Origin: a virus
Reading direction: 5' to 3' (one strand)
Length of the DNA stretch: 62,094 nucleotides
Virus record (IMG/VR): IMGVR_UViG_3300042141_000119
Span: 1 to 62,094 of that record
A program made the position numbers and the translations under genes. Below, piece after piece: positions 1 through 62,094 of the stretch; position 1 is the stretch's first letter, and every line of letters starts with the position of its first letter. A model generated the notes under the pieces. The model saw only the letters and a program-made list of their open reading frames with translations, was not told where the DNA came from and did not search any database.

Positions 1-127
1 GTGCGGTATCGCTCTGCCTACAAGAACTACGTCAATCGGCTAACGCCACACACCCTGTCGGCCAGAGGGCGGCTCGGAACAAGCTGGTGTTACAGGGTGG
101 ACACGGCGGGCTGGCACGGCACTGGCG
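1..127. repeat. Direct terminal repeat, left copy
   Basis: These 127 bases are identical to 61968-62094 at the other end. The gene reading off the right end continues in the same frame here, so the repeat is best explained as the overlap left when a circular or circularly permuted genome is assembled. 127 is also a common maximum k-mer size. A true short terminal repeat of the packaged DNA is not excluded. Confidence 0.95.
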
Positions 128-636
128 ACTGGCTCGACCGCGTCGGACCGGCGGATGGCTCACGCCTATACCCGGAGTGCGTAACGCCATCCCCTGACGA
201 GTGGCTGGGCGAGCGGCCGGAAATGGGCACGGAGTTTGAGAGGCGAAGCCGAGCGTTCTGGCATCACCTGCGTCGCGAGATAGACGGCTCGCTGCCGTGC
301 AGCGTGCAGCTTCTGAACCAGTCGCAGGCCGCGAGCGGCTGGAGCCGACCCTCTCGATCATGCGGGCCGTCGCTGTGCCTGCATGTATGCACGCCTCCCG
401 TCGGCACTCGTGCGGGCCGCAGGCTTCTCGTGTGTACAAGCCCACACGCGAAGGAGTCGCGAACTTTCTTCCACGTTGACGGTGACTACGGGCTCAAGTA
501 CTCGCAGTTCGCGGCCCTAGAAATTGGCTCCGACAATTACTCCGCTTCTCCACTCCGCTGGCCGCGAGCCAAAGATGCCATTGCTGGCATCCGCGAGTGG
601 CTTCTCTCGACTGTCTACATTCCAGGCCCCATGTAA
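1..636 (+). CDS. Unknown protein, C-terminal part of a gene split by the window ends
   Basis: This is the continuation of the gene that starts at ATG 61695. Joining across the 127-base overlap gives one open frame of 302 residues; the GTG at position 1 is not a real start. I recognise no family. The part near residues 91-140 is rich in Arg, Tyr and Trp, and the last 60 residues look like ordinary coding sequence ending IPGPM. The middle (bases about 290-470) reads less naturally, and a second frame is also open there (297-479), so a sequencing or natural frameshift is possible. It is followed 12 bases later by a small membrane protein in the same unit. Confidence 0.7.
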   Translation: MRYRSAYKNYVNRLTPHTLSARGRLGTSWCYRVDTAGWHGTGDWLDRVGPADGSRLYPECVTPSPDEWLGERPEMGTEFERRSRAFWHHLRREIDGSLPCSVQLLNQSQAASGWSRPSRSCGPSLCLHVCTPPVGTRAGRRLLVCTSPHAKESRTFFHVDGDYGLKYSQFAALEIGSDNYSASPLRWPRAKDAIAGIREWLLSTVYIPGPM

Positions 637-648
637 GGAGCTTCCATC

Positions 649-828
649 ATGTTTACTTGGCTCATTCGCATTGCAGTCTTTTGCTTCATGGCGTGGACGA
701 TGTCGATTCCGGGTACGGAGTGCTACATCGCACCGCTGCACTGGTCTATTCTTCTGTTCCTGTACTGGTTCGCCACGCACCCCATGCATGAACCGTTCTA
801 CTTCACCCGCACCGACCGAAGGAGGTGA
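649..828 (+). CDS. Small two-segment membrane protein
   Basis: This is a 59-residue gene with a good Shine-Dalgarno (TAAGGAG) 8 bases before ATG 649. It has two hydrophobic segments, at about residues 3-20 and 31-43, separated by a short loop, and a charged tail ending RTDRRR, so it is probably a small inner-membrane protein with two spans. The bases encoding its last residues form the Shine-Dalgarno of the recombinase gene that follows, so the two are likely translated from one message. I do not recognise a family; a holin-like role is only one possibility. Confidence 0.65.
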   Translation: MFTWLIRIAVFCFMAWTMSIPGTECYIAPLHWSILLFLYWFATHPMHEPFYFTRTDRRR

Positions 829-832
829 CCCC

Positions 833-1573
833 ATGCCTGTTGTCTATTGCTATGGACGGGCCAGCACCAGCAGCCAGACGCTCACGGAGTCTCACCAGCG
901 GGCCGTGTGCGAGGAGCACGTCACTCGCTCGCTTATCCCCAGCGGCTACGCCTACGGCGGCTGGCTCTACGATTCCGCCACGAGCGGCAGCAAGCCGATG
1001 TTCGAGCGGGACGAGGGCCGCAAGCTCTGGGCTCTCGTGCAGCCGGGAGACAAGATCGTCTGGGCCAAGCTGGACCGGGCGTTCCGCTCTGTGCTGGACG
1101 CCTCGCAGACGATGCTGCTGCTCTCCAGAAAGGACGTTTCCTTCAACTCGCTGGACTTAGGGCTGGACACCAGCACGCCCATCGGCCGCTGCGTGTTCAC
1201 GATCCTCACGGCGTTCGCGGAGCTAGAGCTTGAGTTCATACGCCAGCGCACTCGTGACGGCCTGCGTGCCAAGAGCAAGAGCGGGAAGCCGACGGGGCGG
1301 CACGCACCAATCGGCTGGCGCAAGGTGGGTGCCAAGAAGGACAGCTACTACCTGCCAGACGCGAGCGAGCGTGAGCAGGTGGAGAGAATGGTCGCCATGC
1401 GGAAGGCCGGTGCCTCTCTGGAGCGGCTCACGCTCAACATGACTGGCGTGCGGAGAACGAACGGCAAGCGGTGGAACATCAACTCCATCTCGCGGGCACT
1501 CATAGCTGCTGAACGTCGCTATCCAAAATCGTTCTCAAGACCGACAAGGCGACGTCGAGCCGCCGCCGTATAG
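833..1573 (+). CDS. Serine recombinase (resolvase/invertase type)
   Basis: A 246-residue small serine recombinase. The N-terminal catalytic domain starts VVYCYGRAS with Arg9 and nucleophile Ser11. The conserved KLDR block is at 79-82, and the long helix carrying EFIRQRTRDGL, at 134-144, is typical of the resolvase dimer helix. A C-terminal helix-turn-helix-like and basic tail (RPTRRRRAAAV) would bind DNA. ATG 833 is chosen because a perfect AAGGAGGTGA lies just upstream; the frame stays open further upstream but has no such signal. Its 3' end overlaps the convergent sigma-factor gene by 74 bases. It is the last gene of the rightward unit. The phage also has a tyrosine integrase, so this enzyme may resolve multimers or invert DNA rather than integrate. 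Confidence 0.92.
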   Translation: MPVVYCYGRASTSSQTLTESHQRAVCEEHVTRSLIPSGYAYGGWLYDSATSGSKPMFERDEGRKLWALVQPGDKIVWAKLDRAFRSVLDASQTMLLLSRKDVSFNSLDLGLDTSTPIGRCVFTILTAFAELELEFIRQRTRDGLRAKSKSGKPTGRHAPIGWRKVGAKKDSYYLPDASEREQVERMVAMRKAGASLERLTLNMTGVRRTNGKRWNINSISRALIAAERRYPKSFSRPTRRRRAAAV

Positions 1574-2018
1574 TCCGCTGGTCGCAGCCGACTTGCTCCC
1601 CGATTTCGCGGAGAGACTGGCCCTTGTAGAACCGAAGCTGGATCAGTCTCCGCGACTTCGGGGGCAGTCGCGCTATGGCGGCGTGCAGCCTGCCAGACGC
1701 ATGGCTTTTGGAGGCGGCTAGATGCTCTGCCAACTCCATCGGAATCCTGTCTGGCGAACTGTACCGAAGCCCCCGATTGCGGTCGATTTCCCGCAGCAGG
1801 GCGTTGCGGACGGCGACAGAAAAGTAGGTGGTAATCTTCGACTTTTCTGCGTTGTACGTCCTGGCGGCACGGCAAAGCGCCAAGTACGCCACGCTCGTGG
1901 AGTCTATGGCGTCAAGCTGCTTTCGTAGGGTCGGGTAGCGAAGGCGAAAGGCGGCTATCGCCTTCGGGACGACGGCCACCGCCTGCTGTACCACCAACTG
2001 TTGTTCATCGGTCAGCAT
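1500..2018 (-). CDS. Sigma-70-like RNA polymerase sigma factor
   Basis: A 172-residue protein with the two domains of a minimal sigma factor. Residues 42-79 resemble region 2 (a helix, then TTYFSVAVRNALLREID, the core-binding and -10 recognition part). Residues 116-164 resemble region 4, with the helix-turn-helix SLREIGEQVGCDQRTIRRRL. It would bind host core RNA polymerase and redirect it to phage promoters. It is the distal gene of the leftward unit and converges on and overlaps the serine recombinase. No strong Shine-Dalgarno is visible before ATG 2018. A role in switching to late genes, or in reading the iterated sites of the rightward unit, is inference. Confidence 0.85.
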   Translation of the reverse strand: MLTDEQQLVVQQAVAVVPKAIAAFRLRYPTLRKQLDAIDSTSVAYLALCRAARTYNAEKSKITTYFSVAVRNALLREIDRNRGLRYSSPDRIPMELAEHLAASKSHASGRLHAAIARLPPKSRRLIQLRFYKGQSLREIGEQVGCDQRTIRRRLDVALSVLRTILDSDVQQL

Positions 2019-2046
2019 CCACTAATGCGACCACGACGAACTCGAT

Positions 2047-2346
2047 CTAGGAAGCCTCGACCCACAGACCTGTCGCGGGATCAAGCACCGCGTCTGCGCT
2101 TGGCTTCGGCGGAACAAAGCCGTCTATCTCCTGCAAGTACAGCCATCCAGCGCCAGCGTAGTTGAGGCGGAAAGGAGTGCCGCCATTGCGATGCTGTCCG
2201 CCCTGCGTGTGATAGCTGGTGCGAAGGCAGCGAAGCCCGCGTCTATCGCCGTAGTATTTCTCCCAATCGACGCCTTCGCCTTCGTCGCGTCCGACCACAA
2301 CCTCTACAACGACATTGCTGTCATCGACAAACGCATAGTGCGCCAT
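2047..2346 (-). CDS. Conserved small phage tail-associated protein
   Basis: A 99-residue protein starting MAHYAFVDDSN at ATG 2346, directly after the stop of the glycine-rich adhesin gene. The frame stays open upstream, but the N-terminal extension is only the shadow of that adhesin. The pattern VDWEKYYGDRRG, then RTSYHTQGG, GGTPFRLNYAG and a final PATGLWVE is one I recognise from many environmental phages, usually beside tail fibre genes. No biochemical role is known to me. A structural or assembly role at the tail is inferred from position. Confidence 0.8.
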   Translation of the reverse strand: MAHYAFVDDSNVVVEVVVGRDEGEGVDWEKYYGDRRGLRCLRTSYHTQGGQHRNGGTPFRLNYAGAGWLYLQEIDGFVPPKPSADAVLDPATGLWVEAS

Positions 2347-2348
2347 GA

Positions 2349-3221
2349 CTAGCTCCACGATACCGTGTCGGCCGTGCCACCAGTGATCTCGACAATCGTG
2401 TGAACGCCGTCGGTTGCCGTTGTGCTGGCGAGCCCGGCCCCAATGGTGATCCGCAGCGCACTGTTGAAACGCAGGACGCAAATGCCGCTGCCTCCTGCGC
2501 CTGCCGCGCCAGCCGATGTCGCCCCACCCCCACCACCGCCACCGCGATTGGCAGTCCCGCTGCCGCCAGCAGCACCGGCGTTCGTTGCGCCCGCCCCGCC
2601 GCCACCGCTCGACGGCGCTGCGCCTGGAGTCGTGGCGGTTCCGCCGCCGCCGGAGCCACCAGAGGCAAAGGTAGTGGCCGCTGCCGGAACGCTCGACGAC
2701 TTCCCGGCACCGCCGACGCCCGACTGAAAATTAGGCGAAGTCCCGGACCCGTTTCCGCCGACAGCCCCCGCCCCGCCACCGCCGCCAGCGTGGTTGCCAG
2801 AACTCCCAGCTCCACCGTTAGACCCCTGCAAGCCGCCAAGCATGGCCGTAGCGCCGGGAAACGACGCAACACCTGCGTGCGAGCCGCCGCCGCTTGCGCC
2901 AGTATGAGCGGCCGAACCGTTGGTGCCACCAGCACCGCCGACTGCGACAAACTGGCCCAACCGCGTTGCCCCGCCAAGTGACCCCTGACCAGACGTACCG
3001 GCAGCGCCGCCCGCTCCAATGCTAACCGTGTAGGCCGTGCCTAGAGTCACCGTGACCGTAGTCTCAACGAAGCCGCCAGCACCGCCACCTCCAGCAGGGC
3101 GCGTGCCAGCACCGCCACCCCCACCGCCGCCGCCAACCAGAAGCACTTGGACTGTGCGGCTGATTGGCTCGCGAAGGTCCGAGCGGCTCGCCAGCGAAGA
3201 CGATGCGAGGCGAACGCTCAC
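2349..3221 (-). CDS. Glycine-rich tail adhesin
   Basis: About 290 residues, dominated from residue 30 onward by runs of glycine (GGGGGGGGAG, PAGGGGAGGF and many more) alternating with short beta-type stretches such as FVETTVTVTLGTAYTVSIG. This is the composition of glycine-rich domains at tail-fibre tips, which in known adhesins pack as polyglycine II helices. I place the start at GTG 3221, one base after the stop of the upstream gene with GGAG 10 bases before it; an in-frame ATG at 3266 is an alternative. It is probably the receptor-binding tip protein. The last 30 residues have no glycine runs. Confidence 0.82.
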   Translation of the reverse strand: MSVRLASSSLASRSDLREPISRTVQVLLVGGGGGGGGAGTRPAGGGGAGGFVETTVTVTLGTAYTVSIGAGGAAGTSGQGSLGGATRLGQFVAVGGAGGTNGSAAHTGASGGGSHAGVASFPGATAMLGGLQGSNGGAGSSGNHAGGGGGAGAVGGNGSGTSPNFQSGVGGAGKSSSVPAAATTFASGGSGGGGTATTPGAAPSSGGGGAGATNAGAAGGSGTANRGGGGGGGATSAGAAGAGGSGICVLRFNSALRITIGAGLASTTATDGVHTIVEITGGTADTVSWS

Positions 3222-3222
3222 G

Positions 3223-3552
3223 TTAGGTGATCTCCACGCCGAACAGAGAAAACGCGAGGCTCGCATTACCGGCGTACACGGTCACAACATCCGTTGCCGC
3301 GAGGGCAATCCCCAGAACTAGGCACACCGAGTCGTTGCCCGGTATTGAGGAGTCGTAGGCGAGGTACATGGCGTTCGTCTGTGACGCCCCCGCTGGCCTG
3401 ACGCTGACGCGATAGGTGGTAGCCGCAGAGCCAATGTTGCACACCACCAGCGAGCTACCCACAGCCTGCGTTGCGGACGGCACCGTATACAGCGTCGTGG
3501 CTGTTGTGGCAGACGGGTTCGACTGACCTAATGTCTTGTGAGATTGCGGCAT
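3223..3552 (-). CDS. Small conserved phage structural protein, beta-sandwich type
   Basis: A 109-residue protein with alternating beta stretches: TTLYTVPSATQAVGSSLVVC, then TTYRVSVRPAG, DSSIPGNDSV and a closing AFSLFGVEIT. I recognise this arrangement (YTVP.......LVVCN.....FRV....AG..........P....) as a widespread small phage protein next to tail fibres, of unverified function, possibly a fibre accessory or capping protein. It lies between two adhesin genes; the short gaps on each side suggest co-translation. Confidence 0.75.
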   Translation of the reverse strand: MPQSHKTLGQSNPSATTATTLYTVPSATQAVGSSLVVCNIGSAATTYRVSVRPAGASQTNAMYLAYDSSIPGNDSVCLVLGIALAATDVVTVYAGNASLAFSLFGVEIT

Positions 3553-3555
3553 ACG

Positions 3556-4749
3556 TCAGCCTCCCATTAGCAAGAACGGATGGAGCGGGACAAATGCAAG
3601 CCTGTCGTTACTAAGAGTCCCGGATGTCAGGAGCGATGCGTCAGTTGTCGATCCGCCGCCACCGCCGCCTGAGACGGTCGCCGCCACCCACGCCGACCCG
3701 TTCCACTGCGGCACCTGCCCGGTCGTTGCGCTGGACTGCGTCAGGCTGGAGAGCGAGTGCGTGTGCGTCGCGTCGGCCTTGCCATCGAGCGATGTCTGTA
3801 GGCCAGCTACGTCGCTGATGGAGTGGCTGTGGCTGGACGCCGCCTTCCCGTCCAGAGCCGTCTGCAAGCCAGTCACAGTGCTAATTGCCTGCGAGCCTGT
3901 ATGCGTGGCCCTGTCTCGCAGGGCAGCGTCTGTGGAGTTCGCCGTCGCTCCACTGGCGATCCCGTCCAATTTCGTTTTTGCCGACGACGCAGCCCACCAT
4001 GCCGCAATAGCCTGAAACACCCTCTCGGCAGTGAACGCGCGTCGCGTGGTGGCCGTTCCTGCCTCTGCCTCAGCTTGAGTGATTGTTGACGCCGTCCACT
4101 CGCGGGAGTTGGACAGTCGCGTGTCGTTGCCAATGCACGCCGTTGTTGATGACGAACCGTAGGCAACCGTCAGGCGGCCAGCCGCAAACAGCGTGAACCC
4201 ATCGCCAGACTGAATCTTGACCCCCCCTAGAGTGTCCGCTCCGGCAACCGGAAGGGTGTACTCGCCAGGAATCGTCGGCTTGTCATCGAGGTCGTCGTAG
4301 CTATTGCTCGTGGAAACAGCCGACAGGCCCGTGACCTGCGAGGCCGACAGTGTTAGCGGGTCCGAGCCATCCGCCGCATGGCTTGCGGCGTGCGGCGACG
4401 GCGTGAAGCTCGAAGGCTTCGACGTAATGTCGATCCACGCTACAGACCCACCGCCGCCGCCACCACCACCGCCGGTTGCGCTATCGACGGCAGCGAGGTA
4501 CGTCTCGTAGTCGATCTCCTCCATCGCATCCATAGCAAGCAGCGGTTCGATTGCCGCTGCCACTGTGGAGTAGCCCGGAAGAGACAGATCAACCGCCAGA
4601 AGAACCCGCCGAAATGCGTCTCTCGGAGCCTGCAACGGCGTCTGGAACACAGACTTCCCGAGCGCATTCGGGTAGGCCAGCTTGGCGTCGAGGCTTTGCC
4701 GCAACGACTCGTAGGTTGACTCAGCCGTCAGGAAATATCGCTGGCTCAC
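3556..4749 (-). CDS. Tail fibre protein
   Basis: 397 residues starting at a GTG that overlaps the upstream stop (GTGA), with GAGGAAG five bases before it. The frame is open further upstream, but that part is shadow of the LamG gene. After an N-terminal region of about 95 residues come a nine-glycine hinge, a SHAADGSDPLT motif like that in the neighbouring fibre, and several heptad-like copies of VxGLQTxLDGKA with SHSHS or THTHS, typical of trimeric fibre shafts. A second glycine hinge (GGGGGG) precedes a C-terminal segment ending LLMGG. It forms one fibre module with the three surrounding genes. Confidence 0.85.
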   Translation of the reverse strand: MSQRYFLTAESTYESLRQSLDAKLAYPNALGKSVFQTPLQAPRDAFRRVLLAVDLSLPGYSTVAAAIEPLLAMDAMEEIDYETYLAAVDSATGGGGGGGGGSVAWIDITSKPSSFTPSPHAASHAADGSDPLTLSASQVTGLSAVSTSNSYDDLDDKPTIPGEYTLPVAGADTLGGVKIQSGDGFTLFAAGRLTVAYGSSSTTACIGNDTRLSNSREWTASTITQAEAEAGTATTRRAFTAERVFQAIAAWWAASSAKTKLDGIASGATANSTDAALRDRATHTGSQAISTVTGLQTALDGKAASSHSHSISDVAGLQTSLDGKADATHTHSLSSLTQSSATTGQVPQWNGSAWVAATVSGGGGGGSTTDASLLTSGTLSNDRLAFVPLHPFLLMGG

Positions 4750-5291
4750 AGCCACTTCCTCGTCAGGTAGCGGGTTATGGCGGCCGCAGAGCCGCTCGAA
4801 AGGCTGGCGCTGTACACAATGACCTCTCCCACCAAGCCCTTGTAGAACGCCTTGAGGGCCCCGCCAGACCATCCAGCGCCAACACGGCCGTCGGCTCCGT
4901 AAATGGCCGCCGCCGACGACGGAGAGCCGCTTCCCGACAGGACGGCCGCAGAGCCGCCGGACGTCAGGGAGAACGACTCAGTTGCGGTGGACGGCAGATA
5001 GAGAACTGTGCCGCCAGACGCGGACGGAGAGCAAACGACAAAGGCGTGCCAGGACGAGATGGTGAATGGCGAAATCGCGAGGCTGTCGTTGATGCCGTCG
5101 AACGACAGGGCCGGGCGGCCGTTCAGAGAGTTTGCCACCAAGACCGGCTGGTTGTTCGTGGCCTTCTGCGATGCGTCCCTGCCGTTGCCAGACTTGTCTG
5201 TGGCAAGGCCGACTGATGGCGCATCTGCGGCGTCAAGCCACAGAGCAATGGGCCCAAGCGAGCGCGGGTCGAGCGAGGTTCGCAGAATCAC
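4746..5291 (-). CDS. LamG-like (concanavalin A fold) fibre protein
   Basis: A 181-residue protein with the signature of the LamG/jellyroll fold: ALWLDAADAPSVGL near the start, DKSGNGRDASQ, RPALSFDGINDSLAI, and a late VGEVIVYSASLSSGSAAAI followed by RYLTRKWL. Such domains bind carbohydrate or form fibre heads. It starts at GTG 5291 overlapping the upstream fibre stop (GTGA), and its own stop overlaps the next fibre's GTG. It probably decorates the tail fibre and contributes to host surface binding. Confidence 0.85.
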   Translation of the reverse strand: MILRTSLDPRSLGPIALWLDAADAPSVGLATDKSGNGRDASQKATNNQPVLVANSLNGRPALSFDGINDSLAISPFTISSWHAFVVCSPSASGGTVLYLPSTATESFSLTSGGSAAVLSGSGSPSSAAAIYGADGRVGAGWSGGALKAFYKGLVGEVIVYSASLSSGSAAAITRYLTRKWL

Positions 5292-6112
5292 AGAACCCTC
5301 CAGCGCGACGAGCCGGAGTGGTAAACGAGCGTTGCGGACCCGCCGTCAGCGTACAGGATCACGTTTCCGCCATAGGAGGACCGGAACCTGTTTGCGGCCG
5401 TGCTTGCGGAGGACTCGTGCGTCAGTGTGATGGCGGCACCGCCAGAGGAATTGACGTTGACGACAGTCACGGCGAATCCGTTCTGCACGCCAGAGGACAC
5501 AAGCCCCGTGATGCTTACGGCAGCAGAAGACGACACGAAATAGACATCGCCCACGCCCGGCGCCCAGTCGTCCTGGCTGGCGGAAAGCGACGGGGTTCGC
5601 ACCACTGGGGCAACAAAGTCGGAGCCAGTGCATCTGTGGGACGCTGCGTGCGACACGGCCGCTCGAGCATCCGACAGGCGAGAGTCGCTGCCGAGAACAA
5701 CCTGCGTGGATGACGCATCGCCGGAGGCAGCTACGTCCCGCGAGGCCGCCGTGCCAGCGTCTGTGACGCTCGCCAGAAGGTGGCTGTGAGACGCTGCCGC
5801 TGCGCCAATGGACGACGGCGTGATCGGGTCCGATCCTGCCGAACCGTGCGTGGAGGCGTGAGAGGTCGGCGTGCGGCTATCCGTCAATCGGCTGTCGGTC
5901 GATGCCACCGCACCAATAGCCGCCGGAGTAATCGGGTCGGACCCGGCCGAACCGTGCGTGGAGGCGTGGCTGGCGGGCGGTCCGCCGCCAAGAGCAGCGA
6001 TGGCCCCGAGCGTGACCTTCGACGTTACCGAGCCGTCTGCGCTGTCGGATGGGACAACGGCGCTTGCTGTGGCGGCGGCAGAAGGAAGGGCTGAGATTGT
6101 CGTGTCTGGCAT
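5288..6112 (-). CDS. Tail fibre protein with repeated HASTHGSAGSDPIT motif
   Basis: 274 residues from ATG 6112 (MPDTTISALPSA). Two nearly identical copies of SHASTHGSAGSDPIT followed by xxIGA, and a third degenerate copy (SHAASHRCTGSDFVAP), form a shaft of the kind seen in many phage fibres. The C-terminal 110 residues form a beta-rich domain (VQNGFAVTVVNVNSSGG) ending SGSSRWRVL, typical of a fibre head domain. ATG 6112 overlaps the stop of a 44-residue ORF (TAATG), so translation is probably coupled; the longer upstream frame is shadow. Confidence 0.83.
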   Translation of the reverse strand: MPDTTISALPSAAATASAVVPSDSADGSVTSKVTLGAIAALGGGPPASHASTHGSAGSDPITPAAIGAVASTDSRLTDSRTPTSHASTHGSAGSDPITPSSIGAAAASHSHLLASVTDAGTAASRDVAASGDASSTQVVLGSDSRLSDARAAVSHAASHRCTGSDFVAPVVRTPSLSASQDDWAPGVGDVYFVSSSAAVSITGLVSSGVQNGFAVTVVNVNSSGGAAITLTHESSASTAANRFRSSYGGNVILYADGGSATLVYHSGSSRWRVL

Positions 6113-6246
6113 TAGTATCTCGCAGTAATAGATTGGCCCGCCTGCGACAGCAGTGCGCTGCCGGAGGCTGTCTTCACAGAATACGTCACCCGCACCGGCG
6201 GCGGCGACACTTTCACTGGCCTCAGATTGGCTGCGCTTCTCGGCAT
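6112..6246 (-). CDS. Small ORF before the tail fibre, unknown
   Basis: A 44-residue frame (starts MPRSAANLRPVKVSP, ends SITARY) filling the gap between the holin-like gene and the fibre. Its TAA overlaps the fibre ATG and its ATG is 8 bases after the previous stop, the packing seen between real genes here. Shine-Dalgarno is weak (TGAG). No family recognised. It may act mainly to couple translation of the fibre. Confidence 0.5.
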   Translation of the reverse strand: MPRSAANLRPVKVSPPPVRVTYSVKTASGSALLSQAGQSITARY

Positions 6247-6254
6247 GACAACGC

Positions 6255-6560
6255 TCAGTTCTTTTGATTTTCGTCTGCGGCAGGGACGCTCGCCGTCGCA
6301 GCACGGCCATCGCCGTCACGCATCGCGTACAGCAGCCGCGTCTGCTCCTGTATGGCGCGCGAGATGTCGTGCTGGGTAGACGCCATCTCCTTGAGGAATG
6401 ACCGATGGGCGTCCACCATAGGGATCACAAGGTCCGTTCGGACGAACCACAGGATTGCCGTTGCGAGAACCAGCCCGAAGCCGTACCGCTCCAGCATCCG
6501 CAACGCCGTCTCGTACACGTCCACGCTGCTCACCTCTGCGCTCCGCTTCCACGATTCCAT
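6255..6560 (-). CDS. Single-span membrane protein, holin candidate
   Basis: 101 residues from ATG 6560. One hydrophobic segment, about residues 25-40 (GFGLVLATAILWFV), is followed by a charged, helical C-terminal half rich in Glu, Arg and Gln and likely to be a short coiled coil. It lies between the other membrane and lysis-like genes and overlaps the upstream membrane protein gene by 31 bases. Size, single span and position suit a holin or a spanin-like protein, but no motif proves it. Confidence 0.6.
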   Translation of the reverse strand: MESWKRSAEVSSVDVYETALRMLERYGFGLVLATAILWFVRTDLVIPMVDAHRSFLKEMASTQHDISRAIQEQTRLLYAMRDGDGRAATASVPAADENQKN

Positions 6561-6901
6561 GCTGCCATCTTTACCCTGTTTGCGGGCCGCGAGAGCCACC
6601 ACTGCAAGACAAGCTGGCAGATCGCAGACACCGCAGACATCAACACGAATGACCAGAAGAACCCGTACCGCTTTTCCGATCCGCGAACCGACTCGTAGAC
6701 ACGCGACACGCTCGCGGCCACATCGTCAACGGCCCGTTCTTCTTCTGCCGAGCCCCTTCCGCAGGCCAGAAGCCGCTCGACGGGCCACTCCTGCACCGCA
6801 ATCAGCGTCATGTCGTCAATGCGATCCTTCCCGACCAGGCGCACCCTCACCGGAAGCCTGCTGCGGACGTACTCGCACAGTTCTTTCGGGCCTTCGCTCA
6901 C
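6530..6901 (-). CDS. Membrane protein of the lysis-like cassette
   Basis: 123 residues starting at GTG 6901, which overlaps the upstream stop (GTGA) and has AAGGTGA before it; the much longer open frame upstream is shadow. The N-terminal 75 residues are soluble and include KDRIDDMTLIAVQEWP. A helix with SVSRVYESVRGSEKR precedes a transmembrane span at about residues 84-108 (FFWSFVLMSAVSAICQLVLQWW). The C-terminus is short and basic. No named family recognised; membrane location within the lysis cluster suggests an accessory lysis protein. Confidence 0.6.
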   Translation of the reverse strand: MSEGPKELCEYVRSRLPVRVRLVGKDRIDDMTLIAVQEWPVERLLACGRGSAEEERAVDDVAASVSRVYESVRGSEKRYGFFWSFVLMSAVSAICQLVLQWWLSRPANRVKMAAWNRGSGAQR

Positions 6902-7176
6902 CACTTCACCTTGTTCGACCAGAATCGTGCAGAAAATATTGAAGGATCGGAGTCTTGGGCGTTGTGGCGCGCGTAGTAGCTGCGGCGGCGGGCCCTTTCG
7001 GCGTCCGTCTTTGGCGCACTGCCAGCGCCCTCCACGCCCTGCTGACCAAACCGTATCAGCCGCTCCTCGCCGCCACTGCACGCCTTGACAACGTGCGACT
7101 TGGTGTCGTGCGACGGCGTCTTTCTCGGGCTGTTGCACTCTAGCTCTGACTTGAGCGAGCGAATCCTATCGGACAT
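6898..7176 (-). CDS. Conserved phage protein, SDRIRSLKSELECNSPRKTP family
   Basis: 92 residues from ATG 7176 with a strong GGGAGGTG. The sequence pattern RIRSLKSELECNSPRKT, then TKSHVVKAC, EERLIRFGQQGV, RRRSYYARHNAQ and a final ARFWSNKVKW is one I recognise from many phages. It is small, basic and without a known activity. It is translationally coupled to the downstream membrane protein through a GTGA overlap. Overlap with the upstream gene is 11 bases. Confidence 0.8.
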   Translation of the reverse strand: MSDRIRSLKSELECNSPRKTPSHDTKSHVVKACSGGEERLIRFGQQGVEGAGSAPKTDAERARRRSYYARHNAQDSDPSIFSARFWSNKVKW

Positions 7177-7414
7177 GGCACCTCCCGTCGGCGCAGGTGC
7201 CACTAAGCGTCACCTTCGGTCGGTTCTTGGCGCACGGGCAGGAGGGCGGGCAACTGCACGGGTATCGGTGCAGCCTGTCGCCTGACCACACCATGCCGCT
7301 GCCACCACACTCCGCACAGCACTTGCTCGCGGGTTGCGGCGAGGGCTGCGGCGCAGACGGAGAGCCCGCAAACGCGAGCCACACGGCAACTACGGCAACA
7401 GAGATGCTCACCAT
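7166..7414 (-). CDS. Small secreted Cys-rich protein
   Basis: 82 residues from ATG 7414, with AAGGAGGTG right before it inside the 3' end of the protease gene. Residues 1-16 form a signal-peptide-like hydrophobic stretch (VSISVAVVAVWLAFAG), then a Pro/Ser/Gln linker, then a Cys-rich domain: CCAECGGSG, CSCPPSCPC and a last Cys pair. The CxxCxGxG-like core suggests zinc binding or disulfides in the periplasm. Similar short Cys-rich exported proteins occur beside lysis genes in environmental phages and in planctomycete genomes (from memory). Function unknown. Confidence 0.65.
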   Translation of the reverse strand: MVSISVAVVAVWLAFAGSPSAPQPSPQPASKCCAECGGSGMVWSGDRLHRYPCSCPPSCPCAKNRPKVTLSGTCADGRCHVR

Positions 7415-8346
7415 AGCACCTCCTTCGCTCCCCAGTCTCTTAGCTCTCGCTTTGGAAAGCCGTTGACGTTTGAGACGGCATACGTTCCGCCAGCGTCGAT
7501 CATTCGCTGGGCCACCGACTGCGAAATCCAAAAGGAGCCGTCTGGCTGATCGTGAACTTTCGGGCCAGAAACCCACGAAAAACCCCATGAGTTTTGGACG
7601 CAAAACCGGCAGTCTCCCTTTCGCGTGTCGTCCGAAGCCGTCCACTGCATCGCATGGGCCCAAGAGCCCTTCGGGAACAGCATCCCCTCAGAGTTGCGTG
7701 CGGAGTTGAACCCAACACCCGAGCAGCACACGAGCCCATACCCGGAGGCGATGCAGTCCCTCGCCTGCTGCCATGTCGTGACGAGGGAAATCGTGCCGAT
7801 CCTGTGCTTTGCGGCTTCCGCCGTCACCTTTGCCGGGACTCCGCGCCCGCCCCAGTTGATGCCGATGCTCGCGTTGTACTTTGAGAGGTCTAGCCCAAGT
7901 TCGGCGTAGGGCTTTCGGAGCATCAAGCCTCCCGTCTTGTGCGCCCAGCCGACGATTTCGGAGCAGCTTGCGCCTTGCCCGCTGTGCCCTCGAGCGCCGT
8001 ACAGCGGCTCAGTGGCAGTCCGGTCCACCCAGTCCTCTGTGGTGTGGATGTCCGGGTCATTGGCCCTCGCTTGGTCGGCCGATCCGCGAACCGCCATCGA
8101 GACGCAGTCGCCTGTGGTCTGAACCTCGTCGTATGGCACCCGCCCGGCCGCTTTCTCAAACGCCACGACGGCCTTGAACGGCAGGCACAGCCTTCCTTCG
8201 CCCGCGCCCGACAGCGTGTCGCCGAAGAGCGGCATGGGGAGCGACGACAGCAGCCGCTCGGTTGCCTCTGGGTCGCAAAAAGCACCAACGAGCCCATGCT
8301 CGTAGGCTTCGACAATCTCAGAAGGTGAGGCGAACAGATCGCTCAT
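7408..8346 (-). CDS. Papain-like cysteine peptidase (C1 fold), possible lysis enzyme
   Basis: 312 residues from ATG 8346 (AGGTG before it; a GTG at 8352 is an alternative). The papain catalytic set can be read in order: Gln76 then Cys81 in QTTGDCVS, His231 in GSWAHAMQW, and Asn252 in QNSWGFSW, the classic C1 NSWG box. It has no signal peptide. Placed among membrane proteins and exported proteins of a lysis-like cassette, it could cut peptide cross-links of the host envelope in place of a standard endolysin, since no muramidase or amidase is seen elsewhere. Processing of phage proteins is the alternative. The fold call is firm; the role is inferred. Confidence 0.82.
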   Translation of the reverse strand: MSDLFASPSEIVEAYEHGLVGAFCDPEATERLLSSLPMPLFGDTLSGAGEGRLCLPFKAVVAFEKAAGRVPYDEVQTTGDCVSMAVRGSADQARANDPDIHTTEDWVDRTATEPLYGARGHSGQGASCSEIVGWAHKTGGLMLRKPYAELGLDLSKYNASIGINWGGRGVPAKVTAEAAKHRIGTISLVTTWQQARDCIASGYGLVCCSGVGFNSARNSEGMLFPKGSWAHAMQWTASDDTRKGDCRFCVQNSWGFSWVSGPKVHDQPDGSFWISQSVAQRMIDAGGTYAVSNVNGFPKRELRDWGAKEVLW

Positions 8347-8354
8347 CGCCACAC

Positions 8355-8771
8355 CTAACGCACGCTAGAGAACGCCTTCGCAGCAGCCTGACGCGACTCT
8401 GCGGTCAACTGCGAATCTGTCTTCCCAATCGCCTCAAGGAGGTAGGCGTCGAGCTTGTCGCCAAGACCGACGTACTTGCCAACCATTCCTGTGTGGGCGA
8501 ACGCCATTTGCAGGGCAGACTTGTACCGATCCCGCAGGCCGAAGGTCGTCTTGCACACCGGATCGGGAGACAGGCCGTCACGCACAACGATGTCCGCCAT
8601 CGCAGCGTGAAAGTCACGCAGCAGCTTGGCGTCCGCAGCGGTAACCCCAGCCAGGATTGCGGACGGCACTATGACCGGGACGGCCACAGGCTGGCGTACC
8701 GCACCGGCGACGCCAAGCATGGCGGCGGACAGGGCGACCAGAAGCCCGGCTGTGATGATGCCCACCCTCAT
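8355..8771 (-). CDS. Exported protein of unknown function
   Basis: 138 residues with an N-terminal signal peptide or anchor (MRVGIITAGLLVALSAAMLGVAGAV), then a helical domain rich in Ala and Asp with FHAAMADIVVRDGL and TFGLRDRYKSALQMAF. No catalytic motif is evident. It overlaps the upstream gene by an ATGA junction and belongs to the lysis-like cassette. It could be a periplasmic partner of the peptidase that follows. Confidence 0.65.
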   Translation of the reverse strand: MRVGIITAGLLVALSAAMLGVAGAVRQPVAVPVIVPSAILAGVTAADAKLLRDFHAAMADIVVRDGLSPDPVCKTTFGLRDRYKSALQMAFAHTGMVGKYVGLGDKLDAYLLEAIGKTDSQLTAESRQAAAKAFSSVR

Positions 8772-9007
8772 CTGCCGCCCTTTCTCACGGGATTCACAAG
8801 GGCGTCCATGAGGGCCCTAGCGGCGGCGGCGACCGGCTGCTCGCCGGATGCCTCAGCGTCCGCCGCAAGCGCGAACAGTCGATTGACCCACCACGCCCTG
8901 CGAGACGGTGAAATGCCGGATGGCCGCGAGAACTTCGGCAGGTACGGGTACGCTGCGGCGACGCCGGAAGCCAGCAGCGCAACGGCGGCGACGATAGCGG
9001 CCGTCAT
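8768..9007 (-). CDS. Small membrane-anchored protein
   Basis: 79 residues; the first 20 (TAAIVAAVALLASGVAAAYPYL) form a hydrophobic anchor, followed by an amphipathic helical part with WWVNRLFALAADAEA. ATGA overlaps join it on both sides to its neighbours. No family recognised. Likely part of the envelope-directed gene cluster. Confidence 0.6.
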   Translation of the reverse strand: MTAAIVAAVALLASGVAAAYPYLPKFSRPSGISPSRRAWWVNRLFALAADAEASGEQPVAAAARALMDALVNPVRKGGR

Positions 9008-9282
9008 TCTGGAACCTCCGTCAGGCTGACGGCAGTCGCCAGTTTCACGATGTAGTCCACCAACTCGCGACCGGCCTGCGACATCAGCACCGCTTGAATC
9101 CGCTCCAGCAGATCGTCGTCAATGTGCGTCCCGGTCTTGGAAGCGACGAACCGCATGAGTTTGAGCGCCGCGTCGATCCGCTCTTGAGCGGTTTGCGCGC
9201 CGGATATTTCGGACACAATCGACAACGCGGGTGCCCATTCCACCAGCTGCCGAATCTTGTCCCCTACCGTGACGACTGCCAT
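9004..9282 (-). CDS. Hypothetical helical protein
   Basis: 92 residues with a clear GGAGAG Shine-Dalgarno. Predominantly helical, with no transmembrane segment. Sequence features include VGDKIRQLVEWAPALS and ERIDAALKLMRFVASKTG. It begins the tightly overlapping cassette that leads to the papain-like gene. Its 5' half overlaps the end of the preceding gene in another frame. Function unknown. Confidence 0.6.
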   Translation of the reverse strand: MAVVTVGDKIRQLVEWAPALSIVSEISGAQTAQERIDAALKLMRFVASKTGTHIDDDLLERIQAVLMSQAGRELVDYIVKLATAVSLTEVPE

Positions 9283-9664
9283 TGGGTTTTCTCTCCGTCA
9301 GCCTGGAAACGTGCCTGACTAGGAGATTTATGTCCGGGCGGGGGCGGGCCCGTGACACTATTTTTCGCCGCACCAAACACTCCGAAATGCCTATATCCCG
9401 GCAGGTCTGCTCGAACGAGAAGTCGCCGCCGCTGCCGTGAAACACCCACCTGTACGCCGCCACCTGCCTCCTGAGCGTCTCGGCCGCACGGTAGCCGGTC
9501 TTGTAGACAAGGTCATGGCCCTCCCGCCTGTGCGCACGGCACAGGTCGATGATGTGGCCGTAGGAGCGAACAACCACCTCTATGCAGAATCGCCTCCACC
9601 CCTCCTCGCAGGACTCGGCAATGTTCTGGTCGTCGTACTCCGGCGGGTCGGGGAGGGCAATCAT
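9119..9664 (-). CDS. Helix-rich phage protein, possibly DNA-binding
   Basis: 181 residues from ATG 9664 (ATGA overlap with the upstream gene). The first 125 residues read well: EGWRRFCIEVVVRSYGHIIDLC, a basic helix, then SFEQTCRDIGISECLVRRKIVSRAR, which resembles a helix-turn-helix. The last 55 residues overlap the next gene (9004-9282) for 164 bases and look like its shadow. Either the C-terminus is dispensable, or a frameshift ends the protein near 9264-9300, where another frame is open. No named family recognised. Confidence 0.5.
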   Translation of the reverse strand: MIALPDPPEYDDQNIAESCEEGWRRFCIEVVVRSYGHIIDLCRAHRREGHDLVYKTGYRAAETLRRQVAAYRWVFHGSGGDFSFEQTCRDIGISECLVRRKIVSRARPRPDINLLVRHVSRLTERKPNGSRHGRGQDSAAGGMGTRVVDCVRNIRRANRSRADRRGAQTHAVRRFQDRDAH

Positions 9665-10020
9665 TTCGTCGGTGCCTCGCAGAATCCGGCTCGCAGCTTT
9701 CCTTCGTTCAGTTCGGGCCACACTTCGAGAGAATGGATCGCGCCCATCACGTTCCACGCCGCATGACCCAGATGGTCTTCGTCACGGTTGCCGGATAGGA
9801 ACAGGTACAGGTGCCGTAGGGCATGGTTGAGAAGGTCGTTCGCGGGCATCCCCTTCTCCCAGTTGAAGTCGCCGTATTTCCTCGCGCCCTCAGCACAGGC
9901 GGCCGCAACGGCCGCGAGGCCGATTGGGCTGATGAGGTCGTACCTCAGCGACTCGGCGTCCGAAGACCGCACGGCCCCAGACGAGTAGCGAACAGAATCC
10001 TCAGCAATCGTCTTTATCAT
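9661..10020 (-). CDS. MazG-like dATP/dGTP diphosphohydrolase domain protein
   Basis: 119 residues. The block LRYDLISPIGL, AACAEGARKYGDFNWEKGMP, DLLNHALRHLYLFLSGNRDEDHLGHAAWNVM matches the family usually annotated dATP/dGTP diphosphohydrolase N-terminal (DUF5664, MazG-like). Glu and Asp residues in EGARKYGDFNWEKG and DEDHLGHA would coordinate Mg. It would cleave dNTPs to dNMP and pyrophosphate, adjusting the nucleotide pool. It sits beside an HD phosphohydrolase, which supports a dNTP-related role. Start at ATG 10020. Confidence 0.75.
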   Translation of the reverse strand: MIKTIAEDSVRYSSGAVRSSDAESLRYDLISPIGLAAVAAACAEGARKYGDFNWEKGMPANDLLNHALRHLYLFLSGNRDEDHLGHAAWNVMGAIHSLEVWPELNEGKLRAGFCEAPTK

Positions 10021-10532
10021 TTCTTCACCTCAAGGAAACGCGACTGAAACAACTCCTTCGCCTGCTGCCAGCCCAGCGGCGACGGCGAGCCGCCAACCGC
10101 TTCGGCCTCGATGCCCCAGTCGTGCTGGACCGACAACAGAAATTGCTTCTCCCAAATCAATGCCCGATTGTCCGCCGCCTTCACCGACGGCGGCGCGGGC
10201 CACCGCAGGCCGAACGCGCTGGCGATAACCTGCTGAATCCGCTTTTCCAGAGCGACGTACTCCGGGAGCATCGCCTTGAGCGGCCGGGCGACATCGCCCA
10301 AATACGCCTCGCTGGCATCGTGAAGCAGGCCCCACAGCGCATCCTCCTGCGGCACCAGCTTCGACACCACGACGCTGTGCTGGGCGACCGAGTACGGCTG
10401 CGTGGTGTGCCCCGTAAATCGGTTGAGCATCGACAGCGCGTGCGAGATGTCTGGCAGGCGCACATCGGCCTCGCTGAACTCGCTGAGGTCGATCAGCTTC
10501 CCGGTGTGTGTCTGCATCGTCGTTGCGTTCAT
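10017..10532 (-). CDS. HD-domain phosphohydrolase (YfbR/DatZ-like)
   Basis: 171 residues from ATG 10532 with GAGGAGGTGGC before it. HD-domain metal ligands are visible: His in SVAQHSVVVS, the HD pair in ALWGLLHDASEAYLGDV, then RPLKAMLPEYVALEKRIQQVI typical of phage nucleotidase HD proteins. Likely substrates are deoxynucleotides. Members of this family next to PurZ act as dATPases in aminoadenine phages, but no PurZ is present here, so a general pool or salvage role is more likely. ATGA overlap with the next gene. Confidence 0.82.
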   Translation of the reverse strand: MNATTMQTHTGKLIDLSEFSEADVRLPDISHALSMLNRFTGHTTQPYSVAQHSVVVSKLVPQEDALWGLLHDASEAYLGDVARPLKAMLPEYVALEKRIQQVIASAFGLRWPAPPSVKAADNRALIWEKQFLLSVQHDWGIEAEAVGGSPSPLGWQQAKELFQSRFLEVKK

Positions 10533-11065
10533 GCCACCTCCTCTTGCTCGCCGCACACAAGCGGCCCTATCGCCGACAGCTTCGCCTTCGGGACGAAATA
10601 CGCCTCGCCATATCCGCCGTAGTTCCGCCGGAAGCGTGCGTCCTTAGCGTCCCTTCCTCGCATCCATCCATGAACCAAAAAGTCGTTTGGTCCGCCGGTC
10701 ACCAGAACGAAGATGTCGCCGTCCGCATCGTCGTCACGCACCAGCAAGTCATAGTCGTGCTGGGACCGCGTCCGCACTTGAATCGCACCGACGTCGCCGC
10801 CGGTCTTGAACGTGTTCACAGAGCCAGACCAGTAGCGCCCGGTCGCCTTTGCGAACGCGCACTCACCCAGAGCGCCGAGAATGTGAACGTGCCACTCGCT
10901 GTCTCTTGTTGGTCGCGAGTTTTCCAGTCCTTTTCTTAGCGCCTCGACGTTTCGACTTACGCCGACGAGAGCCGCTCGGCTCACCTCGAACCACTCCAGC
11001 CGCACCCGTATCGGGCCGCTTGTAGCGAATCCATCCGTCGTCGTCTGGGATTGGCGAGCCTTCAT
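10529..11065 (-). CDS. PD-(D/E)XK-like nuclease-fold phage protein
   Basis: 178 residues from ATG 11065 (GAGG six bases before). The core HILGALGECAFAKATGRYW, then TFKTGGDVGAIQVRTR and DDDADGDIFVLVTG fits a restriction-endonuclease-like fold: Glu in the first helix, Asp in GGDVG and a QVR strand in the place of ExK. The usual catalytic Lys is not obvious, so activity is uncertain. The pattern is one I have seen in other phage proteins of unknown function. It overlaps the upstream small frame over its first 200 bases. Confidence 0.65.
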   Translation of the reverse strand: MKARQSQTTTDGFATSGPIRVRLEWFEVSRAALVGVSRNVEALRKGLENSRPTRDSEWHVHILGALGECAFAKATGRYWSGSVNTFKTGGDVGAIQVRTRSQHDYDLLVRDDDADGDIFVLVTGGPNDFLVHGWMRGRDAKDARFRRNYGGYGEAYFVPKAKLSAIGPLVCGEQEEVA

Positions 11066-11105
11066 CTTCTTCCTCGTCTTCCAGCGGCCCAAAGTCCTTT
11101 GGCAT
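10863..11105 (-). CDS. Possible overlapping small gene, acidic then very basic
   Basis: An 80-residue frame whose ATG 11105 overlaps the stop of the HNH/nuclease gene (TGATG). The N-terminal 25 residues are acidic (LEDEEEDEGSPIPDDDGW) and the C-terminal 35 are packed with Arg and Lys. It overlaps the next gene in another frame for about 200 bases, so its basic end may be just a shadow. Coupling at the start favours a real gene; the overlap argues against it. Confidence 0.35.
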   Translation of the reverse strand: MPKDFGPLEDEEEDEGSPIPDDDGWIRYKRPDTGAAGVVRGEPSGSRRRKSKRRGAKKRTGKLATNKRQRVARSHSRRSG

Positions 11106-11806
11106 CACTGTGCATCCATGACTTGAGAAACGAACGTCGCAATCTGCTCCAGCGGGAAAGTCACCAGCCACTCCGACTCGTTGCGCCTGTGCAAGACCAC
11201 AGGGACGAGCGAGCCACACTGCTCACGCGCCTTTTCCATGACGGCCGTCAGGTTCAACGCCTGACACCGCTTGACCTCGAGCCAGAGGTTCGGAGTGCCA
11301 GGAGCTATGAGGTCGCTCGCGCTCTCCGTACCGGAGTGCTGCTGGCTGCGTCGTGCGTGCGCTCGCGGGACAAGCCGGTTCCACACGGCCGCCGCCTCCA
11401 ACTCACCGCGCTTGCCCTTCTGCCTGCTGTTGATTGCCATTTTCTCTAACTCCTGCGGGATGCCGTTCCGTCGTCGCCACTCAAGGACGTAGGGCGGAAA
11501 GCCATCCGGCCCATAGCCGAGATGGCGCTTGCGGCGAAGCGACGCCAAAAACTCCGGGTCGTAATTACCGTCATCGCACTCTCGCTTTGCGGTAAGGCAC
11601 TGGGCCTTCGTGAGGTTGTTCCGTCCGCCGAAATGCAGGCCGTCGTGGCACCACACGCAAAGCCGAAGCAACGCCCGGCGGTCGTGGACCCTTCCGGCTC
11701 CCTGCTGGAGGTGGTGGATGTGCAGTGCTTCCGTTCTGCTCCAGCACACCGCGCAGAACTGCATCTGCTCCGCGAAGGCCGATAGTTCTTCACGCCCATC
11801 GCTCAC
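11105..11806 (-). CDS. HNH-like zinc domain fused to a Holliday-junction-resolvase-like nuclease
   Basis: 233 residues starting at GTG 11806 (GTGA overlap). Residues 18-58 carry CAVC, HIHH and CVWCHDGLH, a zinc-binding HNH-type domain. Residues 123-233 start MAINSRQKGKRGELEAA and carry Glu135, Asp165 (SASDL) and ExK at 177-179 (LWLEVKR), the PD-(D/E)XK resolvase pattern. The second part alone has the usual length and start of a separate phage nuclease gene, with an internal ATG at 11440 preceded by CAGGAG. So this is either a true fusion or two products from one frame. It fits recombination and processing of replicating phage DNA beside ERF, exonuclease and helicase. Confidence 0.78.
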   Translation of the reverse strand: MSDGREELSAFAEQMQFCAVCWSRTEALHIHHLQQGAGRVHDRRALLRLCVWCHDGLHFGGRNNLTKAQCLTAKRECDDGNYDPEFLASLRRKRHLGYGPDGFPPYVLEWRRRNGIPQELEKMAINSRQKGKRGELEAAAVWNRLVPRAHARRSQQHSGTESASDLIAPGTPNLWLEVKRCQALNLTAVMEKAREQCGSLVPVVLHRRNESEWLVTFPLEQIATFVSQVMDAQ

Positions 11807-12063
11807 TCTGCCTCCCTGTGGACTGCCTCCACGATGCCAGCCACAGCACGCGAAAAGTTCTTCGCGTCCTCGACCGTCCCGAACTCAATCGACCACTTCA
11901 CAGTCGGGTGGCAGAAGCCCTCCGTCGCAACGCCATGCTCTCGGACTTCCTCGACCCAGTTGTCCTTGCACGCAGCAAGCCCGGCGACGATCCTGGCGTT
12001 GGCGATAATCTCCTCGTTCTCAAGCAAGAACCCGCTCAACGCCTTAGCAAGAAATCCACTCAT
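11803..12063 (-). CDS. Hypothetical protein
   Basis: 86 residues from ATG 12063, chosen for the strong AAAGGAG 8 bases upstream rather than the ATG at 12105. Contains SGFLAKALSGFLLENEEII, a Cys-containing helix (AGLAACKDNWVEEV) and VKWSIEFGTVEDAKNF. No family recognised. Its stop overlaps the GTG start of the nuclease fusion. Confidence 0.6.
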   Translation of the reverse strand: MSGFLAKALSGFLLENEEIIANARIVAGLAACKDNWVEEVREHGVATEGFCHPTVKWSIEFGTVEDAKNFSRAVAGIVEAVHREAE

Positions 12064-12094
12064 AACCAGCGCTCCTTTGAAAAGGTTCGACACC

Positions 12095-12361
12095 TCAGCC
12101 TCCATGCGTTTTCAGCCAGTTCGCCGCCGTCGCAAACCAGAACGACAGCAGGGTCAGGTCTTCCGCACTCGTGACGTTCACTGTTCCGTCCGTCGCTATC
12201 GCAACGCACGACTTGCTCGGCTCCTCCATCCACTCGGCCGCCTCAGGGTCGTCGCCAATGATCGCGTGCATAACGCCCATGCCCTCCATCGGCCTGCACA
12301 ACGCGGCCAGCTTCGCCCCGTTCGATCCCGTGTATTTCAGCAGCACCAAGTCTTTCGCCAT
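12095..12361 (-). CDS. Hypothetical protein
   Basis: 88 residues from ATG 12361 (AGGGTGACGGCG upstream; an in-frame GTG at 12370 is possible). A mixed alpha/beta small protein: DLVLLKYTGSNGAKLAAL, SCVAIATDGTVNVTS, LSFWFATAANWLKTHGG. No motif of known function. Lies in the recombination block of the leftward unit. Confidence 0.6.
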   Translation of the reverse strand: MAKDLVLLKYTGSNGAKLAALCRPMEGMGVMHAIIGDDPEAAEWMEEPSKSCVAIATDGTVNVTSAEDLTLLSFWFATAANWLKTHGG

Positions 12362-12641
12362 CGCCGTCACCCTGTTCGCGCACCGCTTCCGTGCTGAGAA
12401 GGCCGCGCTGGCCTGCGTCAGCTACCCCGTCATGGGGTTGCGGTGTCAGCCTTATTTGGCCTTCTCCTCAGCAATCCACCGGGACGTAGCGGCTTGGGCC
12501 TGCGACGGCTTGCAGCAGGATCGACTACCTGCCCGTTGCCCGGATTTCGCGCTGACACCACACGGCCGCTCGATCAAGTTCAGAGCGGGTTCTTTAGGCT
12601 CGACCGTTTTGATTTCTTGAGCGCTGACCGATACGAGGAAA
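12362..12641. other. Stretch without a convincing gene
   Basis: About 280 bases between the hypothetical gene and the endonuclease-fold gene. A minus-strand frame is open to 12452 (ends SRWIAEEKAK) but has no ATG or GTG start; only a TTG near 12580 without a Shine-Dalgarno. A short inverted repeat (CCCC-ATGA-CGGGG) lies near 12425-12437. A leaderless or TTG-started small gene is possible but not supported. Confidence 0.5.
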
Positions 12642-13037
12642 TCAACAGCGCTGTGTTTTGATTTTTCGGAGTACGGAGAAGTCGCCCCATTTGGCGACCG
12701 AAGACCAGTACAGCCACCGGCTGCCGTTCGTCGCGGCGACAGGGACGCACCCAACGACGCCCGTCCGAGTGTTGACGAGGACGAACGCATCGACATGGGT
12801 TGGGCAGTAGGGTTCGTTTCGTGCCCGGCCACGCCGCAGGCGAACTCGCCTGCCGTGATGGCCGGAAGCTGCCGACGCCTTGACTTGAATCCGCCAGTGC
12901 TTTCGGCCGGAGAACGCGAGAAGGTCGTAGCCGTCGTCCACCAGAGGGACGGCGACTGCGTACCCGGAGCGCAGCAGCCTCTCGACTGCCACAGCGACTC
13001 CGATTTCTCCGACGACCCGGCCATCCGTAGCCTCCAT
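12642..13037 (-). CDS. PD-(D/E)XK nuclease-fold protein
   Basis: 131 residues from ATG 13037 with GGAGGTC upstream. The pattern GEIGVAVAVERLLRSGYAVA, then DDGYDLLAFSGRKHWRIQVKASA is a restriction-endonuclease-like core with Glu, Asp (YDLLAF) and QVK in place of ExK. The second half has a basic loop and SRWLYWSSVAKWG. Such proteins are found as group I intron-type or very-short-patch-like endonucleases. It follows the helicase gene by 15 bases. Substrate unknown. Confidence 0.72.
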   Translation of the reverse strand: MEATDGRVVGEIGVAVAVERLLRSGYAVAVPLVDDGYDLLAFSGRKHWRIQVKASAASGHHGRRVRLRRGRARNEPYCPTHVDAFVLVNTRTGVVGCVPVAATNGSRWLYWSSVAKWGDFSVLRKIKTQRC

Positions 13038-13052
13038 GCGTCTGACCTCCGG

Positions 13053-14642
13053 TCAGGACTGCGGCTTCTCCGACTCACGCCTGCTCAACTCACGACGAAC
13101 CGCCGCCTTGAACGGGGAGTCCTTCTTCTGCGACTCCATCACCCACGACAGGTAGCCGTCTGGGATGGAGCGGAGCGGCTGGCCTCGATACTTGCCGTAC
13201 ATCATTCGCCAGCCCCGCTCCTTCTTGCCTTCGGGCTTGGCGAAGGGGTCGCGAGTCTCGTGGTCGAACGTCACGCCGACGAGCAGCGACTTGCGCTTCT
13301 CAAGAAGCTCCTGTGCCTGTCTCTCAAGAGCCTCCAGTTCCGCCGAGTCGGCCTCGCGGATGGCCTCCATCGGGTCGCAGCCGTCCATCGACAGGGCGGC
13401 GGCGAGGCGCTCACGGCGAGTCGGTGACTTCCGCAGCTTGGCGTCGAGAACGTCGAACACCGTCAGCAGCTGCTGGTTGCGGAGATTTCCTGTCAGGTCG
13501 TAGTAGCAGAAGTGCGGCTTTCCGCTGGCGGCGATTGCGGCACGACGCTCGTCGCGGCTCATCTCCGGGTGCAGCGTGCCACCCAATGCACGAGTGCCTC
13601 TGCCGATTCGCTGCTCCAGCCGCGAAAGGCTCTTGGTCGGCGCTGCCGAATAGATGTTTCGGAGTTCTGGAAAGTCCCAGCCGAAGCCAAGAATCCCGAC
13701 GTTGACGATGATCTTCCGCTCGCCGCTGATGAAGGCGTCCATGTTCGCCTTCCGCTCGTCTGCCCGCTGCTTCGAGTAGACGACGCTGGCTGCGACACCG
13801 TACCGAGAAAACACCTCCACAAGCAGCTTGGCCTGCCGGATGGAGTGGGCGTAGACGACGCTCGGTTGCTGCTGGAACGTCGAGAGAACGAGCGACGTTA
13901 CCTCCTGAGCGCAATGCTCTGCGGACAGGATGTCGCTGAGTTGCTTGCGGTCCCACTCGCCAGCCACCTCGTCCACCAGCGTCAGGTCGATGCTCTTGGA
14001 CTCGCTCAGGAAGCACTTGGGCGGGACCAGCCATGCGTCATCCAAAGCCTGCCGCAGCGTGTAGACCGACTGCGGGCGAGGGAAGTACCGCAGCCCCCTG
14101 CCCTTGCCCTTGTACGGCGTGGCAGAGAAGCCCACGACGGTCGCACCAAGCGACTCAAAGTGGCAGAGCATCCGCTCCATCGAAGCGGTCATCTTGTAGT
14201 GGCACTCGTCCACGCAGACCAGCGACACGCGGTCGTAGGCGCGGGCCTTGTAGCGGTCGTTGGAGAGCAGGCTGTCACGCGACCCGACGATCACGCGGCT
14301 CCGAATCCCCTCGATCCACTCTGCCCGGCTCCCTTGATGCTCAACGTCGCACCGCTCTCCCAGCCGAAGCTCCAGGCGGTCCCGGCCCTGACGCATGAGG
14401 TCGATCAGCGGAACGATGAAAAGCGGGTGCTTCGCGATGCGGCACAGTTCCGCGACAACTTCGGTCTTGCCGGTGCCCACCGGCTGGCAGACCGTGATCC
14501 GTCGCTCGCCGTTCCGCGCCGCACGGCAAACGTCCTCTACGGCCTGTAGCTGGTAATCCCGGAGGAACTGCCGCCTATCGGCCCGCTCGACCTGCCGGGA
14601 AACCCTGTCGGCACCAACGCACTCTGGGCAGTCGCTAGTCAT
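13053..14642 (-). CDS. Superfamily 2 DNA helicase with DUF3820-like C-terminus
   Basis: 529 residues from ATG 14642 (ATGA overlap upstream). Helicase motifs are in order: Q-motif region RDYQLQAVEDV, Walker A PVGTGKT at 54-60, DECH at 145-148, SAT at 173-175, and RIGRGTR as motif VI in the second RecA domain. A C-terminal module, YGKYRGQPLRSIPDGYLSWV, resembles DUF3820 found with phage nucleases. It would unwind or translocate on DNA during replication or recombination. Adjacent to ERF and exonuclease genes. No primase or polymerase is linked to it. Confidence 0.9.
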   Translation of the reverse strand: MTSDCPECVGADRVSRQVERADRRQFLRDYQLQAVEDVCRAARNGERRITVCQPVGTGKTEVVAELCRIAKHPLFIVPLIDLMRQGRDRLELRLGERCDVEHQGSRAEWIEGIRSRVIVGSRDSLLSNDRYKARAYDRVSLVCVDECHYKMTASMERMLCHFESLGATVVGFSATPYKGKGRGLRYFPRPQSVYTLRQALDDAWLVPPKCFLSESKSIDLTLVDEVAGEWDRKQLSDILSAEHCAQEVTSLVLSTFQQQPSVVYAHSIRQAKLLVEVFSRYGVAASVVYSKQRADERKANMDAFISGERKIIVNVGILGFGWDFPELRNIYSAAPTKSLSRLEQRIGRGTRALGGTLHPEMSRDERRAAIAASGKPHFCYYDLTGNLRNQQLLTVFDVLDAKLRKSPTRRERLAAALSMDGCDPMEAIREADSAELEALERQAQELLEKRKSLLVGVTFDHETRDPFAKPEGKKERGWRMMYGKYRGQPLRSIPDGYLSWVMESQKKDSPFKAAVRRELSRRESEKPQS

Positions 14643-14944
14643 TTCGACCTCGCCTTCTTCTTGCGTGCCTTGCGGACCTTCTTGGCTGGCTTGACGAGAG
14701 GCTCCCTGTCGCCGCCTCGCCAGCGGCTGCTGCAAATCGTGGCCTCGCAAGGCTTGGGCTCCGCAGGCACAGCGATTTGCAGCGCCGCCTCGAACTTCTC
14801 ATTGACCCGAGACAGCACCTCTAGCTCCGCGAGGAGTTGCGGCACTGCGCTGGCGCAGAACGCAATCGCGTTCTCTGCGTCCAGCTTCTGCTGAACAGCA
14901 GCAATCGAAATCAGTCGTGCGTAGGCGATGAGTTTTTCGTGCAT
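14639..14944 (-). CDS. Hypothetical helical protein with basic tail
   Basis: 101 residues. Residues 1-60 are helical (ARLISIAAVQQKLDAENAIA, LLAELEVLSRVNEKFEAAL) and the C-terminus is very basic (KKVRKARKKKARSK), suiting nucleic-acid contact. It begins just after a terminator-like hairpin and has no clear Shine-Dalgarno. Coupled to the helicase by an ATGA overlap. Confidence 0.6.
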   Translation of the reverse strand: MHEKLIAYARLISIAAVQQKLDAENAIAFCASAVPQLLAELEVLSRVNEKFEAALQIAVPAEPKPCEATICSSRWRGGDREPLVKPAKKVRKARKKKARSK

Positions 14945-14948
14945 TGGT

Positions 14949-14980
14949 AAAAATGCCGGGTGATCTGATCGCCGCCCGGC
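14949..14980 (-). terminator. Terminator-like hairpin after the ERF gene
   Basis: On the minus strand GCCGGG pairs with CCCGGC around a 14-base loop, followed at once by ATTTTTA. It lies 41 bases after the ERF stop and directly before the next start, so it may dampen rather than end transcription. Confidence 0.6.
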
Positions 14981-15020
14981 GCGACGCTGAGGAAACGCTC
15001 AGACCTGCGTGTGTTGTGGA

Positions 15021-15698
15021 TCAAGCCAGCGCTGGCTGACGCTCCTTCTTGGCGGACTCTTTTGCGTCCAGTTCCGCCGCCACCTTCTCGATCCGCTCCG
15101 CAGATGCGGGCGGCAGCATCCCTTCGGCAACGCCCTTCTTCGCACGCTCGACTTCGGCCTTCCTGCCAGCCGCATCCTTCGCGGCCCGAACCTTCGCCAG
15201 GAGCGCCTGCTCGATGCGTGCCTCGTCGTTTGCTGCGGCGACCGCCATTGAGCGGCCAGCCATCTCGCCGTCGTCGTCGTCGTCGGCAGCGATGCCAACG
15301 GCCGCACACAGGGCAACCCGCTTGAGGTAGGTCGCCGTCTTGGCGAACTCCTGCGGCGGGATGTTCCCCTTCATGGGCAGATAGGACCGCTCGAATTGCC
15401 CGCTGGAGTGCCCGATGGTCGTGACAAGCATCACGCCACCGTCGTCCTTGAACGGGTGAAAGGTCTGCCGGATGGACAGGCCGTGCTTCCCGTAGACGGC
15501 CCTCACCGTGTCGAACACGGTCGCGAGGTCCGCGTAGTCAGGCAGGAGCTTGCCCGTTTCGCGGTCCTTCTTGGCCCAGTTGGAAAAGCAAGTTCGCGGA
15601 GCGTTGCGAAGCTCGCCGAAAGCCTTGCCCATAGCGGCGTAAAGCTCATCGACGGCCTCGCTGCGCTCGTTCCAAATGCTCGTAGAAATCGCAGACAT
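15021..15698 (-). CDS. erf: ERF-family single-strand annealing protein
   Basis: 225 residues with the ERF core: YADLATVFDTVRAVYGKHGL, SIRQTFHPFKDDGGVMLVTT, then FAKTATYLKRVALCAAVGIA followed by the acid run DDDDDGE. The C-terminal third is a long Ala/Lys/Glu helix. ERF proteins anneal homologous single strands; with the exonuclease immediately upstream in the operon it forms a phage recombination pair. TGATG overlap with the exonuclease stop; Shine-Dalgarno GGAGAG. Confidence 0.9.
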   Translation of the reverse strand: MSAISTSIWNERSEAVDELYAAMGKAFGELRNAPRTCFSNWAKKDRETGKLLPDYADLATVFDTVRAVYGKHGLSIRQTFHPFKDDGGVMLVTTIGHSSGQFERSYLPMKGNIPPQEFAKTATYLKRVALCAAVGIAADDDDDGEMAGRSMAVAAANDEARIEQALLAKVRAAKDAAGRKAEVERAKKGVAEGMLPPASAERIEKVAAELDAKESAKKERQPALA

Positions 15699-16603
15699 CA
15701 GACTCTCCTCAGTGCATGGGCCGGAAACGGAAGCTCAACCACCTCGCCGTGTGACTCCGGCAACCACCAGTCGAGGCTTTCACGAAGACGAAGATCAGCG
15801 AGGGCGCGGACCATCTGCTCGCGACCCTGCTCAACGACCTGCTCTGGCAGCGTCACGACTTGAACGTCGTGCGGCAGCGAGGTCGAAATGACGATGTAGT
15901 GGATCGGCCGTTCGAGGAGGCCGCAGGCTTCCATCCCGGCGCGATACCACGCCTCAGAGAAGCCGTAGCGGAAGTCAAGCGCTGACTTCCAGAAGTTCGC
16001 GAGGATGTCGGCCTCGCGAGTCGTCTTGAGGTCTACGACGATGCCGTCGCTCGTCAAGGCGTCGAAGCGGCAGCGAAGCAGGTGGCCGTCTGCCGTTTCC
16101 CAGCGGACGGAGAGTTCCCTCTCCACGATCCGCGACATCAGTTCGCGTGCAGCAGGGTGCCGCCTGATCGCCTCTGCCTCCAGCCGAAGCTGGCGGGCGA
16201 GCTTTGGCGACACGACTGTCGCGTCCGGGCCAGCCTCGTTTTTGGCCCACTCAAGGGCACTTTTGCCAACCTGCCCTGTCGGTGTTAGCTTGTCTTCTGG
16301 AGGGACCGCCAGCGAGTCAAGGAAGGCATCGCCCTGCTCGAACCACGAGTGGAGCAGCGAGCCATGCTCTAAGGCATCGCTGCTCTGCTGGGGGATCGTG
16401 CGGGCGACGTAGCGGCCGTAGTACAGGGCTGTCGAGTCAAGAAACGTCTTGACCGGCGAGCAGTTCCTGTACGAATCATCACTGTGATAATCGGCGTTGC
16501 TCTCTCCACGCCGAACATCCGCAACCGCAGGCCCAGCCGAAACGATCTGAGGAAAAAGAGAAGGGTGGCTGACGGGACTCGAACCCGCGACCCCTAGAAT
16601 CAC
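15698..16603 (-). CDS. PD-(D/E)XK exonuclease (RecE/Cas4-like), start uncertain
   Basis: The conserved part begins SNADYHSDDSYRNCSPVKTF, with HGSLLHSWFEQGD and the catalytic FDALTSDGIVVDLKTTREAD (Asp, then Asp-x-Lys). It would resect double-stranded ends for the ERF protein made next. The start is a puzzle: there is no ATG, GTG or TTG between the conserved N-terminus and the tRNA-derived attP, and the frame stays open through it to ATG 16774, which faces the integrase ATG. I give GTG 16603, the first available start, inside the tRNA anticodon. A non-standard start just after GGAGAG near 16516 is an alternative. The C-terminal coding region is firm. Confidence 0.72.
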   Translation of the reverse strand: MILGVAGSSPVSHPSLFPQIVSAGPAVADVRRGESNADYHSDDSYRNCSPVKTFLDSTALYYGRYVARTIPQQSSDALEHGSLLHSWFEQGDAFLDSLAVPPEDKLTPTGQVGKSALEWAKNEAGPDATVVSPKLARQLRLEAEAIRRHPAARELMSRIVERELSVRWETADGHLLRCRFDALTSDGIVVDLKTTREADILANFWKSALDFRYGFSEAWYRAGMEACGLLERPIHYIVISTSLPHDVQVVTLPEQVVEQGREQMVRALADLRLRESLDWWLPESHGEVVELPFPAHALRRV

Positions 16604-16607
16604 AATC
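16561..16607 (-). other. attP: Partial tRNA-His: presumed attP core
   Basis: On the minus strand the sequence reads a tRNA from the anticodon loop TTGTGAT (anticodon GTG, His) through the 3' anticodon stem, variable loop, T-arm (GCGGG-TTCGAGT-CCCGT) and acceptor 3' strand CAGCCACC. The 5' half of a tRNA (acceptor, D-arm) is absent. A 3' tRNA fragment 165 bases from a tyrosine integrase gene is the normal arrangement of a phage attachment core that restores the tRNA on integration. The bases between it and the integrase (16608-16772) hold no convincing gene and may contain integrase arm sites. Confidence 0.88.
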
Positions 16608-16772
16608 TGGGGGTCGCTCGCTTGGTAGACGGTGCCGTCGGTAGCGGACTCGACGCTTGTGCGAGGGGCTGCCGATGCGGTGCCGCCAAAAGGGTGGTTG
16701 AGCCCCGCCGAAGCCACAGGAAAAAAGTCTTCCCGCTTCTTTGAATCGACAAGCTGTGCCTCACGCACTGCC

Positions 16773-17585
16773 ATGATGCCCGACCTCCATGCCATCGCTT
16801 CGCGTTACTGCGAAGAACACATCCTTGCGTCCGACTACGCGGCAACTCTATTGCGTACCGCTAAGAATTGTCAACGGTTTACAAGCGTCAACCACTTCCT
16901 TCGTCATCGACTCTCGGCGGTCAAGCCGATCACGGTGAAGAACGACAGGGCGATGCTGCTGATCCTCATGCGGTACGCCTACGAGAACGGAATCGTGGAC
17001 GAGTACCCTCGCGGCGTCGCCTCCATCAAGGCACCGAAAGCGCCGACGAAAGCATGGACTTTAGCCGAGTGCTGTACAGCTGTCAACCAAGCCAAAAAAC
17101 TGCGAGGGGGGCGTTTTCGGAATGGCGCAGACAAGGGGGAGTTCTTGGAATGTTGGATTCGGCTGGGCTACGCGACGGGGGCACGCTACGGCGACATAAT
17201 GGCGTTTCACAAGCGGCATTTCGCAGGAAATAGGCTGTACTACGCGCAGGGAAAGACCGGCAACGCTATTTCCGCAGTGCTTGACGAGAACGTCATGCGG
17301 TGCGTCCGCTCGATGCTGTCGCAAAGCCCTGACGGCCGTGTTCTTGGGTGGGTGTGCCAGAAGCGCTGGGCCATGCGGCTGATGAAAAAGCTGCTTGCCG
17401 AGTGCGGCCTGGACGGCAGCAGTAAATGGCTGCGTCGGTCTGCCGCGACTCACGTTGAAATGAAGCAGCGGGGGGCGGCGAGGCTGTTTCTCGGCCACAA
17501 GACCGCCGGGCTTGCCGACAAGTTCTACGTTGACTGGGGGCAGGTCGGCTCGGACTTTCCGCCGCCGCCGCCGCTAGTCGAATAG
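16773..17585 (+). CDS. int: Tyrosine recombinase integrase
   Basis: 270 residues from ATG 16773 or 16776 (no strong Shine-Dalgarno). A SAM-like N-terminal domain (residues 1-85) precedes the catalytic domain with Arg138 in YATGARYGD, Lys161 in the hairpin YYAQGKTGN, Arg221 in KWLRR, His242 in LGHK and the nucleophile Tyr252 in FYVDW. The usual His of HxxR is Lys218. It would integrate the phage at a host tRNA-His gene through the adjacent attP. It is the only plus-strand gene in the leftward unit, so it must have its own promoter. Its 3' end overlaps the convergent internal virion gene by 12 bases. Confidence 0.93.
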   Translation: MMPDLHAIASRYCEEHILASDYAATLLRTAKNCQRFTSVNHFLRHRLSAVKPITVKNDRAMLLILMRYAYENGIVDEYPRGVASIKAPKAPTKAWTLAECCTAVNQAKKLRGGRFRNGADKGEFLECWIRLGYATGARYGDIMAFHKRHFAGNRLYYAQGKTGNAISAVLDENVMRCVRSMLSQSPDGRVLGWVCQKRWAMRLMKKLLAECGLDGSSKWLRRSAATHVEMKQRGAARLFLGHKTAGLADKFYVDWGQVGSDFPPPPPLVE

Positions 17586-20500
17586 CGAAGGGATTTGCGT
17601 GTCGGACTTGCGCTTGGCTCGACGCTTCCTCTGCGCGCCCTTCGGCTTGCGTGCCTCGCGCCGTTCCCGCGAGAGGGCGCGAGTGACGGCAAGGCGACGC
17701 AGCGCCCAGTCCGGTACGTTCGGCTGCATGTCCTGCGGGATATAGACCTGCTTGAACTCTCGCGTGTATGGGTCGATGGATTCCTCGATCTCTCGAACCG
17801 CGTCGGCCGCCGCTTCTTCCGCAGACTCATCCTTTACGTGAGTGCCCGTAAAAGTGTTGATGGCGGTCTTGGCTGCACGCGACGAAAGAGGCGCGTCTCC
17901 TCGCAGGTCCGTCAGCGAGCGCATCATGTACAGAGGCCGCTGCGCGAACGGCAGGTTCTCGATGGCTTTCTCTAGGACGGTTGGCAACTCGACGGACCTG
18001 TCGCCGGTCACGTTGCGGAGGATAGCCTCTGGCGAAGAGGTGGACTCTCCGGCCGGGCGATTGGTGTAGAGGTCTTTGTCGAACACCGTCTCAAGCCCGA
18101 CGCGGTAGAGCGGATGAAGCTGCATCCCTAGCTGACGCGCCGTGCCCTTCACGGTGCCAGACAGCGTGTCTCCGACCGCGAGCATGTTGAGTTGGTCGAA
18201 GCCCGGCAGGACGCCACCGGGCACCCAGTACCGCTGCGTTCCGGGCGCTGGCCTTCCGCCAAGCATTTCCGGCACTGGGATGGCGAGCCGAGAGCGGAGC
18301 GACGAAGACATATATTGGTCGTCGTTTGCCTCCTGAGCATTTTGCGTGGCCTGCACGAGTTGGCCGAATCGGCCGCCCGGACGCTCGACCAACTGCCGCA
18401 AAACCTCACGAAAAATTCTTGACTGGTACGTGTACCATGGGAAAAGATTTTTGAGGTACAGCCGCTCGAAGTCGCTCAGGCTGCTCATGTCTACGTGGAC
18501 GCGCTTCATCGCAGCGGCAGCCGCCTCCGGCTCCACCCCCTGCCCGACGAGAGCCATGTAGCCGCTGATCCGGTTGATGCCGTCCGTCAGCGAATTCATT
18601 TTTTCGCCCGCCCGCATGATCGGATTCTGCGTCTCCACGAGCGGCTTTAGCTTGGATCGCCATGTCGTGAAGTCGCGACCGAACTGGGCCCACGTTCTTC
18701 CCTGCTGCGGCATGAGTTCGCTGACGATTGCCCCGACGTTCACGGGCTGCGCGCCGACGAGAGGGTCGAGCGCTCGCTGGCCGATAGTGCTGGCACCTAT
18801 CTCGAACCCAGTGGGCCCCTGCACCAGCCCCGTACCGGCGAGTTCGCCGTAGAAGCGTGCCACGCCGTCGTCGCCCGCATAGCGGGTCTGCCGAGACAAC
18901 CACTCGCGGAACTGCTTCCCGTCAGCGCCGTCGCTCATCAGCGAGCGGGCTGCACTGATTGACGCCGGATCAAATGCCCCCTCCAGCCAGTTGCTCACCG
19001 CCCCCGAGTAGAGGTCGCGGACGGCACGCGAGGGCCAGGTGAGGATCGAGCCGCGCCACGCCTGCGTGTAATGGTCGAGCCAGTTGAGGAGCTTGCCGGA
19101 GGCTTCTCCGGTCGAGTAGGCGTCTCGCGCACGGGCGAGCCTAGCGACGGCTTCCTCTGGTATCGAAACCTCTGCCAGAGAGATGTTGTCGGCTTTCGCG
19201 CCCCACAGCCGTGCGAGCCGCTCGCGAATGTGCCGCTCACCGCCCGTCGCCCCCTCGTCGTAAGTTCGTGCGCCGATCCGACGCAGGGCCTCCTTCATGG
19301 AGATGTGGCGGCTCTTGTCACTGTACGCCCCCTGCTCCGCGAACGTCGCAAGCGAGTCGTACATCGTCTTCATCGTGGCCTCAGATTCCGCGCGGCCGGT
19401 CAGGTAAGAGCCGATGCTCTCGACTGGGTGCTGGCCGAAAAGCGGAGCCTTCTTCACGACATCGTCGGGAAGGGCGTTGAGCGTGCGAGCCACACGTAGA
19501 GCCTGCGCTCGAGAGATTGGCGGCTGGCCCGGCGGAATCATCGGAGTCAGCTTGTCGATGATGTACTGGGCCGCCTCCTCGTCGCTTCCGGCGGCACGCT
19601 TGGCACCTGCGACGTAGGCGTCCTGCGACAACTCCATGATCGTGTTGCGTCCGCCAGGAAGCTGAAACGCATCCGTGCGCCGGAGCATATCGCCGGTAAA
19701 GGCCGACAGCGCGTCGCCCAGCTTGCGATCACGCTTCGATGCCATGTCCAAAGCGGCCTCTGCTTTTCGAGGCAGGTACTCCGCTCCGTACTTGTCAACG
19801 ATTTCAGCGTCCGTCAGGCCCGCCATCCGCGACCTAGCGACGGCCTCTTCGCGGAGGTTTTTCCAGCCCGCTATGTAGTTCTCGGCTCCCGGCCGTGCCG
19901 CCAGCCACGCCTTGTCTTCGGCTGACCAAGCCGCCTGCGGAGTCTCCAACAGCCTGCCCATGACGCGGTTGCCCTCCTCAGTAAAGGCGTCTGGCGTCGT
20001 TTCGTAGAGCTTGGCACGGTTGTATACGTCTGCGTTCGCGGCAACAGACCTCGCCTTCCTGCGGGCCCCGAAGTCCGCGACCCGCGTCAACTGGTCTTCG
20101 GCATCGACCGCCCCGCCGACGCGGTTGTCGAAGAACGAAGCTGCGTAGCGGCCCGGAGCAGACCACCTCACGGCCTGCCCGAGCGTGTCGAGGGCGTCGG
20201 CGTAGTTGTCGCCAAAGCCCTTGCCGAAAACGTCTCCGGTAATCTTGGCATCTCCAAGCGGAAGCCCGAGTCCGAACGTGTCGGCCAGCTTCTCGTTGCG
20301 GACCTTGTCGAGGCCATCCCCCAGAAGCCTCCTGGCGGCCTCCTCAGCCTGCTTGGGGTCGTCCGCGTGCCGAATGAGGTCGTCCAGAGTCACAGCCCTG
20401 CGGGCCGTTCTGGTGCCGTAGAGAGGCCGCCCCGTGACAGCCGGGTCGAAAGCGCTCAGTTGCTTCCTGCCAGCGCCCTTTAGCTCGGCCATCGTCCGCT

Positions 20501-20999
20501 TCGCGACAGTCGGAAGGTCGCCAGCGGCTGCGGCTCCTGACGAAATGGCCTTCTTGGTGGCAGCGGAGGCGGCGTTGTCCAGAAGATTCAGCGACTTGGC
20601 CGCACGCCCTGCCTTCGTGAGCGATGCGGCCGGGCCGGAGATGAACGACAGGGGGTCCGTAATCGTGTCAGCCGCGAGCCCGAGCGCAAAAGACCCCCAG
20701 TTGTCCTCCTGCGGGACGATCCCGTAGCTCTTGAGAAGGTCGCGACCGCCAACTCTCTCGCCGGGCTTGCCAGCCAATACGCCGCGAATGTAGTCGCCCG
20801 GAGCCGACAGTGCGTCGCCAAGCCTGCCAATCGTTCCGCCAGCAAGTTCGCCAGCCTGCCGAAGAATGGACTCGCGTTCTTGCGGTGTAACGGCATCCTC
20901 CGAGACTGCTTCGTCTCGCAGGGTGGCGTCATCAAAAAGCGGCAAGTAGCCAGCAGGCCGCTTGCCGCGACTTGGCCGCAAGTCGTCGTAAAGCAGCAT
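17574..20999 (-). CDS. Large internal virion-type protein
   Basis: 1141 residues, last of three consecutive very large genes between the tail proteins and the recombination block. Mostly helical, with no signal peptide; hydrophobic patches include WGSFALGLAADTITDPLSFISG near residues 100-122. A block DFERLYLKNLFPWYTYQSRI near residue 860 resembles segments I associate with large phage internal proteins. The C-terminus is strongly basic (KPKGAQRKRRAKRKSD). By size and order it should be an ejected core protein of a short-tailed phage. AGGTAATC precedes ATG 20999. Confidence 0.75.
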   Translation of the reverse strand: MLLYDDLRPSRGKRPAGYLPLFDDATLRDEAVSEDAVTPQERESILRQAGELAGGTIGRLGDALSAPGDYIRGVLAGKPGERVGGRDLLKSYGIVPQEDNWGSFALGLAADTITDPLSFISGPAASLTKAGRAAKSLNLLDNAASAATKKAISSGAAAAGDLPTVAKRTMAELKGAGRKQLSAFDPAVTGRPLYGTRTARRAVTLDDLIRHADDPKQAEEAARRLLGDGLDKVRNEKLADTFGLGLPLGDAKITGDVFGKGFGDNYADALDTLGQAVRWSAPGRYAASFFDNRVGGAVDAEDQLTRVADFGARRKARSVAANADVYNRAKLYETTPDAFTEEGNRVMGRLLETPQAAWSAEDKAWLAARPGAENYIAGWKNLREEAVARSRMAGLTDAEIVDKYGAEYLPRKAEAALDMASKRDRKLGDALSAFTGDMLRRTDAFQLPGGRNTIMELSQDAYVAGAKRAAGSDEEAAQYIIDKLTPMIPPGQPPISRAQALRVARTLNALPDDVVKKAPLFGQHPVESIGSYLTGRAESEATMKTMYDSLATFAEQGAYSDKSRHISMKEALRRIGARTYDEGATGGERHIRERLARLWGAKADNISLAEVSIPEEAVARLARARDAYSTGEASGKLLNWLDHYTQAWRGSILTWPSRAVRDLYSGAVSNWLEGAFDPASISAARSLMSDGADGKQFREWLSRQTRYAGDDGVARFYGELAGTGLVQGPTGFEIGASTIGQRALDPLVGAQPVNVGAIVSELMPQQGRTWAQFGRDFTTWRSKLKPLVETQNPIMRAGEKMNSLTDGINRISGYMALVGQGVEPEAAAAAMKRVHVDMSSLSDFERLYLKNLFPWYTYQSRIFREVLRQLVERPGGRFGQLVQATQNAQEANDDQYMSSSLRSRLAIPVPEMLGGRPAPGTQRYWVPGGVLPGFDQLNMLAVGDTLSGTVKGTARQLGMQLHPLYRVGLETVFDKDLYTNRPAGESTSSPEAILRNVTGDRSVELPTVLEKAIENLPFAQRPLYMMRSLTDLRGDAPLSSRAAKTAINTFTGTHVKDESAEEAAADAVREIEESIDPYTREFKQVYIPQDMQPNVPDWALRRLAVTRALSRERREARKPKGAQRKRRAKRKSDTQIPSLFD

Positions 21000-21005
21000 G
21001 GGCGA

Positions 21006-22844
21006 TTACCTGCGCGGGTACGGCGAAACGGCAGGCTGGGCCGGAGTGGAAAACGGATTCGCCATCATCGCGTCCATCTCACGCTGCACAGACGTAGGTT
21101 GACCGGCGGCCGCTCCTGGCGCTCCCGCCCACGCGGACGCAGGGGCAGAGCCGATATTGCTCATCCAATTCCCAAGCCACCCGAACCAGCCGCCAGTTTG
21201 TTGCGGCGGCGAGACGCCACCGGCGGACGCTTGAATGATCGCATCGGCAGTCTTGTCTATTTGCTCTGGGGCGACCGTGCCCATCTTGGTGAGAATACCG
21301 ATCACCGCCGCCCTTCTCTGGGCCGGTTCGCCTATCCTCAGGGCGGCGTCGATCTCCGACTGAAACTGCTGGGCGTAAGGGACATTGTTTGGCGCGGCGT
21401 CTCCCTTGCCGCCAGCCGCCGCCTCAGCCGCAGCAACCTCGCCAGCCGCCTGTTGCTGTCTGGCGGCGAGCGCGAGGTAGTCGCGGGCTGCATCCTCGTT
21501 CCCGAAGGAACTGTGAACTGCGGCGACCTGCATTGGGTCGCCAGACTGAGCGGCCTGCTGCAAGCTCCGCATGTACGCACCCTGAGCGACTCGCGGATTG
21601 TTTGCCATCCGCACCATGTTGATGTTTGCCCAGTTGTTGCGGACGTTCTGCTGCCGCAGGCCAGCGTCGAAGCGGCGGGCCTCACGGTCGAGGTTTCGCA
21701 ACTGCTGCATTCCCTCCGGCGTCCTGGCGGCGGCGTTGACCTGCTCGATTGTCACAAGCGGCCTGCCATTGTCGTCCACCAGCCCCCTGTGGCGAGCGTA
21801 CACCTCGTCGGCAAACTTGTTGCGGCGGCGATCCTCCATAGCCGTCCGGGTCTTTTCGCTCGGGACGTAGACGAAGCCGCCCATCGGGTTTGCCTCGATG
21901 GTGTACTTGCCCTCCATGGCGGCGTGCCGCTTTTGCTCGCGAGCAACGTCTGCCTTGAGCAAGTCCATGTCGTCTCCGTACTGCGTGGCGTCGATGCCAA
22001 ACGCCTGCGCGAGAGCCATCGTGTGCGAAGCGGAGTTCGGCCCCTGCTCCGGGTCCGCAGCAATTTCCGCAGCCAGACCAAGCATCTCTGGATTCGGAGC
22101 GCGGGACGACACGGAGCCGTCCACGTTGTGCGTGAACGTCCCGCCGAAGCGATCCATCGGAACTTCCGGGCTGTGGACATTCCGGGACATTTTCCGGCGC
22201 TGCTCTGGCGTGTACTGGCTGATGTCGCGACCTTCCGGCAGCGGCTTGCCTGCGGCCTGACGGGACTTCGCAAGCGCACTCTTCTCGCCGGGAAGCAGGT
22301 CGGGGTTCTGGCCTGCCTGTATGCGTGGCGTCGCTCGAGCGGCCGTCCGCACTTCGTCTGGCGTCGAGCCCCCGAAGTGAGCGCCGAGCCAGTCCTCGTA
22401 GGACATTGTCTGTGTGTGCCCGCTGCCCTCGTACTTCTGCCGCAGCCTGCGAGCGTCTTCGGGGCTCATGGCCGCCATGTCTGGCACTGGCCCATCTGGG
22501 GTGCCGGGACTAGCCGACTGCCAGACTTCTCGCACCTTCCGCTGCCTGTCCGCGACGGACGCGGCCGTGTTACGGACCTCCATCGCAGACCGCTCCCGCT
22601 TCTCGGCCTCTCTTTCCTTCTGCTCGGCCAGGAGGCGCTCAGCGTCGGGCGAGTAGTCGGGCTCGAAGCGGCCAGTCTCTCGGTCGAGCCGCTCCACCTT
22701 CGGCTCTGGAGGAAACATGAAGTCTGCCTTCTGCTGCTCCTCGACTGGGTTGACGAGCGCGGGGCCGCTGGCGTTCGCCTGCTGGTCGCGGCGACGCTGC
22801 TGTTGAAGCTCAAACAACCTGCGGGCGGTGTCGGCAGTGTTCAT
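21006..22844 (-). CDS. Internal virion-type protein, Gln/Ala-rich
   Basis: 612 residues, charged and helical in the first half (ELQQQRRRDQQANAS, a Glu/Arg helix near 75-90), repeated Ala/Gln helices later, and an amphipathic segment GGWFGWLGNWMSNIGSAPAS near the C-terminus that could insert in a membrane. Position between two other giant proteins and the lack of enzymatic motifs support an ejected internal protein. ATG 22844 directly follows the upstream stop with GGGGAG before it. Confidence 0.72.
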   Translation of the reverse strand: MNTADTARRLFELQQQRRRDQQANASGPALVNPVEEQQKADFMFPPEPKVERLDRETGRFEPDYSPDAERLLAEQKEREAEKRERSAMEVRNTAASVADRQRKVREVWQSASPGTPDGPVPDMAAMSPEDARRLRQKYEGSGHTQTMSYEDWLGAHFGGSTPDEVRTAARATPRIQAGQNPDLLPGEKSALAKSRQAAGKPLPEGRDISQYTPEQRRKMSRNVHSPEVPMDRFGGTFTHNVDGSVSSRAPNPEMLGLAAEIAADPEQGPNSASHTMALAQAFGIDATQYGDDMDLLKADVAREQKRHAAMEGKYTIEANPMGGFVYVPSEKTRTAMEDRRRNKFADEVYARHRGLVDDNGRPLVTIEQVNAAARTPEGMQQLRNLDREARRFDAGLRQQNVRNNWANINMVRMANNPRVAQGAYMRSLQQAAQSGDPMQVAAVHSSFGNEDAARDYLALAARQQQAAGEVAAAEAAAGGKGDAAPNNVPYAQQFQSEIDAALRIGEPAQRRAAVIGILTKMGTVAPEQIDKTADAIIQASAGGVSPPQQTGGWFGWLGNWMSNIGSAPASAWAGAPGAAAGQPTSVQREMDAMMANPFSTPAQPAVSPYPRR

Positions 22845-25800
22845 TTAGTTTCTCCCCGTCCAGTTTTGTATTACCTGAGTCGTCGGAACCGATGCTCCCA
22901 TTCGTGAGCCGCGAATCCTCGCGAGCGCACGGTCGATGGCGCTCTCATTCGAAAGGGCGTCCAGAGACGCGCCGTCGAATCCCGGAGGAATCGGTGGCGT
23001 GGGCGATGAAGGCGATCCTGCCGCCTGGACGCCAGAGCCACCGCCGCCCATGTTGGACAGCGCCACGAGCCCGCCGATAGCGCCAGCGCCGAGCAGCCAG
23101 CGAGGCAGTCGAGAGGGCGGTGTTTCCGGCTTCTTCTTTGGCTTGCCGTCCGAAGACTTCTGCGCCTGTGCCTTGCGAGTAGCAGGAGTCGCATCGTCCG
23201 CAGTCTTGGCGGCTTCTGCGGCATCGACTGGTCCGGGCGACGGCCCAGAAACGTCTCCGGAGGGCGATCTAGCGGGCTCCGGCGTGGGTGCCGCTTGGGA
23301 ACCTACGCCCTCGCCTGCGGCTGGAGTCGCGGGCGTGTCGCCAACTGACGACAGCGAGACGGAGCCATCAACGTCGCCGCCAGCACTAGCGGCGGAAGTG
23401 CCCGGAGTTGCTTCGGCGCGGCCCGCGTCAACAGGGGGTGGCGATGCTGTCGCGTTTGCCGCCTCCATCTCCTTGCGGACCTTCGCCGCCGCCGCTGCAC
23501 CGGCTTTCTTGGCGGCAGACGGACTCATGCCCTCGTCACTGGCCTGACGAGTCGCCTCCTCGCGGGCGGCGGCGGCGGCGTCCTTGATCTCTCGCTTGGT
23601 GTACGCCTTCGCAGGTCCGCCGACAGAGGCGGGCCCGCTGGTGTCGGTGATCTCGGTCGCAGACGAGTCGAGGTTCACATCGCTCGCGAGCGGCTTGCGG
23701 CCCGGAGGAGACTTCGGCGGCTTCGCACCAACCTCTGGAAAGACTCCGGCGTCCACTGTGGCCTGAGCGGCTGGCGTGACGCCACCGCCAGACATTGGCG
23801 CAGACAGGTGGTTCACGTTGGCGGCAGTCTCGCCCTCAATGCCGATTCCGAGACGCCTGCCCGGCGTGAAGTGGTCGGAGATCGCGGCGGCGAGGTCGTC
23901 GCGTGTCATCTTCCAGCTTGGCGATCCCTCTACGCGAGTGTTCGCCTCTGTCCGCATGACAAAGTCAGCGACTTTTTGCGGGTCGCCGTCGAACGCTGGG
24001 AACTTGGTTTTGTCGAGAGGGTTCGCCCCCCTCCCAAACCGAGACTCCATGAACCGCTCCATCGCGGCCGTCACTCTCGACTGCCTTTGCCGTCCGCCGA
24101 GACGCCCCCTCTTGCCGCCTTCGCCAAGCATCTCCATGTCGTTGGCGTCCAGACCTTCCGGCATCATGTCAGCCGGAGTCGTGTCGTCGGGGCTGAACGA
24201 CAGCGTGTCCTGAGCATCCGCCGCGTTTGCGGCACGCTCGCCGCTGGTGAAGTCGGGGCTGGATCGTCGCAGGTTGTAGCCGGGACGATCTGTGTAGCCG
24301 ACAACCGTGTCGAGCAGGCCGCGAGCAGTCTCGAGTTGGCTCGGGCGGTTGAGCGACGCATCGCTGCGCACTCGCGACTGATCCAAGTACGACTGCTCGG
24401 TGGCGTCAGCAATAGCCTGAGCGCGCTCTGGGCTTTCGCCAGCCTCTATGGCGTCGCGGTACGCAATACCGGCTGCGGTCTTAGCCTGCTGGCGATTTCG
24501 CCGCGAGACGGGGAACGCACGCCGAACCTGAGCCTCTGCGGCATCGACGGCGTTGCGGGCCTCGACGGACCCCGCCTGCCCAGAAGCGGCCACAGCCTGC
24601 TCCCTTGCGGCGCGAAGGGCGTTGAGGGCGGACTCCTCTCTGGTCGTGACGCCACCGCGACTGGCAAGACTGCGTGACTCTGGCCTCGCCTTGAACGCCA
24701 GCGGCAAGTCTCGCGGCGCGACACCAGCGGCCGCCGCAAGCTCCGAAGACTCCGACGCGGCGACGGGATTGGAAGGCCGAATCTGCGTCTCAAAGAGCTG
24801 CTCCCGCAGTCGAGCGACGGCGTCGTCGTAGCTCGTAGGCAAGTCGGCCTCGTCAAGCGGCCTGCCGGAAACCTCTACGGAGCGAGCGCCGGGAGCCCGC
24901 ATGGGAGCCGGTCCGGGAGACAGGGAGGCGGCACGGGCGGCGGCGGTGTCGGCCGCAACATCGGGCCGGGAGGCGATCATTTCACGACGCAACGCCGCAA
25001 TGGCATCCCGTCGCTGCTGGTACGCCTGCACATCCTTTGCGATTCCTTCCTGTCCTTCCGCAGCCACTCGCCCACGAATCTCAGCGAGAGCCATCGCCTC
25101 AAGTTCGCCATCGCCAGCGAGACGCGCCTGCTCCAAGTCGAGCAGCAGCCCGTCAATGTCGCTCTTTGGTGCCAGCAGCCGCGAAACTCCTTCGCGGCTC
25201 ATCACCAGCCCGTCGTCTCCGGCGCTAATGGCACCAGCTACTTGCGGCTGCGACTGCTCCAGCCGGGCGGCGATTGCCAGCCGGGTATCCTGCGGCAGGG
25301 AGTTGAAGGCGTCCGCAAGCTCCGGGAGCGTTTCGGGCAAGTCGGCGTCCGCAATGTGCCGTGAGAGCCTAGCCATCAAGCTGGCGGTCGGCAGGTTCGC
25401 TGCGGGAACTCGCGGCGTCCCAGCGGCATCGCGGGACTGCGCGGCGGCGTCGATCTTCGCCGCGTCCCGGATGCTGCCTTCGTCGGCAAGCTGCCTCAGG
25501 CCCTTGATGCGGGCGTCAGCGAACTCTGAATTTCCGAACAGCCGATACAGGTCCGCCCGAGCGGCCGGATCGGCCAGGACGCGGTCCAGCCTCGCAAGCG
25601 TGCGGGCGACCTGCGTGGGGTTAGCGGCCTCTTGCGGGTTGGAAAGCTGATTGATCTCGTTGTAAACGCGCTCCGGGTCGCTGGCCTTCGCGCGTGAGGC
25701 GTTCGGCGTAAGGTTGTCAACCTGCGGATCGACCGTCGTGTCTGGCAGGTCGATGCTCGACGTTTCGAGGTTGTCAATCTGCTTGAGCGTCGAGTCCGGT

Positions 25801-26102
25801 AGTACGCCAGCGTCCGTTAGGTAGTAGAGTTCGGTGAGCGTGAGTTCCCCGCCCTCCCGCATCTTGCGGAGCAGGGCGTTTACCTGCGGAGCCGAAAGCT
25901 GCTGGCGGGGCATAAGGACGATGGCGTCCTGTGCGGCGGCCGACGGCCTCGCCTCAGCGACCGGACGAGGGCGAGGAATATCGCCGCCAGAGGCCGTAGC
26001 GGCCATCCTGCCAAGCTGCGACTTGATGCGACCAATGCGCGCAGCAGCGTCACCAGAGGGCCGCGCTGCGGCCCGTATTGCTCCAGAAACAGGGCCAGCC
26101 AT
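22845..26102 (-). CDS. Internal virion-type protein with C-terminal membrane segment
   Basis: 1085 residues, mainly Ala/Arg/Asp-rich helix for the first 650, a Pro/Ala/Ser-rich low-complexity linker with KKKPETPPSR, then one hydrophobic span RWLLGAGAIGGLVALSNMG near residue 1015, then a Gly/Pro-rich tail. This is the layout of a protein that could be ejected and lodge in the host membrane. TAATG overlap with the preceding small gene. No peptidase or transglycosylase motif seen. Confidence 0.72.
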   Translation of the reverse strand: MAGPVSGAIRAAARPSGDAAARIGRIKSQLGRMAATASGGDIPRPRPVAEARPSAAAQDAIVLMPRQQLSAPQVNALLRKMREGGELTLTELYYLTDAGVLPDSTLKQIDNLETSSIDLPDTTVDPQVDNLTPNASRAKASDPERVYNEINQLSNPQEAANPTQVARTLARLDRVLADPAARADLYRLFGNSEFADARIKGLRQLADEGSIRDAAKIDAAAQSRDAAGTPRVPAANLPTASLMARLSRHIADADLPETLPELADAFNSLPQDTRLAIAARLEQSQPQVAGAISAGDDGLVMSREGVSRLLAPKSDIDGLLLDLEQARLAGDGELEAMALAEIRGRVAAEGQEGIAKDVQAYQQRRDAIAALRREMIASRPDVAADTAAARAASLSPGPAPMRAPGARSVEVSGRPLDEADLPTSYDDAVARLREQLFETQIRPSNPVAASESSELAAAAGVAPRDLPLAFKARPESRSLASRGGVTTREESALNALRAAREQAVAASGQAGSVEARNAVDAAEAQVRRAFPVSRRNRQQAKTAAGIAYRDAIEAGESPERAQAIADATEQSYLDQSRVRSDASLNRPSQLETARGLLDTVVGYTDRPGYNLRRSSPDFTSGERAANAADAQDTLSFSPDDTTPADMMPEGLDANDMEMLGEGGKRGRLGGRQRQSRVTAAMERFMESRFGRGANPLDKTKFPAFDGDPQKVADFVMRTEANTRVEGSPSWKMTRDDLAAAISDHFTPGRRLGIGIEGETAANVNHLSAPMSGGGVTPAAQATVDAGVFPEVGAKPPKSPPGRKPLASDVNLDSSATEITDTSGPASVGGPAKAYTKREIKDAAAAAREEATRQASDEGMSPSAAKKAGAAAAAKVRKEMEAANATASPPPVDAGRAEATPGTSAASAGGDVDGSVSLSSVGDTPATPAAGEGVGSQAAPTPEPARSPSGDVSGPSPGPVDAAEAAKTADDATPATRKAQAQKSSDGKPKKKPETPPSRLPRWLLGAGAIGGLVALSNMGGGGSGVQAAGSPSSPTPPIPPGFDGASLDALSNESAIDRALARIRGSRMGASVPTTQVIQNWTGRN

Positions 26103-26395
26103 TACTTACTCCGCTTGGAGTCCTTCTTCGCGGGTTTGGCCTCGTCGGAGTCGGCCCTCAGAGACTCCGGGAGGTCGTCGTCGGTCACGGGGATTTCTGG
26201 CCCCTTCCCTTTGTGTTCAGCGTGCAGGTCTGCCAAGTCCTCGCGCTCGTTCTCGGCGTCGTCCTCTGCCTCCTCGCCTAGCTCGGAGCGGGACTTGTCC
26301 TTCTTCGCCATCATGCGGCGCAGCATCTTGCGCACCACAGCAACGGGCAGGTGGTCAATGTCCTCTTCGCTCAGTTCCGGCTTTTCGGCGTCCAT
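26102..26395 (-). CDS. Small charged phage protein
   Basis: 97 residues, nearly half charged. Pattern ELSEEDIDHLPVAVVRKMLRR, then an acid stretch EEAEDDAENEREDLADLHAE and a basic tail. Strong AGGAGGG Shine-Dalgarno. I have seen similar small proteins next to structural genes, without known function; a scaffold-like or chaperone-like role for the large internal proteins is possible. Confidence 0.65.
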   Translation of the reverse strand: MDAEKPELSEEDIDHLPVAVVRKMLRRMMAKKDKSRSELGEEAEDDAENEREDLADLHAEHKGKGPEIPVTDDDLPESLRADSDEAKPAKKDSKRSK

Positions 26396-26423
26396 GCCAT
26401 CACCCTCCTTGATTTGCGTCGGT

Positions 26424-26939
26424 CTAGTCGCGAAGCAGCGAGCCGATCAGCGGAGTCCGATCAACGTAGATCGAGTCCAGCCCAAGCTGGCCCCGACGCC
26501 TCGCCTCTGCCATGTCCTGCTGCCATCCCTGCTTTGCGATCCGCTCGCGGTTCCCCGCGACACGCAGGCTCTCAAGCAGGCCAGCGTTGCCGACTTGCTC
26601 TGATCGCATGGTGGTGTCGTAGGCTTGGTTGGCCCGCGCATTTGCGTCGGCCACGCCAGCCGCCACGCTGTTGGACTCTGCCATCGCCTGAGCGTCGGCC
26701 CCCGCCTGCGCCATGTCGGCCCGGAACTGCTGGCCGCGACCGCGAGAGATTCCTGCGCGGTCCATTCCCTGCCTCGCGGCAGCGCCCGTGCCAGCGGCAC
26801 CAGCCAGAAGGTTGTTTTGCTGCGAGGCCACCGCCGCGTCGGAAATCATGGGCGGCCGGGCCCCGAACGACGGCGTCTTCTGCCCGCGAAGCGGAGACAG
26901 CACCCCAGACGGGAGGGAAGAGTCCGCACTGGTCGCCAT
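26424..26939 (-). CDS. Putative virion protein, Ala/Gln-rich
   Basis: 171 residues, long Ala/Gln/Arg helices (QQFRADMAQAGADAQAMAES, AKQGWQQDMAEARRRGQLGL). One of four adjacent small proteins of similar composition that overlap or nearly touch (TGATG with the upstream gene). Likely structural or internal; no motif. Confidence 0.6.
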   Translation of the reverse strand: MATSADSSLPSGVLSPLRGQKTPSFGARPPMISDAAVASQQNNLLAGAAGTGAAARQGMDRAGISRGRGQQFRADMAQAGADAQAMAESNSVAAGVADANARANQAYDTTMRSEQVGNAGLLESLRVAGNRERIAKQGWQQDMAEARRRGQLGLDSIYVDRTPLIGSLLRD

Positions 26940-27304
26940 CAGAAGTCCCTCGCCAAGTTGTTGATGAGGGCCTGCTGGAAGTTCACCTGCTTCCGCTTCT
27001 GAAGGGCGGCGTAGTCGAAGTTGTTGGATGTATTGAAGACGTTCCTGCGGCTCTGGAGGGCCCCCTCCTGCACACGCATATCGGAGTCATTCGTCGCCCG
27101 CTGGGCGTAGTTCTGGTTCTCCTGCCGTCGAATGTCGCTGTCGGCCTGCATCTGCTGGAGGCCACGCTCCTGAGCCTTCTTCTCGGTGTCCAGCCCAAGA
27201 CCAGCCGCAGCGGCCATAGACTGGCCCTTCGCGAACGCGGACACGTTCGGGTTCGGCCTGCCAAGACCGCTCAAGACGCCTTTTGTTGCAGTGCTGCCGA
27301 ACAT
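26939..27304 (-). CDS. Putative virion protein
   Basis: 121 residues; Gly/Ala-rich N-terminus followed by a Gln/Arg/Asp helix (ERGLQQMQADSDIRRQENQN) and a Phe/Asn-rich end. Composition matches its neighbours at 26424 and 27316, suggesting related roles in the particle. No recognised family. Confidence 0.6.
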   Translation of the reverse strand: MFGSTATKGVLSGLGRPNPNVSAFAKGQSMAAAAGLGLDTEKKAQERGLQQMQADSDIRRQENQNYAQRATNDSDMRVQEGALQSRRNVFNTSNNFDYAALQKRKQVNFQQALINNLARDF

Positions 27305-27315
27305 CGCGAGCGCCC

Positions 27316-27597
27316 TTAGCCGATATTGCGAAGAAGCCCACCCAGCACGCTGAACTTTTGCTGCCCAAGCTGACGCTGGGTCTGCGAGTCGTAGGCCCGC
27401 CGCTGCTGCTCTTGCGCCTGCAAGGCACGCTCGTGCGCCTCACGCTGCTGATCCTGAGCGTCGCGTGCCGCCTGAGCCTGCTGCGCGGCAGCATCGGCGT
27501 TGTCCATCGCGTCGGCCATGTTCGTGTACGAGGAACCAGCGCGGCCCGCGTAAGACCCGAAGCCAGAGCCAATCGCCCGATAGTTTTCGTAGCCCAT
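27316..27597 (-). CDS. Putative virion protein with Gln-rich coiled coil
   Basis: 93 residues: Gly/Tyr-rich start (GYENYRAIGSGFGSYAGR), then a long Ala/Gln/Arg helix (AAQQAQAARDAQDQQREAHE) and a hydrophobic end FSVLGGLLRNIG. Same compositional class as the two genes after it. Probably structural. Confidence 0.58.
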   Translation of the reverse strand: MGYENYRAIGSGFGSYAGRAGSSYTNMADAMDNADAAAQQAQAARDAQDQQREAHERALQAQEQQRRAYDSQTQRQLGQQKFSVLGGLLRNIG

Positions 27598-27612
27598 TGT
27601 CCTCTCCTTGCC

Positions 27613-27987
27613 CTAGCCAGTGCTTCCCGGCGAGTAGTGGTTGTGGTGGCCTGCAATGCTCCCACCGCTGCCGCTCTGGCTCTGCGACGTACTCCTGCTT
27701 CGGAGCCGCACGAGATCGCGAGTCGGCTGCATCGGACGCATCTCTGACGCCTGCGGCTGGTATGACCGGATGGCATCGAGAAGCCCGCGAATCCTGCTGC
27801 CTGCGCCAACGGCCGACGGGATGTCGCCGGAGTAATTGGCCGCAAACTTGGCCCCCCGAAGCTGATTCACCTCGTCTTGCTGCTTGGCAAGTTCGTCCTC
27901 GACTGAGTAGTCGTAGGACTCGTCCACGCTCGTCCGCTGATCGAACGACGGGCCGGAAACTTGGGTGAGATATGGCGGCAGTTTCAT
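27613..27987 (-). CDS. Hypothetical virion-region protein
   Basis: 124 residues; acidic helix near 25-45 (DYSVEDELAKQQDEVNQLRG) and a Ser/Gly/His-rich C-terminus (SQSQSGSGGSIAGHHNHYSP). ATGA overlap with the upstream gene. No family recognised. Confidence 0.58.
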   Translation of the reverse strand: MKLPPYLTQVSGPSFDQRTSVDESYDYSVEDELAKQQDEVNQLRGAKFAANYSGDIPSAVGAGSRIRGLLDAIRSYQPQASEMRPMQPTRDLVRLRSRSTSQSQSGSGGSIAGHHNHYSPGSTG

Positions 27988-28283
27988 GGAGTCCCTGTGC
28001 TAGTTTTATGTACGGAGCCTACGCCCCTGCGGGCGGCCTTTTCGTCCCGACGGGCCAGCCGAACCGCCAGCAAAACAAGCTGTTTTGCGACGAGTGCCGA
28101 AAAGGCCAGCTTCCTGGCTTTCGCCTGCCCCTCCAGCCACGCGAGGATTTCCTGCATCCTCGACACACAGCCGTCTGGCCCCCATTCGTCCATCCGTCGC
28201 GCGTAGGCGTTGCAGGCGCACGCCGCACTGGATCGGATTCCGAGACAGGAAAGAAGTTGCTTGAGGTGCTGCCCGACGCCCAT
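27984..28283 (-). CDS. Conserved phage protein with Cys cluster
   Basis: 99 residues. The pattern GQHLKQLLSCLGI, CACNAYARRMDEWGPDGC, then EILAWLEGQAKARKL and a basic helix recurs in my memory in many phage genomes next to fibre or tail genes. The three to four cysteines may bind metal. Function unknown. The start lies one base beyond the stop of the FNGSS-repeat gene. Confidence 0.68.
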   Translation of the reverse strand: MGVGQHLKQLLSCLGIRSSAACACNAYARRMDEWGPDGCVSRMQEILAWLEGQAKARKLAFSALVAKQLVLLAVRLARRDEKAARRGVGSVHKTSTGTP

Positions 28284-28284
28284 T

Positions 28285-30066
28285 TCAGCAAACCCCCGTT
28301 GTGTTGCAGGTCTTGGTGCCGGTCACGACCCCAAAGTTGCTGCTGCTGCCATTGAACGTGGCGTTCCCGTTCACGCGGCCACGATTCACCGACGAACCGT
28401 TGAACACGGCGTTGCCGTTGATTATCGCCCCCACGAGATTGCTGCTCGACCCGTTGAACGTGACGTTGCCGTAGATGACTCGCTGGTTCGTCGCACCGGA
28501 GTTGAACACGGCCGTTCCGTAGCTGTTGGCATTGTTGTTGGCCGTGCCGTTGAAAGTGACGCCGCCTGAGAACGTGGCCGAGCCAAACCCGAAGTTGACA
28601 GACTGGTCGTTGAAAATGGCCGGTCCGCTGAACGTCGTTGGGGCGGGCGAGGTGAGGCCGCCGTTGGAGTTCAGCGACGAACCGTTGAACACTGCCCCAC
28701 CGCAGCTGCCGCCTTGATTTCTCGCGCCCGAGTTGAACGTCGCCACTCCATCGACCTGCGAGTAGTTGATGGCATTTGTACCGTTGAACGTCGCGTCGCC
28801 CTTGACTCGCCCCGTTCGCGGCGGCGCGCCTGTCGTCTTCGAGTTGGAACTGCTGCCGTTGAACACTGCGGACGGCTCGACATCGCCCAGATTGAGGCTG
28901 CTGCCGTTGAACGTGGCTGTTCCGGTAAGCGAACCTTGATTCTGCGAGGAATCATTTAGCGTGACGGCGGCGGAAATGATGCCGCTGTTGATGGAACTGT
29001 TGTTGAAAGTCGCCGTGCAATTCAGCTTGTTGGCCGCGATATTGCCGACGAACGTCGCGGTGTCGTTGAACACTGCGGGGCCGACGATGTTGTGGCCGGT
29101 GTACAGGATCGACGCGCCGTTGAGGATGAGCCCGTTGAGCGTGCCCAAGTGGTTGGCGATCCCAGCCTCCGCGAAGGACGCTGTCCCAAGACAGGTCAGT
29201 CGTGGGTTGGTCATGAACCCGTCCTGCGGCTCTACCTGAGTGAAGTTGCCGGTTACGGTGCCTGTCACCGTCCCGGCCGCGTAGGCAATGACATTCCCGG
29301 TCAGGACGAGCGGAGTGCTGCATGGAGCGATGTCAGCCAGAGATGTCCCGCGAAAATCGCCCGACTTTGGCTCGCCTATCGTGGTGTGCAGGTACGCCAC
29401 GCCCGTCACAACGATGCTGACGAGGAACGACACGCCAGCGTTGACCGTCAAGTTGTTGACAGTCGGAGTTCCGAGACTCGCCGTGTGCAGCGGCCCGGCC
29501 TGTATGGTTACGGACGTCGCCGCCGTCGGAAGCTGTCCTAGCGGCGGACCGACTCCACCAAACCAGTTGGCGAGATTCGTCCACTCCCAGTCGCCGCACG
29601 ACTCGCTGGAGTTGTATATCGTCACGACCGGACCGGCGCTGGCGCCCGGCGGATCGCCTCGCGTCAGCGTTTGCTGGTCGGTGCAGCAGGGGCTGGGGTA
29701 GCTGGCCTGGATGTCGTGCTCGGGGTAGCGCCCGGCTTCTCCGGCACACCGAACAATCGTGGCGATCCACTCGTCTACGGGGAACCCGACTTGCCACTCG
29801 TCGTAGCACTTGACTTGAAGTGCCATGTAAAGCGGCGACCGGCAGTACCAGTACGGCGTCCAAACCGCAGGGATGTCCTCCATCACCAAATCGGTTATGT
29901 CGCCGGAGGCATAGACGGATTGGGTCTGCACCTCGATGATGCGCCACTCCGTCGGCTTCTGCTCCTCGCCGCAAGGCGCGCAGCACCCGCAATCGTTAGG
30001 GTGGCCTTGCAGGAGCTTCTGGTCCCGCTGGAGAAGGCGGACGTAGTATGCGCCTAGCTTCGCCAC
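28285..30066 (-). CDS. Tail-associated beta-helix protein with FNGSS repeats
   Basis: 593 residues from GTG 30066 (GGGG before it). Residues 1-160 form a Cys-rich domain (NDCGCCAPCGEEQ, CCTDQQ). Near 190, WEWTNLANWFGGVGPP resembles the WTNxxNW module that starts beta-helix sheets. From about residue 370 to the end about ten copies of a 20-30 residue unit with core (A/V)xFNGSSxNxGxVxG stack as a likely right-handed beta-helix. It sits between tail tube and internal proteins, so a tailspike or tail appendage that contacts the host is likely. Such repeats could vary in number by recombination. Confidence 0.72.
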   Translation of the reverse strand: MAKLGAYYVRLLQRDQKLLQGHPNDCGCCAPCGEEQKPTEWRIIEVQTQSVYASGDITDLVMEDIPAVWTPYWYCRSPLYMALQVKCYDEWQVGFPVDEWIATIVRCAGEAGRYPEHDIQASYPSPCCTDQQTLTRGDPPGASAGPVVTIYNSSESCGDWEWTNLANWFGGVGPPLGQLPTAATSVTIQAGPLHTASLGTPTVNNLTVNAGVSFLVSIVVTGVAYLHTTIGEPKSGDFRGTSLADIAPCSTPLVLTGNVIAYAAGTVTGTVTGNFTQVEPQDGFMTNPRLTCLGTASFAEAGIANHLGTLNGLILNGASILYTGHNIVGPAVFNDTATFVGNIAANKLNCTATFNNSSINSGIISAAVTLNDSSQNQGSLTGTATFNGSSLNLGDVEPSAVFNGSSSNSKTTGAPPRTGRVKGDATFNGTNAINYSQVDGVATFNSGARNQGGSCGGAVFNGSSLNSNGGLTSPAPTTFSGPAIFNDQSVNFGFGSATFSGGVTFNGTANNNANSYGTAVFNSGATNQRVIYGNVTFNGSSSNLVGAIINGNAVFNGSSVNRGRVNGNATFNGSSSNFGVVTGTKTCNTTGVC

Positions 30067-30082
30067 TTCATTCCCCGCCAGT

Positions 30083-31525
30083 TTAGGGCGACTCGCACGT
30101 TTCGGTGCCGATTGTCGTTGAAGACTGCGGGGCGCTCGCCAGAGTCGTGATGTCCTTGCGGGTGAACACAAGGCCAGACGAGGTCAGCGACACTCCCGTG
30201 AGTACAGTCTCAGTGCCGAGCGGGTACACGACTGGCTCGACGGGCGTAATGGACTTTAGGACATACGACGGCTCGTACTGAACGACAAGCTGGGAGTCTA
30301 CGATTGAGACGCCAGTGACGACCTGCACAAGCTGCGTGGTCGCCCATCGGCAGCAGCCCTCCTCAAGCACGAGTACGGTCGGGTCGCCTACGCTTCCAAC
30401 CTCGACATCTCCGGCGGTATGGTCCGTCGAGTAGCCGGTCGAGGCGATCTCGCGGCCGTCCAGTCCTGGCTGGTTGTCTGGCTGAACGAACTGGCACCAG
30501 TCCCGCTGACGCCCAACAAGCTGCCATTGCCCGCTAGGCATTTGCGCTACGATGACGTATCTGTCCGGTGGAACGTACTCGAGCCGATTGACGCACAGCG
30601 GCAACACCTCTCCGGTAGCCGCCTCGCCGCCAGCGCCGTCCGAGTCCCACACGGGCAGCGATGCCGTAATGCCCGGCCACCAGCCGTCCTCGCCAGTCCT
30701 GCATAGCTTGCACGACGACAGGACGAGCGTGTCGGGCTCAACGCCGTCAATGGCGAAAGCCGGGATAGAAGATTTCTCGGCAACGAGGGACTCGGTCCCG
30801 GTAGTTTCGTCCGCCTCAACGCGAACGGAATTGACAAGCCCGACGTTTGTCGTCGGAACGAGGCCGTCGCCCTCTTCGCCCTCTGCCCACACATAGGCGT
30901 TGCGGAACGTGAACTCTAGCCCCCTCGTCCGGTTGAACTTGAGGCCGGTCACCACAGGGCATCGCTCGACGTTCTGGAGTTGCAGCTTCCAGACGATCTC
31001 TTGCCCAGTTTCGTCTATAAAAAACCGAAGCCTGTCGATGTCTGCGTTGTCGGCTTCTGCTCGAAGCGTCTTGCCGATGAGCGTGCTGGATGGCGGGTCG
31101 AACATGACAGCCCTGCCATTCCCAGCGACTCGCAGGCCAACCTTCACCGAGTCTCCGGTGCTGTTTGCGGTGACGTAATTGCCAGCCGCCACCCGGAAGG
31201 CGGACGGCGAGGCGGCGGCGGACAGGTCGGCGTCCCGCACGCTGTCTGGCGGCACAGGCGGCGGCGACTCCTCCGTCGCCCTGTGGATCGGCGCGCGGTA
31301 GTCCGGGTCGGCCTCGCGGAAGTCAATATTTTGGAGTTGGTGCTGCCGAACCTCAGGTGTGATTTTCCGCATGGCTCGCGGCGTAACGTCCACCTTCTGC
31401 GGGCCAGCGTGGTACAGAGCCTGCTCTGGATTGCCGAGAATCTTGGCGATCTTGCTTGCAGCGTCTGGCGCGATCCCGGCGGACACGAGCGCGTCAGCAA
31501 TGGCGGCGGCTTGGGCGTTGAGCAT
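30083..31525 (-). CDS. Structural protein, unknown
   Basis: 480 residues. The N-terminus is helical (AQAAAIADALVSAGIAPDAA), the middle has a beta-rich region with KLQLQNVERCPVVTGLKFN, and there are Cys pairs in SSCKLCRTGEDGWWPG and EEGCCRW. Sits between the nozzle-like and FNGSS-repeat proteins; presumably a tail component. No family recognised. Confidence 0.65.
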   Translation of the reverse strand: MLNAQAAAIADALVSAGIAPDAASKIAKILGNPEQALYHAGPQKVDVTPRAMRKITPEVRQHQLQNIDFREADPDYRAPIHRATEESPPPVPPDSVRDADLSAAASPSAFRVAAGNYVTANSTGDSVKVGLRVAGNGRAVMFDPPSSTLIGKTLRAEADNADIDRLRFFIDETGQEIVWKLQLQNVERCPVVTGLKFNRTRGLEFTFRNAYVWAEGEEGDGLVPTTNVGLVNSVRVEADETTGTESLVAEKSSIPAFAIDGVEPDTLVLSSCKLCRTGEDGWWPGITASLPVWDSDGAGGEAATGEVLPLCVNRLEYVPPDRYVIVAQMPSGQWQLVGRQRDWCQFVQPDNQPGLDGREIASTGYSTDHTAGDVEVGSVGDPTVLVLEEGCCRWATTQLVQVVTGVSIVDSQLVVQYEPSYVLKSITPVEPVVYPLGTETVLTGVSLTSSGLVFTRKDITTLASAPQSSTTIGTETCESP

Positions 31526-31528
31526 TGG

Positions 31529-34504
31529 TCACCGCTGCTCCCGTGCGGCAGTCCCAGCCACATCCAGCCGATACAGGACGACGGGCTCTCCGGCGGTAGC
31601 CGCGCCGGAAATCTCTACGGCTACATTCCGCTCCGGCGAAGCGAAATCATCCGCCAGCCTGCCGGTAAAGAGGGCTGACGCCACGCCCGAGTCCGAGCCT
31701 CGCTGCACCGTCGCCTTGCCCATGTCTAGGCGCGCGGCTGCGTCAGCCGGTTCGCTCACGAACCCCGCCCCCCTGTCCCGCGAGACAAGGTAGCCTCGTG
31801 GGTGCGGCGAGTTGTCGTAGTACACCCGCATGGCGACGACGCACTCGCCGCCCTGCGGCTTGTAGAGAATCCGCACGTTTCTCGTCGTGCCGGAGGACGC
31901 CTTCGGGTCTTCGAGGTCAGATGGGTACTCCATGCTGCCCGTCTTGAACTCGTAAGGAATATGCAGAGGCCAGTCTTCTTCCAGGCCGGTGGCTATGTAC
32001 GAACCCTCCGCAGCAGTCGCGTCTTCTGCGTCCGGGTCGTTTGGAGGGTCAATGGTGAGGTCGCCAGACGAATATCCGAACCCCGTGCTGGCGATCCACA
32101 GTCCGCTGACAGACCCGCTGGAGTCAATCGTTGCGTACACCTCGCCGCCGCAGCCGCCAGTGACGCTCACCTTTGGGGGTGTGCGGTAGCCCGTTCCGCC
32201 ATTGGTAAGCTGCACGGAGACAATCGCCCCGCGTGCCGCGTCCGTAACTCCATCGCCAAGCAGGTAGCACCCACCCTCTCCTGCATAGATGGGGGCGAAG
32301 TCGCCGCCCGCAAGCCTCGCCGTCGCGCTGGCTGTCAGTCGCTGTGGGTATCGCTCCATCCACCACGACTGCGAGGCGATTGAGTAGCACAGCGCTCGCG
32401 TCGGGTAGTCGGTGGGGCTGTCCTCCTCGAAAGACACAAAGGCCCGGACTATTTCTGCGCGAGGATCGACAGAGACAAACCACCACGTTCTGCCGGTAAT
32501 GGAGAGGCGACTTCTGAAAACGTCTGCAATCGGTGACGCAAGCTCCTTGATGGCCCCCGACTGGTCGATGGAATACAGCCCGCTCTCGTCCAGCACATAG
32601 CACACGCCAGCGTGTATGGCCCATGTCCTCTGGTTCACGATGCCGCGATAGGCTACAGGCGTTAGCTGGCCGTCGATGAGCGGCTGGCGAACGAATGTCA
32701 GCGAGTAGGCGTGGCGTGACTGAAAGACGAACAGGCTTGCCCCGAAAGGCACCAGCGCACGCACTGAATCGGCGTCGAGCGAGTTCTGCTGCACGACAAG
32801 CTCGTTGGCATCCGGCACGCTGTCGGGCTCGTCTATTTCGGAAAACAGGATCGTGTTCGGCTGCTCGCCGGATGTGTCTACGGCGTACCAGTGGCGGTCT
32901 TGGAACCGGACCACGACCTCCTTGTCGCTCGGCGGGATGCCGAAGCGGTTGGCGTTGAGTTCGCCGTTCGGAAGGATGATCGGCATGGCCTCGTACCCGG
33001 AGCGGTTGGGGTCGCGAAGCTCGTCGTCCGTCAGGTCGTCAACGAACGTGTCGCCGCTGCCTGTGTGAACGCGATAGAGAGTCGTCGCTTGATTGCTGGT
33101 TGTTCTCCAAAGCTCGACCGCCGCAGCCCGCCCGCCATCCGGCAATTCCGGCAGGGTCCATGTCAGCGAGGTTACCCCTTCGCCAACGTCCACCTCCGTC
33201 ACCGGAGAGAGGTTGCTTGGCAGCGGACCGCCAGCGTCCTCTGGCGTGTCGTCAATGAATCGACAGTAGCACTGGTAAACGCCACGAAGGTGCGGCCGTG
33301 ACACGGCAAACACCTCAGCCCCGCCAGACAGCACCTGCACTGTGGGCGGCGTCTTGTACCCGCCGCCGGGATTTTCGACAGTGATCTCGTCTAGCTGGTC
33401 GCCTTCGATGGTCGTCGTCGCGTAAGCGCCGAAGCCAGAGTTGGACAGAATCTTTAGCTGCGGGGCGACGACGAAGCCGCTCCCGCGATCCACAACCTCA
33501 TCGTCCTCCGTTGAGAACTTGATCCGCTTTAGCTGGTATCGCGGTGCGGCGGTGTTGTTGACGCTGGCGGCCGTGTAGCCTTCGATCACGATGTCGGTCG
33601 GGCTCTCGCCTCCCATTGATGGGATCGTGATGACGACAGGTTCTTCGTCCGAGTAGTCCTTTCCGTAGGCGATAACTTCGACGGACAGCAGCTGCGTCGC
33701 GCCATCGAATCGAACGTCTGTTGGCCCAAGCGGGCCCATCGTCGTGCTTCGCCACCGGGCACCGCCAAAGGTCAGGCGAAACCTTGCGCCAGAACCGACG
33801 CCAGCAGTGTTGGTGACGGTGTAGTCAAAGTCTCGCGTCAGCGTGCTGTCTAGCTTGAGGATATTCCAGTAGGACGGAGCCGTATCGCTTCCTGTTTTTG
33901 TCTGGTCGCCGACGACCGCGTCCAGCGTGTATCGCCCATTGAACGCCGGATAGTAGCTCTGGTTGACGTTGTCGTCGCCGGGAGCGGAGACAATCTTCCA
34001 CTGCGAAATGCCGGTGTACGGGTCATTATTCGGATCGTCGTCCTCAGACTCTCGCAGGACGGCGAGCAGCCCGTTGGGGTCCGTAAACTTCCCGTAGGAG
34101 TCAGACAGCGAAACGGATGGCGGCTTGTCGTAATACTTTCCGCCGTCCAGCACCCGCACCTCCGACACGGCCGCCTGACTGAGGTAGGACAGCCCCTTTG
34201 CGGCCCGAAAGCCGTCGTCCGGTTCTTCGGGGGAGCTAAACGTCAGGGCTGGCGGCTCGTAGTAGCACGCTCCAGGCTTCGTTACGTCTACGCGAGCGAC
34301 GTAGTAGTGCTTAGTTGTGGCTGGCTCGATCTCGGGAGCTTCTGCCGGAGCATCCATCCCGGCATCGACGGCCACAGCCTCCGGGTCGCCACTCCAGCGG
34401 GCCGGGCGCACGCCATGCCCCTGAGCAATGATTAGCTCTCCATGCCTGCCCTGAGCGCAGGAGAAAGGCTTTTCTGCGTCGAAGCGGTCAGTAATCTCCG
34501 GCAT
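31529..34504 (-). CDS. Tail nozzle (tail tube B-like) protein
   Basis: 991 residues from ATG 34504 (TGATG with the upstream stop). Beta-rich, with repeated small motifs of the type GGGYKTPPTVQVLSGG, GGTGYRTPPKVSVTGG and GGKYYDKPPSVSL, at least three such units. A central part with VNQRTWAIHAGVCYVLDESG and YSIASQSWWMERYP resembles propeller-like tail nozzle proteins of short-tailed phages. Together with the 119-residue protein that precedes it and the tube-like protein at 34866, it should form the tail tip. The unit repeats suggest internal duplication. Confidence 0.75.
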   Translation of the reverse strand: MPEITDRFDAEKPFSCAQGRHGELIIAQGHGVRPARWSGDPEAVAVDAGMDAPAEAPEIEPATTKHYYVARVDVTKPGACYYEPPALTFSSPEEPDDGFRAAKGLSYLSQAAVSEVRVLDGGKYYDKPPSVSLSDSYGKFTDPNGLLAVLRESEDDDPNNDPYTGISQWKIVSAPGDDNVNQSYYPAFNGRYTLDAVVGDQTKTGSDTAPSYWNILKLDSTLTRDFDYTVTNTAGVGSGARFRLTFGGARWRSTTMGPLGPTDVRFDGATQLLSVEVIAYGKDYSDEEPVVITIPSMGGESPTDIVIEGYTAASVNNTAAPRYQLKRIKFSTEDDEVVDRGSGFVVAPQLKILSNSGFGAYATTTIEGDQLDEITVENPGGGYKTPPTVQVLSGGAEVFAVSRPHLRGVYQCYCRFIDDTPEDAGGPLPSNLSPVTEVDVGEGVTSLTWTLPELPDGGRAAAVELWRTTSNQATTLYRVHTGSGDTFVDDLTDDELRDPNRSGYEAMPIILPNGELNANRFGIPPSDKEVVVRFQDRHWYAVDTSGEQPNTILFSEIDEPDSVPDANELVVQQNSLDADSVRALVPFGASLFVFQSRHAYSLTFVRQPLIDGQLTPVAYRGIVNQRTWAIHAGVCYVLDESGLYSIDQSGAIKELASPIADVFRSRLSITGRTWWFVSVDPRAEIVRAFVSFEEDSPTDYPTRALCYSIASQSWWMERYPQRLTASATARLAGGDFAPIYAGEGGCYLLGDGVTDAARGAIVSVQLTNGGTGYRTPPKVSVTGGCGGEVYATIDSSGSVSGLWIASTGFGYSSGDLTIDPPNDPDAEDATAAEGSYIATGLEEDWPLHIPYEFKTGSMEYPSDLEDPKASSGTTRNVRILYKPQGGECVVAMRVYYDNSPHPRGYLVSRDRGAGFVSEPADAAARLDMGKATVQRGSDSGVASALFTGRLADDFASPERNVAVEISGAATAGEPVVLYRLDVAGTAAREQR

Positions 34505-34863
34505 CACTCGCCCTTCGAGATTGCTTGCGTGTAGGACGCCGAGAAGCCATCGCCGTCCAGCGAAACAGGTTCTGGCGCAGCCAAAGGGTCGCCGCGATCC
34601 GGCAACGGAAGCGCGTGCAGCGTGCCGTCAGCCAGCAGCGCCAGGACACCGCTGCCGCCGCCAGCGGTATAGGTAGCCAGCGAGACAAACGGCGTGCCGC
34701 CACCAAGCGACTCGTCGCTAAACGCGACAGGCCGCATCCCACCGCGCAGCGTTAGCTGGCCGGGAATGTGCGTGCAGAGGTTCACCTGCTTGACGGCTGC
34801 GCCGGGAGGCAGGGCGAACGGGCTGGCGTTGGTTGCCAGACCGCTCCACGCTTCGGCACGCAT
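34504..34863 (-). CDS. Small protein cut off from the nozzle N-terminus
   Basis: 119 residues that read like the start of a nozzle protein: LATNASPFALPPGAAVKQVN, HIPGQLTLRGGMRPVAF, then one propeller-like strand set (VLALLADGTLHALPLP). In related tail proteins this stretch is often the N-terminal end of the large polypeptide, so a split gene is possible. The TGATG overlap with the large gene keeps the two coupled. Confidence 0.65.
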   Translation of the reverse strand: MRAEAWSGLATNASPFALPPGAAVKQVNLCTHIPGQLTLRGGMRPVAFSDESLGGGTPFVSLATYTAGGGSGVLALLADGTLHALPLPDRGDPLAAPEPVSLDGDGFSASYTQAISKGE

Positions 34864-34865
34864 TG

Positions 34866-35777
34866 TCAGCCTCCGGTGTCAGGGCCACTCGGGCTGTAGT
34901 ACCCAAGCGCTCGCGGAGTGCCTGCGAACGGAGGCGACGGCATGTCCGGGTGCCGGTCGGTAGCGGCCCGACGACCGCTGATTGGGGCAATAACGTCGGA
35001 CTCCATCGCCATCTTGAGGTCGCGCTGGTACACGGCCATCGCGCCCTCGATGTTCTTGCCCATCAGCCTTCCCAGCCACACCTCCGCACTCGACAGGACG
35101 GCGGTGAACATATTCTCCGAAACGTCGAGGTAGTCAGACACAACGGTCTTGGCGTTCTCGGGGATCGTGCCGATGAGACTTCCATCGACGCCGATGATCT
35201 CCTGCGCGACGTAGGGGTACACGCCGAACAGGGACTCCGGGTAATTCGCGCTCGTGCCGTACCGCTTGACAGCGCCGGTGACAGAGAATCCCGGCGTGCG
35301 GCAAATCGTCTCGTAGCCCATGTAGCGAAGCGGCTGCGGCTTGCGACGGTAGGTGATGGCAAAGCCTTCGGCCTCGACAGGGTTGCCAGCGATCCGAAGC
35401 TGCCAGCGGTCTGGCAGGGCCGGGTCTTTCATGACGGTCCAGTAGATCGGATCGCCCAGAGACAAATCCCATGTCTCCAGCTTCTTCCACTCTGCCGGAG
35501 TGATGTACGACGTTACCGTGACTCGGTCTGGCGGAATGAGGGCGTCCACGTTGTTGACGTTGGCGGGAAGCGTGAACGTCTTCTCTCCATCCCCGCTGCC
35601 ATCACTGTCATTCGTCAGCGTGGCGTCCGTAACGTGCCACAGCCAGTCCTTTGCAAACGCAACGTCACGGTAGCCATGATGGGCGGCCGCACGCAGGACG
35701 CGATGCTCGCTGTCCTGTGCCCCGCCGCCAGTGGACGCCATGAGGTACTCGATGATGTCCTGCGCTGCGTAATACAC
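34866..35777 (-). CDS. Tail tube A-like / head-tail adaptor protein
   Basis: 303 residues from GTG 35777 (AAAGGA upstream). Begins YYAAQDIIEYLMASTGGGAQ, a helical N-terminus, followed by DWLWHVTDATL and beta-rich centre (ERVTVT-like strands, AITYRRKPQPLRYMGYETI). Size, position between capsid-portal block and the nozzle, and this helical start fit the gatekeeper/adaptor proteins of podoviruses. Confidence in the precise class is moderate. Confidence 0.68.
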   Translation of the reverse strand: MYYAAQDIIEYLMASTGGGAQDSEHRVLRAAAHHGYRDVAFAKDWLWHVTDATLTNDSDGSGDGEKTFTLPANVNNVDALIPPDRVTVTSYITPAEWKKLETWDLSLGDPIYWTVMKDPALPDRWQLRIAGNPVEAEGFAITYRRKPQPLRYMGYETICRTPGFSVTGAVKRYGTSANYPESLFGVYPYVAQEIIGVDGSLIGTIPENAKTVVSDYLDVSENMFTAVLSSAEVWLGRLMGKNIEGAMAVYQRDLKMAMESDVIAPISGRRAATDRHPDMPSPPFAGTPRALGYYSPSGPDTGG

Positions 35778-35804
35778 TGAGTCGTGTCCTTTCGTTTATT
35801 TCGT

Positions 35805-36134
35805 CTAGCCCTTGACGCTCAGGCGGATGGTGGCCGTACCGGCGTCGGTCACGGCGACGATGAACGGGGCGGCAAACAGGGCGTCAGGGAGCGGGTAGGC
35901 TCGGCTGGCGATAACGGTGGTCGTCAGGTCGCCAGAGCCGTCATTTGCCTGCACGGGGGTCGCCTCCGGCCCGGCGGCGACGTACCAAGTCAGCGATGTC
36001 GCGCCCGACACGGAATTGACAAACACCATCCCGGCGCTGGCCGCTCCGAATGGGATTCGCGGGCTGGTGCTGGCAGAGTTCGTCACGGCGATTACGTCCG
36101 TAACTGAGCAGAGTCGTTCGATCTTGTTCGGCAT
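35805..36134 (-). CDS. Small beta-rich structural protein
   Basis: 109 residues, beta-type throughout (MVFVNSVSGATSLTWYVAAG, LTTTVIASRAYPLPDALF, TATIRLSVKG). It has the size and pattern of the small protein at 3223-3552 and may be a distant relative. TAATG overlap with the upstream gene. Possibly a decoration or tail accessory protein. Confidence 0.62.
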   Translation of the reverse strand: MPNKIERLCSVTDVIAVTNSASTSPRIPFGAASAGMVFVNSVSGATSLTWYVAAGPEATPVQANDGSGDLTTTVIASRAYPLPDALFAAPFIVAVTDAGTATIRLSVKG

Positions 36135-36688
36135 TACTTCTTCTTCCTTTTCCAGTGCGGGACAATCCGCTCCTTGACCTTCTCGACGGCCTCGCCACGC
36201 TTGAGCTTCGGGTTGGCCTGCATCTCCTTGCGGACATGCTCTCGGAGAATGCGCGGGTTGATGTCGATTTCTTTCGGCGGGCCCTTCTGCGGAGGGACGT
36301 ACTCAACGATGCCGTGAACTTCGAGGTCGCGCTTCTTGGCAACGCGAAGAATGTCTGCGGTGGAGTCCACCCAAGCCTCTGGGTCGCAGTGGCCGCGACG
36401 ATCAGCGATTCCGCCCATGAAAAACTTGCCGGAGGTGTTGATCCCGGCCTTCTTGGCGTCGCCGAGCATCCGCCGAGTCAGAGCCTCCGGCTGGTGCTGC
36501 ATCCACTCGTTGGCGTAACGCCCCTGCATAAACGCCCGGTCAGTCCCTCGCGTTCCCGGAGGCTGCTGGAGGGCGCACATGATCGCCCACGTTTCCGACA
36601 GTCCCTGCGCTATCATCGCGGCGTAGTGCGACCGCACCTCAGCGCTGCTGGCGGCTATTTCTGGCGGCAGTTTCTTCGCGGACGGCAT
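36134..36688 (-). CDS. Conserved phage protein, unknown
   Basis: 184 residues; an N-terminal helical part (SHYAAMIAQGLSETWAIMCA), a central alpha/beta region ARRMLGDAKKAGINTSGKFF-like with GGIADRRGHCDPEAWVDS, and a long basic C-terminal helix ending HWKRKKK. Looks well conserved but I cannot name it. Between the portal and the tube proteins, so perhaps an assembly or minor structural factor. Confidence 0.62.
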   Translation of the reverse strand: MPSAKKLPPEIAASSAEVRSHYAAMIAQGLSETWAIMCALQQPPGTRGTDRAFMQGRYANEWMQHQPEALTRRMLGDAKKAGINTSGKFFMGGIADRRGHCDPEAWVDSTADILRVAKKRDLEVHGIVEYVPPQKGPPKEIDINPRILREHVRKEMQANPKLKRGEAVEKVKERIVPHWKRKKK

Positions 36689-36713
36689 GGTTGGCCCCTA
36701 CCTGCTTCTTGGC

Positions 36714-38738
36714 CTACTGCGGGGCCATTTCCGGCGGCACCTGCGGAAGCTCCGGCTCTGCCGCAGGAGGCGGCTCAGACGCAGGAGGCGGTCCACCAGC
36801 CCCCTCCGCGCCAGCGTCTGGCTGCTGGGATGGGGCAGCAGGAGGCGACGGAGGGGGCGGTATCAGGTAGGGCTTGGCGTCGATGTCCAGGCTGTCGGCC
36901 CAGTCCGAAATAAGGCTGTTCATGGGCTCGACAATGCCCATCGGGATCAGCCCCTGCAAAATTGGCCCAAGCGTCTGGAGGGCGGCCTGCATTTGCTCCA
37001 CGCGAGTCGCCTTGTTCGGCTTCCTCGCAGAGCCAGCCTCAATCCGATACTCAAACTCGCGGGCGATGGTCGCGAGGTCTAGCGACTTTACGTGCTGCGC
37101 CCACGCTGCCGCCCCAAGCGGCCCGAGAATTGGCTCGACATCCTGCGGCTCCAGAAGCCAGCGGGACGCGAACGCCTCTCTGCGGGCCAGCAGGCTCATG
37201 GAGTCTTCGAGCCGGTTCGCCATGTCGTCCGGGCGGACGCTCAGTTGCTCGGCCTTCACGCTGGCCTCTGTGGCACTGCGTATCTGGCTGGAGGTCATAG
37301 CGTAAGCGAGTTCCGTCAGGCCCACGCGCTTGTCGAACATGGCGGTGACGGCCTCTACGATTTTCCAAAGCTCTGGAGACACCTCCGGCAACTGGAACAC
37401 AGAAATGAGGTCGTTGACGCTCCGGCCTAGCGTCTCGCTGATCTCGCACACCTTGAATCCTCGCTCGGACTGCGCAAGGATTTGGTCTTTGATGTCTTGG
37501 TCCGCCGCCTTGCTGACACCGATCAGCGTCTCGCAGCTTGTGGCTACGCGCTGGGCGATGAACGACAACGCAAAGTTGATGAACCGAAGCTCGCCAATGC
37601 CCGGCTTGATGTGCGACAGGGGCCACACATAACCCGGCTTCCGGTGGAAATCGAGCGTGACGAACGGCCAGCCATTCGCTTCCGCCCAGAACGGGATCGG
37701 CCACTGAACGGACCGGAACAGGCTTGGGGGCACCCCAGTGGCCGGGTCAACGTCCTCCTCCAGCGAGCCGGGAGGCATATTCAGCGGGTACGGGATTCCC
37801 TCGCACACGACGATGTAGCAGTTCTCGCCAACGCCGTCGAAAGCCCCGACAAGGTCGGCGGGCATCTCCTTGAGCCTGTCGCCAAGCCCCGTCTTGCTCC
37901 AGATTTTCCAGTAGGTCACCAGTTCGTTGCTCTTGCCCGCTCGCCGTCCGCTGTACGGGTGTTCGTCGTCCACGAAAATCTGATCGTCGGCCGCCTTGTC
38001 AATCGGCTTCGCCTCAGAGATGTGCTTTTTGAGTTCCTCCCGCTCGAGTCCGTACTGACGGGCCACAACGTCAATCGGATGGACGCATCGCTTGGCGCAC
38101 CAAGTAATGTCCTCCATCTCGGTGGCGTCAGGGTCTACCGTGAAGTTGTCCACGCTGTCTGCAAACGAGCCAACGATGCTCACCCCAGACTGCGGGAGCG
38201 TCACAAGCTCCGTCCACCAGACGCCCATGCCCTTGATGATCGCCTCGTCCACAACGCGGCGGCTGTGCGTCTTGAGGTCAAGCTCGTTGGGCGTGTAGTT
38301 CAGCATCCGCTCCATGAGAAGAGACGCCACCCGGCGGACCTCCGTCCTGCGGACAGTCTCCTGAGCCGCCTGCTGGTACGCCATCATCGAAGCGTCGTCC
38401 ATGACGCCGACAGCCTCAGGGCTCACGAACGGGTAGCGGGACGGCGTCACCTGCCGCACCGGGTTGCGGTGATAGATGACGCTGCCGAACAGCTTTACAG
38501 CCTCAAAAACGCGATTGCACTGCATCCGAAAGGCGGGCGGCGCAATCGTGCGGTTGTAGCCGTAGTCGTGGCGGGCGTAGGTGTCCTTCCAAAACCAGTT
38601 GTGGGGGCCGTCGAAGAAGTGCATCGCCTCACGAGCGTCCTCCGTAAAGGGACGCTTGTGCTTGAGCGAAAGCTCGATCTTTTTCAGCCAGCCCGTCGCA
38701 ATGGAGCGGAGGGCGTCTTCACCCGTTCTTGTTTCCAT
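36714..38738 (-). CDS. Portal protein
   Basis: 674 residues from ATG 38738 with AAGGAAG upstream (an in-frame ATG at 38756 exists). Features of podovirus portals: N-terminal IATGWLKKIELSLKHKRPF and AREAMHFFDGPHNWFW, mid region with FHRKPGYVWPLSHIKPGIGE, a helical stem and wing, and a Pro-rich C-terminal tail (PPPPSPPAAPSQQPD). It would form the dodecameric DNA channel at one capsid vertex. Next to the terminase gene, as expected. Confidence 0.85.
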   Translation of the reverse strand: METRTGEDALRSIATGWLKKIELSLKHKRPFTEDAREAMHFFDGPHNWFWKDTYARHDYGYNRTIAPPAFRMQCNRVFEAVKLFGSVIYHRNPVRQVTPSRYPFVSPEAVGVMDDASMMAYQQAAQETVRRTEVRRVASLLMERMLNYTPNELDLKTHSRRVVDEAIIKGMGVWWTELVTLPQSGVSIVGSFADSVDNFTVDPDATEMEDITWCAKRCVHPIDVVARQYGLEREELKKHISEAKPIDKAADDQIFVDDEHPYSGRRAGKSNELVTYWKIWSKTGLGDRLKEMPADLVGAFDGVGENCYIVVCEGIPYPLNMPPGSLEEDVDPATGVPPSLFRSVQWPIPFWAEANGWPFVTLDFHRKPGYVWPLSHIKPGIGELRFINFALSFIAQRVATSCETLIGVSKAADQDIKDQILAQSERGFKVCEISETLGRSVNDLISVFQLPEVSPELWKIVEAVTAMFDKRVGLTELAYAMTSSQIRSATEASVKAEQLSVRPDDMANRLEDSMSLLARREAFASRWLLEPQDVEPILGPLGAAAWAQHVKSLDLATIAREFEYRIEAGSARKPNKATRVEQMQAALQTLGPILQGLIPMGIVEPMNSLISDWADSLDIDAKPYLIPPPPSPPAAPSQQPDAGAEGAGGPPPASEPPPAAEPELPQVPPEMAPQ

Positions 38739-39078
38739 TTCCCTGCTTCCTTGCAATCGCCAACTGCTCGGTCAGGCTGGCAATCTGCGCCATCATCCCG
38801 TCGAGCTTTTTCAGTTGAGCCGTCTGAGGGGCGTACTCCCACGCCCCCCACTGCCGCCAGTCTGCGTTCTCCTGCAAACCCGGATCGTCCTTGTGCCGCA
38901 CAGAGGGTTTCTCTTGGAATCCCACGAACGGCGTAAAGACGATGATGTTTACCGTGTGGGCTCCAGGCTGCTGCGACACCCAGCCCAGAGATGGCTGCGA
39001 ACACGACAGGGCGTCGTGATACCAGTACACGGCGTCTCCGATCCTGAGGGACGGCGGGCTAAAAGACTCGGCTTCCAT
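38719..39078 (-). CDS. Hypothetical protein between terminase and portal
   Basis: 119 residues, starting inside the terminase 3' end and ending inside the portal 5' end. The first 60 residues are beta-type with RIGDAVYWYHDALSCSQPSL and the last 30 form a helix (AQIASLTEQLAIARKQGNGN). Strong CAGGAGC before ATG 39078. Function unknown. Confidence 0.62.
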   Translation of the reverse strand: MEAESFSPPSLRIGDAVYWYHDALSCSQPSLGWVSQQPGAHTVNIIVFTPFVGFQEKPSVRHKDDPGLQENADWRQWGAWEYAPQTAQLKKLDGMMAQIASLTEQLAIARKQGNGNKNG

Positions 39079-40768
39079 GCTTTGCTCCTGACTGTGGCCC
39101 TAAGAAAATGAAGTCGTCGGCCTCTGCGGACATGCGTCGCTTCCGCTTCCGCAGCCACTCGACGTACCATGGTTCCTCTCCGGCCTCCACCTTCGGCTTG
39201 TGGTACTTCGGCCGGTAAGCGCAGAGATATTCTAGGCACTGGCAGGCGTGTACTTCGCCTCGCGTGTTGGGCTGATCCGTCACGACGTAGGCACCGCCGA
39301 CAAGCTGCGTCTTGTGCTTGTACCGCCGGAGTTCACGCTCGAGGTCTGGGCACGCACCGCGAAGAACGCGAAGCGTCGGACTGCCCTCTGGGCGAATGTG
39401 CAGGTAGTTCCGCACGGCAGACATTCGGGCCTGGACGTCGTCGCAGCCAGCCAGGAACGAGTGGCCCGTCGTCTCTGACGCGACCCCGTGCTTCTTCAAC
39501 TCCTCCGTGTAAAGCTCGACCGGAAGACGGCCCGACCCGATCTCTCTCAGGCGACCGCCGTGCATGTCGATGATGAAGGCATAGAAAGACTGCCCGCTGC
39601 ACTTTTCCCGCATTTTCTCGCCAAAAATGATGGAATTGCAGTTGCGAATGTACAGCTGGTCGTACACCAGCAGCATTGACTCGTCGGGCGGAACGGCGGC
39701 GAACAGGACGCTCGTGACAGCGTGGCCCGGATCGACCGCAGCGTACCGGCACCAGTCGGACGGCACCGTGAAGTTCTCTAGGTCCGTCCTGTCGAAGCCG
39801 TGAACGTGCATGGCGAACGTCGGGTAGCACAGGATCGAGTCGCTGATGAACTCGCCCTCGCTTCTCATCCGCAGAACGTCTTCGCCAAGCGCAGCCCACG
39901 CTTCGATACGCTTCCGCTTCTCGCCGTCCGGGATGTGCGGGTTGTCGAGGAACCGCAGGACGAACTTCACGATGTCCGGGTTCTCGACGCCCTGCTCGGA
40001 CAGCTTGTCCGCGCGTTCAGCTAGGTTCTGGAGCGAGTCATTCCGGCTGTGCGGCATGGCCGACCAAGACAGCACGCCGCGCAGGTCCGACAGACGGGCC
40101 TGCATTTCTGGAATCCACGCATCGCCGTTGTTTACGTCCTCGTCAATGTGGACGCGAGAGGCTTTCCAGCCCTGAGGCGGCTCTCCCTCAGAGGAAAAAA
40201 AGTAGATTTGCCAGCCGTTCGTGAGTTCGCACGACTGGATGTAGCGGGCACTCTTGAGTACCCACGACTTCTTCTTCACCATTCGGGGAGGGATGAGAGG
40301 GGGGGCGGGCTTGGCGTCCTTCTCCCGCGCGGCGTCGGTCGCCGGGTTGTAGGCTCTCCACTCGCCAGTCTTCTCGTCGCGAATGATCTTGAACGCACCC
40401 GCCATGAACAGCATCGGGTACACGACCAGACCGATGTGCTTCCAGTCCTTGCCGACGATGGCGAGAATCCCGTCCTTCTCGGGATACTTCTTGTGCGGGT
40501 CTTTCCCGCAGACGGCCCTCGCGTCCTCCACGAAAGTGCAGAGACTCTTGCCGGAGCGGTTGCCGCCTATGACGAGGATTTCACTCGCCCGGCTCGCGTG
40601 AACCTGCTCCTGCTGCGGCGTCGGGCAGTACAGCTTCAACGCCTCGATCCGGCGGCTCGCCAGTTCCGCCTGCATCTCCTTGAGTTCGTTCCTCTGGAAC
40701 TCCCCCAAACGCTTGACCGAAGGCAGCGGCGAAATCTGAGGGGGTTTGCGGCGGCGTGATTTGGACAT
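39059..40768 (-). CDS. terL: Terminase large subunit
   Basis: 569 residues. ATPase part: Walker A GGNRSGKS at 68-75, Walker B VHIDED at 206-211. Nuclease part: Asp346 in AAVDPGHAVTSVLFA and Asp401 in FIIDMHGG, the RNase H-type acidic residues. Drives packaging of DNA through the portal and cuts it. The upstream Zn-finger protein overlaps it by 188 bases; GGGAGAC is before ATG 40768. C-terminus basic (RKRKRRMS). Confidence 0.93.
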   Translation of the reverse strand: MSKSRRRKPPQISPLPSVKRLGEFQRNELKEMQAELASRRIEALKLYCPTPQQEQVHASRASEILVIGGNRSGKSLCTFVEDARAVCGKDPHKKYPEKDGILAIVGKDWKHIGLVVYPMLFMAGAFKIIRDEKTGEWRAYNPATDAAREKDAKPAPPLIPPRMVKKKSWVLKSARYIQSCELTNGWQIYFFSSEGEPPQGWKASRVHIDEDVNNGDAWIPEMQARLSDLRGVLSWSAMPHSRNDSLQNLAERADKLSEQGVENPDIVKFVLRFLDNPHIPDGEKRKRIEAWAALGEDVLRMRSEGEFISDSILCYPTFAMHVHGFDRTDLENFTVPSDWCRYAAVDPGHAVTSVLFAAVPPDESMLLVYDQLYIRNCNSIIFGEKMREKCSGQSFYAFIIDMHGGRLREIGSGRLPVELYTEELKKHGVASETTGHSFLAGCDDVQARMSAVRNYLHIRPEGSPTLRVLRGACPDLERELRRYKHKTQLVGGAYVVTDQPNTRGEVHACQCLEYLCAYRPKYHKPKVEAGEEPWYVEWLRKRKRRMSAEADDFIFLGPQSGAKHGSRVF

Positions 40769-41264
40769 CGAGCAGTCTCCCTTCGTAGCTCACGGCGATC
40801 CTTCGCAGCCTCTGGTCAAGCTCGGCCTCGATCTCCTCGTCCGACCACTGCATGAGAGGCTTCTTGGCACCGCCCAGTTCGGTGTTTTTCGTGACCAGAC
40901 GCACCACGCCCTCCAGCAGCTTCGTGCGGTGGGCCCCGCCTGGAGGGGCGTCGAAATACTGCTTGACCATGAGGGCGGCGAAACCGGAGCTACCGCCGAA
41001 GTAGTCCATGAGCCGCTCCAGCAGTTCGCTGGAGTGGGGAATGTTCTCGCCGCCGCGACCGGCCGACTTGAGGAAGGCTCCGACAGCCCCCTGCTCAATG
41101 GCCTTCATGTCGCCAGCCTTCTGCTTGGCCTTCTTCCCTCTGTTCACCTTCGCCCGGCAGATGAGGCAGCGGGCGTCCCACGACCCGTCCTTCTTGACGC
41201 GGTAGTGGTTCTTGGACAGCGGGAAGGACTGTCCGCAGTCGGTGCAGACTTTCTCGCTACCCAT
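40581..41264 (-). CDS. Zn-finger protein, terminase small subunit candidate
   Basis: 227 residues. Cys7, Cys10, Cys33 and Cys36 form a zinc knuckle (KVCTDCGQSF and ARCLICRAK). A helical middle (SELLERLMDYFGGSSGFAAL) and an acidic C-terminal region follow. Its end overlaps the large terminase start by 188 bases in another frame. Location directly before terL and a DNA-binding-like zinc finger suggest the small subunit, but no TerS helix-turn-helix is obvious. Confidence 0.6.
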   Translation of the reverse strand: MGSEKVCTDCGQSFPLSKNHYRVKKDGSWDARCLICRAKVNRGKKAKQKAGDMKAIEQGAVGAFLKSAGRGGENIPHSSELLERLMDYFGGSSGFAALMVKQYFDAPPGGAHRTKLLEGVVRLVTKNTELGGAKKPLMQWSDEEIEAELDQRLRRIAVSYEGRLLDVQITPPQTPSDFAAAFGQAFGGVPEERTQGDAGGTGEPPDRGVEAVLPDAAAGAGSREPGE

Positions 41265-41267
41265 GAC

Positions 41268-41483
41268 TCACCGGCCACCTTGCGAATTGCCACGAGACTG
41301 GCGAACGCGGTCAAGAACCATTCGCAGATGTTCCTCCGCTGGCTTCCCCTGCCGCTCGTACATCGAACCCGACTTCAACTCGGCCATTCGCGAGTCGTAC
41401 TTTTTCTGCGATTCACCGGACTCTCGCGGAATGTATTTCTCGCGAGGGTCTTTCGCGCTGAGGTTGTTGTTGCAATCAGCCAT
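41268..41483 (-). CDS. Small charged hypothetical protein
   Basis: 71 residues, hydrophilic, with KDPREKYIPRESGESQKKYD and EEHLRMVLDRVRQSRGN. Good AGGTGA Shine-Dalgarno. Located between decoration protein and terminase genes. No function assigned. Confidence 0.6.
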   Translation of the reverse strand: MADCNNNLSAKDPREKYIPRESGESQKKYDSRMAELKSGSMYERQGKPAEEHLRMVLDRVRQSRGNSQGGR

Positions 41484-41487
41484 TGCG

Positions 41488-41694
41488 TCACCTGTCAGCC
41501 TGCGGAACGGACGTAATCATCGGTGCCATTCCTGTCCGCTGGGCGGGCAGCTTTCCGGCACCCGTCTCCTGCTTGGACCGGAACTCATTCAGTTCCTCAA
41601 TGTCGAGCAGGCCCGCCTTGTGCAACTGATCCATGATCGACGCCCGGTCGTCCTTGAACTGCGTCATCGGAGTGGGCTGGTTAGGCAGCGGCAT
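41488..41694 (-). CDS. Small hypothetical protein
   Basis: 68 residues with a central helix DDRASIMDQLHKAGLLDIEE and Met/Pro-rich end. AGGTGA before ATG 41694. It is the first gene after the terminator that closes the capsid block, so it may have its own promoter between 41695 and 41777 that I cannot identify. Confidence 0.58.
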   Translation of the reverse strand: MPLPNQPTPMTQFKDDRASIMDQLHKAGLLDIEELNEFRSKQETGAGKLPAQRTGMAPMITSVPQADR

Positions 41695-41710
41695 TTGCGG
41701 TCACCTCATG

Positions 41711-41751
41711 AAAAAGGCCGCAGGTGAGGCATCCTTCCCCCACCTGCGGCC
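41711..41751 (-). terminator. Rho-independent terminator after the decoration protein gene
   Basis: On the minus strand GGCCGCAGGTG pairs perfectly over 11 bp with CACCTGCGGCC around a 14-base loop, followed directly by TTTTT. It stands 26 bases after the decoration gene stop and would separate strongly expressed capsid messages from terminase and portal. Confidence 0.9.
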
Positions 41752-41777
41752 TGTCGTCACGACACTGTCAACGGGCA

Positions 41778-42317
41778 TCAGAAACCGGCGGTCGTCCGCA
41801 CGAGGATGCGACCGGAGGTCGTGGCACTCGTCGCGATGGCGTAGCCAAGAAGCGGCTTGCCATCGCCCTGCGCCGCAGCGGAGCCAGCCGTAGCCGACAC
41901 ACCGTAGGCGGCAGCAGCAGCAACGCTGGTGGCGGTCTTGGTGACCGTCGAGGGACCACGAACCACCAGCCAGAACACCTCGCCGTCGGCAACGCCAGCG
42001 GCGGGCAGGTACTCGTCAACGACCCCGATCAGAGCGGAAGCGTCGGTCGCCAGACCGTCAACCTCCGACAGGATCGCGGACGCCTTGAACTTCGCCACCT
42101 GACCGGGCAGCAGCGCCGAGCCGCTGGCGTTCTTCACGGCAATGCACTCGACGGTGCGATTGCTGTTGAGCGCCCCAGTGATCGGGCTCTCGTCGCGGAA
42201 CACCTTGCGGGTGCCCACAATGGTCGAACCGTCGCCGTTCTCGGCCTCGTACATCTTGACGGTAACGCCAAGCGTCTGGCCGCGACCGAATCCGGGATCA
42301 GCAGTCAACGTACTCAT
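41778..42317 (-). CDS. Head decoration-like protein
   Basis: 179 residues, beta-rich, starting MSTLTADPGFGRGQTLGVTV. Contains TVECIAVKNASGSALLPGQV and EVFWLVVRGPSTVTKT, typical of small capsid decoration or stabilising proteins made from the gene directly after the major capsid gene. Ends before a strong terminator. AGGAGAACG precedes the start. Confidence 0.7.
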   Translation of the reverse strand: MSTLTADPGFGRGQTLGVTVKMYEAENGDGSTIVGTRKVFRDESPITGALNSNRTVECIAVKNASGSALLPGQVAKFKASAILSEVDGLATDASALIGVVDEYLPAAGVADGEVFWLVVRGPSTVTKTATSVAAAAAYGVSATAGSAAAQGDGKPLLGYAIATSATTSGRILVRTTAGF

Positions 42318-42341
42318 CTGTCATCGTTCTCCTAGAAAGGG

Positions 42342-43457
42342 TCAGGCGAGGGCGGCGAACTTCACGAAGTTGCGGGGCGACTTCATCTTGATGTTGGCGA
42401 GGACCGACACCGCGTACCTGTACGCGGAAAGCTCCTCGTTGAAGTACGGTCCCTCCGCTTCGAGAAGCTGCCCAGTCATCACCTTCATTTCCATGTTGCC
42501 GATCGACAGGGCGTAGCCGACGCCCGGAGGACAGCCGTAGTCGCTCGCCACCTCGATGCCGTCGATCTCGACGGTGTCGAAGCCGTAGCTCTTGAGGCCG
42601 TTCGTCTTGGTGACGATGGCCCGCTCACGCGAATCCAGCCGGTTGAGGAACTGGATATACAGAGCCCGGTCGAGGAGGATCATGTCGATCTGATTCTCCT
42701 TCGTGTCGTTCCGCTTCGCGTGCGTCACCGCCGTGCGAATCGCCTCGATGCACTGATCCTTCCACGTTGCAGTCGCACCGCCGAAGAACGTGCTCGTGTA
42801 GTTACAGACGAGGGGCGCCCAAAAGTCGTACTCGGGATCGACCGGAACGGCGGGCCACGAGCCCGACGCAAGCTGCGAGCCAGCGTACTGGCCCAGACCG
42901 CACTTCAGACCGGCGTACTCGTCGTTCGGGAAGCCGAACGGATCGGCGGCGTTGGCCGTCCGCTGCGCGCCCGTGCTGACGTTCACCGTGCCGTTCACGG
43001 AGAACATGCTCTCCAGGCCGTGCCACCGATTCTCGTTACCGGCGGCATTGCCGTCCACGAAGACTTCCTTGGACAGATGCTCCTCGATGCTCTCCTTGAG
43101 CCGATTCGCCATCTTGCCCGCGACGTCGATGAGCTGGGCCTGACCACGATTCTCCAGCATCTCGCGCTTTGTGATCTGGTCCGTCACGGTGTAGCCGCGA
43201 TACGGGAGGCTGGCTCTCTGCCAGAGCGCGTGGCGCGAGAAGACTCGCGGCGACTCGCCTGAGTACGAGGAAACAGGGACGTTCCTGTACCTGACCTGCC
43301 AGTCGAAACCCCGACCTCCCTGATTCATCGCCACGTTGCCGTTGGCTTGCAGGGCAGCGAACACCTTGAACTTGCGGAACGTCGTCTGTTCCTCTTCCTT
43401 CAAATGAAGGGTCAGGGTCGTCCCAATCGAACGGGCCCAGTCAACGCTAGAAGCCAT
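42342..43457 (-). CDS. Major capsid protein
   Basis: 371 residues following the scaffold gene. HK97-like traits: long N-terminal helix (TTLTLHLKEEEQTTFRKFKV), a central spine-helix region MANRLKESIEEHLSKEVFVD, P-domain strands and a late stretch IDMILLDRALYIQFLNRLDS plus SDYGCPPGVGYALS. Ends with FVKFAALA. GAGAGG precedes the start. With scaffold upstream and decoration protein downstream the assignment is strong by context. Confidence 0.85.
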   Translation of the reverse strand: MASSVDWARSIGTTLTLHLKEEEQTTFRKFKVFAALQANGNVAMNQGGRGFDWQVRYRNVPVSSYSGESPRVFSRHALWQRASLPYRGYTVTDQITKREMLENRGQAQLIDVAGKMANRLKESIEEHLSKEVFVDGNAAGNENRWHGLESMFSVNGTVNVSTGAQRTANAADPFGFPNDEYAGLKCGLGQYAGSQLASGSWPAVPVDPEYDFWAPLVCNYTSTFFGGATATWKDQCIEAIRTAVTHAKRNDTKENQIDMILLDRALYIQFLNRLDSRERAIVTKTNGLKSYGFDTVEIDGIEVASDYGCPPGVGYALSIGNMEMKVMTGQLLEAEGPYFNEELSAYRYAVSVLANIKMKSPRNFVKFAALA

Positions 43458-43467
43458 TTGCTACCTC

Positions 43468-44577
43468 TCAAGAAATGCGTTCGCGAGCAAGCTGCTTGGC
43501 GAGACGCTGTTCAAAGGTCAAGGGTGCCTGCGGAGTTCTCGGGTCGTCCGAACTCGCGTTCCTGCTCGGATTGCGAGACGCTTCCCTTCTAAGAAACTCT
43601 ATGTCCTTCTGTGCTTGATTTGATGCATCGACGGGAGCTTCTGTCGGCACGGCGGCGGGCTCCGCAGGTGCTGTTTGCTGCGGCAAAACAGACTCAAACG
43701 CGCCTCGCTGCTGCTGCGACTTGTACTGCTCAACGAGCTTCGCAAGAAGATCGCGCTCGACAGCAATCGTCGCCCACTCCCACCGCTGCTCGGGCGTGCC
43801 GATGCCAGCGTCAGCGAGCTTCTCGATGTACTGATTCGCAGCCAAGCCCTCCGGCGTGGCGTTGCCAGCCTCGTCGTACAGCCAGTCGCGGTTCTCCTTC
43901 TCAAGGCCAGCGACGTACTGATTCCGCTGCACCTCCTCAAACTGCTTCTGGACGATCTGCTCCGCGATGCTCTTGGCCTGCTCTTGGATCATGGGCCCCA
44001 GAGCTTCCTCCGGGTTGGTCAGGAACTTCTGGGCGAAGTCGGCCTTGTACTTCTGGTACTCGTACAGGGCGTGGCGAGCGTCGAGCGGAGCGTTCTCGGC
44101 AATCACCTCACGGCCGCTCTCGTCCTTGACGAGGTACTGCTTGTAGGAGTCTCGGACCTCCGGCGGGTTCCACCACTTCTTCGCAGCCTCGCTTGCCGCC
44201 TGCTGCGGCGACTGCTGCGGCTGGGAGGGCTGCTGCTGCTGGGAGGAGAGCCATCGCTCGAAGGGTTCTCGGTGCTGGAGGTACTGTTGGGCGTAGGGGA
44301 TGTACTGCTGGTATTGGGCAAGAGCTTGTGTTGCTGCTTTCTCTCGCTCCATTGAGGCATAGAGGCGGCGAGCAATCGCCACGTCGTCCGCCCCTTTGAA
44401 GTCAGGGAGAGCCTTGAAGGCGTCCCACACCGACTGCTGCGGCTGTGCAGCGGCCTGAGCGGGTGCTGCCGCTTCCGGCGTCGAGGCTTCTGGTGCAGGT
44501 GCCGCACTGGGCTCGCTCGTTTCTGGCGTGGAGTTGTCGAGTGACTCGTCGGCTTCCATGACGGCTTCGTCGGACAT
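43468..44577 (-). CDS. Capsid scaffold protein
   Basis: 369 residues, low in hydrophobic core residues, with an acidic Pro/Ala/Glu-rich N-terminus (residues 1-48), Gln-rich linkers (SSQQQQPSQPQQSPQQ) and long helices (AEQIVQKQFEEVQRNQYVAG). The C-terminal basic helix TFEQRLAKQLARERIS is the kind that binds capsid protein. Located immediately upstream of the capsid gene in transcription order. No protease motif. Confidence 0.82.
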   Translation of the reverse strand: MSDEAVMEADESLDNSTPETSEPSAAPAPEASTPEAAAPAQAAAQPQQSVWDAFKALPDFKGADDVAIARRLYASMEREKAATQALAQYQQYIPYAQQYLQHREPFERWLSSQQQQPSQPQQSPQQAASEAAKKWWNPPEVRDSYKQYLVKDESGREVIAENAPLDARHALYEYQKYKADFAQKFLTNPEEALGPMIQEQAKSIAEQIVQKQFEEVQRNQYVAGLEKENRDWLYDEAGNATPEGLAANQYIEKLADAGIGTPEQRWEWATIAVERDLLAKLVEQYKSQQQRGAFESVLPQQTAPAEPAAVPTEAPVDASNQAQKDIEFLRREASRNPSRNASSDDPRTPQAPLTFEQRLAKQLARERIS

Positions 44578-44591
44578 TGGTATTTCCTGCG

Positions 44592-45857
44592 TTATCGTGA
44601 GGAGAGCGGAACCTTTCCGCCTTGCTGCAACCTGTTGTACGCCTCTAAATCCGCTGTAGCGACACTCGCAGCGTTCCTCGTCCTGGCGTACTGATTGCGC
44701 CTCGCCTCATTCGCAGCATCGACCTCAGCGTCGGTCTTTACGGCAATGTCGGCCGTGTCTTCCGGCGCGTAGCCGAAGTACTGTGCCCACGTTCGCTCGG
44801 GCTTCTGCCGGATCGCACCGACAATCCCCGTAGACACTGCGGCATCGACGGCTGCGTCTTTGGCGAGCCCCTTCGCGGCCGCTTTGGCCCCAGTCTTCGC
44901 AGCCGACTTGGCCCCAGCCATCACAGAGCCCATTGGGATCAGCTGCGTGCCGTCGAGTGTCGCCATCGCGGCGTCACCGATGTCGCGGACAGCAGGTGAC
45001 GGGAGCCTGCCTGTCGTGCGAATCCACCGTTCCGCCGAATCCGGCACGGCGGCCGTAGTTGCCTCTCTCTGCAACTCCGCAAGGCGTGCGGACCTCTGGG
45101 CTGGAGTCGCCGTAGCGGGCAGGTCGAGGATCGGAGAGGGGCTCGAGAGGCGGTTGTTGTCGTTCGACCAGTACGCCCCGAGAGCCGTGTCGAGTGAGCC
45201 CTCCCTTGTCCCTGCCTCCCCGCTCCCCTGCATGGCGAGGAAGTCATACGGCACATTGCCGTAGTTCATCAGCCTGCCAACAGGCATGTCCGGGTTCGTG
45301 GCGGCGTTGGCGATCCCAGCAACGACAGCCTCTTGGTCTGCCCATCCGCCGGAGTCACGCCAGTTGTTGCGGTACAGCCGGTTGTTGTTGGTCCGGTCCC
45401 ACGCTTCGAGGGCGTTCTGCTGGCGAACCTTCGGAAGCCTTGATGGGTCGTCTGACGGCCCGGTCCACGCCGACACGCTCCCGTCCGCCTCAGGGCTGCT
45501 GGCGGACAGCCTGTCCAGAAACTCCTTGTCCCGCAGATACCGCTGGCGGAACTCGTGCGTCTCCGGGTCAACGAGGTAGATGGACTCCTCCCACCGCTTC
45601 TGAACCTCGTCTGGCGTGCGGCCAACGCTGGCGTACTCGGCCCTCGCGTTCGCCCGCTCTGTGGGGTTTGCCCAAGCTGACGGCCGCTTGCCAGCCTTCT
45701 CTGCCATGCCAGCGATCATGGCTGCGGCATCAGCGTCCGAAGTCCCGGCCGGGATGCCGTGACGGGCATAGATGTCCCTGCGGATGGCCCGCTCGCGGAC
45801 ATCACTCGGGTCGCTCTCCAGAAATGAAGACAGTTCGTCGTCAGTCAGGCCAGCCAC
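44592..45857 (-). CDS. Structural-region protein, unknown
   Basis: 421 residues from GTG 45857 (GGAG six bases before). The N-terminal 130 residues are helical and charged; the middle contains LYRNNWRDSGGWADQEAVVA; an Ala/Lys/Gly-rich segment near residues 310-345 (AKTGAKAAAKGLAKDAAVDA) may be amphipathic. Lies just before the scaffold gene. Possibly a minor head or ejected protein; not recognised. Confidence 0.6.
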   Translation of the reverse strand: MAGLTDDELSSFLESDPSDVRERAIRRDIYARHGIPAGTSDADAAAMIAGMAEKAGKRPSAWANPTERANARAEYASVGRTPDEVQKRWEESIYLVDPETHEFRQRYLRDKEFLDRLSASSPEADGSVSAWTGPSDDPSRLPKVRQQNALEAWDRTNNNRLYRNNWRDSGGWADQEAVVAGIANAATNPDMPVGRLMNYGNVPYDFLAMQGSGEAGTREGSLDTALGAYWSNDNNRLSSPSPILDLPATATPAQRSARLAELQREATTAAVPDSAERWIRTTGRLPSPAVRDIGDAAMATLDGTQLIPMGSVMAGAKSAAKTGAKAAAKGLAKDAAVDAAVSTGIVGAIRQKPERTWAQYFGYAPEDTADIAVKTDAEVDAANEARRNQYARTRNAASVATADLEAYNRLQQGGKVPLSSR

Positions 45858-45860
45858 CGG

Positions 45861-46205
45861 CTACTCCATGCGAGGGTGAAACGGTTTCCCGTGACCGGAC
45901 CAGCCGTTCTTCGACCGCAGGTACTCGTCCCGCAGGCTGCGTATCCGGTCGGCTGTCGGCTCTGGCGTAACGACGATGGCGTTCTCTGCCTCAGGCCACG
46001 CTGGCTTCTGGAGGCGTCTGAGGGCTCCCTCGCCAAGCACGGCTGCGTTGTTCAGCAGGCTCCCGCCGCCACGAGACACATCCACGAACGGGAGCGTGAC
46101 GCCCGTGAGCGACTTGACGGCCCCCTCGATGCTCGGGACTTCTGACTTGGCGATAATCGCCCCGTCAAACGAGTTGTCTTCCCGGCCGATGAAGTTCTTG
46201 CCCAT
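45861..46205 (-). CDS. Hypothetical protein
   Basis: 114 residues from ATG 46205, preferred for the GAGGGA before it over ATG 46226. Contains FIGREDNSFDGAIIAKSEVP and a C-terminal Arg-rich helix IRSLRDEYLRSKNGW. Unknown function in the head gene block. Confidence 0.58.
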   Translation of the reverse strand: MGKNFIGREDNSFDGAIIAKSEVPSIEGAVKSLTGVTLPFVDVSRGGGSLLNNAAVLGEGALRRLQKPAWPEAENAIVVTPEPTADRIRSLRDEYLRSKNGWSGHGKPFHPRME

Positions 46206-46241
46206 GAAGTCCCTCAAAGGATTCATGGACGGGAGCGGGCA

Positions 46242-46385
46242 TTATCGGGCAAGCAGGTAAAGGCCGATATTCGACAGGGCGTAGCCGAAATACGCGATTG
46301 CCATGCCGTGATTGCCCCGCCATAGCTGCTCGGCGGAAACGTAGGCGTAGATGAGGCCCGTCAGGCCGATAAGCCATCCGCTCAT
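46242..46385 (-). CDS. Small two-span membrane protein
   Basis: 47 residues with two hydrophobic spans: GWLIGLTGLIYAYVSAEQLW and AIAYFGYALSNIGLYLLA. The start ATG 46385 overlaps the upstream stop (ATGA). I recognise the pattern W.IG..G.IYA....LW.G.....IA...YALSN.GL from small phage membrane proteins next to head genes. Function unknown. Confidence 0.72.
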   Translation of the reverse strand: MSGWLIGLTGLIYAYVSAEQLWRGNHGMAIAYFGYALSNIGLYLLAR

Positions 46386-46798
46386 TTCAGCCTCTCCAGC
46401 AATGCGCGGAGCGTGGCGGCGAGCCGAGTGTCGTGGAATTCGTCGGCAATCGCAGCAGCCCGCTCAATCGCCTCCCGCTCCGCGTCGGTGATCGTCCCTT
46501 CCATCGTCACCGCCACGTTGCCGTCGCATACGGACAGCGTGGCGTCTTGATCTGCGATGCGGCGGATGGCTTCTTTCAGCCGCTCGTTTTCCGCGAGCGT
46601 CGGTCCCGGCTGTCGATAGAGCGGCTCGTAAACCATGCCATCGTAGGCCAACTCCTCTATCACAATCCGAGCGTGCGCCTGCGTGGAGTATGTGCCGATG
46701 CAGTTGCCGTCGGCTTCAAACACTGCCCACGCCACCGGCTGAGAACCAACGGATGCAGGAGACGGCTCTGCACCGTCCTGCGTGTTGTCAGTGTTCAT
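46382..46798 (-). CDS. Paralogue A of the SQPVAW / LRALLERL family
   Basis: 138 residues. N-terminal SQPVAWAVFEADG module and a C-terminal helix pair TDAEREAIERAAAIADE...ATLRALLERLK. The same two modules occur in the next gene, and the C-terminal one again at 47489, so these are paralogues. Such small proteins with a terminal LRALLERL are common in my memory in Planctomycetota genomes; no activity is known. Confidence 0.68.
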   Translation of the reverse strand: MNTDNTQDGAEPSPASVGSQPVAWAVFEADGNCIGTYSTQAHARIVIEELAYDGMVYEPLYRQPGPTLAENERLKEAIRRIADQDATLSVCDGNVAVTMEGTITDAEREAIERAAAIADEFHDTRLAATLRALLERLK

Positions 46799-46803
46799 AG
46801 TTC

Positions 46804-46825
46804 GCCGCTCCTGATCCTTGTCGTT
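46804..46825 (-). repeat. Post-stop repeat, degenerate copy
   Basis: On the minus strand this is AACGACAAGGATCAGGAGCGGC, a variant with an insertion of AACGCCAGCGATCAGCGGC found at 47182 and 47469. Here too it begins one base after the stop of the gene before it. Confidence 0.55.
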
Positions 46826-46826
46826 C

Positions 46827-47162
46827 TCAGCCTAGCCGTTCCAGCAATCCCCGAAGCGCCACCGCGTCAGCAGCCGCAGCCTTGTCACCAAATAGTCTCG
46901 CGTCCTGCTCTGCCCCCTCCAGCGCCTCCCGAATCGCCGCTCGCTCCGCTGCCGTAAGGGTTGGCGGCGGCGTCATGTAGAGAGGCAGAATGTCCTCGTC
47001 GCTCCTGCCGTTGTGCCTTGCGCTCGCCTCTGCCCACTTTCGCTGGGGATGCACCGACACCGCCCGCGTGCGGCTGCTGACGAGTGCCGGATTGCCGACC
47101 GACCAAGCAACCGGCTGAGAACCACGCGATGCAGCAAACATCTCATTCACCTCGTCACTCAT
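46827..47162 (-). CDS. Paralogue B of the SQPVAW / LRALLERL family
   Basis: 111 residues with SQPVAWSVGNPALVSS at 16-31 and the C-terminal module LTAAERAAIREALEGAEQDA ... ALRGLLERLG. A short central part with PLYMTPPPTLTAAER parallels PLYRQPGPTLAENER in paralogue A, so homology covers almost the whole length. AGGAG precedes ATG 47162. Confidence 0.68.
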   Translation of the reverse strand: MSDEVNEMFAASRGSQPVAWSVGNPALVSSRTRAVSVHPQRKWAEASARHNGRSDEDILPLYMTPPPTLTAAERAAIREALEGAEQDARLFGDKAAAADAVALRGLLERLG

Positions 47163-47181
47163 GGTTGCTCCTGTGTTCGAT

Positions 47182-47200
47182 GCCGCTGATCGCTGGCGTT
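47182..47200 (-). repeat. Post-stop repeat AACGCCAGCGATCAGCGGC
   Basis: A 19-base exact copy of 47469-47487. On the minus strand it overlaps the stop codon of the Zn-ribbon gene and ends 20 bases before the next start. Contains the direct repeat CGCTG-AT-CGCTG on the plus strand. Confidence 0.75.
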
Positions 47201-47459
47201 ATGCGATTGTCTCGCGGTGGCATGGAATGGTCAGATTCCCGGTTCGTTCGTCAAACGGTAGCGACTCGTCAGGCTGCGACTCGTCTGGCGTCAGCCAGTC
47301 GCCGCAGTGTTCGCAAGCCTCGCCAGATGGCGAGCCGCAATCACGCGATGGCTGGCGGAACTTGACGCCGCATGATTCGCAACTGAAGTACCGCCACCCG
47401 CGCATAACCACGCGATGCAGCGGACCCGCGAGCGTGTCGGTTGGTTTGTTCATGGTCAT
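47199..47459 (-). CDS. Zn-ribbon protein
   Basis: 86 residues; Cys pairs in FSCESCGVKF and EACEHCGDWL form a likely zinc ribbon, with acidic DESQPDESLPFDE after it. Inserted between members of the paralogue family. Starts at ATG 47459 or 47453; neither has a strong Shine-Dalgarno. Might bind nucleic acid or protein; function unknown. Confidence 0.6.
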   Translation of the reverse strand: MTMNKPTDTLAGPLHRVVMRGWRYFSCESCGVKFRQPSRDCGSPSGEACEHCGDWLTPDESQPDESLPFDERTGNLTIPCHRETIA

Positions 47460-47468
47460 AGGTCGCGG

Positions 47469-47487
47469 GCCGCTGATCGCTGGCGTT
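47469..47487 (-). repeat. Post-stop repeat AACGCCAGCGATCAGCGGC
   Basis: Identical to 47182-47200. It begins one base after the stop of the 305-residue paralogue gene on the minus strand. Confidence 0.75.
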
Positions 47488-47488
47488 C

Positions 47489-48406
47489 TCAGCCTAGCCT
47501 CGCCAGCAACGCACGCAGCGTAGCCGCCGCCTGCCTCTGCTCACGAGCGTATCCTCCCAGATCGCCGCGAAGCGGCCCCTCCAGTTGGCGTTCGATTGCG
47601 AACATCCCTGCGACAATCGCCTCGCGTTCATCACTTGTCAGCCGCCCCCATAGCCGCAGGCGTTCGATCTCAACAGCGGCTTCATGGCAGGCCCAGTATT
47701 GATCCTCGTCATCGGTGCCGAGCCAACCGGCGTTCGCCTGACGCAGGCGGCGAATGATACACCGATCCTGTGATGTACCCTCGCCATGTGTAGCGTGCGG
47801 CTCGGGTGTAGATGCGACAGCCTGCGGGCTATCAGTTTCGCTGCCTGCGACAGGCGAAAGTGTATCGCCGGTGCCCTCGCCGGGTCGGGTGGCCGCTTTA
47901 TCAGCGCGGTCCCTGTCGGCGTCTGTACGGGCTTTCGCCGCCGGCGCGGCGTCATGAGTTGTCTCCCACTCTGGACGCACCCTGACGAGCAGCGACCGCA
48001 GGATGCCGTAGTCATCCATGCAGGCGATGCGGCCTTCGACCACAACGTATTCCAGCGCGTCGATCTCGGCTTCGGATAGTCGCGTTCTGGAATCTGGAAT
48101 ACTAAGCCCCTCGCCTTTCGACGGTGGGCCATCTGTCTCCACGCATGGTGGAGCAGTCTGTGTGTTGCCAGTGACCTCACCGCACCGACTAGCCGTACCG
48201 GGATTCTCCAGTTCGGACGCCGCATGAAGCGAGTTTTCGTCGGGGGTGCTGACTATCGCCGCTGGCACGGCGTCATGAGTTGCGGCAGAAACCTCTGCCC
48301 GTTTGTTTTTCGGCATCGGTTCCGTAACAGGCACCGTTTCGCGGCTCTCTGCTGCACCGTTTCGCTCGCGGAGCATGGCGTCGGCGTATTGGTCGCGGTC
48401 AGTCAT
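47489..48406 (-). CDS. Long protein sharing the C-terminal LRALLARL module
   Basis: 305 residues from ATG 48406 (GGAGATCGAATC upstream). A long hydrophilic, Thr/Glu/Ser-rich N-terminal region, an internal RLSEAEIDALEYVVVEGRIA, and the C-terminal module LTSDEREAIVAGMFAIERQL ... AATLRALLARLG shared with paralogues A and B. Two internal stretches, ATHDAVPAAIVSTPDE and TTHDAAPAAKARTDAD, look like a duplication. Function unknown. Confidence 0.62.
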   Translation of the reverse strand: MTDRDQYADAMLRERNGAAESRETVPVTEPMPKNKRAEVSAATHDAVPAAIVSTPDENSLHAASELENPGTASRCGEVTGNTQTAPPCVETDGPPSKGEGLSIPDSRTRLSEAEIDALEYVVVEGRIACMDDYGILRSLLVRVRPEWETTHDAAPAAKARTDADRDRADKAATRPGEGTGDTLSPVAGSETDSPQAVASTPEPHATHGEGTSQDRCIIRRLRQANAGWLGTDDEDQYWACHEAAVEIERLRLWGRLTSDEREAIVAGMFAIERQLEGPLRGDLGGYAREQRQAAATLRALLARLG

Positions 48407-48573
48407 GATTCGATCTCCGGTATTTCCTGTCTGGGCGACAACCCGCACAGCCCACGCAGGCGGGCGTTCTCGGCCCGCAGACGCTCAATCTCGTTCGCAG
48501 CGGCCTCCGCCAGCGGGTCGCGGAACTTCGACGAGTACGAGCGGTCACGGAGTCGGTCAACGATGTCCGTCAT
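48403..48573 (-). CDS. Small coiled-coil protein
   Basis: 56 residues, MTDIVDRLRDRSYSSKF then AAANEIERLRAENARLRGL, an ideal short leucine-zipper-like heptad. The ATGA overlap at its end couples it to the next gene. Pattern common among small phage proteins. Confidence 0.68.
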   Translation of the reverse strand: MTDIVDRLRDRSYSSKFRDPLAEAAANEIERLRAENARLRGLCGLSPRQEIPEIES

Positions 48574-48575
48574 GG

Positions 48576-48836
48576 CTACTCCAAGAAAGACGCTGGCCTC
48601 GCGGGGGGCGTCACAGCCACGACCCCAACAGCCAGCAGAATCCCGGCAACAAACGACACCAGCAGAATGACGGCCACACGCCTCATGCGGGCCATCTCTG
48701 CCTCGAACGCCAAGTCAACCTCCCGGCGCAGCCCCTCGCCGTGAACGGCCCTCAGGAACGCACCAGCGGCCTCCTGCGAGGTGGGCATCCTTTCCCACTC
48801 CGCAGAGGTCTTTGTGTCCGCCTGACGGGCTTCCAT
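48576..48836 (-). CDS. Small membrane protein
   Basis: 86 residues; soluble helical N-terminal 50, then a single transmembrane span VAVILLVSFVAGILLAVGVV near residues 54-73 and a short Pro-rich tail. Starts at ATG 48836, overlapping the SSB stop by one base. No family recognised. Confidence 0.62.
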   Translation of the reverse strand: MEARQADTKTSAEWERMPTSQEAAGAFLRAVHGEGLRREVDLAFEAEMARMRRVAVILLVSFVAGILLAVGVVAVTPPARPASFLE

Positions 48837-49210
48837 CAGAACGGGATTACGTCGTCAACTTCCGACACGCCAGCCGCCACCGGCACGCGGTCCTTCGCAG
48901 CCCACCGCAGGCTCTTGCCAACCTCATCGGCCAGCAGCCGCAGCGACGAGCCCTGAGTGCCGTCCTTCTTCTGGTACGTCTCCAGAGACAGCCTGCCCGT
49001 GACGACCACCCGGTCGCCCTTCTTGAGCGACTGGGAGACAACGTCCGCCTGCTCCTCGAAGCAGGCCACATCCACCCACGTTGTCTGGCCGTCCTGGCCC
49101 TCACGCTTCACGGTCGAGGCGACGGAGAACGAAAGCATCGCCTTCCCGTTCCGGGTGGTGCGAAGCTCGCCAACCTTGCCGACGTTGCCCGTAATTGTGG
49201 CCGAAATCAT
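48836..49210 (-). CDS. ssb: Single-stranded DNA-binding protein
   Basis: 124 residues, OB fold: TITGNVGKVGELRTTRNGKA, FSVASTVKREGQDGQTTWVD, CFEEQADVVSQSLKKGDRV and TGRLSLETYQKKDG. A shortened C-terminal tail ends DDVIPF, the acidic tip through which SSBs recruit partners. Protects single strands in replication and recombination with ERF and the exonuclease. Near the start of the leftward unit, so likely expressed early. Confidence 0.94.
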   Translation of the reverse strand: MISATITGNVGKVGELRTTRNGKAMLSFSVASTVKREGQDGQTTWVDVACFEEQADVVSQSLKKGDRVVVTGRLSLETYQKKDGTQGSSLRLLADEVGKSLRWAAKDRVPVAAGVSEVDDVIPF

Positions 49211-49261
49211 GCGGAAATCCTTTCCTGTGAAGTTGCTGAACGCCCGTACAGAATAGCGCCG

Positions 49262-49966
49262 CTACGAATGTGAGTCAACTGTTTTTCGAGGAGGACGGCC
49301 GCGCCGTAACGTGACGCCCTGCTCGCGAAGCAGTCGGCGCGCTGTAGCCACGCAGCAGCCAATCGCAGAGGCTACCTGACAGACGCGCTTGCCTTCGTCG
49401 TGAAGCCTCCTCGCCAATTCGCGACCGGCTTGCTTAGGCCGTCCTCGAACGCCACGACTAATCCGAATTGCCGGAGGGCTACGACGCTCGCCACGCGCCA
49501 CAGCAGCCTCGTGCTCCATGATCTTCCGCTTGGCCTCGCCGTAAGCGGCAGAAGCCTGCTCGACTGTCGAGAACACCCCCAAATACAGAGTTTTATTGCG
49601 GTGACTTATGCAAGCCCCGTATGGGGAAACTCCCGAAAGGCGATTGAGGTAGACGCCCGGCGGAATCGGCTTCGACCGCATCTTTGGCACGGTGCAGTTG
49701 TGGGCGTTCAACGACAGCGTTGTCGCCCGCAGATTGCACAGCCGGTTGTCCGTTCGGTCCCCGTTGATGTGGTCGATATAGCGAGGAACGCTCCCGTCGC
49801 CGTACTCCCATGCCCACACAAGGCGGTGCATCGACACCCACCGCGTCCGCTTGCCATCGCTCCAAGCGTGACGGACGTATCCGCCAGCAGACTTCTGCCA
49901 CGACATCCGCTGCAAGCGGGCCGCGAACTTCTCGTCGTACTTCACCGGCAGGTCTGTGATGTCCAT
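49262..49966 (-). CDS. HNH homing-type endonuclease with AP2 domain
   Basis: 234 residues. HNH domain at about 35-90: HRLVWAWEYG, YIDHINGDRTDNRLCNLRAT, LNAHN. AP2-like DNA-binding module at about 105-145: GVYLNRLSGVSPYGACISHR then KTLYLGVFSTVEQASAAYGE. The C-terminal 60 residues carry a helix-turn-helix (QVASAIGCCVATARRLLREQ) and basic tail. Freestanding HNH/AP2 proteins cut DNA at specific sites and spread by homing. It lies at the divergence point of the two units. Confidence 0.9.
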   Translation of the reverse strand: MDITDLPVKYDEKFAARLQRMSWQKSAGGYVRHAWSDGKRTRWVSMHRLVWAWEYGDGSVPRYIDHINGDRTDNRLCNLRATTLSLNAHNCTVPKMRSKPIPPGVYLNRLSGVSPYGACISHRNKTLYLGVFSTVEQASAAYGEAKRKIMEHEAAVARGERRSPPAIRISRGVRGRPKQAGRELARRLHDEGKRVCQVASAIGCCVATARRLLREQGVTLRRGRPPRKTVDSHS

Positions 49967-50276
49967 GCCGCTGATTGTCGGTGCGGAAAATGATGTAGAT
50001 AGTCATGGGAGCTTGGGAACGACCTGTTTCTGGAAACTTTTGGCGGGGGGAATGTAAGTAAGTGCGTTCGCACGCGGGGGGGCTCGGGGGCCGGTCCCTC
50101 GCGTGCGTTCCATCTACCCGCCGCAAAAGGACTTCCGTTTCACGCTTGCGACCGATAGCGGGAAACGGCCTGCCGAAACCCTTGTTTTCTCCGGTCCATC
50201 CCCTCTGCGGAGTCTGTCTTGTGTCAGCACGGAGACGACGAGTGATCGTCACTGTGACTGACACGGAGTCCCTGCC
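49967..50276. promoter_or_regulatory. Divergent control region between leftward and rightward units
   Basis: 310 bases without a convincing gene. It must hold promoters for the HNH/SSB side and the rightward unit, though I cannot pick convincing -35/-10 boxes. Contents: an AT-richer stretch near 49990-50060, an inverted repeat GCACGCG (50070-50076) with CGCGTGC (50100-50106) enclosing a G-rich loop, the first copy of the 15-bp element (50202-50216), and a nested hairpin GTGTCAG...CTGACAC (50221-50264) before the first small gene. Confidence 0.6.
50202..50216 (+). promoter_or_regulatory. 15-bp element, copy 1 (CCTCTGCGGAGTCTG)
   Basis: First copy, with no gene before it. Followed by the nested hairpin at 50221-50264 and the Shine-Dalgarno of the gene at 50277. 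The downstream bases TCTT.TGTC.GCAC are shared with copy 2 only. Confidence 0.8.
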
Positions 50277-50405
50277 ATGCACCGCCTCGTTCGACACTGC
50301 ATCCGTTCCTTCGATGCCCGCTACGCCATGTTCCTTGTCATCCACAATGGCGACACTTGGCGGGCTCTCGATTCGGCACTGATCGCAAGCGTGCCGATCC
50401 GCTGA
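50277..50405 (+). CDS. Small protein, first gene of the rightward unit
   Basis: 42 residues, MHRLVRHCIRSFDARYAMFL then VIHNGDTWRALDSALIASV. GGAG is eight bases before ATG 50277. A small basic then mixed protein without known relatives. As the first gene after the control region it is likely transcribed first after entry. Confidence 0.6.
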   Translation: MHRLVRHCIRSFDARYAMFLVIHNGDTWRALDSALIASVPIR

Positions 50406-50410
50406 TTCCG

Positions 50411-50425
50411 CCTCTGCGGAGTCTG
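50411..50425 (+). promoter_or_regulatory. 15-bp element, copy 2
   Basis: CCTCTGCGGAGTCTG, five bases after the stop of the 42-residue gene. Followed by the hairpin GCACCA-CGT-TGGTGC at 50436-50450 and then the next start. Confidence 0.85.
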
Positions 50426-50485
50426 TCTTTTGTCGGCACCACGTTGGTGCTGGCTGTCCCGTGTCTCTCACTGATGGAGTGTTCC

Positions 50486-50608
50486 ATGTTTCGCCGCCTG
50501 TCGTTCCACGAGATTTACAACACGATCCACGCTCACGAGTCGTGGCGGTGGGATCGCTGGGACTGTCTGTGGGTTTCGCTGGCAGTCTACGTCGATTCGA
50601 TGCCGTGA
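50486..50608 (+). CDS. Small Trp-rich protein
   Basis: 40 residues, MFRRLSFHEIYNTIHAHESW then RWDRWDCLWVSLAVYVDSMP, with five tryptophans. GGAG lies 6 bases before ATG 50486; an in-frame ATG at 50474 would destroy the spacing. It could associate with a membrane surface. No relatives known to me. Confidence 0.62.
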   Translation: MFRRLSFHEIYNTIHAHESWRWDRWDCLWVSLAVYVDSMP

Positions 50609-50612
50609 ATCG

Positions 50613-50627
50613 CCGCTGCGGAGTCTG
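50613..50627 (+). promoter_or_regulatory. 15-bp element, copy 3
   Basis: Exact consensus CCGCTGCGGAGTCTG, four bases after a stop codon. Followed by GCGGGG (50635-50640) pairing with CCCCGC (50654-50659) and then the start at 50715. Confidence 0.88.
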
Positions 50628-50714
50628 GATGGTAGCGGGGCTTGCTTCGGCTTCCCCGCCTCCACCCGCACTTCGCGGGACTGTTCGGTTGTTCTTTCAC
50701 TGAGGAGATTTCCC

Positions 50715-51164
50715 ATGACTGTTGCTGACATGAAGGCCGCTGTTGCTCTTGCCGTCGAGCAGGTTCTCGGACTGGTTCAGGCGGACGCGGCACCTCCGGC
50801 CCCTGCGGTGGACCCGACTCCCGCACCCGTGCGGAAGCGCAAGGGCAATCCCGAAGCCCTCAAGCGTTGGCGCGACGAGCAGAAGGCCGCGAAGGCGAGC
50901 GGCACGGCCAAGCCCGCGAAGGCCGCGAAGCCTGCGGCACGGCCCGCTGCGGAGTCGAAGAAGCAGACCCCGAAGCCCGGAACGTGGACGGTCAAGAAGC
51001 ACACCACGCAGAAGGGCGTGGAAGGCAAGATCGTCACCGTCGGGCCGTTCTCCGCGTGGCTCCCGACTGGCGATGCCGAGAAGGAACAGGCCGCCATCGA
51101 CGCGATCAACCTCGTGTTCCGCTCGACTGCGGCCGTCGATCTTGCGAAGGCCATTCGGGCCTAG
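50715..51164 (+). CDS. Basic Ala/Lys/Pro-rich protein
   Basis: 149 residues. A helical start (VADMKAAVALAVEQVLGLVQ), an Ala/Pro/Lys-rich histone-like central stretch (EALKRWRDEQKAAKASGTAK) and a folded C-terminal part GTWTVKKHTTQKGVEGKIVT. DNA or RNA binding is likely from composition. GAGGAGATTTCCC precedes the start. It contains a 13-base match to the 15-bp element (50944-50956). Confidence 0.68.
   Translation: MTVADMKAAVALAVEQVLGLVQADAAPPAPAVDPTPAPVRKRKGNPEALKRWRDEQKAAKASGTAKPAKAAKPAARPAAESKKQTPKPGTWTVKKHTTQKGVEGKIVTVGPFSAWLPTGDAEKEQAAIDAINLVFRSTAAVDLAKAIRA
50944..50956 (+). repeat. Partial 15-bp element inside a coding region
   Basis: CCGCTGCGGAGTC, identical to the first 13 bases of the element, in frame as Ala-Ala-Glu-Ser. 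May be chance from preferred codons. Confidence 0.4.
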
Positions 51165-51179
51165 TCGCTGCGGAGTCTG
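51165..51179 (+). promoter_or_regulatory. 15-bp element, copy 4
   Basis: TCGCTGCGGAGTCTG, directly after the TAG of the basic protein. Hairpin CACCCTG (51201-51207) with CAGGGTG (51222-51228) follows, then a 100-base leader to the next start. Confidence 0.85.
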
Positions 51180-51280
51180 ACTGACGACGGCTCACACGAC
51201 GCACCCTGTCGGCTCACGCTGGCAGGGTGTTCGCCTGCGCCGTTGCAGGAGTTCGTTTCCACCAACAGGAGAGTATCGCT

Positions 51281-51526
51281 ATGGCATCTGTGCCGACGTA
51301 CACGCCCGAAGATGCACCGCAGTGGGTCCGCGATGTAGTCGAGAACCTTCAACGCGAACACGACAAGCGCGTCGAGGAGTACACGAAGCTGGAGGATGCG
51401 CTTCCACGCGGACGCGAGAGGGACGCGATCCTCTTTGCGGCCAACACCCTCCGCGACACCGGGCACCCGCGCGATGCAAACATCCTTGAGCTTTACATGG
51501 AGCGGCTGGTCACGTTCGACGGCTGA
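51281..51526 (+). CDS. Hypothetical small protein
   Basis: 81 residues from ATG 51281 with AGGAGAG upstream. Charged and helical (VRDVVENLQREHDKRVEEYT, RDAILFAANTLRDTGHPRDA). No family recognised. Has its own element-plus-hairpin leader. Confidence 0.65.
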   Translation: MASVPTYTPEDAPQWVRDVVENLQREHDKRVEEYTKLEDALPRGRERDAILFAANTLRDTGHPRDANILELYMERLVTFDG

Positions 51527-51541
51527 CCGCTGTGGAGTCTG
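51527..51541 (+). promoter_or_regulatory. 15-bp element, copy 5
   Basis: CCGCTGTGGAGTCTG, one mismatch, directly after a TGA. Followed by two hairpins, the second with a T-run. Confidence 0.83.
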
Positions 51542-51590
51542 GGATACGGGGCAGGACTGACACTGCCCCCAATCCTGCACTCGCAGGCTG

Positions 51591-51620
51591 CACCCATCGC
51601 ACGTTGCGGTGGGTGTTTTT
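51591..51620 (+). terminator. Terminator-like hairpin in the leader of the next gene
   Basis: CACCCATCGCA pairs with TGCGGTGGGTG over 11 bp (one G-T) around CGT, then TTTTTG. Lies between copy 5 and the start at 51649, the position of an attenuator. Confidence 0.8.
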
Positions 51621-51648
51621 GTTTCCACGTTTCCATGAGGAGTTTCCC

Positions 51649-51882
51649 ATGACCCATCGTGACATCACAGCCGTTCGCAACAGCACGGGCCGCGTCGAGG
51701 CCGCAGTGTTCCCCGCAGACGGAGGCTTCTACTTCCTCGACGTTCGCTCTGACGCCCCGCCGGTCGGCCCGTTCCCCACGCGGGAGCGTGCGGCTGCGTC
51801 CGCCGACATCAACGTCGAACTCGACCGGGAACTGGACCGGATGCTGACGCCGATGGTCGGCAAGGACCGCTGCGTCCGCTGA
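51649..51882 (+). CDS. Hypothetical small protein
   Basis: 77 residues from ATG 51649 (GAGGAG upstream). Beta/alpha: DITAVRNSTGRVEAAVFPAD, GFYFLDVRSDAPPVGPFPTR and an acidic helix ADINVELDRELDRMLTPM. Two genes in a row share this leader, as the next start is 12 bases on. Confidence 0.65.
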   Translation: MTHRDITAVRNSTGRVEAAVFPADGGFYFLDVRSDAPPVGPFPTRERAAASADINVELDRELDRMLTPMVGKDRCVR

Positions 51883-51894
51883 AAGGAGCAACCC

Positions 51895-52083
51895 ATGATC
51901 GTCAAGGTCGAACAGTGCTACTGCGGTCACGACAAGTACCGGTTTCGACTGACGCTGCCAGACGGCAAGCGTGAGTTTGTGCCGGGCCGCGAGTGGACCC
52001 GCACAGTGGCGACGGACGCACTCAACGTACTGGAGCGTGTCTACGGAGCCAGACGTTCCCGCATCCGCTTTCGGCACGTTTAG
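51895..52083 (+). CDS. Hypothetical small protein
   Basis: 62 residues, VKVEQCYCGHDKYRFRLTLP, DGKREFVPGREWTRTVATDA and a basic end RRSRIRFRHV. AAAGGAG precedes ATG 51895. Its TAG is immediately followed by copy 6 of the element. Confidence 0.65.
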   Translation: MIVKVEQCYCGHDKYRFRLTLPDGKREFVPGREWTRTVATDALNVLERVYGARRSRIRFRHV

Positions 52084-52098
52084 CCGCTGCGGAGTCTG
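52084..52098 (+). promoter_or_regulatory. 15-bp element, copy 6
   Basis: Exact consensus directly after TAG, followed by ACTTTTGC and hairpin GGGGCCAG (52111-52118) with CTGGCCCC (52134-52141). Confidence 0.88.
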
Positions 52099-52168
52099 AC
52101 TTTTGCGAACGGGGCCAGTCGTCATGGTGGCGGCTGGCCCCGTCGCGTTTCACACGAGGAGGTTCTCG

Positions 52169-52486
52169 ATGATCGCTGCTGTTGAGCCCCGCGAATACTG
52201 CCTGTCACGCACTGGCGTGATCCAGAATCCGGGCATGTTCGAGGGGTGCATGTTGTGGGTGCCGTACTTCTGGGACATCGCCCTCGACGGTCTGTACGAC
52301 GAGCTTCCGGGCGGCGTCCTGTCAGTGACGGTCGAGAAAGAGGACAAGGACTACTTCGCCTCTCTCGTGCGGGACAACCGCGATCCCACGCTCGACCAGC
52401 CCCTGCGGGAAGTGGCCCGCATGATCCGCCGCCGCCGACGCATCCGCCTTGTGCAGCGTGACGACGGCTTCGTCTGCGAAGCGTAG
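52169..52486 (+). CDS. Hypothetical protein
   Basis: 105 residues from ATG 52169 with GAGGAGG upstream (an earlier in-frame ATG overlaps the hairpin and is unlikely). Contains MFEGCMLWVPYFWDIALDGL and a basic helix EVARMIRRRRRIRLVQRDDG. No family recognised. Confidence 0.65.
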   Translation: MIAAVEPREYCLSRTGVIQNPGMFEGCMLWVPYFWDIALDGLYDELPGGVLSVTVEKEDKDYFASLVRDNRDPTLDQPLREVARMIRRRRRIRLVQRDDGFVCEA

Positions 52487-52495
52487 CGGAAATCA

Positions 52496-52510
52496 CCGCT
52501 GCGGAGTCTT
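52496..52510 (+). promoter_or_regulatory. 15-bp element, copy 7
   Basis: CCGCTGCGGAGTCTT, nine bases after the stop. Followed by a GCCGTCGGC...GCCGTCGGC near-palindrome at about 52518-52540. Confidence 0.83.
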
Positions 52511-52571
52511 GATTCTGGCCGTCGGCGCGTTGCCGTCGGCTGTCCCTTGTCCCTGTTTCTGAGGAGCTTCT

Positions 52572-52739
52572 ATGCGCACGAAGATTGCCAACACGATCCG
52601 TTTCATTCGCCTCTCCGACGCCGCCCGCAAGCTGGGGGCACAGTCCAAGCGTCAGTTCGTGGCCGACTTCCGCACGCTCACCAACAAGGAGCGACGCGAG
52701 ATCGCGGAACTCCTGAGTGAGAAGGAGGGCCGACAGTGA
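52572..52739 (+). CDS. Small basic protein
   Basis: 55 residues, MRTKIANTIRFIRLSDAARK then SKRQFVADFRTLTNKERREI. Helical and basic; could bind nucleic acid. GAGGAGC precedes the start; the GTGA overlap at its end couples it to the following gene. Confidence 0.65.
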   Translation: MRTKIANTIRFIRLSDAARKLGAQSKRQFVADFRTLTNKERREIAELLSEKEGRQ

Positions 52740-52972
52740 AGGCCAGCTACGAGGCGATGCGGCACGGCCTGCGGATGCTGCGGTCACACTTTGCCGTCCT
52801 TTCGGGCGAAGAGATGGGCCCATCGCAGTCATCGTGGCAGGACGTAGCCGCAGACTGTGCCGCAACGCTGCGGCAACTGGCGGAACTGCTCGATGCGGCA
52901 CGCGACGGGAAGGCCGAACCCTTCCTTGTGTTCCCGTCGCTGGACGACTTGGACGGGGAGGCTGACGCATGA
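52736..52972 (+). CDS. Hypothetical helical protein
   Basis: 78 residues from GTG 52736 (GTGA overlap). YEAMRHGLRMLRSHFAVLSG, DVAADCAATLRQLAELLDAA and an acidic end (FPSLDDLDGEADA). Coupled in a three-gene set with its neighbours. Confidence 0.62.
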   Translation: MKASYEAMRHGLRMLRSHFAVLSGEEMGPSQSSWQDVAADCAATLRQLAELLDAARDGKAEPFLVFPSLDDLDGEADA

Positions 52973-53181
52973 GGTACGACGTTCTGTCGCCCGATGGAAT
53001 CTCAATCCATCACGAGGACACCTACCCAAGCCGTGCCGCTGCGGAGTCTGCACTGCGGGAGTGGGCCAAGAGGTTCGAGTTTCAAGGCTTTTATTCCACG
53101 AGTCGGCGGGAGCGTATCCCGCTGGACGAACTGCCCGGCAGGTGCCGGATCGTGGAAGCAGCCACAGATGACGACGACTGA
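52969..53181 (+). CDS. Hypothetical small protein containing an element copy
   Basis: 70 residues from an ATGA overlap. Pattern RYDVLSPDGISIHHEDTYPS, AAAESALREWAKRFEFQGFY, acidic tail TDDDD. The AAAES part is encoded by an exact copy of the 15-bp element (53036-53050). Similar phage proteins of unknown function interpret this region as a small alpha/beta fold. Confidence 0.65.
   Translation: MRYDVLSPDGISIHHEDTYPSRAAAESALREWAKRFEFQGFYSTSRRERIPLDELPGRCRIVEAATDDDD
53036..53050 (+). repeat. 15-bp element, exact copy inside a coding region
   Basis: CCGCTGCGGAGTCTG, full consensus, coding for part of Ala-Ala-Ala-Glu-Ser-Ala. Preceded by GTG rather than a stop, without a following hairpin. Confidence 0.6.
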
Positions 53182-53197
53182 TCGTCGCGGCGGATAG

Positions 53198-53212
53198 CCG
53201 CTGCGGAGTCTG
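53198..53212 (+). promoter_or_regulatory. 15-bp element, copy 9
   Basis: Exact consensus 16 bases after a stop, followed by GTTTTTGC and a terminator-like hairpin, then the amidoligase start. Confidence 0.88.
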
Positions 53213-53222
53213 GTTTTTGCAG

Positions 53223-53255
53223 GGCCGTCCCAACGTGGGGCGGCCTTTTCTTTTT
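53223..53255 (+). terminator. Terminator-like hairpin before the amidoligase gene
   Basis: GGCCGTCCC pairs with GGGGCGGCC over 9 bp around AACGT, followed by TTTTCTTTTT. It lies upstream of the amidoligase start at 53275 and after element copy 9. Confidence 0.85.
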
Positions 53256-53274
53256 CACCACTGAGGTACGAGCG

Positions 53275-54405
53275 ATGCCAACTGAGGAACAGTACGACGA
53301 GAACGGGTGGGACGCACTCGGCCGCCACAGAGACACGGGAAACACTTACGACCCGGATGGCTACGACATCGACGGCAACAGCCGATGCGACAACGGCGAC
53401 TGCGACGACGACACCTGCGAACGCTGCCACCCGGAGCCGGAGCCGGAGCCAGAGGACGACGAGACGTTCGATGAACAGCTGCACGCTTACAACGCGAAGG
53501 CCACCGACATTCACGGCTGGTTCTACGCCCCGATGCGGCTGGCAAACGGCGGCTGGTCAGCGGACAGAACGCTGTACGCAGGCCACGAGATTGAGATGTA
53601 CTCGGACAACGAGGACTATGACGACGTTCTGACAGTCCTTCGCCAGCTTGACACGCCGTACCGAAACCTCAACCCGCAGACGCGAACGAACCGCTGTGCG
53701 ATTGCCAAGCACGACGGCTCGCTCGACGTTCAAGACGGCGGCTTCGAGGCCGTGACCGTGCCGCTCACACGGGCACAGACCTACGGCATCTTCGAGTCGT
53801 TCAAGATCGTCGGCGACGGCAACTGCTCGGCGTGGAACATGGGCAACGAGGTGGGGCATCACATCCACCTGTCTCGTGCAGCCATCGGCCCGCTGACGCT
53901 CGGCAAGCTGCTCGTGTTCGCCAATGCGGACGCCAATCAGAGGTTCGTGGAGCGTGTGGCCTGCCGCCCGGCAGAGTTCAACGGCTTCTCCTCGAAGAAG
54001 CTGACTGACGCCATGCGGGAGGAGCCGAACGGCGACAGGTACGAGGTCATCAACGTGACCACGCACACGGTCGAGTTCCGCATGTTCAAGTCGAACCTCA
54101 TGACCAGAGCGATCCTCAAGAACTACGAGTTCGCCGTGTCGCTCACGCGGTACTGCGAGCAAGTGACGCACGGCATGGACACAGAGCCGGAGTGGAGCAG
54201 CCACCCGCTGCACTACTTGCAGTACCGGCGATGGGTCGCGGAACACCACGCCGAGTATCCGTACCTGCACCAGTTCTTCCTGGCTCACCCGTCAATGAGC
54301 CAGAACTACCGCTCCAGCAAGGGGCTCAAGGCCAACGCCATCCCGAAGGATCGCAGCCCCAAGTTCGCGTTCATCCGCACGCTGTCGGCCGCTGGCGGTG
54401 CCTGA
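53275..54405 (+). CDS. Amidoligase (COOH-NH2 ligase, glutamine-synthetase-like)
   Basis: 376 residues. The amidoligase signatures are all present: GHEIEM at 103-108, KHDGSL at 145-150 then GFEAVTVPL, GHHIHLS at 194-200, and TVEFRMF at 265-271 with preceding VIN. They supply the metal and ATP ligands for making an amide bond between a carboxylate and an amine. A 60-residue N-terminal extension is acidic with four Cys (CDNGDCDDDTCERC) and may bind metal. The next gene is a class II glutamine amidotransferase, which could supply ammonia. The target (a peptide, protein or cell-wall component) is unknown. GAGG precedes the start. Confidence 0.88.
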   Translation: MPTEEQYDENGWDALGRHRDTGNTYDPDGYDIDGNSRCDNGDCDDDTCERCHPEPEPEPEDDETFDEQLHAYNAKATDIHGWFYAPMRLANGGWSADRTLYAGHEIEMYSDNEDYDDVLTVLRQLDTPYRNLNPQTRTNRCAIAKHDGSLDVQDGGFEAVTVPLTRAQTYGIFESFKIVGDGNCSAWNMGNEVGHHIHLSRAAIGPLTLGKLLVFANADANQRFVERVACRPAEFNGFSSKKLTDAMREEPNGDRYEVINVTTHTVEFRMFKSNLMTRAILKNYEFAVSLTRYCEQVTHGMDTEPEWSSHPLHYLQYRRWVAEHHAEYPYLHQFFLAHPSMSQNYRSSKGLKANAIPKDRSPKFAFIRTLSAAGGA

Positions 54406-54445
54406 CACTCTTCCACCACCAACCACCCACACAGGAGACACACGC

Positions 54446-55291
54446 ATGTGCCTTGCAATCTACAAGCCCGCCGACACCGCCCCTGACTGGACCGCCTACG
54501 AGAACGGCCACCTACAGAACAGCGACTCGTGGGGGTTTGCCGCAGTCGTTGACGGACAGATCGTCACGCGATGCGGCATCGGGAAGTTCACAGAGTTCCG
54601 CGAAGCCTTCGAGCCGTATGCCGACAAGCAGGCCATCATTCACTTCCGATGGGCCACGCACGGCAAGAAGGACGAGGCGAACTGCCACCCGTTCATGGTC
54701 AGTGCGCACCTCGCCATGATCCACAACGGTGTCATCCGCATCAAGTGCGACGAGAACCCGTCCATGTCTGACACTTGGCACTTCAATGAACTGGTTCTCA
54801 AGCCGATGCACGAGCGCGACCCCGACTTCTACGGTCGGCCCGATGTCATCTTCTCGCAGGAACTGGCACACGACAGCAGCAAGTTCGTGTTCCTGCGGGC
54901 CGACGGCGACTACCAAATCTGGAACGCCGATGACGGGGAGTGGGAGCGCGACGGCCACTGGTACAGCAACGACTCCTACGAGGGCTACGGGATGCGGGGT
55001 GCCAGCCGGTCGGCGTCAACCACAAAGAGCAGCATCGGCTTCGATGCAGCCATCCGCTCAGACGCACCGACTTCGCGGTACGACGACGAGGACGAGAAGC
55101 TGTGGCGACGCGAGGCTGAGGCTGTCTGCGTGTCTGCCGGTTACTACGACGAGGATGCGGACGAGACAGACCACTACACGCAGATTCGCATTGACGATCT
55201 TCGGACGTACGGAATGTCGGAGTCTGCCATCGAGGAAGTCCTCAAGATTTTCGGGGCGTGTGGCCTCGAAGCACTGCACGACGCTTACTGA
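54446..55291 (+). CDS. Class II glutamine amidotransferase
   Basis: 281 residues starting MCLAIYKP; removal of Met would expose Cys2 as the N-terminal nucleophile. Other GATase II elements: WGFAAV near 29-34, HFRWATHG at 66-73, HPF at 81-83 and IHNGVI at 92-97. It would hydrolyse glutamine to release ammonia. No synthetase domain is fused; the last 90 residues are acidic with a C-terminal helical part. The partner is probably the amidoligase immediately upstream. CAGGAG precedes ATG 54446. Confidence 0.9.
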   Translation: MCLAIYKPADTAPDWTAYENGHLQNSDSWGFAAVVDGQIVTRCGIGKFTEFREAFEPYADKQAIIHFRWATHGKKDEANCHPFMVSAHLAMIHNGVIRIKCDENPSMSDTWHFNELVLKPMHERDPDFYGRPDVIFSQELAHDSSKFVFLRADGDYQIWNADDGEWERDGHWYSNDSYEGYGMRGASRSASTTKSSIGFDAAIRSDAPTSRYDDEDEKLWRREAEAVCVSAGYYDEDADETDHYTQIRIDDLRTYGMSESAIEEVLKIFGACGLEALHDAY

Positions 55292-55301
55292 TGGAGCAGG
55301 C

Positions 55302-55520
55302 ATGGGCGCGTTCTGGTTTCACTACAACAAGCCCGCATCGCGGGCGGCGGGCCATCCGGTAATGACGGTCCACCACAGGGACGCCTGCATCTTGGTTCGC
55401 AAGATCGTGTGTTCGGTCCCGGTGCGTAGCCGGGAGCGCAGGACACAGCCCCATGTCGTGATCGCTGGCAGAGGACTCGTCCGCATCGCTGGCGACACGG
55501 CATACATCGAGAAGGAATGA
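55302..55520 (+). CDS. Hypothetical small protein after the GATase
   Basis: 72 residues from ATG 55302 with GGAGCAGG upstream. GAFWFHYNKPASRAAGHPVM, VHHRDACILVRKIVCSVPVR and VIAGRGLVRIAGDTAYIEKE suggest a small beta-rich protein. Third gene of the amidoligase sub-operon; could be its substrate or a partner. Confidence 0.65.
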   Translation: MGAFWFHYNKPASRAAGHPVMTVHHRDACILVRKIVCSVPVRSRERRTQPHVVIAGRGLVRIAGDTAYIEKE

Positions 55521-55541
55521 CTGGCGAACGGCGGGGATTTC

Positions 55542-55556
55542 CCGCTGCGGAGTCTG
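55542..55556 (+). promoter_or_regulatory. 15-bp element, copy 10
   Basis: Exact consensus 21 bases after the stop of the amidoligase sub-operon, followed by the terminator-like hairpin at 55566. Confidence 0.88.
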
Positions 55557-55565
55557 GTTAGTAGC

Positions 55566-55600
55566 GGCCGGTGGCATGGTGCCATCGGCCTTTCTCTTTT
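55566..55600 (+). terminator. Terminator-like hairpin before the clamp-like gene
   Basis: GGCCGGTGGCA pairs with TGCCATCGGCC over 11 bp (one G-T) around TGG, then TTTCTCTTTT. Lies between element copy 10 and the Shine-Dalgarno GGAGG. Confidence 0.87.
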
Positions 55601-55612
55601 CTGGAGGTTCAC

Positions 55613-56353
55613 ATGAAGATTCCTGCGTTCATCAAACGACTGGCGGCAGTGTGCGACAGGGAGTCGGCACGGTTCGCACTCGGCGGCGTCAAGTGCGAGA
55701 GCGATGGCAAGACCGCCAAGCTCACGGCAACAGACGGCCGCATCCTTGCCACTGTTCACTGGAAGGACGACGACCCGGCGACGGTGGACATGGTTGCCGA
55801 CGCTCGGCAACTCTCGTCGCTCCCAGCGAAGGCTTTCCTGCATCCGAAGGGCGTGTGGTTCGACGGCTCGACGCTGCGAGCCACCGTCGGGACGGACAAG
55901 ACTGCCACAAAGGTCGATGCAATCGACGGCAGGTTCCCGCAGTACGAGAAAGTCATGGGCATCCATGACGACCCGGCCGGGTACGTCTCCGTCAGGCTGG
56001 ACGCCGCCCTTCTCGGCAAGCTGTGCGACCTGTCGCACGCCATGAACGACGACCAGCACAAGGACAAGGGGCTGACGCTGTTCGTGAAGGATCAGCAGTC
56101 GTGCGTGTTCGCAACCACCGTCAGCGAGGACGGGCAGCACGTTGCCCGCTTCGCCATCATGCCGCTGGCGGCAGACGACGGCAGCTACAAGCACGTTTTC
56201 CCGGCCCGACCCGGTGCGGAGTCTGGGAATGGGGAGCCGCAGCCAGCCCCGCCGCCGGAGCTCATGGACGGTGACGCCATCGCAGAGGCGGTGACCCGCG
56301 AGCCCGAGCCGCTCGGCTCTCTCGTGGAGGACGGAAACCTAGCCGCAGTCTGA
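55613..56353 (+). CDS. Sliding-clamp-like (DnaN-type fold) protein
   Basis: 246 residues. FIKRLAAVCDRESARFALGG, then KTAKLTATDGRILATVHW and IDGRFPQYEKVMG are the repeating pattern of beta-clamp domains (a strand with LxATDGxxL and the D..FP.Y motif). About two clamp domains long, so shorter than a bacterial DnaN (three domains). A Pro-rich C-terminal tail follows (PQPAPPPELMDG). It may tether host polymerase or compete with the host clamp. Own element-plus-terminator leader. Confidence 0.75.
   Translation: MKIPAFIKRLAAVCDRESARFALGGVKCESDGKTAKLTATDGRILATVHWKDDDPATVDMVADARQLSSLPAKAFLHPKGVWFDGSTLRATVGTDKTATKVDAIDGRFPQYEKVMGIHDDPAGYVSVRLDAALLGKLCDLSHAMNDDQHKDKGLTLFVKDQQSCVFATTVSEDGQHVARFAIMPLAADDGSYKHVFPARPGAESGNGEPQPAPPPELMDGDAIAEAVTREPEPLGSLVEDGNLAAV
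56211..56225 (+). repeat. 15-bp element, near-exact copy inside a coding region
   Basis: CCGGTGCGGAGTCTG, one mismatch, within the clamp-like gene (codes Gly-Ala-Glu-Ser-Gly). No hairpin follows. Confidence 0.5.
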
Positions 56354-56368
56354 CCGCTGCGGAGTCTT
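56354..56368 (+). promoter_or_regulatory. 15-bp element, copy 12
   Basis: CCGCTGCGGAGTCTT directly after the TGA of the clamp-like gene. The following hairpin (56369-56388: AGTTGC/GCAACT) encloses the Shine-Dalgarno AAGGGAGG in its loop. Confidence 0.87.
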
Positions 56369-56390
56369 AGTTGCAAGGGAGGGCAACTCA

Positions 56391-56486
56391 ATGTCACACG
56401 GATGGACACACACGGAGATCGAACTGTTCCTGCTCATGTCGCTGGTGTTCATGAAAGCACTGGCCGTATGGGCACACCTCGACTGA
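56391..56486 (+). CDS. Very small hydrophobic protein
   Basis: 31 residues, MSHGWTHTEIELFLLMSLVF then MKALAVWAHLD; a single possible membrane span. Shine-Dalgarno GGGAGG lies in the loop of a hairpin two bases before ATG 56391. Short but well placed; first gene of its sub-operon. Confidence 0.5.
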   Translation: MSHGWTHTEIELFLLMSLVFMKALAVWAHLD

Positions 56487-56504
56487 CACGCAAGGAGGAA
56501 GCAC

Positions 56505-56783
56505 ATGCCGGAACTGTCGCCACGACAGCGAGACATGCTGGAGTTCATCGCCCGCAGCACTGAGGCGAACGGATACCAGCCGTCGTACGCGGAGATCGCC
56601 AAGCACTTCGGGTGGGCCAGCCGTGCTTACTGCTCGGCCATCACGCGAAGGCTGGCGAAGCTGGGAGTCGCACGCAACAAGGGCATGAGAGCCCTGTCGT
56701 TCGACTGGAAGTCTTACCTCGACAGCGGAGGCGGTCGTCGTCCGACCGCTCGCACCCGCCGTCGCCACCCCATTGCGCTATAG
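56505..56783 (+). CDS. Stand-alone LexA-like winged-helix protein
   Basis: 92 residues. ELSPRQRDMLEFIARSTEAN, GYQPSYAEIAKHFGWASRAY, then ITRRLAKLGVARNKGMRAL is the LexA DNA-binding domain. There is no serine peptidase domain; the protein ends in a basic tail (GGGRRPTARTRRRHPIAL). It could bind phage or host operators without SOS cleavage and is the clearest repressor or regulator candidate in the rightward unit. AAGGAGG precedes the start. Confidence 0.82.
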   Translation: MPELSPRQRDMLEFIARSTEANGYQPSYAEIAKHFGWASRAYCSAITRRLAKLGVARNKGMRALSFDWKSYLDSGGGRRPTARTRRRHPIAL

Positions 56784-56791
56784 GTGAACCG

Positions 56792-56986
56792 ATGTATACT
56801 CTGCCTCACAGAGCGATCCCGACGGCCACTCTGGAACTACGGCCACGCGAGATCGAACTCCTCATCCGCTCCCTTGCGGAGTCAATCGAGGAGGAGTCCG
56901 AGTACGGCGACGAGGCGAAGGCGGCGGAACTCGCCGTGCTGCAACGCCGACTCGCGAACGTGGACAAGTCACTCATCACTCACTAA
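56792..56986 (+). CDS. Hypothetical small helical protein
   Basis: 64 residues from ATG 56792 (AGGTGA before). TLELRPREIELLIRSLAESI then EAKAAELAVLQRRLANVDKS; a helical hairpin is likely. Between the LexA-like gene and a larger unknown gene. Confidence 0.63.
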   Translation: MYTLPHRAIPTATLELRPREIELLIRSLAESIEEESEYGDEAKAAELAVLQRRLANVDKSLITH

Positions 56987-56997
56987 GGAGGTTTCCC

Positions 56998-57864
56998 ATG
57001 ACTGGCAGCATCTCAATCGGCGCACGCTCCGGCGGCGTCTGCATCCTCAACGCAGCGTCCGCCCTGCGTGACACGGTGTTCGCCGCCGCTGACTCCGTCG
57101 GCTGCGGCCAGTACGTCCCGAAGCAGCCCGCCACCACCACGACGCTCAGTCTGGCGATGCGGGCCGTCGGCACCACGCTGTACGGCAAGCGGCGGAAGCA
57201 GCCCATCGTTGCGAGGCACATCGACGGCGATGCCTTCGAGTGTGTGCGGGTCGTGCCCGGCAGCGACAGGAACACCTACCACCACCTGTTCTCTGCCAGC
57301 ATCGACCGGCAGTGGAACGTGACAGTGCTGGCCCACAACCACGACGCACACTCGTGGACTCTGGACTCGTCCTTGTCCAGTGCGGTGGTCACGATGCGGG
57401 ACTACCTGCCTTCGCCTGTCGTGTCGCAGGTCGCAGTCAAGATTCTTTCCTCATGGAAGGGCGTGCTGCTCAAGGACGACGGCGGCGTGTGGTTCCTTGC
57501 GGACGAGCATCTCGACAAGTACCGCACGCTTGCCGCCGGTCTGCGGCAGAACGGTCGTGGCCCGAAGTTCACGCTGACCACGTTCCCCATCGACGCCAAC
57601 CCTGACACGGTGGCCCACGTTATCCAGAAGGTGCGTGACACCGTGAACGAGGGCGTCAATCAGATCATGCAGGACGTTCTGGAGGCGACCGGCGGAATGA
57701 ACGACCGCTCCATCAACGTCCGACTGTCCCGTGCCAACAAGCTGCTCGCCCTCGTGGAGCAGTACCAGTCTCTGACCGGCATCGCCATGCCGGAACTGAC
57801 CGATGCAATCGAGCAGTGCAAGCAGGCGGTTGCGGTCAATCGCCTGCTCGCCGCTTCTGTCTGA
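56998..57864 (+). CDS. Unknown conserved-looking protein
   Basis: 288 residues. SISIGARSGGVCILNAASAL, DSSLSSAVVTMRDYLPSPVV, then GVLLKDDGGVWFLADEHLDK and a C-terminal helical part (VRDTVNEGVNQIMQDVLEAT). Alpha/beta architecture without recognised catalytic motifs. Strong AAGGAGG. One of the larger genes of the rightward unit; its neighbours are regulators and the MoxR pair. Confidence 0.65.
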   Translation: MTGSISIGARSGGVCILNAASALRDTVFAAADSVGCGQYVPKQPATTTTLSLAMRAVGTTLYGKRRKQPIVARHIDGDAFECVRVVPGSDRNTYHHLFSASIDRQWNVTVLAHNHDAHSWTLDSSLSSAVVTMRDYLPSPVVSQVAVKILSSWKGVLLKDDGGVWFLADEHLDKYRTLAAGLRQNGRGPKFTLTTFPIDANPDTVAHVIQKVRDTVNEGVNQIMQDVLEATGGMNDRSINVRLSRANKLLALVEQYQSLTGIAMPELTDAIEQCKQAVAVNRLLAASV

Positions 57865-57899
57865 CGTAACCCATTACCCACCAGAAAAGGACTTCACCC

Positions 57900-58286
57900 A
57901 TGCGTGCCATGCGTATCAACGTGACCGAGTTCGTGAAGGAGTACACCGCCGCCGCCGAAGCCAACCTCTCCTCAAGGGAGTTGGCCGACCTGCTTGGCAT
58001 GAGCCAGGCCGGAGTCTGGCACCGGGCCGACCAGTGCCGCAAGCACGGCATTGAACTGCCGGTCCTGCGAGGCGGCCGGTTGCTGTCGCCGCAAAGCCGG
58101 GCCCGCAGGAGGGCCAAGTACCGGAAGAACTGGCAGCAGAATCGCAAGCCGGAGGCCGCGTCGAAGTCGCAGGCTCAGGCTGCGGTCATCGACGCGGTGG
58201 CTGACCGCGTGGCAGACAAGGTGTTCGCCCGGCTGCGTGACACGCTCCGGTTCCAGTTCTTCGTAGGCCCGGAAATCCCGGCATAA
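57900..58286 (+). CDS. Helix-turn-helix protein
   Basis: 128 residues from ATG 57900 (AAAAGGAC). N-terminal NVTEFVKEYTAAAEANLSSR then ELADLLGMSQAGVWHRADQC is a helix-turn-helix; a basic linker (RARRRAKYRKNWQQNRKPEA) and a C-terminal helical part follow. It could be a regulator of the rightward unit. Ends two bases before element copy 13. Confidence 0.72.
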   Translation: MRAMRINVTEFVKEYTAAAEANLSSRELADLLGMSQAGVWHRADQCRKHGIELPVLRGGRLLSPQSRARRRAKYRKNWQQNRKPEAASKSQAQAAVIDAVADRVADKVFARLRDTLRFQFFVGPEIPA

Positions 58287-58288
58287 AC

Positions 58289-58303
58289 CCGCTGCGGAGT
58301 CTT
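58289..58303 (+). promoter_or_regulatory. 15-bp element, copy 13
   Basis: CCGCTGCGGAGTCTT two bases after TAA, followed by the G-run hairpin at 58310-58341 and the MoxR start. Confidence 0.87.
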
Positions 58304-58309
58304 GTTCTC

Positions 58310-58341
58310 GGGGGGGGCGGAACAGTTCTGCCCCTCCCCCC
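58310..58341 (+). terminator. Strong G/C hairpin before the MoxR gene
   Basis: A run of eight G then CGGAAC pairs with GTTCTG and CCCC-T-CCCCCC, a very stable stem followed by TTCC rather than a full T-run. It may block or attenuate transcription or translation ahead of the MoxR gene. Confidence 0.65.
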
Positions 58342-58370
58342 TTCCATTCACCTAGAGGAGTTCATCCATC

Positions 58371-59474
58371 ATGGCCCGTACCACTCTCGGCAACAGCCCT
58401 GCGTTCCTCGCCGCTCAGGTTGTCCCCACGCTCGTGCGTGGCGGCACTGGCGTCGGCAAGTCCTCAACGTGGGAAGCTCTTGCCGCCGCACTCGAGCGGA
58501 CGTTCGTCCCGCTGCTTGGTGCAACGCACCTGCCCGAAGACTTCTCGGGCTACCCCACCCCGAACCACAAGGAAGGCATCGTGAACATGATGCCGACATC
58601 GTGGGTCAAGAAGACGATGGACGGCAAGGCGCTCGTCCTCGTGGACGAGGTGACGAACGTGCCATCGGCAACGCAGGCTGGCCTGCTGTCGGTCATCTCG
58701 GAGCGTCGGGTTGGCGACTACGTCATGCCCGAATCCACGATGGTCGTCGGTGCCTGCAACCCGCCGGAACTGTGCCCCAATGCGGTGCCTCTGGCACCTG
58801 CGATGCGGGCCCGGTTCTTCCACCATGACTGGGTGGTGGACTACGACCACTGGTTCTCCGGCCTGCGGGCTGGCTGCGAGTGGACGGCACCGGAGTTCCC
58901 GATTGTCCCTTCGCACTGGCGGGACTTCCTGCCGCAGTTCGGATCGCTCGCTGAGGCTTTCCTCCGGGCGGCACCCGACTGCCGCGAGAAGCTGCCGACC
59001 GACGACGAGACGATGTCTTTCCCGAACTGCCGCACATGGACGTACCTCGTCAAGTGCTTCGCTGCCGCAGCCGCCTGCGACTACGACCGCGAGCATCCCA
59101 TGTACAAGGCTCTGGCTCTTGGCAACGTGGGCGAGGCGGTTGGTGGCGAGTTCCTCCGCTACTGGCGTAACCTCGACCTCGCCAACCCGGAGTCGTTCCT
59201 CTCGGGAGACGAGCAGTACCAGTACGTCAAGCGTCCAGACGCGAACATCTGCCTGCTCACTGGCTTGGTCAAGGGGCTGCGCGACAACACCAGCCCGGAC
59301 CGCTGGGTCAATGCGGCGAAGGTGTTCGTGACTGTAGGAGAGCAGGAGATCGAGTCGTTCCTCATGCAGTTCAAGTCCTTCTGGCGTCCCATCAAGGACG
59401 GCGGCGTGCGGCCTGACGGCTGGACTCCCCCGAAGGATGTGCTTGCCAAGCTGATGGCACTAGTTCAGTCGTGA
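58371..59474 (+). CDS. MoxR-type AAA+ ATPase
   Basis: 367 residues. Walker A GGTGVGKS at 24-31, pore/helical insert GYPTPNHKEGIVNMMPTSWV, Walker B LVLVDE at 88-93, sensor I Asn130 in GACNPPE, and an alpha-helical lid. MoxR ATPases work with VWA-domain partners to insert metals or remodel proteins; the VWA protein is four genes further on (60245). Shine-Dalgarno GAGGAG. Confidence 0.9.
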   Translation: MARTTLGNSPAFLAAQVVPTLVRGGTGVGKSSTWEALAAALERTFVPLLGATHLPEDFSGYPTPNHKEGIVNMMPTSWVKKTMDGKALVLVDEVTNVPSATQAGLLSVISERRVGDYVMPESTMVVGACNPPELCPNAVPLAPAMRARFFHHDWVVDYDHWFSGLRAGCEWTAPEFPIVPSHWRDFLPQFGSLAEAFLRAAPDCREKLPTDDETMSFPNCRTWTYLVKCFAAAAACDYDREHPMYKALALGNVGEAVGGEFLRYWRNLDLANPESFLSGDEQYQYVKRPDANICLLTGLVKGLRDNTSPDRWVNAAKVFVTVGEQEIESFLMQFKSFWRPIKDGGVRPDGWTPPKDVLAKLMALVQS

Positions 59475-59498
59475 CCCGCAAACACAGGAGACACACAC

Positions 59499-59810
59499 AT
59501 GGCTCGCACATGGAGCGTAACGGAGGCCACAGAGAGAGCGGCTTTCCTATCGGACGATACGGGCGAAGACGTTGCCGTTCTTGAGCGGCTCCCCGACGAA
59601 CTGTTTGACTCGCAAGCCCCGCTGAACGGCGAGGATTGGCAGGCAATGGTGGACTTGGTGGCTGCTGCCCCCGAGTTGCTGGCCGCCCTGCGACTCGCAC
59701 GCAACGCGCTCAACGTCGCGCCTCGATTTCATGTCGGCTCGACAGACAGCTACGAGATAGCGGCTGCGTGCGACAAGGCTATTTCCAAATCAGAAGGGAG
59801 GAGTGAGTGA
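59499..59810 (+). CDS. Small conserved-looking phage protein
   Basis: 103 residues with the widespread short motif AAPELLAALRLARNALNV. The N-terminal part (EDVAVLERLPDELFDSQAPL) is acidic. CAGGAG precedes the start. Function unknown; lies between the MoxR and VWA genes. Confidence 0.65.
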   Translation: MARTWSVTEATERAAFLSDDTGEDVAVLERLPDELFDSQAPLNGEDWQAMVDLVAAAPELLAALRLARNALNVAPRFHVGSTDSYEIAAACDKAISKSEGRSE

Positions 59811-60049
59811 TGTGCAGCCAAATGAACTGGCATGACTACGGCCTGACGGACCAGCCATTCACCGTGCCAGACAGTCAGCGGCGGGTACTCGTCGCACAGG
59901 ACGATGGGTACATCGAGATCGGCTACTGGGACGGAGCCCGGTTCCATTTCGACTATCCCACGCTGGTGGACGCCACGATACCTCGCGTGAGGTACTGGTG
60001 CGACCTGCCCGACACACCTACAGAGGAGCGTGACCATGCCAATGATTGA
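59810..60049 (+). CDS. Hypothetical small protein
   Basis: 79 residues from ATG 59810 (TGATG overlap with the previous stop). NWHDYGLTDQPFTVPDSQRR, DGYIEIGYWDGARFHFDYPT; beta-rich. No family recognised. Confidence 0.63.
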   Translation: MCSQMNWHDYGLTDQPFTVPDSQRRVLVAQDDGYIEIGYWDGARFHFDYPTLVDATIPRVRYWCDLPDTPTEERDHAND

Positions 60050-60248
60050 CTGGACGGCGGATCAGGCAGAAGAAGTTCGGCAACTGTTTTTAGATCGCAT
60101 GGAATATCTCGCAACCAGCCGCGACCGTGCCGCCGTCCGCAATGACTCGGATGAAGTCCGGCTACTTTCCGGGTTCCTAGACGATGTGCGGGAACTCCTC
60201 CGCCTCTTGGAGGCGGCATACTCCACGCCAGAAGGGAGGACTGAATGA
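60036..60248 (+). CDS. Hypothetical small helical protein
   Basis: 70 residues from ATG 60036 (GAGGAGC eight bases before; GTG 60030 is possible). AEEVRQLFLDRMEYLATSRD, RLLSGFLDDVRELLRLLEAA. Its end overlaps the VWA gene start (ATGA). Confidence 0.63.
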   Translation: MPMIDWTADQAEEVRQLFLDRMEYLATSRDRAAVRNDSDEVRLLSGFLDDVRELLRLLEAAYSTPEGRTE

Positions 60249-61702
60249 CCCCACGACAGCTACTGGGCCAAGCACGGGTGCATACCTTCGAGTACGTCCC
60301 GTACCTTGCGTCCTACATCTACAGCCTGCGAGAGCAGGAGACGCCGGGCATCGGCACGGCTGCGGTGGACGAGGCGGGCAACCTCTACTGGTGCCCGAAG
60401 TTCGTTGCTGAAATCGGCAAGGAGCAGACGGCCTACCTCGTGGCACACGAGGCGCTGCACCTTGTCTACGACCACCACTCCCGTTCACGGGAGATCATCG
60501 GAGAACACCCGGACGAGTTCACTAAGTACGTCTGCAACGTGGCGGGCGATCTCGTGATCGAGCAGACGCTCCACATGATGCGACACCTGCGACCGGAAGG
60601 GGCAGTCTACTTGGGGTGCGAGATTGCCTCGTGGGGCATCAAGCTCGACTTCCCCGAGAACAAGTCGATGCAGGAGTATTACCGCCTCATCCTTGAGAAG
60701 CTCAAGGGCAGGCCGCAGCCACAACCAGAGTCAACATCGCAACAACAGGAGAGCAGCAATGGAAGCGACGACAGCCCTGACGGTTCGGGAGACGGCACTG
60801 GCGACGACGACGGCGAGGGCACTGACGATAACGACGACGGCCAGCCCGGCGGACAGGGCAAGGGCGAGCAGGACGATGGCTCGCAAGCTACGCCTGCAAA
60901 CGGAGCGGGAGCGACTGCGTCTGGGAAGGGCGAGGCATCGCCCAAGCCGGGCGCTCCGGGCTCTGGCGGCTCGTGCGCGGACGGCCAGCCCCGCCCCTAC
61001 GAGATAGACGACGACGGCTCGTGGGAGACATGGGGCAACGACATGGCAGCAGCGAAGGCTGAGGAGGCCATCGCTGAGTACGAGAAGCAGCACGGCATCG
61101 GCTCAGTTCCAGGCGGCGTCAAGCAGGCGCTCCGCTGCAAGCTGCGGCCGCAGCCCGACCCGTTCGACCAGTTGCGGTCTGCCGTGTGCAGCAGCGTGGC
61201 ATCGCCGGTCGGCGGCAGGGACTTCTCTCGCCGCCGCCGGTCCCGCAAGCAGCCGCCGGGCGACAACGACCCGCTCCTGCATGGCCGCATCACGGTGCAG
61301 CCGCACGCGGTCGTGATCGTTGATACCTCTGGGTCCATGATGCACCGGGACACGACGGCCAGAGCGCTGGCTGTCATCGGTCAGGGCATCCGCAAGCTGT
61401 CTCGGGTGAAGGTGTTCTGTGCCGACACGCACGTTCGGTCGCACGCTTCGGTCGCCACGACCAAGACGTTCGACTGGTGCGGCGGCGGCGGGACGGACAT
61501 GGCACGTGCCATCGAGGAGGTGGACCGGACCGACAAGCCCGACTCCATCATCCTCATCACCGATGCGGAAACCGGCTGGCCCGACAAGAAGCCGCACGCC
61601 CGCGTCGTCGTGGCCTACACCGGATCGGTCGGTAGTCCCTATCACCAGCGAATCCCGTCGTGGTGCCGCACGATAGCACTTGCAGGAGGAAGCGATGCCT
61701 AA
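60245..61702 (+). CDS. VWA-domain protein with metallopeptidase-like N-terminus (DUF2201 type)
   Basis: 485 residues. N-terminal domain with HEALH (HExxH) at 68-72 and a second half RPEGAVYLGCEIASWGIKLD resembles putative metallopeptidases of the DUF2201 group. A very acidic, Gly/Asp/Ser-rich linker spans about residues 160-230. C-terminal VWA domain: MIDAS motif DTSGSM at 360-365, with TDMARA and ITDAETG as further MIDAS parts. This arrangement normally partners a MoxR ATPase, here at 58371. Role in the infected cell unknown; chelation or remodelling of a target is likely. Confidence 0.87.
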   Translation: MTPRQLLGQARVHTFEYVPYLASYIYSLREQETPGIGTAAVDEAGNLYWCPKFVAEIGKEQTAYLVAHEALHLVYDHHSRSREIIGEHPDEFTKYVCNVAGDLVIEQTLHMMRHLRPEGAVYLGCEIASWGIKLDFPENKSMQEYYRLILEKLKGRPQPQPESTSQQQESSNGSDDSPDGSGDGTGDDDGEGTDDNDDGQPGGQGKGEQDDGSQATPANGAGATASGKGEASPKPGAPGSGGSCADGQPRPYEIDDDGSWETWGNDMAAAKAEEAIAEYEKQHGIGSVPGGVKQALRCKLRPQPDPFDQLRSAVCSSVASPVGGRDFSRRRRSRKQPPGDNDPLLHGRITVQPHAVVIVDTSGSMMHRDTTARALAVIGQGIRKLSRVKVFCADTHVRSHASVATTKTFDWCGGGGTDMARAIEEVDRTDKPDSIILITDAETGWPDKKPHARVVVAYTGSVGSPYHQRIPSWCRTIALAGGSDA

Positions 61703-62094
61703 GACAGTCACGAAGAAGGTCTACACCTTTGAACAACTAGACGAGATTCTTTGCAGGAGGGGGGAGCGAGGGCGCACCAACGTCATCGCCCGGCTTCGGG
61801 GGAACGTGTTCCTCTTAGCTCCGACGGACGGCCCGAACCATATCCGCATCCAGTACAACAGCGAACACGCTCGCTTTGAAATCGCCCGCGTCTGGAAAGT
61901 GGCCGGTGAGGGCACCGCCTACAAGGTCTACGCCTACAAGCAGAACCCCAGCCTGCCAGCTTCGCAGGTGCGGTATCGCTCTGCCTACAAGAACTACGTC
62001 AATCGGCTAACGCCACACACCCTGTCGGCCAGAGGGCGGCTCGGAACAAGCTGGTGTTACAGGGTGGACACGGCGGGCTGGCACGGCACTGGCG
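61695..62094 (+). CDS. Unknown protein, N-terminal part of the split gene
   Basis: Starts at ATG 61695 within the VWA 3' end (8-base overlap; AGGAGG upstream). It runs off the window at 62094, and in the circle continues at position 128 to the stop at 636, giving 302 residues. The first 91 residues are alpha/beta (TFEQLDEILCRRGERGRTNV, FLLAPTDGPNHIRIQYNSEH, KVAGEGTAYKVYAYKQNPSL). No family recognised. Confidence 0.8.
   Translation, partial: MPKTVTKKVYTFEQLDEILCRRGERGRTNVIARLRGNVFLLAPTDGPNHIRIQYNSEHARFEIARVWKVAGEGTAYKVYAYKQNPSLPASQVRYRSAYKNYVNRLTPHTLSARGRLGTSWCYRVDTAGWHGTG
61968..62094. repeat. Direct terminal repeat, right copy
   Basis: Exact copy of 1-127; see that entry. Confidence 0.95.

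What the first reader, a model, noticed from the sequence alone, without database searches (positions are those of the whole stretch)
50202..58303. Iterated 15-bp element (CCGCTGCGGAGTCTG) after stop codons
Eleven intergenic copies in one orientation (50202, 50411, 50613, 51165, 51527, 52084, 52496, 53198, 55542, 56354, 58289) match the consensus with at most two changes. Six lie 0-2 bases after a stop codon and the rest within about 21 bases; copy 1 has no gene before it. The element contains the palindrome CCGC-T-GCGG plus AGTCTG. It recalls stoperators or iterated promoters of other phages, but I know of no described element of this sequence. It marks gene sets: genes without it are coupled by ATGA/GTGA/TGATG overlaps or short gaps.
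Basis: seen in the sequence. Interest (0 to 1): 0.9.

Follow-up and report, generated by a model that had tools for sequence, protein, structure and literature searches.

The report
Iterated phage promoter-hairpin cassette element
An uncultivated phage family repeats one 15-base sequence in front of nearly every rightward transcription unit, always followed by a different RNA hairpin, which looks like a previously undescribed phage-specific promoter whose sequence has been replaced in a sister lineage.

Summary
CCGCTGCGGAGTCTG occurs 14 times (up to 2 mismatches), all on the + strand between 50202 and 58303, and nowhere else in a complete 62-kb podovirus genome (127-bp terminal repeat). About 25 uncultivated relatives carry the same array.

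It does not belong to the stop codon: comparing gene orders, it travels with the downstream gene. The unit is larger than 15 bp: T(-3), the core, NNT(17)TNY(20)R(21), then a stem-loop of unrelated sequence starting at position 20-24 (74 of 100 copies; 23 expected), then Shine-Dalgarno and gene. Hairpins show compensatory changes and mostly lack U-tracts. The array has no sigma-70-type promoter. Intragenic matches lack the flanks.

Best reading: a non-canonical phage promoter starting at the YR step, giving mRNAs that begin with a hairpin. In a sister clade a different iterated element holds the same place, while a separate late motif (GGACATAAATC, minus strand only) is unchanged. No transcript data exist, so RNA processing remains a serious rival.

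The parts
50202..50216 (+). element copy 1 (CCTCTGCGGAGTCTG), head of the array, no gene before it
50220..50265 (+). leader stem-loop of copy 1 (dG -25.2, z -5.1)
50411..50425 (+). element copy, leader hairpin 50432-50454, gene 50486-50608
50613..50627 (+). element copy (perfect), leader hairpin 50635-50659, gene 50715-51164
51165..51179 (+). element copy, leader helix from 51185, gene 51281-51526
51527..51541 (+). element copy, leader hairpin 51548-51569, gene 51649-51882
52084..52098 (+). element copy (perfect), leader hairpin 52105-52146, gene 52169-52486
52496..52510 (+). element copy, leader hairpin 52517-52541, gene 52572-52739; cassette breakpoint against L129 and L130
53198..53212 (+). 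element copy (perfect), leader hairpin 53221-53247 (this one with a U-tract), gene 53275-54405
55542..55556 (+). element copy (perfect), leader hairpin 55566-55590 (with a U-tract), gene 55613-56353
56354..56368 (+). element copy with a short leader (22 nt to the start codon), 31-aa gene 56391-56486
58289..58303 (+). element copy, leader hairpin 58310-58338, MoxR-like ATPase gene 58371-59474
50944..50958 (+). intragenic core match (2 mismatches), flanks do not fit the extended consensus
53036..53050 (+). intragenic perfect core match, flanks do not fit the extended consensus
56211..56225 (+). intragenic core match (1 mismatch) in the linker of the clamp-like gene, flanks do not fit
1500..2018 (-). 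ECF-like sigma factor (regions 2 and 4), candidate but not demonstrated reader
9325..9335 (-). GGACATAAATC, the separate late-type promoter motif of the minus strand

Best explanation
The 15-mer is the core of a phage-specific, non-canonical promoter, repeated in front of each rightward (probably early) transcription unit. RNA polymerase with a lineage-specific recognition factor binds about -24 to -7 and starts transcription at the purine of the YR step (core position +21). The mRNA therefore begins at the base of a stable stem-loop, which probably protects its 5' end, followed by Shine-Dalgarno and start codon. Element, leader and gene form a cassette that is exchanged as a unit. Shown by sequence: the array, its strand bias, linkage to the downstream gene, the extended consensus, hairpin locking, compensatory pairing, replacement of the element in a sister clade, cassette breakpoints. 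Inferred: that it is a promoter, the start position, the protective role of the hairpin, early timing. Not known: which factor reads it; a phage activator, the phage sigma factor and a host sigma factor are all open.
For: One orientation and one gene cluster only. Stays with the downstream gene when upstream neighbours change (165/189 pairs vs 77/155 in the opposite comparison). Precedes the first gene of the array with nothing upstream. Conserved positions run from T(-3) through the core to T(17) and YR(20/21) in 103 non-redundant copies; 97% of intergenic copies pass a flank score that no intragenic match passes. First helix starts at 20-24 in 74 of 100 (null 23), peak at the R; stems keep pairing by compensatory changes. 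At least 20 nt always remain between element and start codon. No sigma-70-type promoter in the array (0 found, 1.1 expected). A different element occupies the same places in the sister clade, and the minus strand has its own promoter-like motif.
Against: No transcript data. The conserved block (-24 to -7 from the inferred start) fits neither a -35/-10 layout nor an ECF -35 box. No dedicated RNA polymerase was found (but its control was silent). The phage sigma factor has a nearly constant region 2 across clades in which the element changes, so the obvious reader is doubtful. Gene ends before the element pair with it more than expected, which a promoter alone does not require.
Confidence: 0.6

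Rival explanations
1. RNA-level junction: a long transcript started upstream of copy 1 is cut at the single-stranded linker between two hairpins, giving upstream mRNAs with a 3' stem-loop and downstream mRNAs with a 5' stem-loop.
For: Downstream hairpin locked to the element. Upstream gene ends pair with the element better than other gene ends (mean -10.5 vs -7.1 kcal/mol; mean z -1.2).
Against: Copy 1 keeps the full consensus without an upstream arm (-7.6 kcal/mol). The 5' half of the core is invariant even where nothing pairs with it. Perfect core matches occur inside genes, where cutting would be harmful, although their flanks differ. No other promoter is seen ahead of copy 1.
Confidence: 0.18
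2. Stoperator-like site: a phage repressor binds the many asymmetric copies and blocks elongation.
For: Short asymmetric repeats in one orientation relative to transcription, in short intergenic spaces, as in Cluster A mycobacteriophages (PMC6550527; PMC9283540). Recombinase gene present.
Against: Strict tie to the 5' side of transcription units, constant minimum spacing to the start codon, locked hairpin and YR step are not expected. The LexA-like protein had no counterpart in the relatives' gene calls; no repressor partner was identified.
Confidence: 0.08
3. Intrinsic terminators or attenuators: element plus hairpin ends the upstream transcript.
For: Some leaders have a GC stem with a T-run (53221-53247, 55566-55590, 51590-51616).
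Against: Only 22 of 100 have five or more T in the nine bases after the stem. The element follows the downstream gene. Copy 1 has nothing to terminate.
Confidence: 0.06
4. Recombination linker without a regulatory function of its own: the repeat persists because it allows exchange of gene cassettes.
For: Sharp breakpoints at the element, for instance 98% identity in the 60 nt upstream and 8% in the 50 nt downstream between window 52496 and L129 201.
Against: Strand bias, hairpin locking and flank consensus are not needed for recombination; orthologous copies stay in place over large divergence; a different sequence serves at the same places in the sister clade.
Confidence: 0.06

Closest known systems
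Promoters read by phage-encoded sigma factors in podoviruses phiEco32 (tAATGTAtA) and 7-11 (GTAAtg-16-aCTA), PMC8948821
   Same: Podovirus with opposed gene clusters, a phage sigma factor, short phage-specific promoter motifs repeated before transcription units, start site a few bases downstream of the motif.
   Different: Those are middle/late promoters with 6-8 copies and AT-rich boxes. The present element is GC-rich, 15 bp, has 8-14 copies on the rightward cluster, is followed by a locked hairpin, and is not shown to be read by the sigma factor; the GGACATAAATC motif of the minus strand is the nearer counterpart.
Start-associated sequences (SAS/ESAS) of Cluster K mycobacteriophages, PMC3203893
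   Same: 13-bp asymmetric repeat, nearly always one orientation, confined to non-structural genes, attached to the downstream gene family, absent from hosts; ESAS adds inverted repeats that differ between subclusters.
   Different: SAS lies 3-7 bp before the start codon and contains the Shine-Dalgarno; the present core ends at least 20 nt before it and a separate Shine-Dalgarno follows. Sequence unrelated.
Stoperators of Cluster A mycobacteriophages, PMC6550527 and PMC9283540
   Same: Many short asymmetric copies, one orientation relative to transcription, motif drifts between relatives.
   Different: Stoperators bind the immunity repressor and are spread over the genome; here the copies mark the 5' side of units in one cluster and no repressor partner was found.
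17-bp dyad repeats of Cluster O mycobacteriophages, PMC4351075
   Same: More than 30 copies, many in short intergenic spaces, some within genes.
   Different: A true dyad, mostly away from promoters; the present element is asymmetric beyond its first nine bases and tied to transcription-unit starts.

Membership tests
Phage-specific promoter class (general) | Conserved motif upstream of each transcription unit, in gene orientation | tested here: met
Phage-specific promoter class (general) | Primary transcript 5' ends at a fixed distance from the motif | not testable with these tools
   no RNA data; only indirect support from the YR step and locked helix start
Sigma-70-type promoter | TTGACA / TATAAT hexamers with 16-18 nt spacing | tested here: not met
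   0 in 49900-59600, 1.1 expected
ECF promoter read by the phage sigma factor | Sigma factor encoded by the same phages | tested here: met
   all full genomes checked of both clades
ECF promoter read by the phage sigma factor | Conserved -35 box about 16-17 nt before the -10 box | tested here: not met
   upstream of the core only weak G/C preference at -10/-9 and T at -3
ECF promoter read by the phage sigma factor | Promoter sequence changes together with the DNA-contacting regions of sigma | tested here: inconclusive
   region 2 nearly constant, region 4 differs between clades; the late motif is constant
T7-like single-subunit RNAP promoter | Phage encodes such an RNAP | tested here: inconclusive
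   no PF00940 match in 13 contigs, but the control genomes were silent too; no RNAP-like family match among large late proteins
Stoperator | Asymmetric repeat in one orientation relative to transcription | tested here: met
Stoperator | Bound by a phage immunity repressor that stops elongation | not testable with these tools
   no conserved repressor partner identified
Start-associated sequence | Lies 3-7 bp before the start codon and contains the Shine-Dalgarno | tested here: not met
   20-128 nt between core and start codon, separate Shine-Dalgarno
Intrinsic terminator | GC stem followed directly by a U-tract | tested here: not met
   22 of 100 copies only
Known Rfam RNA | Covariance-model match above the gathering score | tested here: not met
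   only two sub-threshold matches

The most novel reading that the evidence does not exclude
A dedicated transcription programme: the rightward genes of this phage family are read only through a promoter type unlike known sigma-70, ECF, sigma-54 or T7 promoters, recognised by an undescribed phage factor, with a near-obligatory 5'-terminal hairpin; the element has been swapped wholesale between clades while the late promoter class stayed constant.
Probability: 0.3. Interest if true: 0.8.

Novelty: new variant of a known kind. Interest (0 to 1): 0.62.

Why it matters
If it is a promoter, one 15-bp motif predicts almost every rightward transcription unit of a phage family known only from metagenomes. 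It offers a compact, GC-rich, possibly orthogonal promoter-leader cassette. The clade-to-clade replacement is a natural experiment for finding the recognition factor. It also shows how a repeated control element can be the seam along which phage gene cassettes are exchanged.

Tried and rejected
Single-subunit RNAP promoter: no PF00940 match (silent control) and no RNAP-like motif or family hit in the large late proteins. Host-wide motif: a scan of 84,980 bacterial and archaeal genomes with the extended pattern gave four isolated matches, none an iterated array. LexA-type regulator as binder: no counterpart in the relatives' gene calls. Known RNA family: none. Attachment or integron-like cassette site: no complementary core on the other side, copies in one orientation only (sequence inspection). 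Intragenic matches as extra promoters: their flanks score like random sequence. I first thought the 56211 match marked a C-terminal extension over an old intergenic copy; the protein alignment did not support it. Diaminopurine genome, suggested by the nucleotide-metabolism genes: no PurZ. Literature text search for the 12-mer: two papers, unrelated subjects. Not used: structure prediction, because no single candidate reader stood out.
Full report
1. Observation. Third-order random sequences give 0.12 for the array. Three matches, one of them perfect, lie inside genes (50944, 53036, 56211) and had been overlooked.

2. What the window is. It is an IMG/VR record of 62,094 bases with a 127-base exact terminal repeat, so very probably a complete genome. 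A P22-like portal, a major head protein, a RadD-type helicase, ERF, SSB and other late or replication genes lie on the minus strand; I read the 569-aa ORF at 39059-40768 as the large terminase from its GGNRSGKS motif, without a family match. The + strand block runs from 50277 through the end and on to 1573. It includes amidoligase-like, glutamine-amidotransferase-like, sliding-clamp-like, MoxR-like and VWA-like proteins and a serine recombinase. A 172-aa ECF-like sigma factor with regions 2 and 4 is at 1500-2018 on the minus strand. No close homologue was found among cultured phages with the portal or the MoxR-like protein. The host is unknown.

3. Relatives. The 15-mer occurs repeatedly, in gene orientation, in about 25 viral contigs. 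An extended pattern is almost confined to this family: 27 of 29 matching stretches in the viral collection are from contigs with iterated copies, against four isolated matches in 84,980 bacterial and archaeal genomes.

4. Which gene it belongs to. Of 216 gene junctions from the window and eleven relatives, 94 carry the element. If the downstream family is the same and the upstream one differs, both junctions carry it in 165 of 189 informative pairs; with the same upstream and a different downstream family, in 77 of 155. Downstream families F4, F6 and F7 always have it; F0, F1, F2, F5 and F9 never do. Junctions without it are tight. The first copy stands before the first gene of the array in the contigs that cover it. 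The element is therefore a 5' feature of the following unit. These pairs are not independent, since the contigs are related.

5. The real unit. The logo of 103 non-redundant intergenic copies adds T at -3, T at 17 and Y-R at 20/21. Folding positions 15-64 shows the first helix starting at 20-24 in 74 of 100 copies (23 expected), with the peak exactly at the R; mean z is -3.3. The stems differ in sequence between copies. Within gene families they keep pairing through compensatory changes: F6 5 of 15 pairs, F7 5 of 11, F14 4 of 22, F16 5 of 14. Only 22 of 100 are followed by a T-rich tract, so most are not terminators. The distance from element end to start codon is never below 20 nt. A flank score built on the intergenic copies places 97% of them (leave-one-out) above the 95% point of random positions and none of 13 intragenic matches, so the intragenic matches are core look-alikes or relics.

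6. Upstream side. Gene ends adjoining the element fold with it better than other gene ends do (-10.5 vs -7.1 kcal/mol), often with the stop codon in the loop. Copy 1 does not show this (-7.6). This may give upstream mRNAs a 3' stem and is the best argument for an RNA-level role; the copies are related, so the p-value is optimistic.

7. Sister clade. Contigs whose MoxR ATPase is 51-56% identical (L178-L180, L182) have a different iterated sequence in the same places, TGWTTTCAGGGGYCGGCGAKT in L178-L180 and a variant in L182, again followed by a hairpin; more closely related contigs carry CCGCTGCGGAGTCCG (L160), CCGATCCGGAGTC (L172) or CCGATGCGGAGTC (L169). A second motif, GGACATAAATC (up to 1 mismatch), occurs 22 times on the minus strand and never on the plus strand in seven full genomes of both clades, mostly 25-70 nt before minus-strand genes, and changes little. 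Those seven genomes were joined from fetched pieces of phage records for these counts.

8. Who reads it. The sigma factor is in every full genome checked of both clades. Its region 2 is almost constant and its region 4 recognition helix varies. A constant region 2 fits the constant late motif better than the changing array element, as in phages phiEco32 and 7-11, whose sigma factors read middle or late promoters (PMC8948821). I therefore do not assign the array element to it. A host sigma factor, a phage activator and the phage sigma factor all remain possible.

9. Cassettes. Sequence identity switches at the element: between window 52496 and L129 201 it is 98% over 60 nt upstream and 8% over 50 nt downstream. 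With the same downstream gene and different upstream genes the mean is 52% upstream and 76% downstream. In a few pairs the leader is shared while the gene differs, so exchange also occurs at the leader's 3' end.

10. Verdict. Non-canonical phage promoter with a 5'-terminal hairpin, probability about 0.6; RNA processing junction 0.18; the others below 0.1 each. It works like the phage-specific promoters of sigma-encoding phages but is not shown to be one of them. Start-associated sequences (PMC3203893) and stoperators (PMC6550527) are similar in distribution but differ in position or in defining partner. I found no description of this sequence in the open literature searched.

Noticed in passing
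9325-9335 (minus); weaker match 28003-28013 (minus); relatives G003, G007, G009, G014, G015, G023: Second iterated motif, GGACATAAATC, minus strand only, mostly 25-70 nt before leftward genes; resembles a TATAAA-type late promoter with a weak TGNC box about 20 nt upstream.
   Followed up: partly
1500-2018 (minus): ECF-like sigma factor conserved in all full genomes of both clades; weak matches to planctomycete/verrucomicrobial sigma subfamilies hint at the host phylum.
   Followed up: partly
49967-50201: Divergent region with conserved blocks, including an inverted repeat (TTCACGCT..AGCGTGAA type) shortly upstream of copy 1 in most relatives.
   Followed up: no
56391-56486: A 31-aa protein conserved at 67-90% across relatives, with its own element and a leader hairpin that holds the Shine-Dalgarno in its loop in the window.
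   Followed up: no
9661-10532 (minus): dATP/dGTP diphosphohydrolase-like and deoxynucleoside-monophosphate phosphatase-like genes side by side; the first is in 8 of 9 full genomes, PurZ in none.
   Followed up: partly
58371-61702: MoxR-like ATPase and DUF2201/VWA-like protein, among the most conserved non-structural genes of the family.
   Followed up: no

What the first reader, a model, noticed from the sequence alone, without database searches (positions are those of the whole stretch)
53275..55520. Amidoligase paired with class II glutamine amidotransferase
An amidoligase with all its motifs is followed by a separate Ntn-type GATase II and a 72-residue protein, all in one element-bounded sub-operon. 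Such pairs have been predicted to make amide or isopeptide modifications of peptides or cell-wall components. In a phage they might modify phage or host proteins or the envelope to block superinfection or host defence. The small third gene could be the modified peptide.
Basis: partly seen in the sequence, partly recalled or inferred. Interest (0 to 1): 0.85.

Follow-up and report, generated by a model that had tools for sequence, protein, structure and literature searches.

The report
Phage amidoligase with glutaminase partner
A phage carries two adjacent genes that together look like an enzyme using glutamine and ATP to put an amide on an acid group, a pair already described in other phages; the small third gene beside it looks like a separate folded protein rather than the pair's substrate peptide.

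Summary
Two of the three genes form a real module. Window 53275-54405 (+) encodes a glutamine-synthetase-fold amidoligase (AL): catalytic-motif residues are invariant or nearly so in 42 aligned relatives, and its model matches YbdK, glutamate-cysteine ligase and glutamine synthetase. 54446-55291 (+) encodes a class II glutaminase (GAT) with Cys2, Arg68, Thr71, His72, Asn94 and Asp109 invariant. They are tightly linked: 26 of 27 AL-selected viral loci have an adjacent GAT; 76 of 80 GAT-selected loci have an adjacent AL. The 72-residue third gene is not part of the module: it directly follows GAT only in near relatives, lies 0.7-1.6 kb away in others, occurs in records without AL, and is predicted as a compact fold (pLDDT 95.7). 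Best mechanism: GAT frees ammonia from glutamine and AL uses ATP to amidate a peptide carboxylate, perhaps in the cell wall; the target is untested. The pair is published in phages (PMC10580990, PMC5498523). This is its minimal form: no GGACT or PF14395 gene was found. Known kind, modest interest.

The parts
53275..54405 (+). Amidoligase AL, 376 aa, GS fold over about residues 94-376
   Evidence: E105, E107, D147, E158, G194, H196, A229, R231, E267, R269, F271 invariant in 42 rows; model pLDDT 86.2; GS-superfamily fold matches
53275..53454 (+). N-terminal part of AL (about residues 1-60): short G-Y/F-D-x-x repeats and a Cys cluster (C38, C43, C48, C51)
   Evidence: Repeat number 1 to 12 by my pattern in 16 relatives, 2 in the window; C38 invariant, C43, C48 and C51 at least 90% in 10 rows. 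Zinc binding is a guess
54446..55291 (+). Class II glutaminase GAT, 281 aa, N-terminal Cys after Met
   Evidence: GlmS-type match over residues 27-98; C2, R68, T71, H72, G73, N94, G95, D109 invariant in 10 rows
55302..55520 (+). 72-residue third gene: neighbour in the same element-bounded stretch, not part of the module
   Evidence: Linkage not general; compact model pLDDT 95.7
53198..53213 (+). Repeated element, exact copy, upstream boundary; hairpin with T-run at 53223-53245
   Evidence: hairpin read
55542..55557 (+). Repeated element, exact copy, downstream boundary; hairpin with T-run at 55566-55590
   Evidence: hairpin read

Best explanation
The pair is a split, glutamine-dependent amide synthetase. 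GAT loses its Met, uses Cys2 as an N-terminal nucleophile and hydrolyses glutamine to ammonia. AL, a glutamine-synthetase-fold ligase, uses ATP and divalent metal to turn a carboxylate of its target into an acyl phosphate, and the ammonia attacks it to give a primary amide. The target is probably a peptide carboxylate, more likely on the cell envelope (peptidoglycan stem peptide) than on a protein; the result would be altered wall chemistry during infection. Shown: sequence, motifs, predicted fold, linkage. Inferred from family knowledge: both half-reactions and the ammonia hand-over. Not shown: target and benefit (my estimate for the wall target alone is about 0.4).
For: GS-superfamily motif residues invariant in 42 diverse ALs and GS-superfamily fold. 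Class II glutaminase residues invariant with a GlmS-type match. Adjacent GAT in 26 of 27 AL-selected loci, in both gene orders; adjacent AL in 76 of 80 GAT-selected loci. No other family was seen to travel with the pair outside the window's own lineage. A ligase that joined an amine to an acid would not need a glutaminase, so an obligate glutaminase points to ammonia as the amine (inference). Named phages with a detectable AL infect Mycobacterium, Methylophilales, Clostridioides and Acinetobacter, all with peptidoglycan (recalled).
Against: No activity, substrate or complex is shown. Two AL loci lack a detectable GAT (L009 in a partial genome, L137) and L118 has GAT without AL. L087 has only 832 nt upstream and no AL. 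The wall enzymes that accompany AL in published cassettes (GGACT, PF14395) are absent here, so the wall role does not carry over automatically. The pair lies among replication-type genes, not next to a recognised lysis gene.
Confidence: 0.6

Rival explanations
1. The pair amidates a protein (phage or host), on Asp/Glu side chains or a C-terminus, with the Cys-rich and repeat N-terminus of AL recognising it.
For: AL carries an N-terminal extension with a Cys cluster and repeats of variable number; CxxC columns also appear in the 42-row consensus. Foldseek matches include PafA and Dop, which act on proteins.
Against: YbdK and glutamate-cysteine ligase, which act on small molecules, rank higher by VIA Z; no protein target is indicated.
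Confidence: 0.2
2. Auxiliary metabolism: the pair makes a small-molecule amide or adjusts host nitrogen use, as suggested for phage ZRK32 (PMC10945688, passages).
For: GS fold and glutaminase are both nitrogen-metabolism folds.
Against: AL is far from true glutamine synthetase (10-16% identity in the structural alignments). Glutamine plus ATP to an amide consumes nitrogen already assimilated (inference).
Confidence: 0.12
3. The pair modifies the 72-residue third protein.
For: It lies 10 nt downstream of GAT inside the same element-bounded stretch, and directly behind GAT in L016, L017 and L041 too.
Against: Predicted as a compact fold at pLDDT 95.7. It lies 0.7-1.6 kb from the pair in L018, L020 and L024-L028. 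Five of 15 loci carrying it have no AL or GAT, and no AL in their records, which may be fragments. Many AL-selected loci have no copy nearby.
Confidence: 0.05

Closest known systems
AL-GATase pair of Methylophilales phages MEP401/MEP402 and of the Marvin-group mycobacteriophages
   Same: Two adjacent genes in the same order, AL then class II GAT; homologous by tblastn and profile; published as such for MEP401/402 (PMC10580990, passages)
   Different: AL about 24-25% identical over the matched part; the window's AL has the repeat array at its N-terminus; different neighbours
Phage peptidoglycan-modification cassettes (RIO1/PSA-HP1, LUZ24-like, phiEco32 as cited)
   Same: Amidoligase plus class II glutaminase among early or DNA-metabolism genes (PMC5498523, PMC3890496, passages)
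   Different: Those also carry an ATP-grasp enzyme, a second ligase and GGACT/AIG2; GGACT and PF14395 were not found in the window
YbdK / plant glutamate-cysteine ligase / glutamine synthetase (fold)
   Same: GS-superfamily fold, Z 11.3, 10.9 and about 10
   Different: 10-16% identity; those are not paired with a glutaminase (recalled)
MurT/GatD of Staphylococcus aureus
   Same: Works alike: two genes amidate a peptidoglycan carboxylate (PMC3267633, start of abstract in a search listing)
   Different: Mur-ligase-type and class I glutaminase folds (recalled): analogy, not homology

Membership tests
GS-superfamily phage amidoligase (Amidoligase_2-like) | Catalytic motif residues E-x-E, D-G-S-L, E, H-x-H, E-x-R | tested here: met
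   E105, E107, D147, E158, H196, E267, R269 invariant; S149, L150, H198 at least 90% in 42 rows. Roles of the residues recalled from glutamine synthetase
GS-superfamily phage amidoligase (Amidoligase_2-like) | GS fold | tested here: met
   Predicted model only: Foldseek top rows GS superfamily; VIA Z up to 11.5 over residues 96-376
Pfam PF12224 Amidoligase_2 | Window protein itself over Pfam's curated cut-off | tested here: not met
   12.5 bits against 22
Pfam PF12224 Amidoligase_2 | Homology through intermediate sequences | tested here: met
   L028 and L007, homologous to the window protein (tblastn), pass the cut-off at 29.7 and 30 bits; of the 10 proteins scanned 2 pass, 5 match below it, 3 do not match
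Class II glutamine amidotransferase (Ntn hydrolase) | Cys directly after the start Met, R-x-x-T-H-G, N-G and Asp | tested here: met
   C2, R68, T71, H72, G73, N94, G95, D109 invariant in 10 rows
Class II glutamine amidotransferase (Ntn hydrolase) | Glutaminase activity and removal of Met1 | not testable with these tools
   needs biochemistry
Phage peptidoglycan-modification cassette (full form) | GGACT/AIG2 gene (PF06094) | tested here: not met
   None in the window or in 14 related pair-bearing records; control rang in 9 of 14 genomes
Phage peptidoglycan-modification cassette (full form) | Second ligase COOH-NH2_lig (PF14395) | tested here: not met
   0 of 15 records (its control genomes silent); 3 of 10 other records gave it
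Phage peptidoglycan-modification cassette (full form) | ATP-grasp ligase | tested here: inconclusive
   No ATP-grasp among the 23 window proteins scanned with Pfam; the rest of the window was not scanned
RiPP-like peptide-modification system | Linked, unfolded precursor peptide | tested here: not met
   The linked small protein is a predicted compact fold and not constantly linked

The most novel reading that the evidence does not exclude
In this phage lineage the amidoligase carries an array of short G-Y/F-D-x-x repeats of very variable number (1 to 12 by my pattern) ahead of a four-Cys cluster, where other phage amidoligases show only Cys-rich segments. The acidic array could be the enzyme's own amide acceptor or a target-capture tail, which would make the pair a self-modifying or polymer-binding enzyme rather than a plain wall amidase.
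Probability: 0.08. Interest if true: 0.55.

Novelty: new member of a known kind. Interest (0 to 1): 0.3.

Why it matters
The pair recurs across very different phages, two Erysipelotrichaceae MAG contigs and a mycobacterial plasmid, yet in the passages I read nobody had tested its chemistry. The window's two-gene form, without the other cassette enzymes, is a good choice for finding out what the amidoligase and glutaminase do on their own. Showing that the third gene is a bystander removes a misleading lead.

Tried and rejected
Third gene as precursor peptide: rejected. Fold search of the third gene: no PDB match at E 0.001; in the viral library one match at E 2.4e-6, without a name, so its function stays unknown. 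Sequence search of its family against the PDB found nothing.

Haloarchaeal viruses as a counter-example to a cell-wall target (their hosts lack peptidoglycan, recalled): ChaoS9 has a GATase II gene behind ORF41. ORF41 shows similar motifs by eye, but Pfam found nothing and hhalign gave probability 0.8 on its 0-100 scale and P 0.068. Inconclusive, not used.

Host: the A1 search of genome contigs gave only two distant Erysipelotrichaceae MAG contigs, both later found to carry an AL and a GAT side by side; the window's host stays unknown. Megablast of window 20001-44000 (24 of 62 kb) against named phages gave no match. A PDB sequence search with A4 gave one meaningless match. AL-GAT fusions: none. 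Neighbour clustering showed conserved neighbours essentially within the window's own lineage, in a list that also holds many shadow ORFs. Iyer 2009 and Mageeney 2012 are not held; I know them here only through papers that cite them.

Rows dropped: A4, the structure input, uses the window plus 41 loci chosen from 57 AL stretches that remained of 105 after 85% dereplication; loci of the phages collection were left out because the structure tool does not take them. The distance correlation uses 63 of 122 loci after dereplication at 80% AL identity, and 60 shuffles; the 122 count some contigs more than once.

Full report
What is there. The window is a 62,094-base virus record with a 127-base end repeat and tailed-phage genes: portal, major head protein, helicase, exonuclease, ERF, SSB, a sigma-70-type factor, an AAA (MoxR-like) ATPase and a DUF2201 protein.

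The amidoligase. Alone, the 376-residue protein scores below Pfam's PF12224 cut-off (12.5 against 22 bits) and gives phrog_16683 at 3e-4 and phrog_2443 (amidoligase) at 0.03. Relatives settle it. In 10 viral rows the motif residues are invariant. In 42 rows, some only 20% identical to the window, E105, E107, D147, E158, G194, H196, A229, R231, E267, R269 and F271 are invariant, and S149, L150 and H198 are at least 90%. Of 10 related proteins scanned, 2 (L028, L007) pass the PF12224 cut-off, 5 match below it, and 3 (L018, L027, and the ChaoS9 gene L011, which may be no relative) do not match. The AlphaFold model (mean pLDDT 86.2) matches GS-superfamily structures: Foldseek first gamma-glutamylmethylamide synthetase (E 1.8e-4), then PafA, YbdK, Dop and GS; VIA Z 11.5 (1tt4), 11.3 (YbdK), 10.9 (plant glutamate-cysteine ligase) and about 10 (GS).

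The glutaminase. The 281-residue protein starts Met-Cys and matches GlmS over residues 27-98 (NCBIfam 1.3e-13; PDB 1xff 1.9e-8). C2, R68, T71, H72, G73, N94, G95 and D109 are invariant in 10 rows. The roles of these residues in GlmS are recalled.

Linkage of the two. Of 27 viral loci found with the AL alignment alone, 26 have a GAT next to it on the same strand, 22 as AL-GAT and 4 as GAT-AL; the exception, L044, ends at the edge of its sequence right after AL. Of 80 loci found with the GAT alignment, 76 have an AL next to it; L080 and L111 are cut within the GAT, L087 has 832 nt upstream and no AL, and L118 has about 5 kb upstream and no AL. The two sets share contigs; all loci with a pair, 122 with repeats, fall into 63 groups at 80% AL identity. 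AL and GAT distances correlate (r 0.62; largest of 60 shuffles 0.11), which shared phage descent can also cause. Two AL loci among named phages lack a detectable GAT in about 8.5 kb: L009 (Microcoleus phage, partial genome) and L137 (Clostridioides phage AR1086-1). The pair also lies in two Erysipelotrichaceae MAG contigs (L135, L136) and on a Mycobacterium plasmid (L138).

The third gene. It is well conserved (57-96% identity to the window in the other 11 rows) and under purifying selection (dN/dS 0.14-0.16). Of 15 loci found with it, 10 hold the pair and 5 (L021, L022, L023, L029, L030) do not. The five records gave no AL either, though they may be fragments. It follows GAT directly only in the window's near relatives (L016, L017, and L041 from the AL search). 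In L018, L020 and L024-L028 it is 0.7-1.6 kb away, and in L018, L020 and L026 further copies of the element stand between. Its model is compact with pLDDT 95.7. I therefore read it as a neighbour, not as the module's substrate peptide.

Which version of the system. No GGACT (PF06094) was found in the window or in the 14 related pair-bearing records searched; the one hit among 18 records was in a record without AL, and 9 of 14 control genomes rang. No PF14395 was found in 15 records, while three records of other lineages gave it strongly. The window has the minimal two-gene form, as MEP402 and the Marvin group do near their pairs.

Mechanism. From the families: GAT makes ammonia from glutamine, AL activates a carboxylate with ATP, and the product is a primary amide. 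Sequence and fold support the two parts; coupling and target are inferred. Named phages with a detectable AL infect Mycobacterium, Methylophilales, Clostridioides and Acinetobacter, all with peptidoglycan (recalled), which fits a wall target but does not test it.

In print. PMC10580990 (passages) reports amidoligase and GATase in MEP401, MEP402 and over 30 related genomes, and cites Iyer 2009 for a cell-wall role that prevents superinfection in phiEco32, and Mageeney 2012 for Marvin. PMC5498523 (passage) describes a seven-gene peptidoglycan-modification cassette. PMC3890496 (passages) lists an amidoligase, GATase, ATP-grasp enzyme and AIG2 protein in UFV-P2; PMC3517423 (passage) mentions both genes in phage tf. 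PMC10945688 (passages) reads them as nitrogen-metabolism genes in the planctomycete phage ZRK32. PMC7824862 (passages) has the word only in a reference title. The Iyer and Mageeney papers themselves were not held.

Verdict. Real, well conserved, and a new member of a published kind. The one unusual feature is the N-terminal repeat array in this lineage's AL: by my pattern 1 to 12 copies in 16 proteins, 2 in the window. Pfam named no repeat in the five lineage members scanned.

Noticed in passing
window 50202-58304, + strand: An element CCGCTGCGGAGTCTG recurs, mostly between genes of the early-type block, often followed by a GC-rich hairpin and then a ribosome site and start codon; copies stand between genes of related phages too. 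It could be a promoter, an attenuator or a processing signal.
   Followed up: partly
window 1500-2018, - strand: The phage encodes its own sigma-70-type factor, a possible reader of the repeated element if that is a promoter (guess).
   Followed up: no
window 58371-59474 and 60245-61702, + strand: An AAA (MoxR-like) ATPase and a DUF2201 metallopeptidase/VWA-like protein lie close together and are conserved near the pair in related phages.
   Followed up: no
window 55302-55520; relatives in L016-L029: The 72-residue protein is a well-conserved phage family with a confident model, no PDB fold match at E 0.001 and an unnamed viral match. Function unknown.
   Followed up: partly
L083, L086, L092-L094; L088: Larger phage records carry richer sets: two AL-like genes and two GAT genes, with PF14395 in the three such records searched (L083, L086, L092); L088 has two complete AL-GAT pairs.
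   Followed up: partly
L138:2584-4256: A Mycobacterium intracellulare plasmid carries the same AL-GAT pair.
   Followed up: no
L011:2923-4576: Halobacterium phage ChaoS9 has a GATase II behind a gene with GS-like motifs by eye but no profile support. If that gene is a GS-fold ligase, the pair exists in a host without peptidoglycan.
   Followed up: partly
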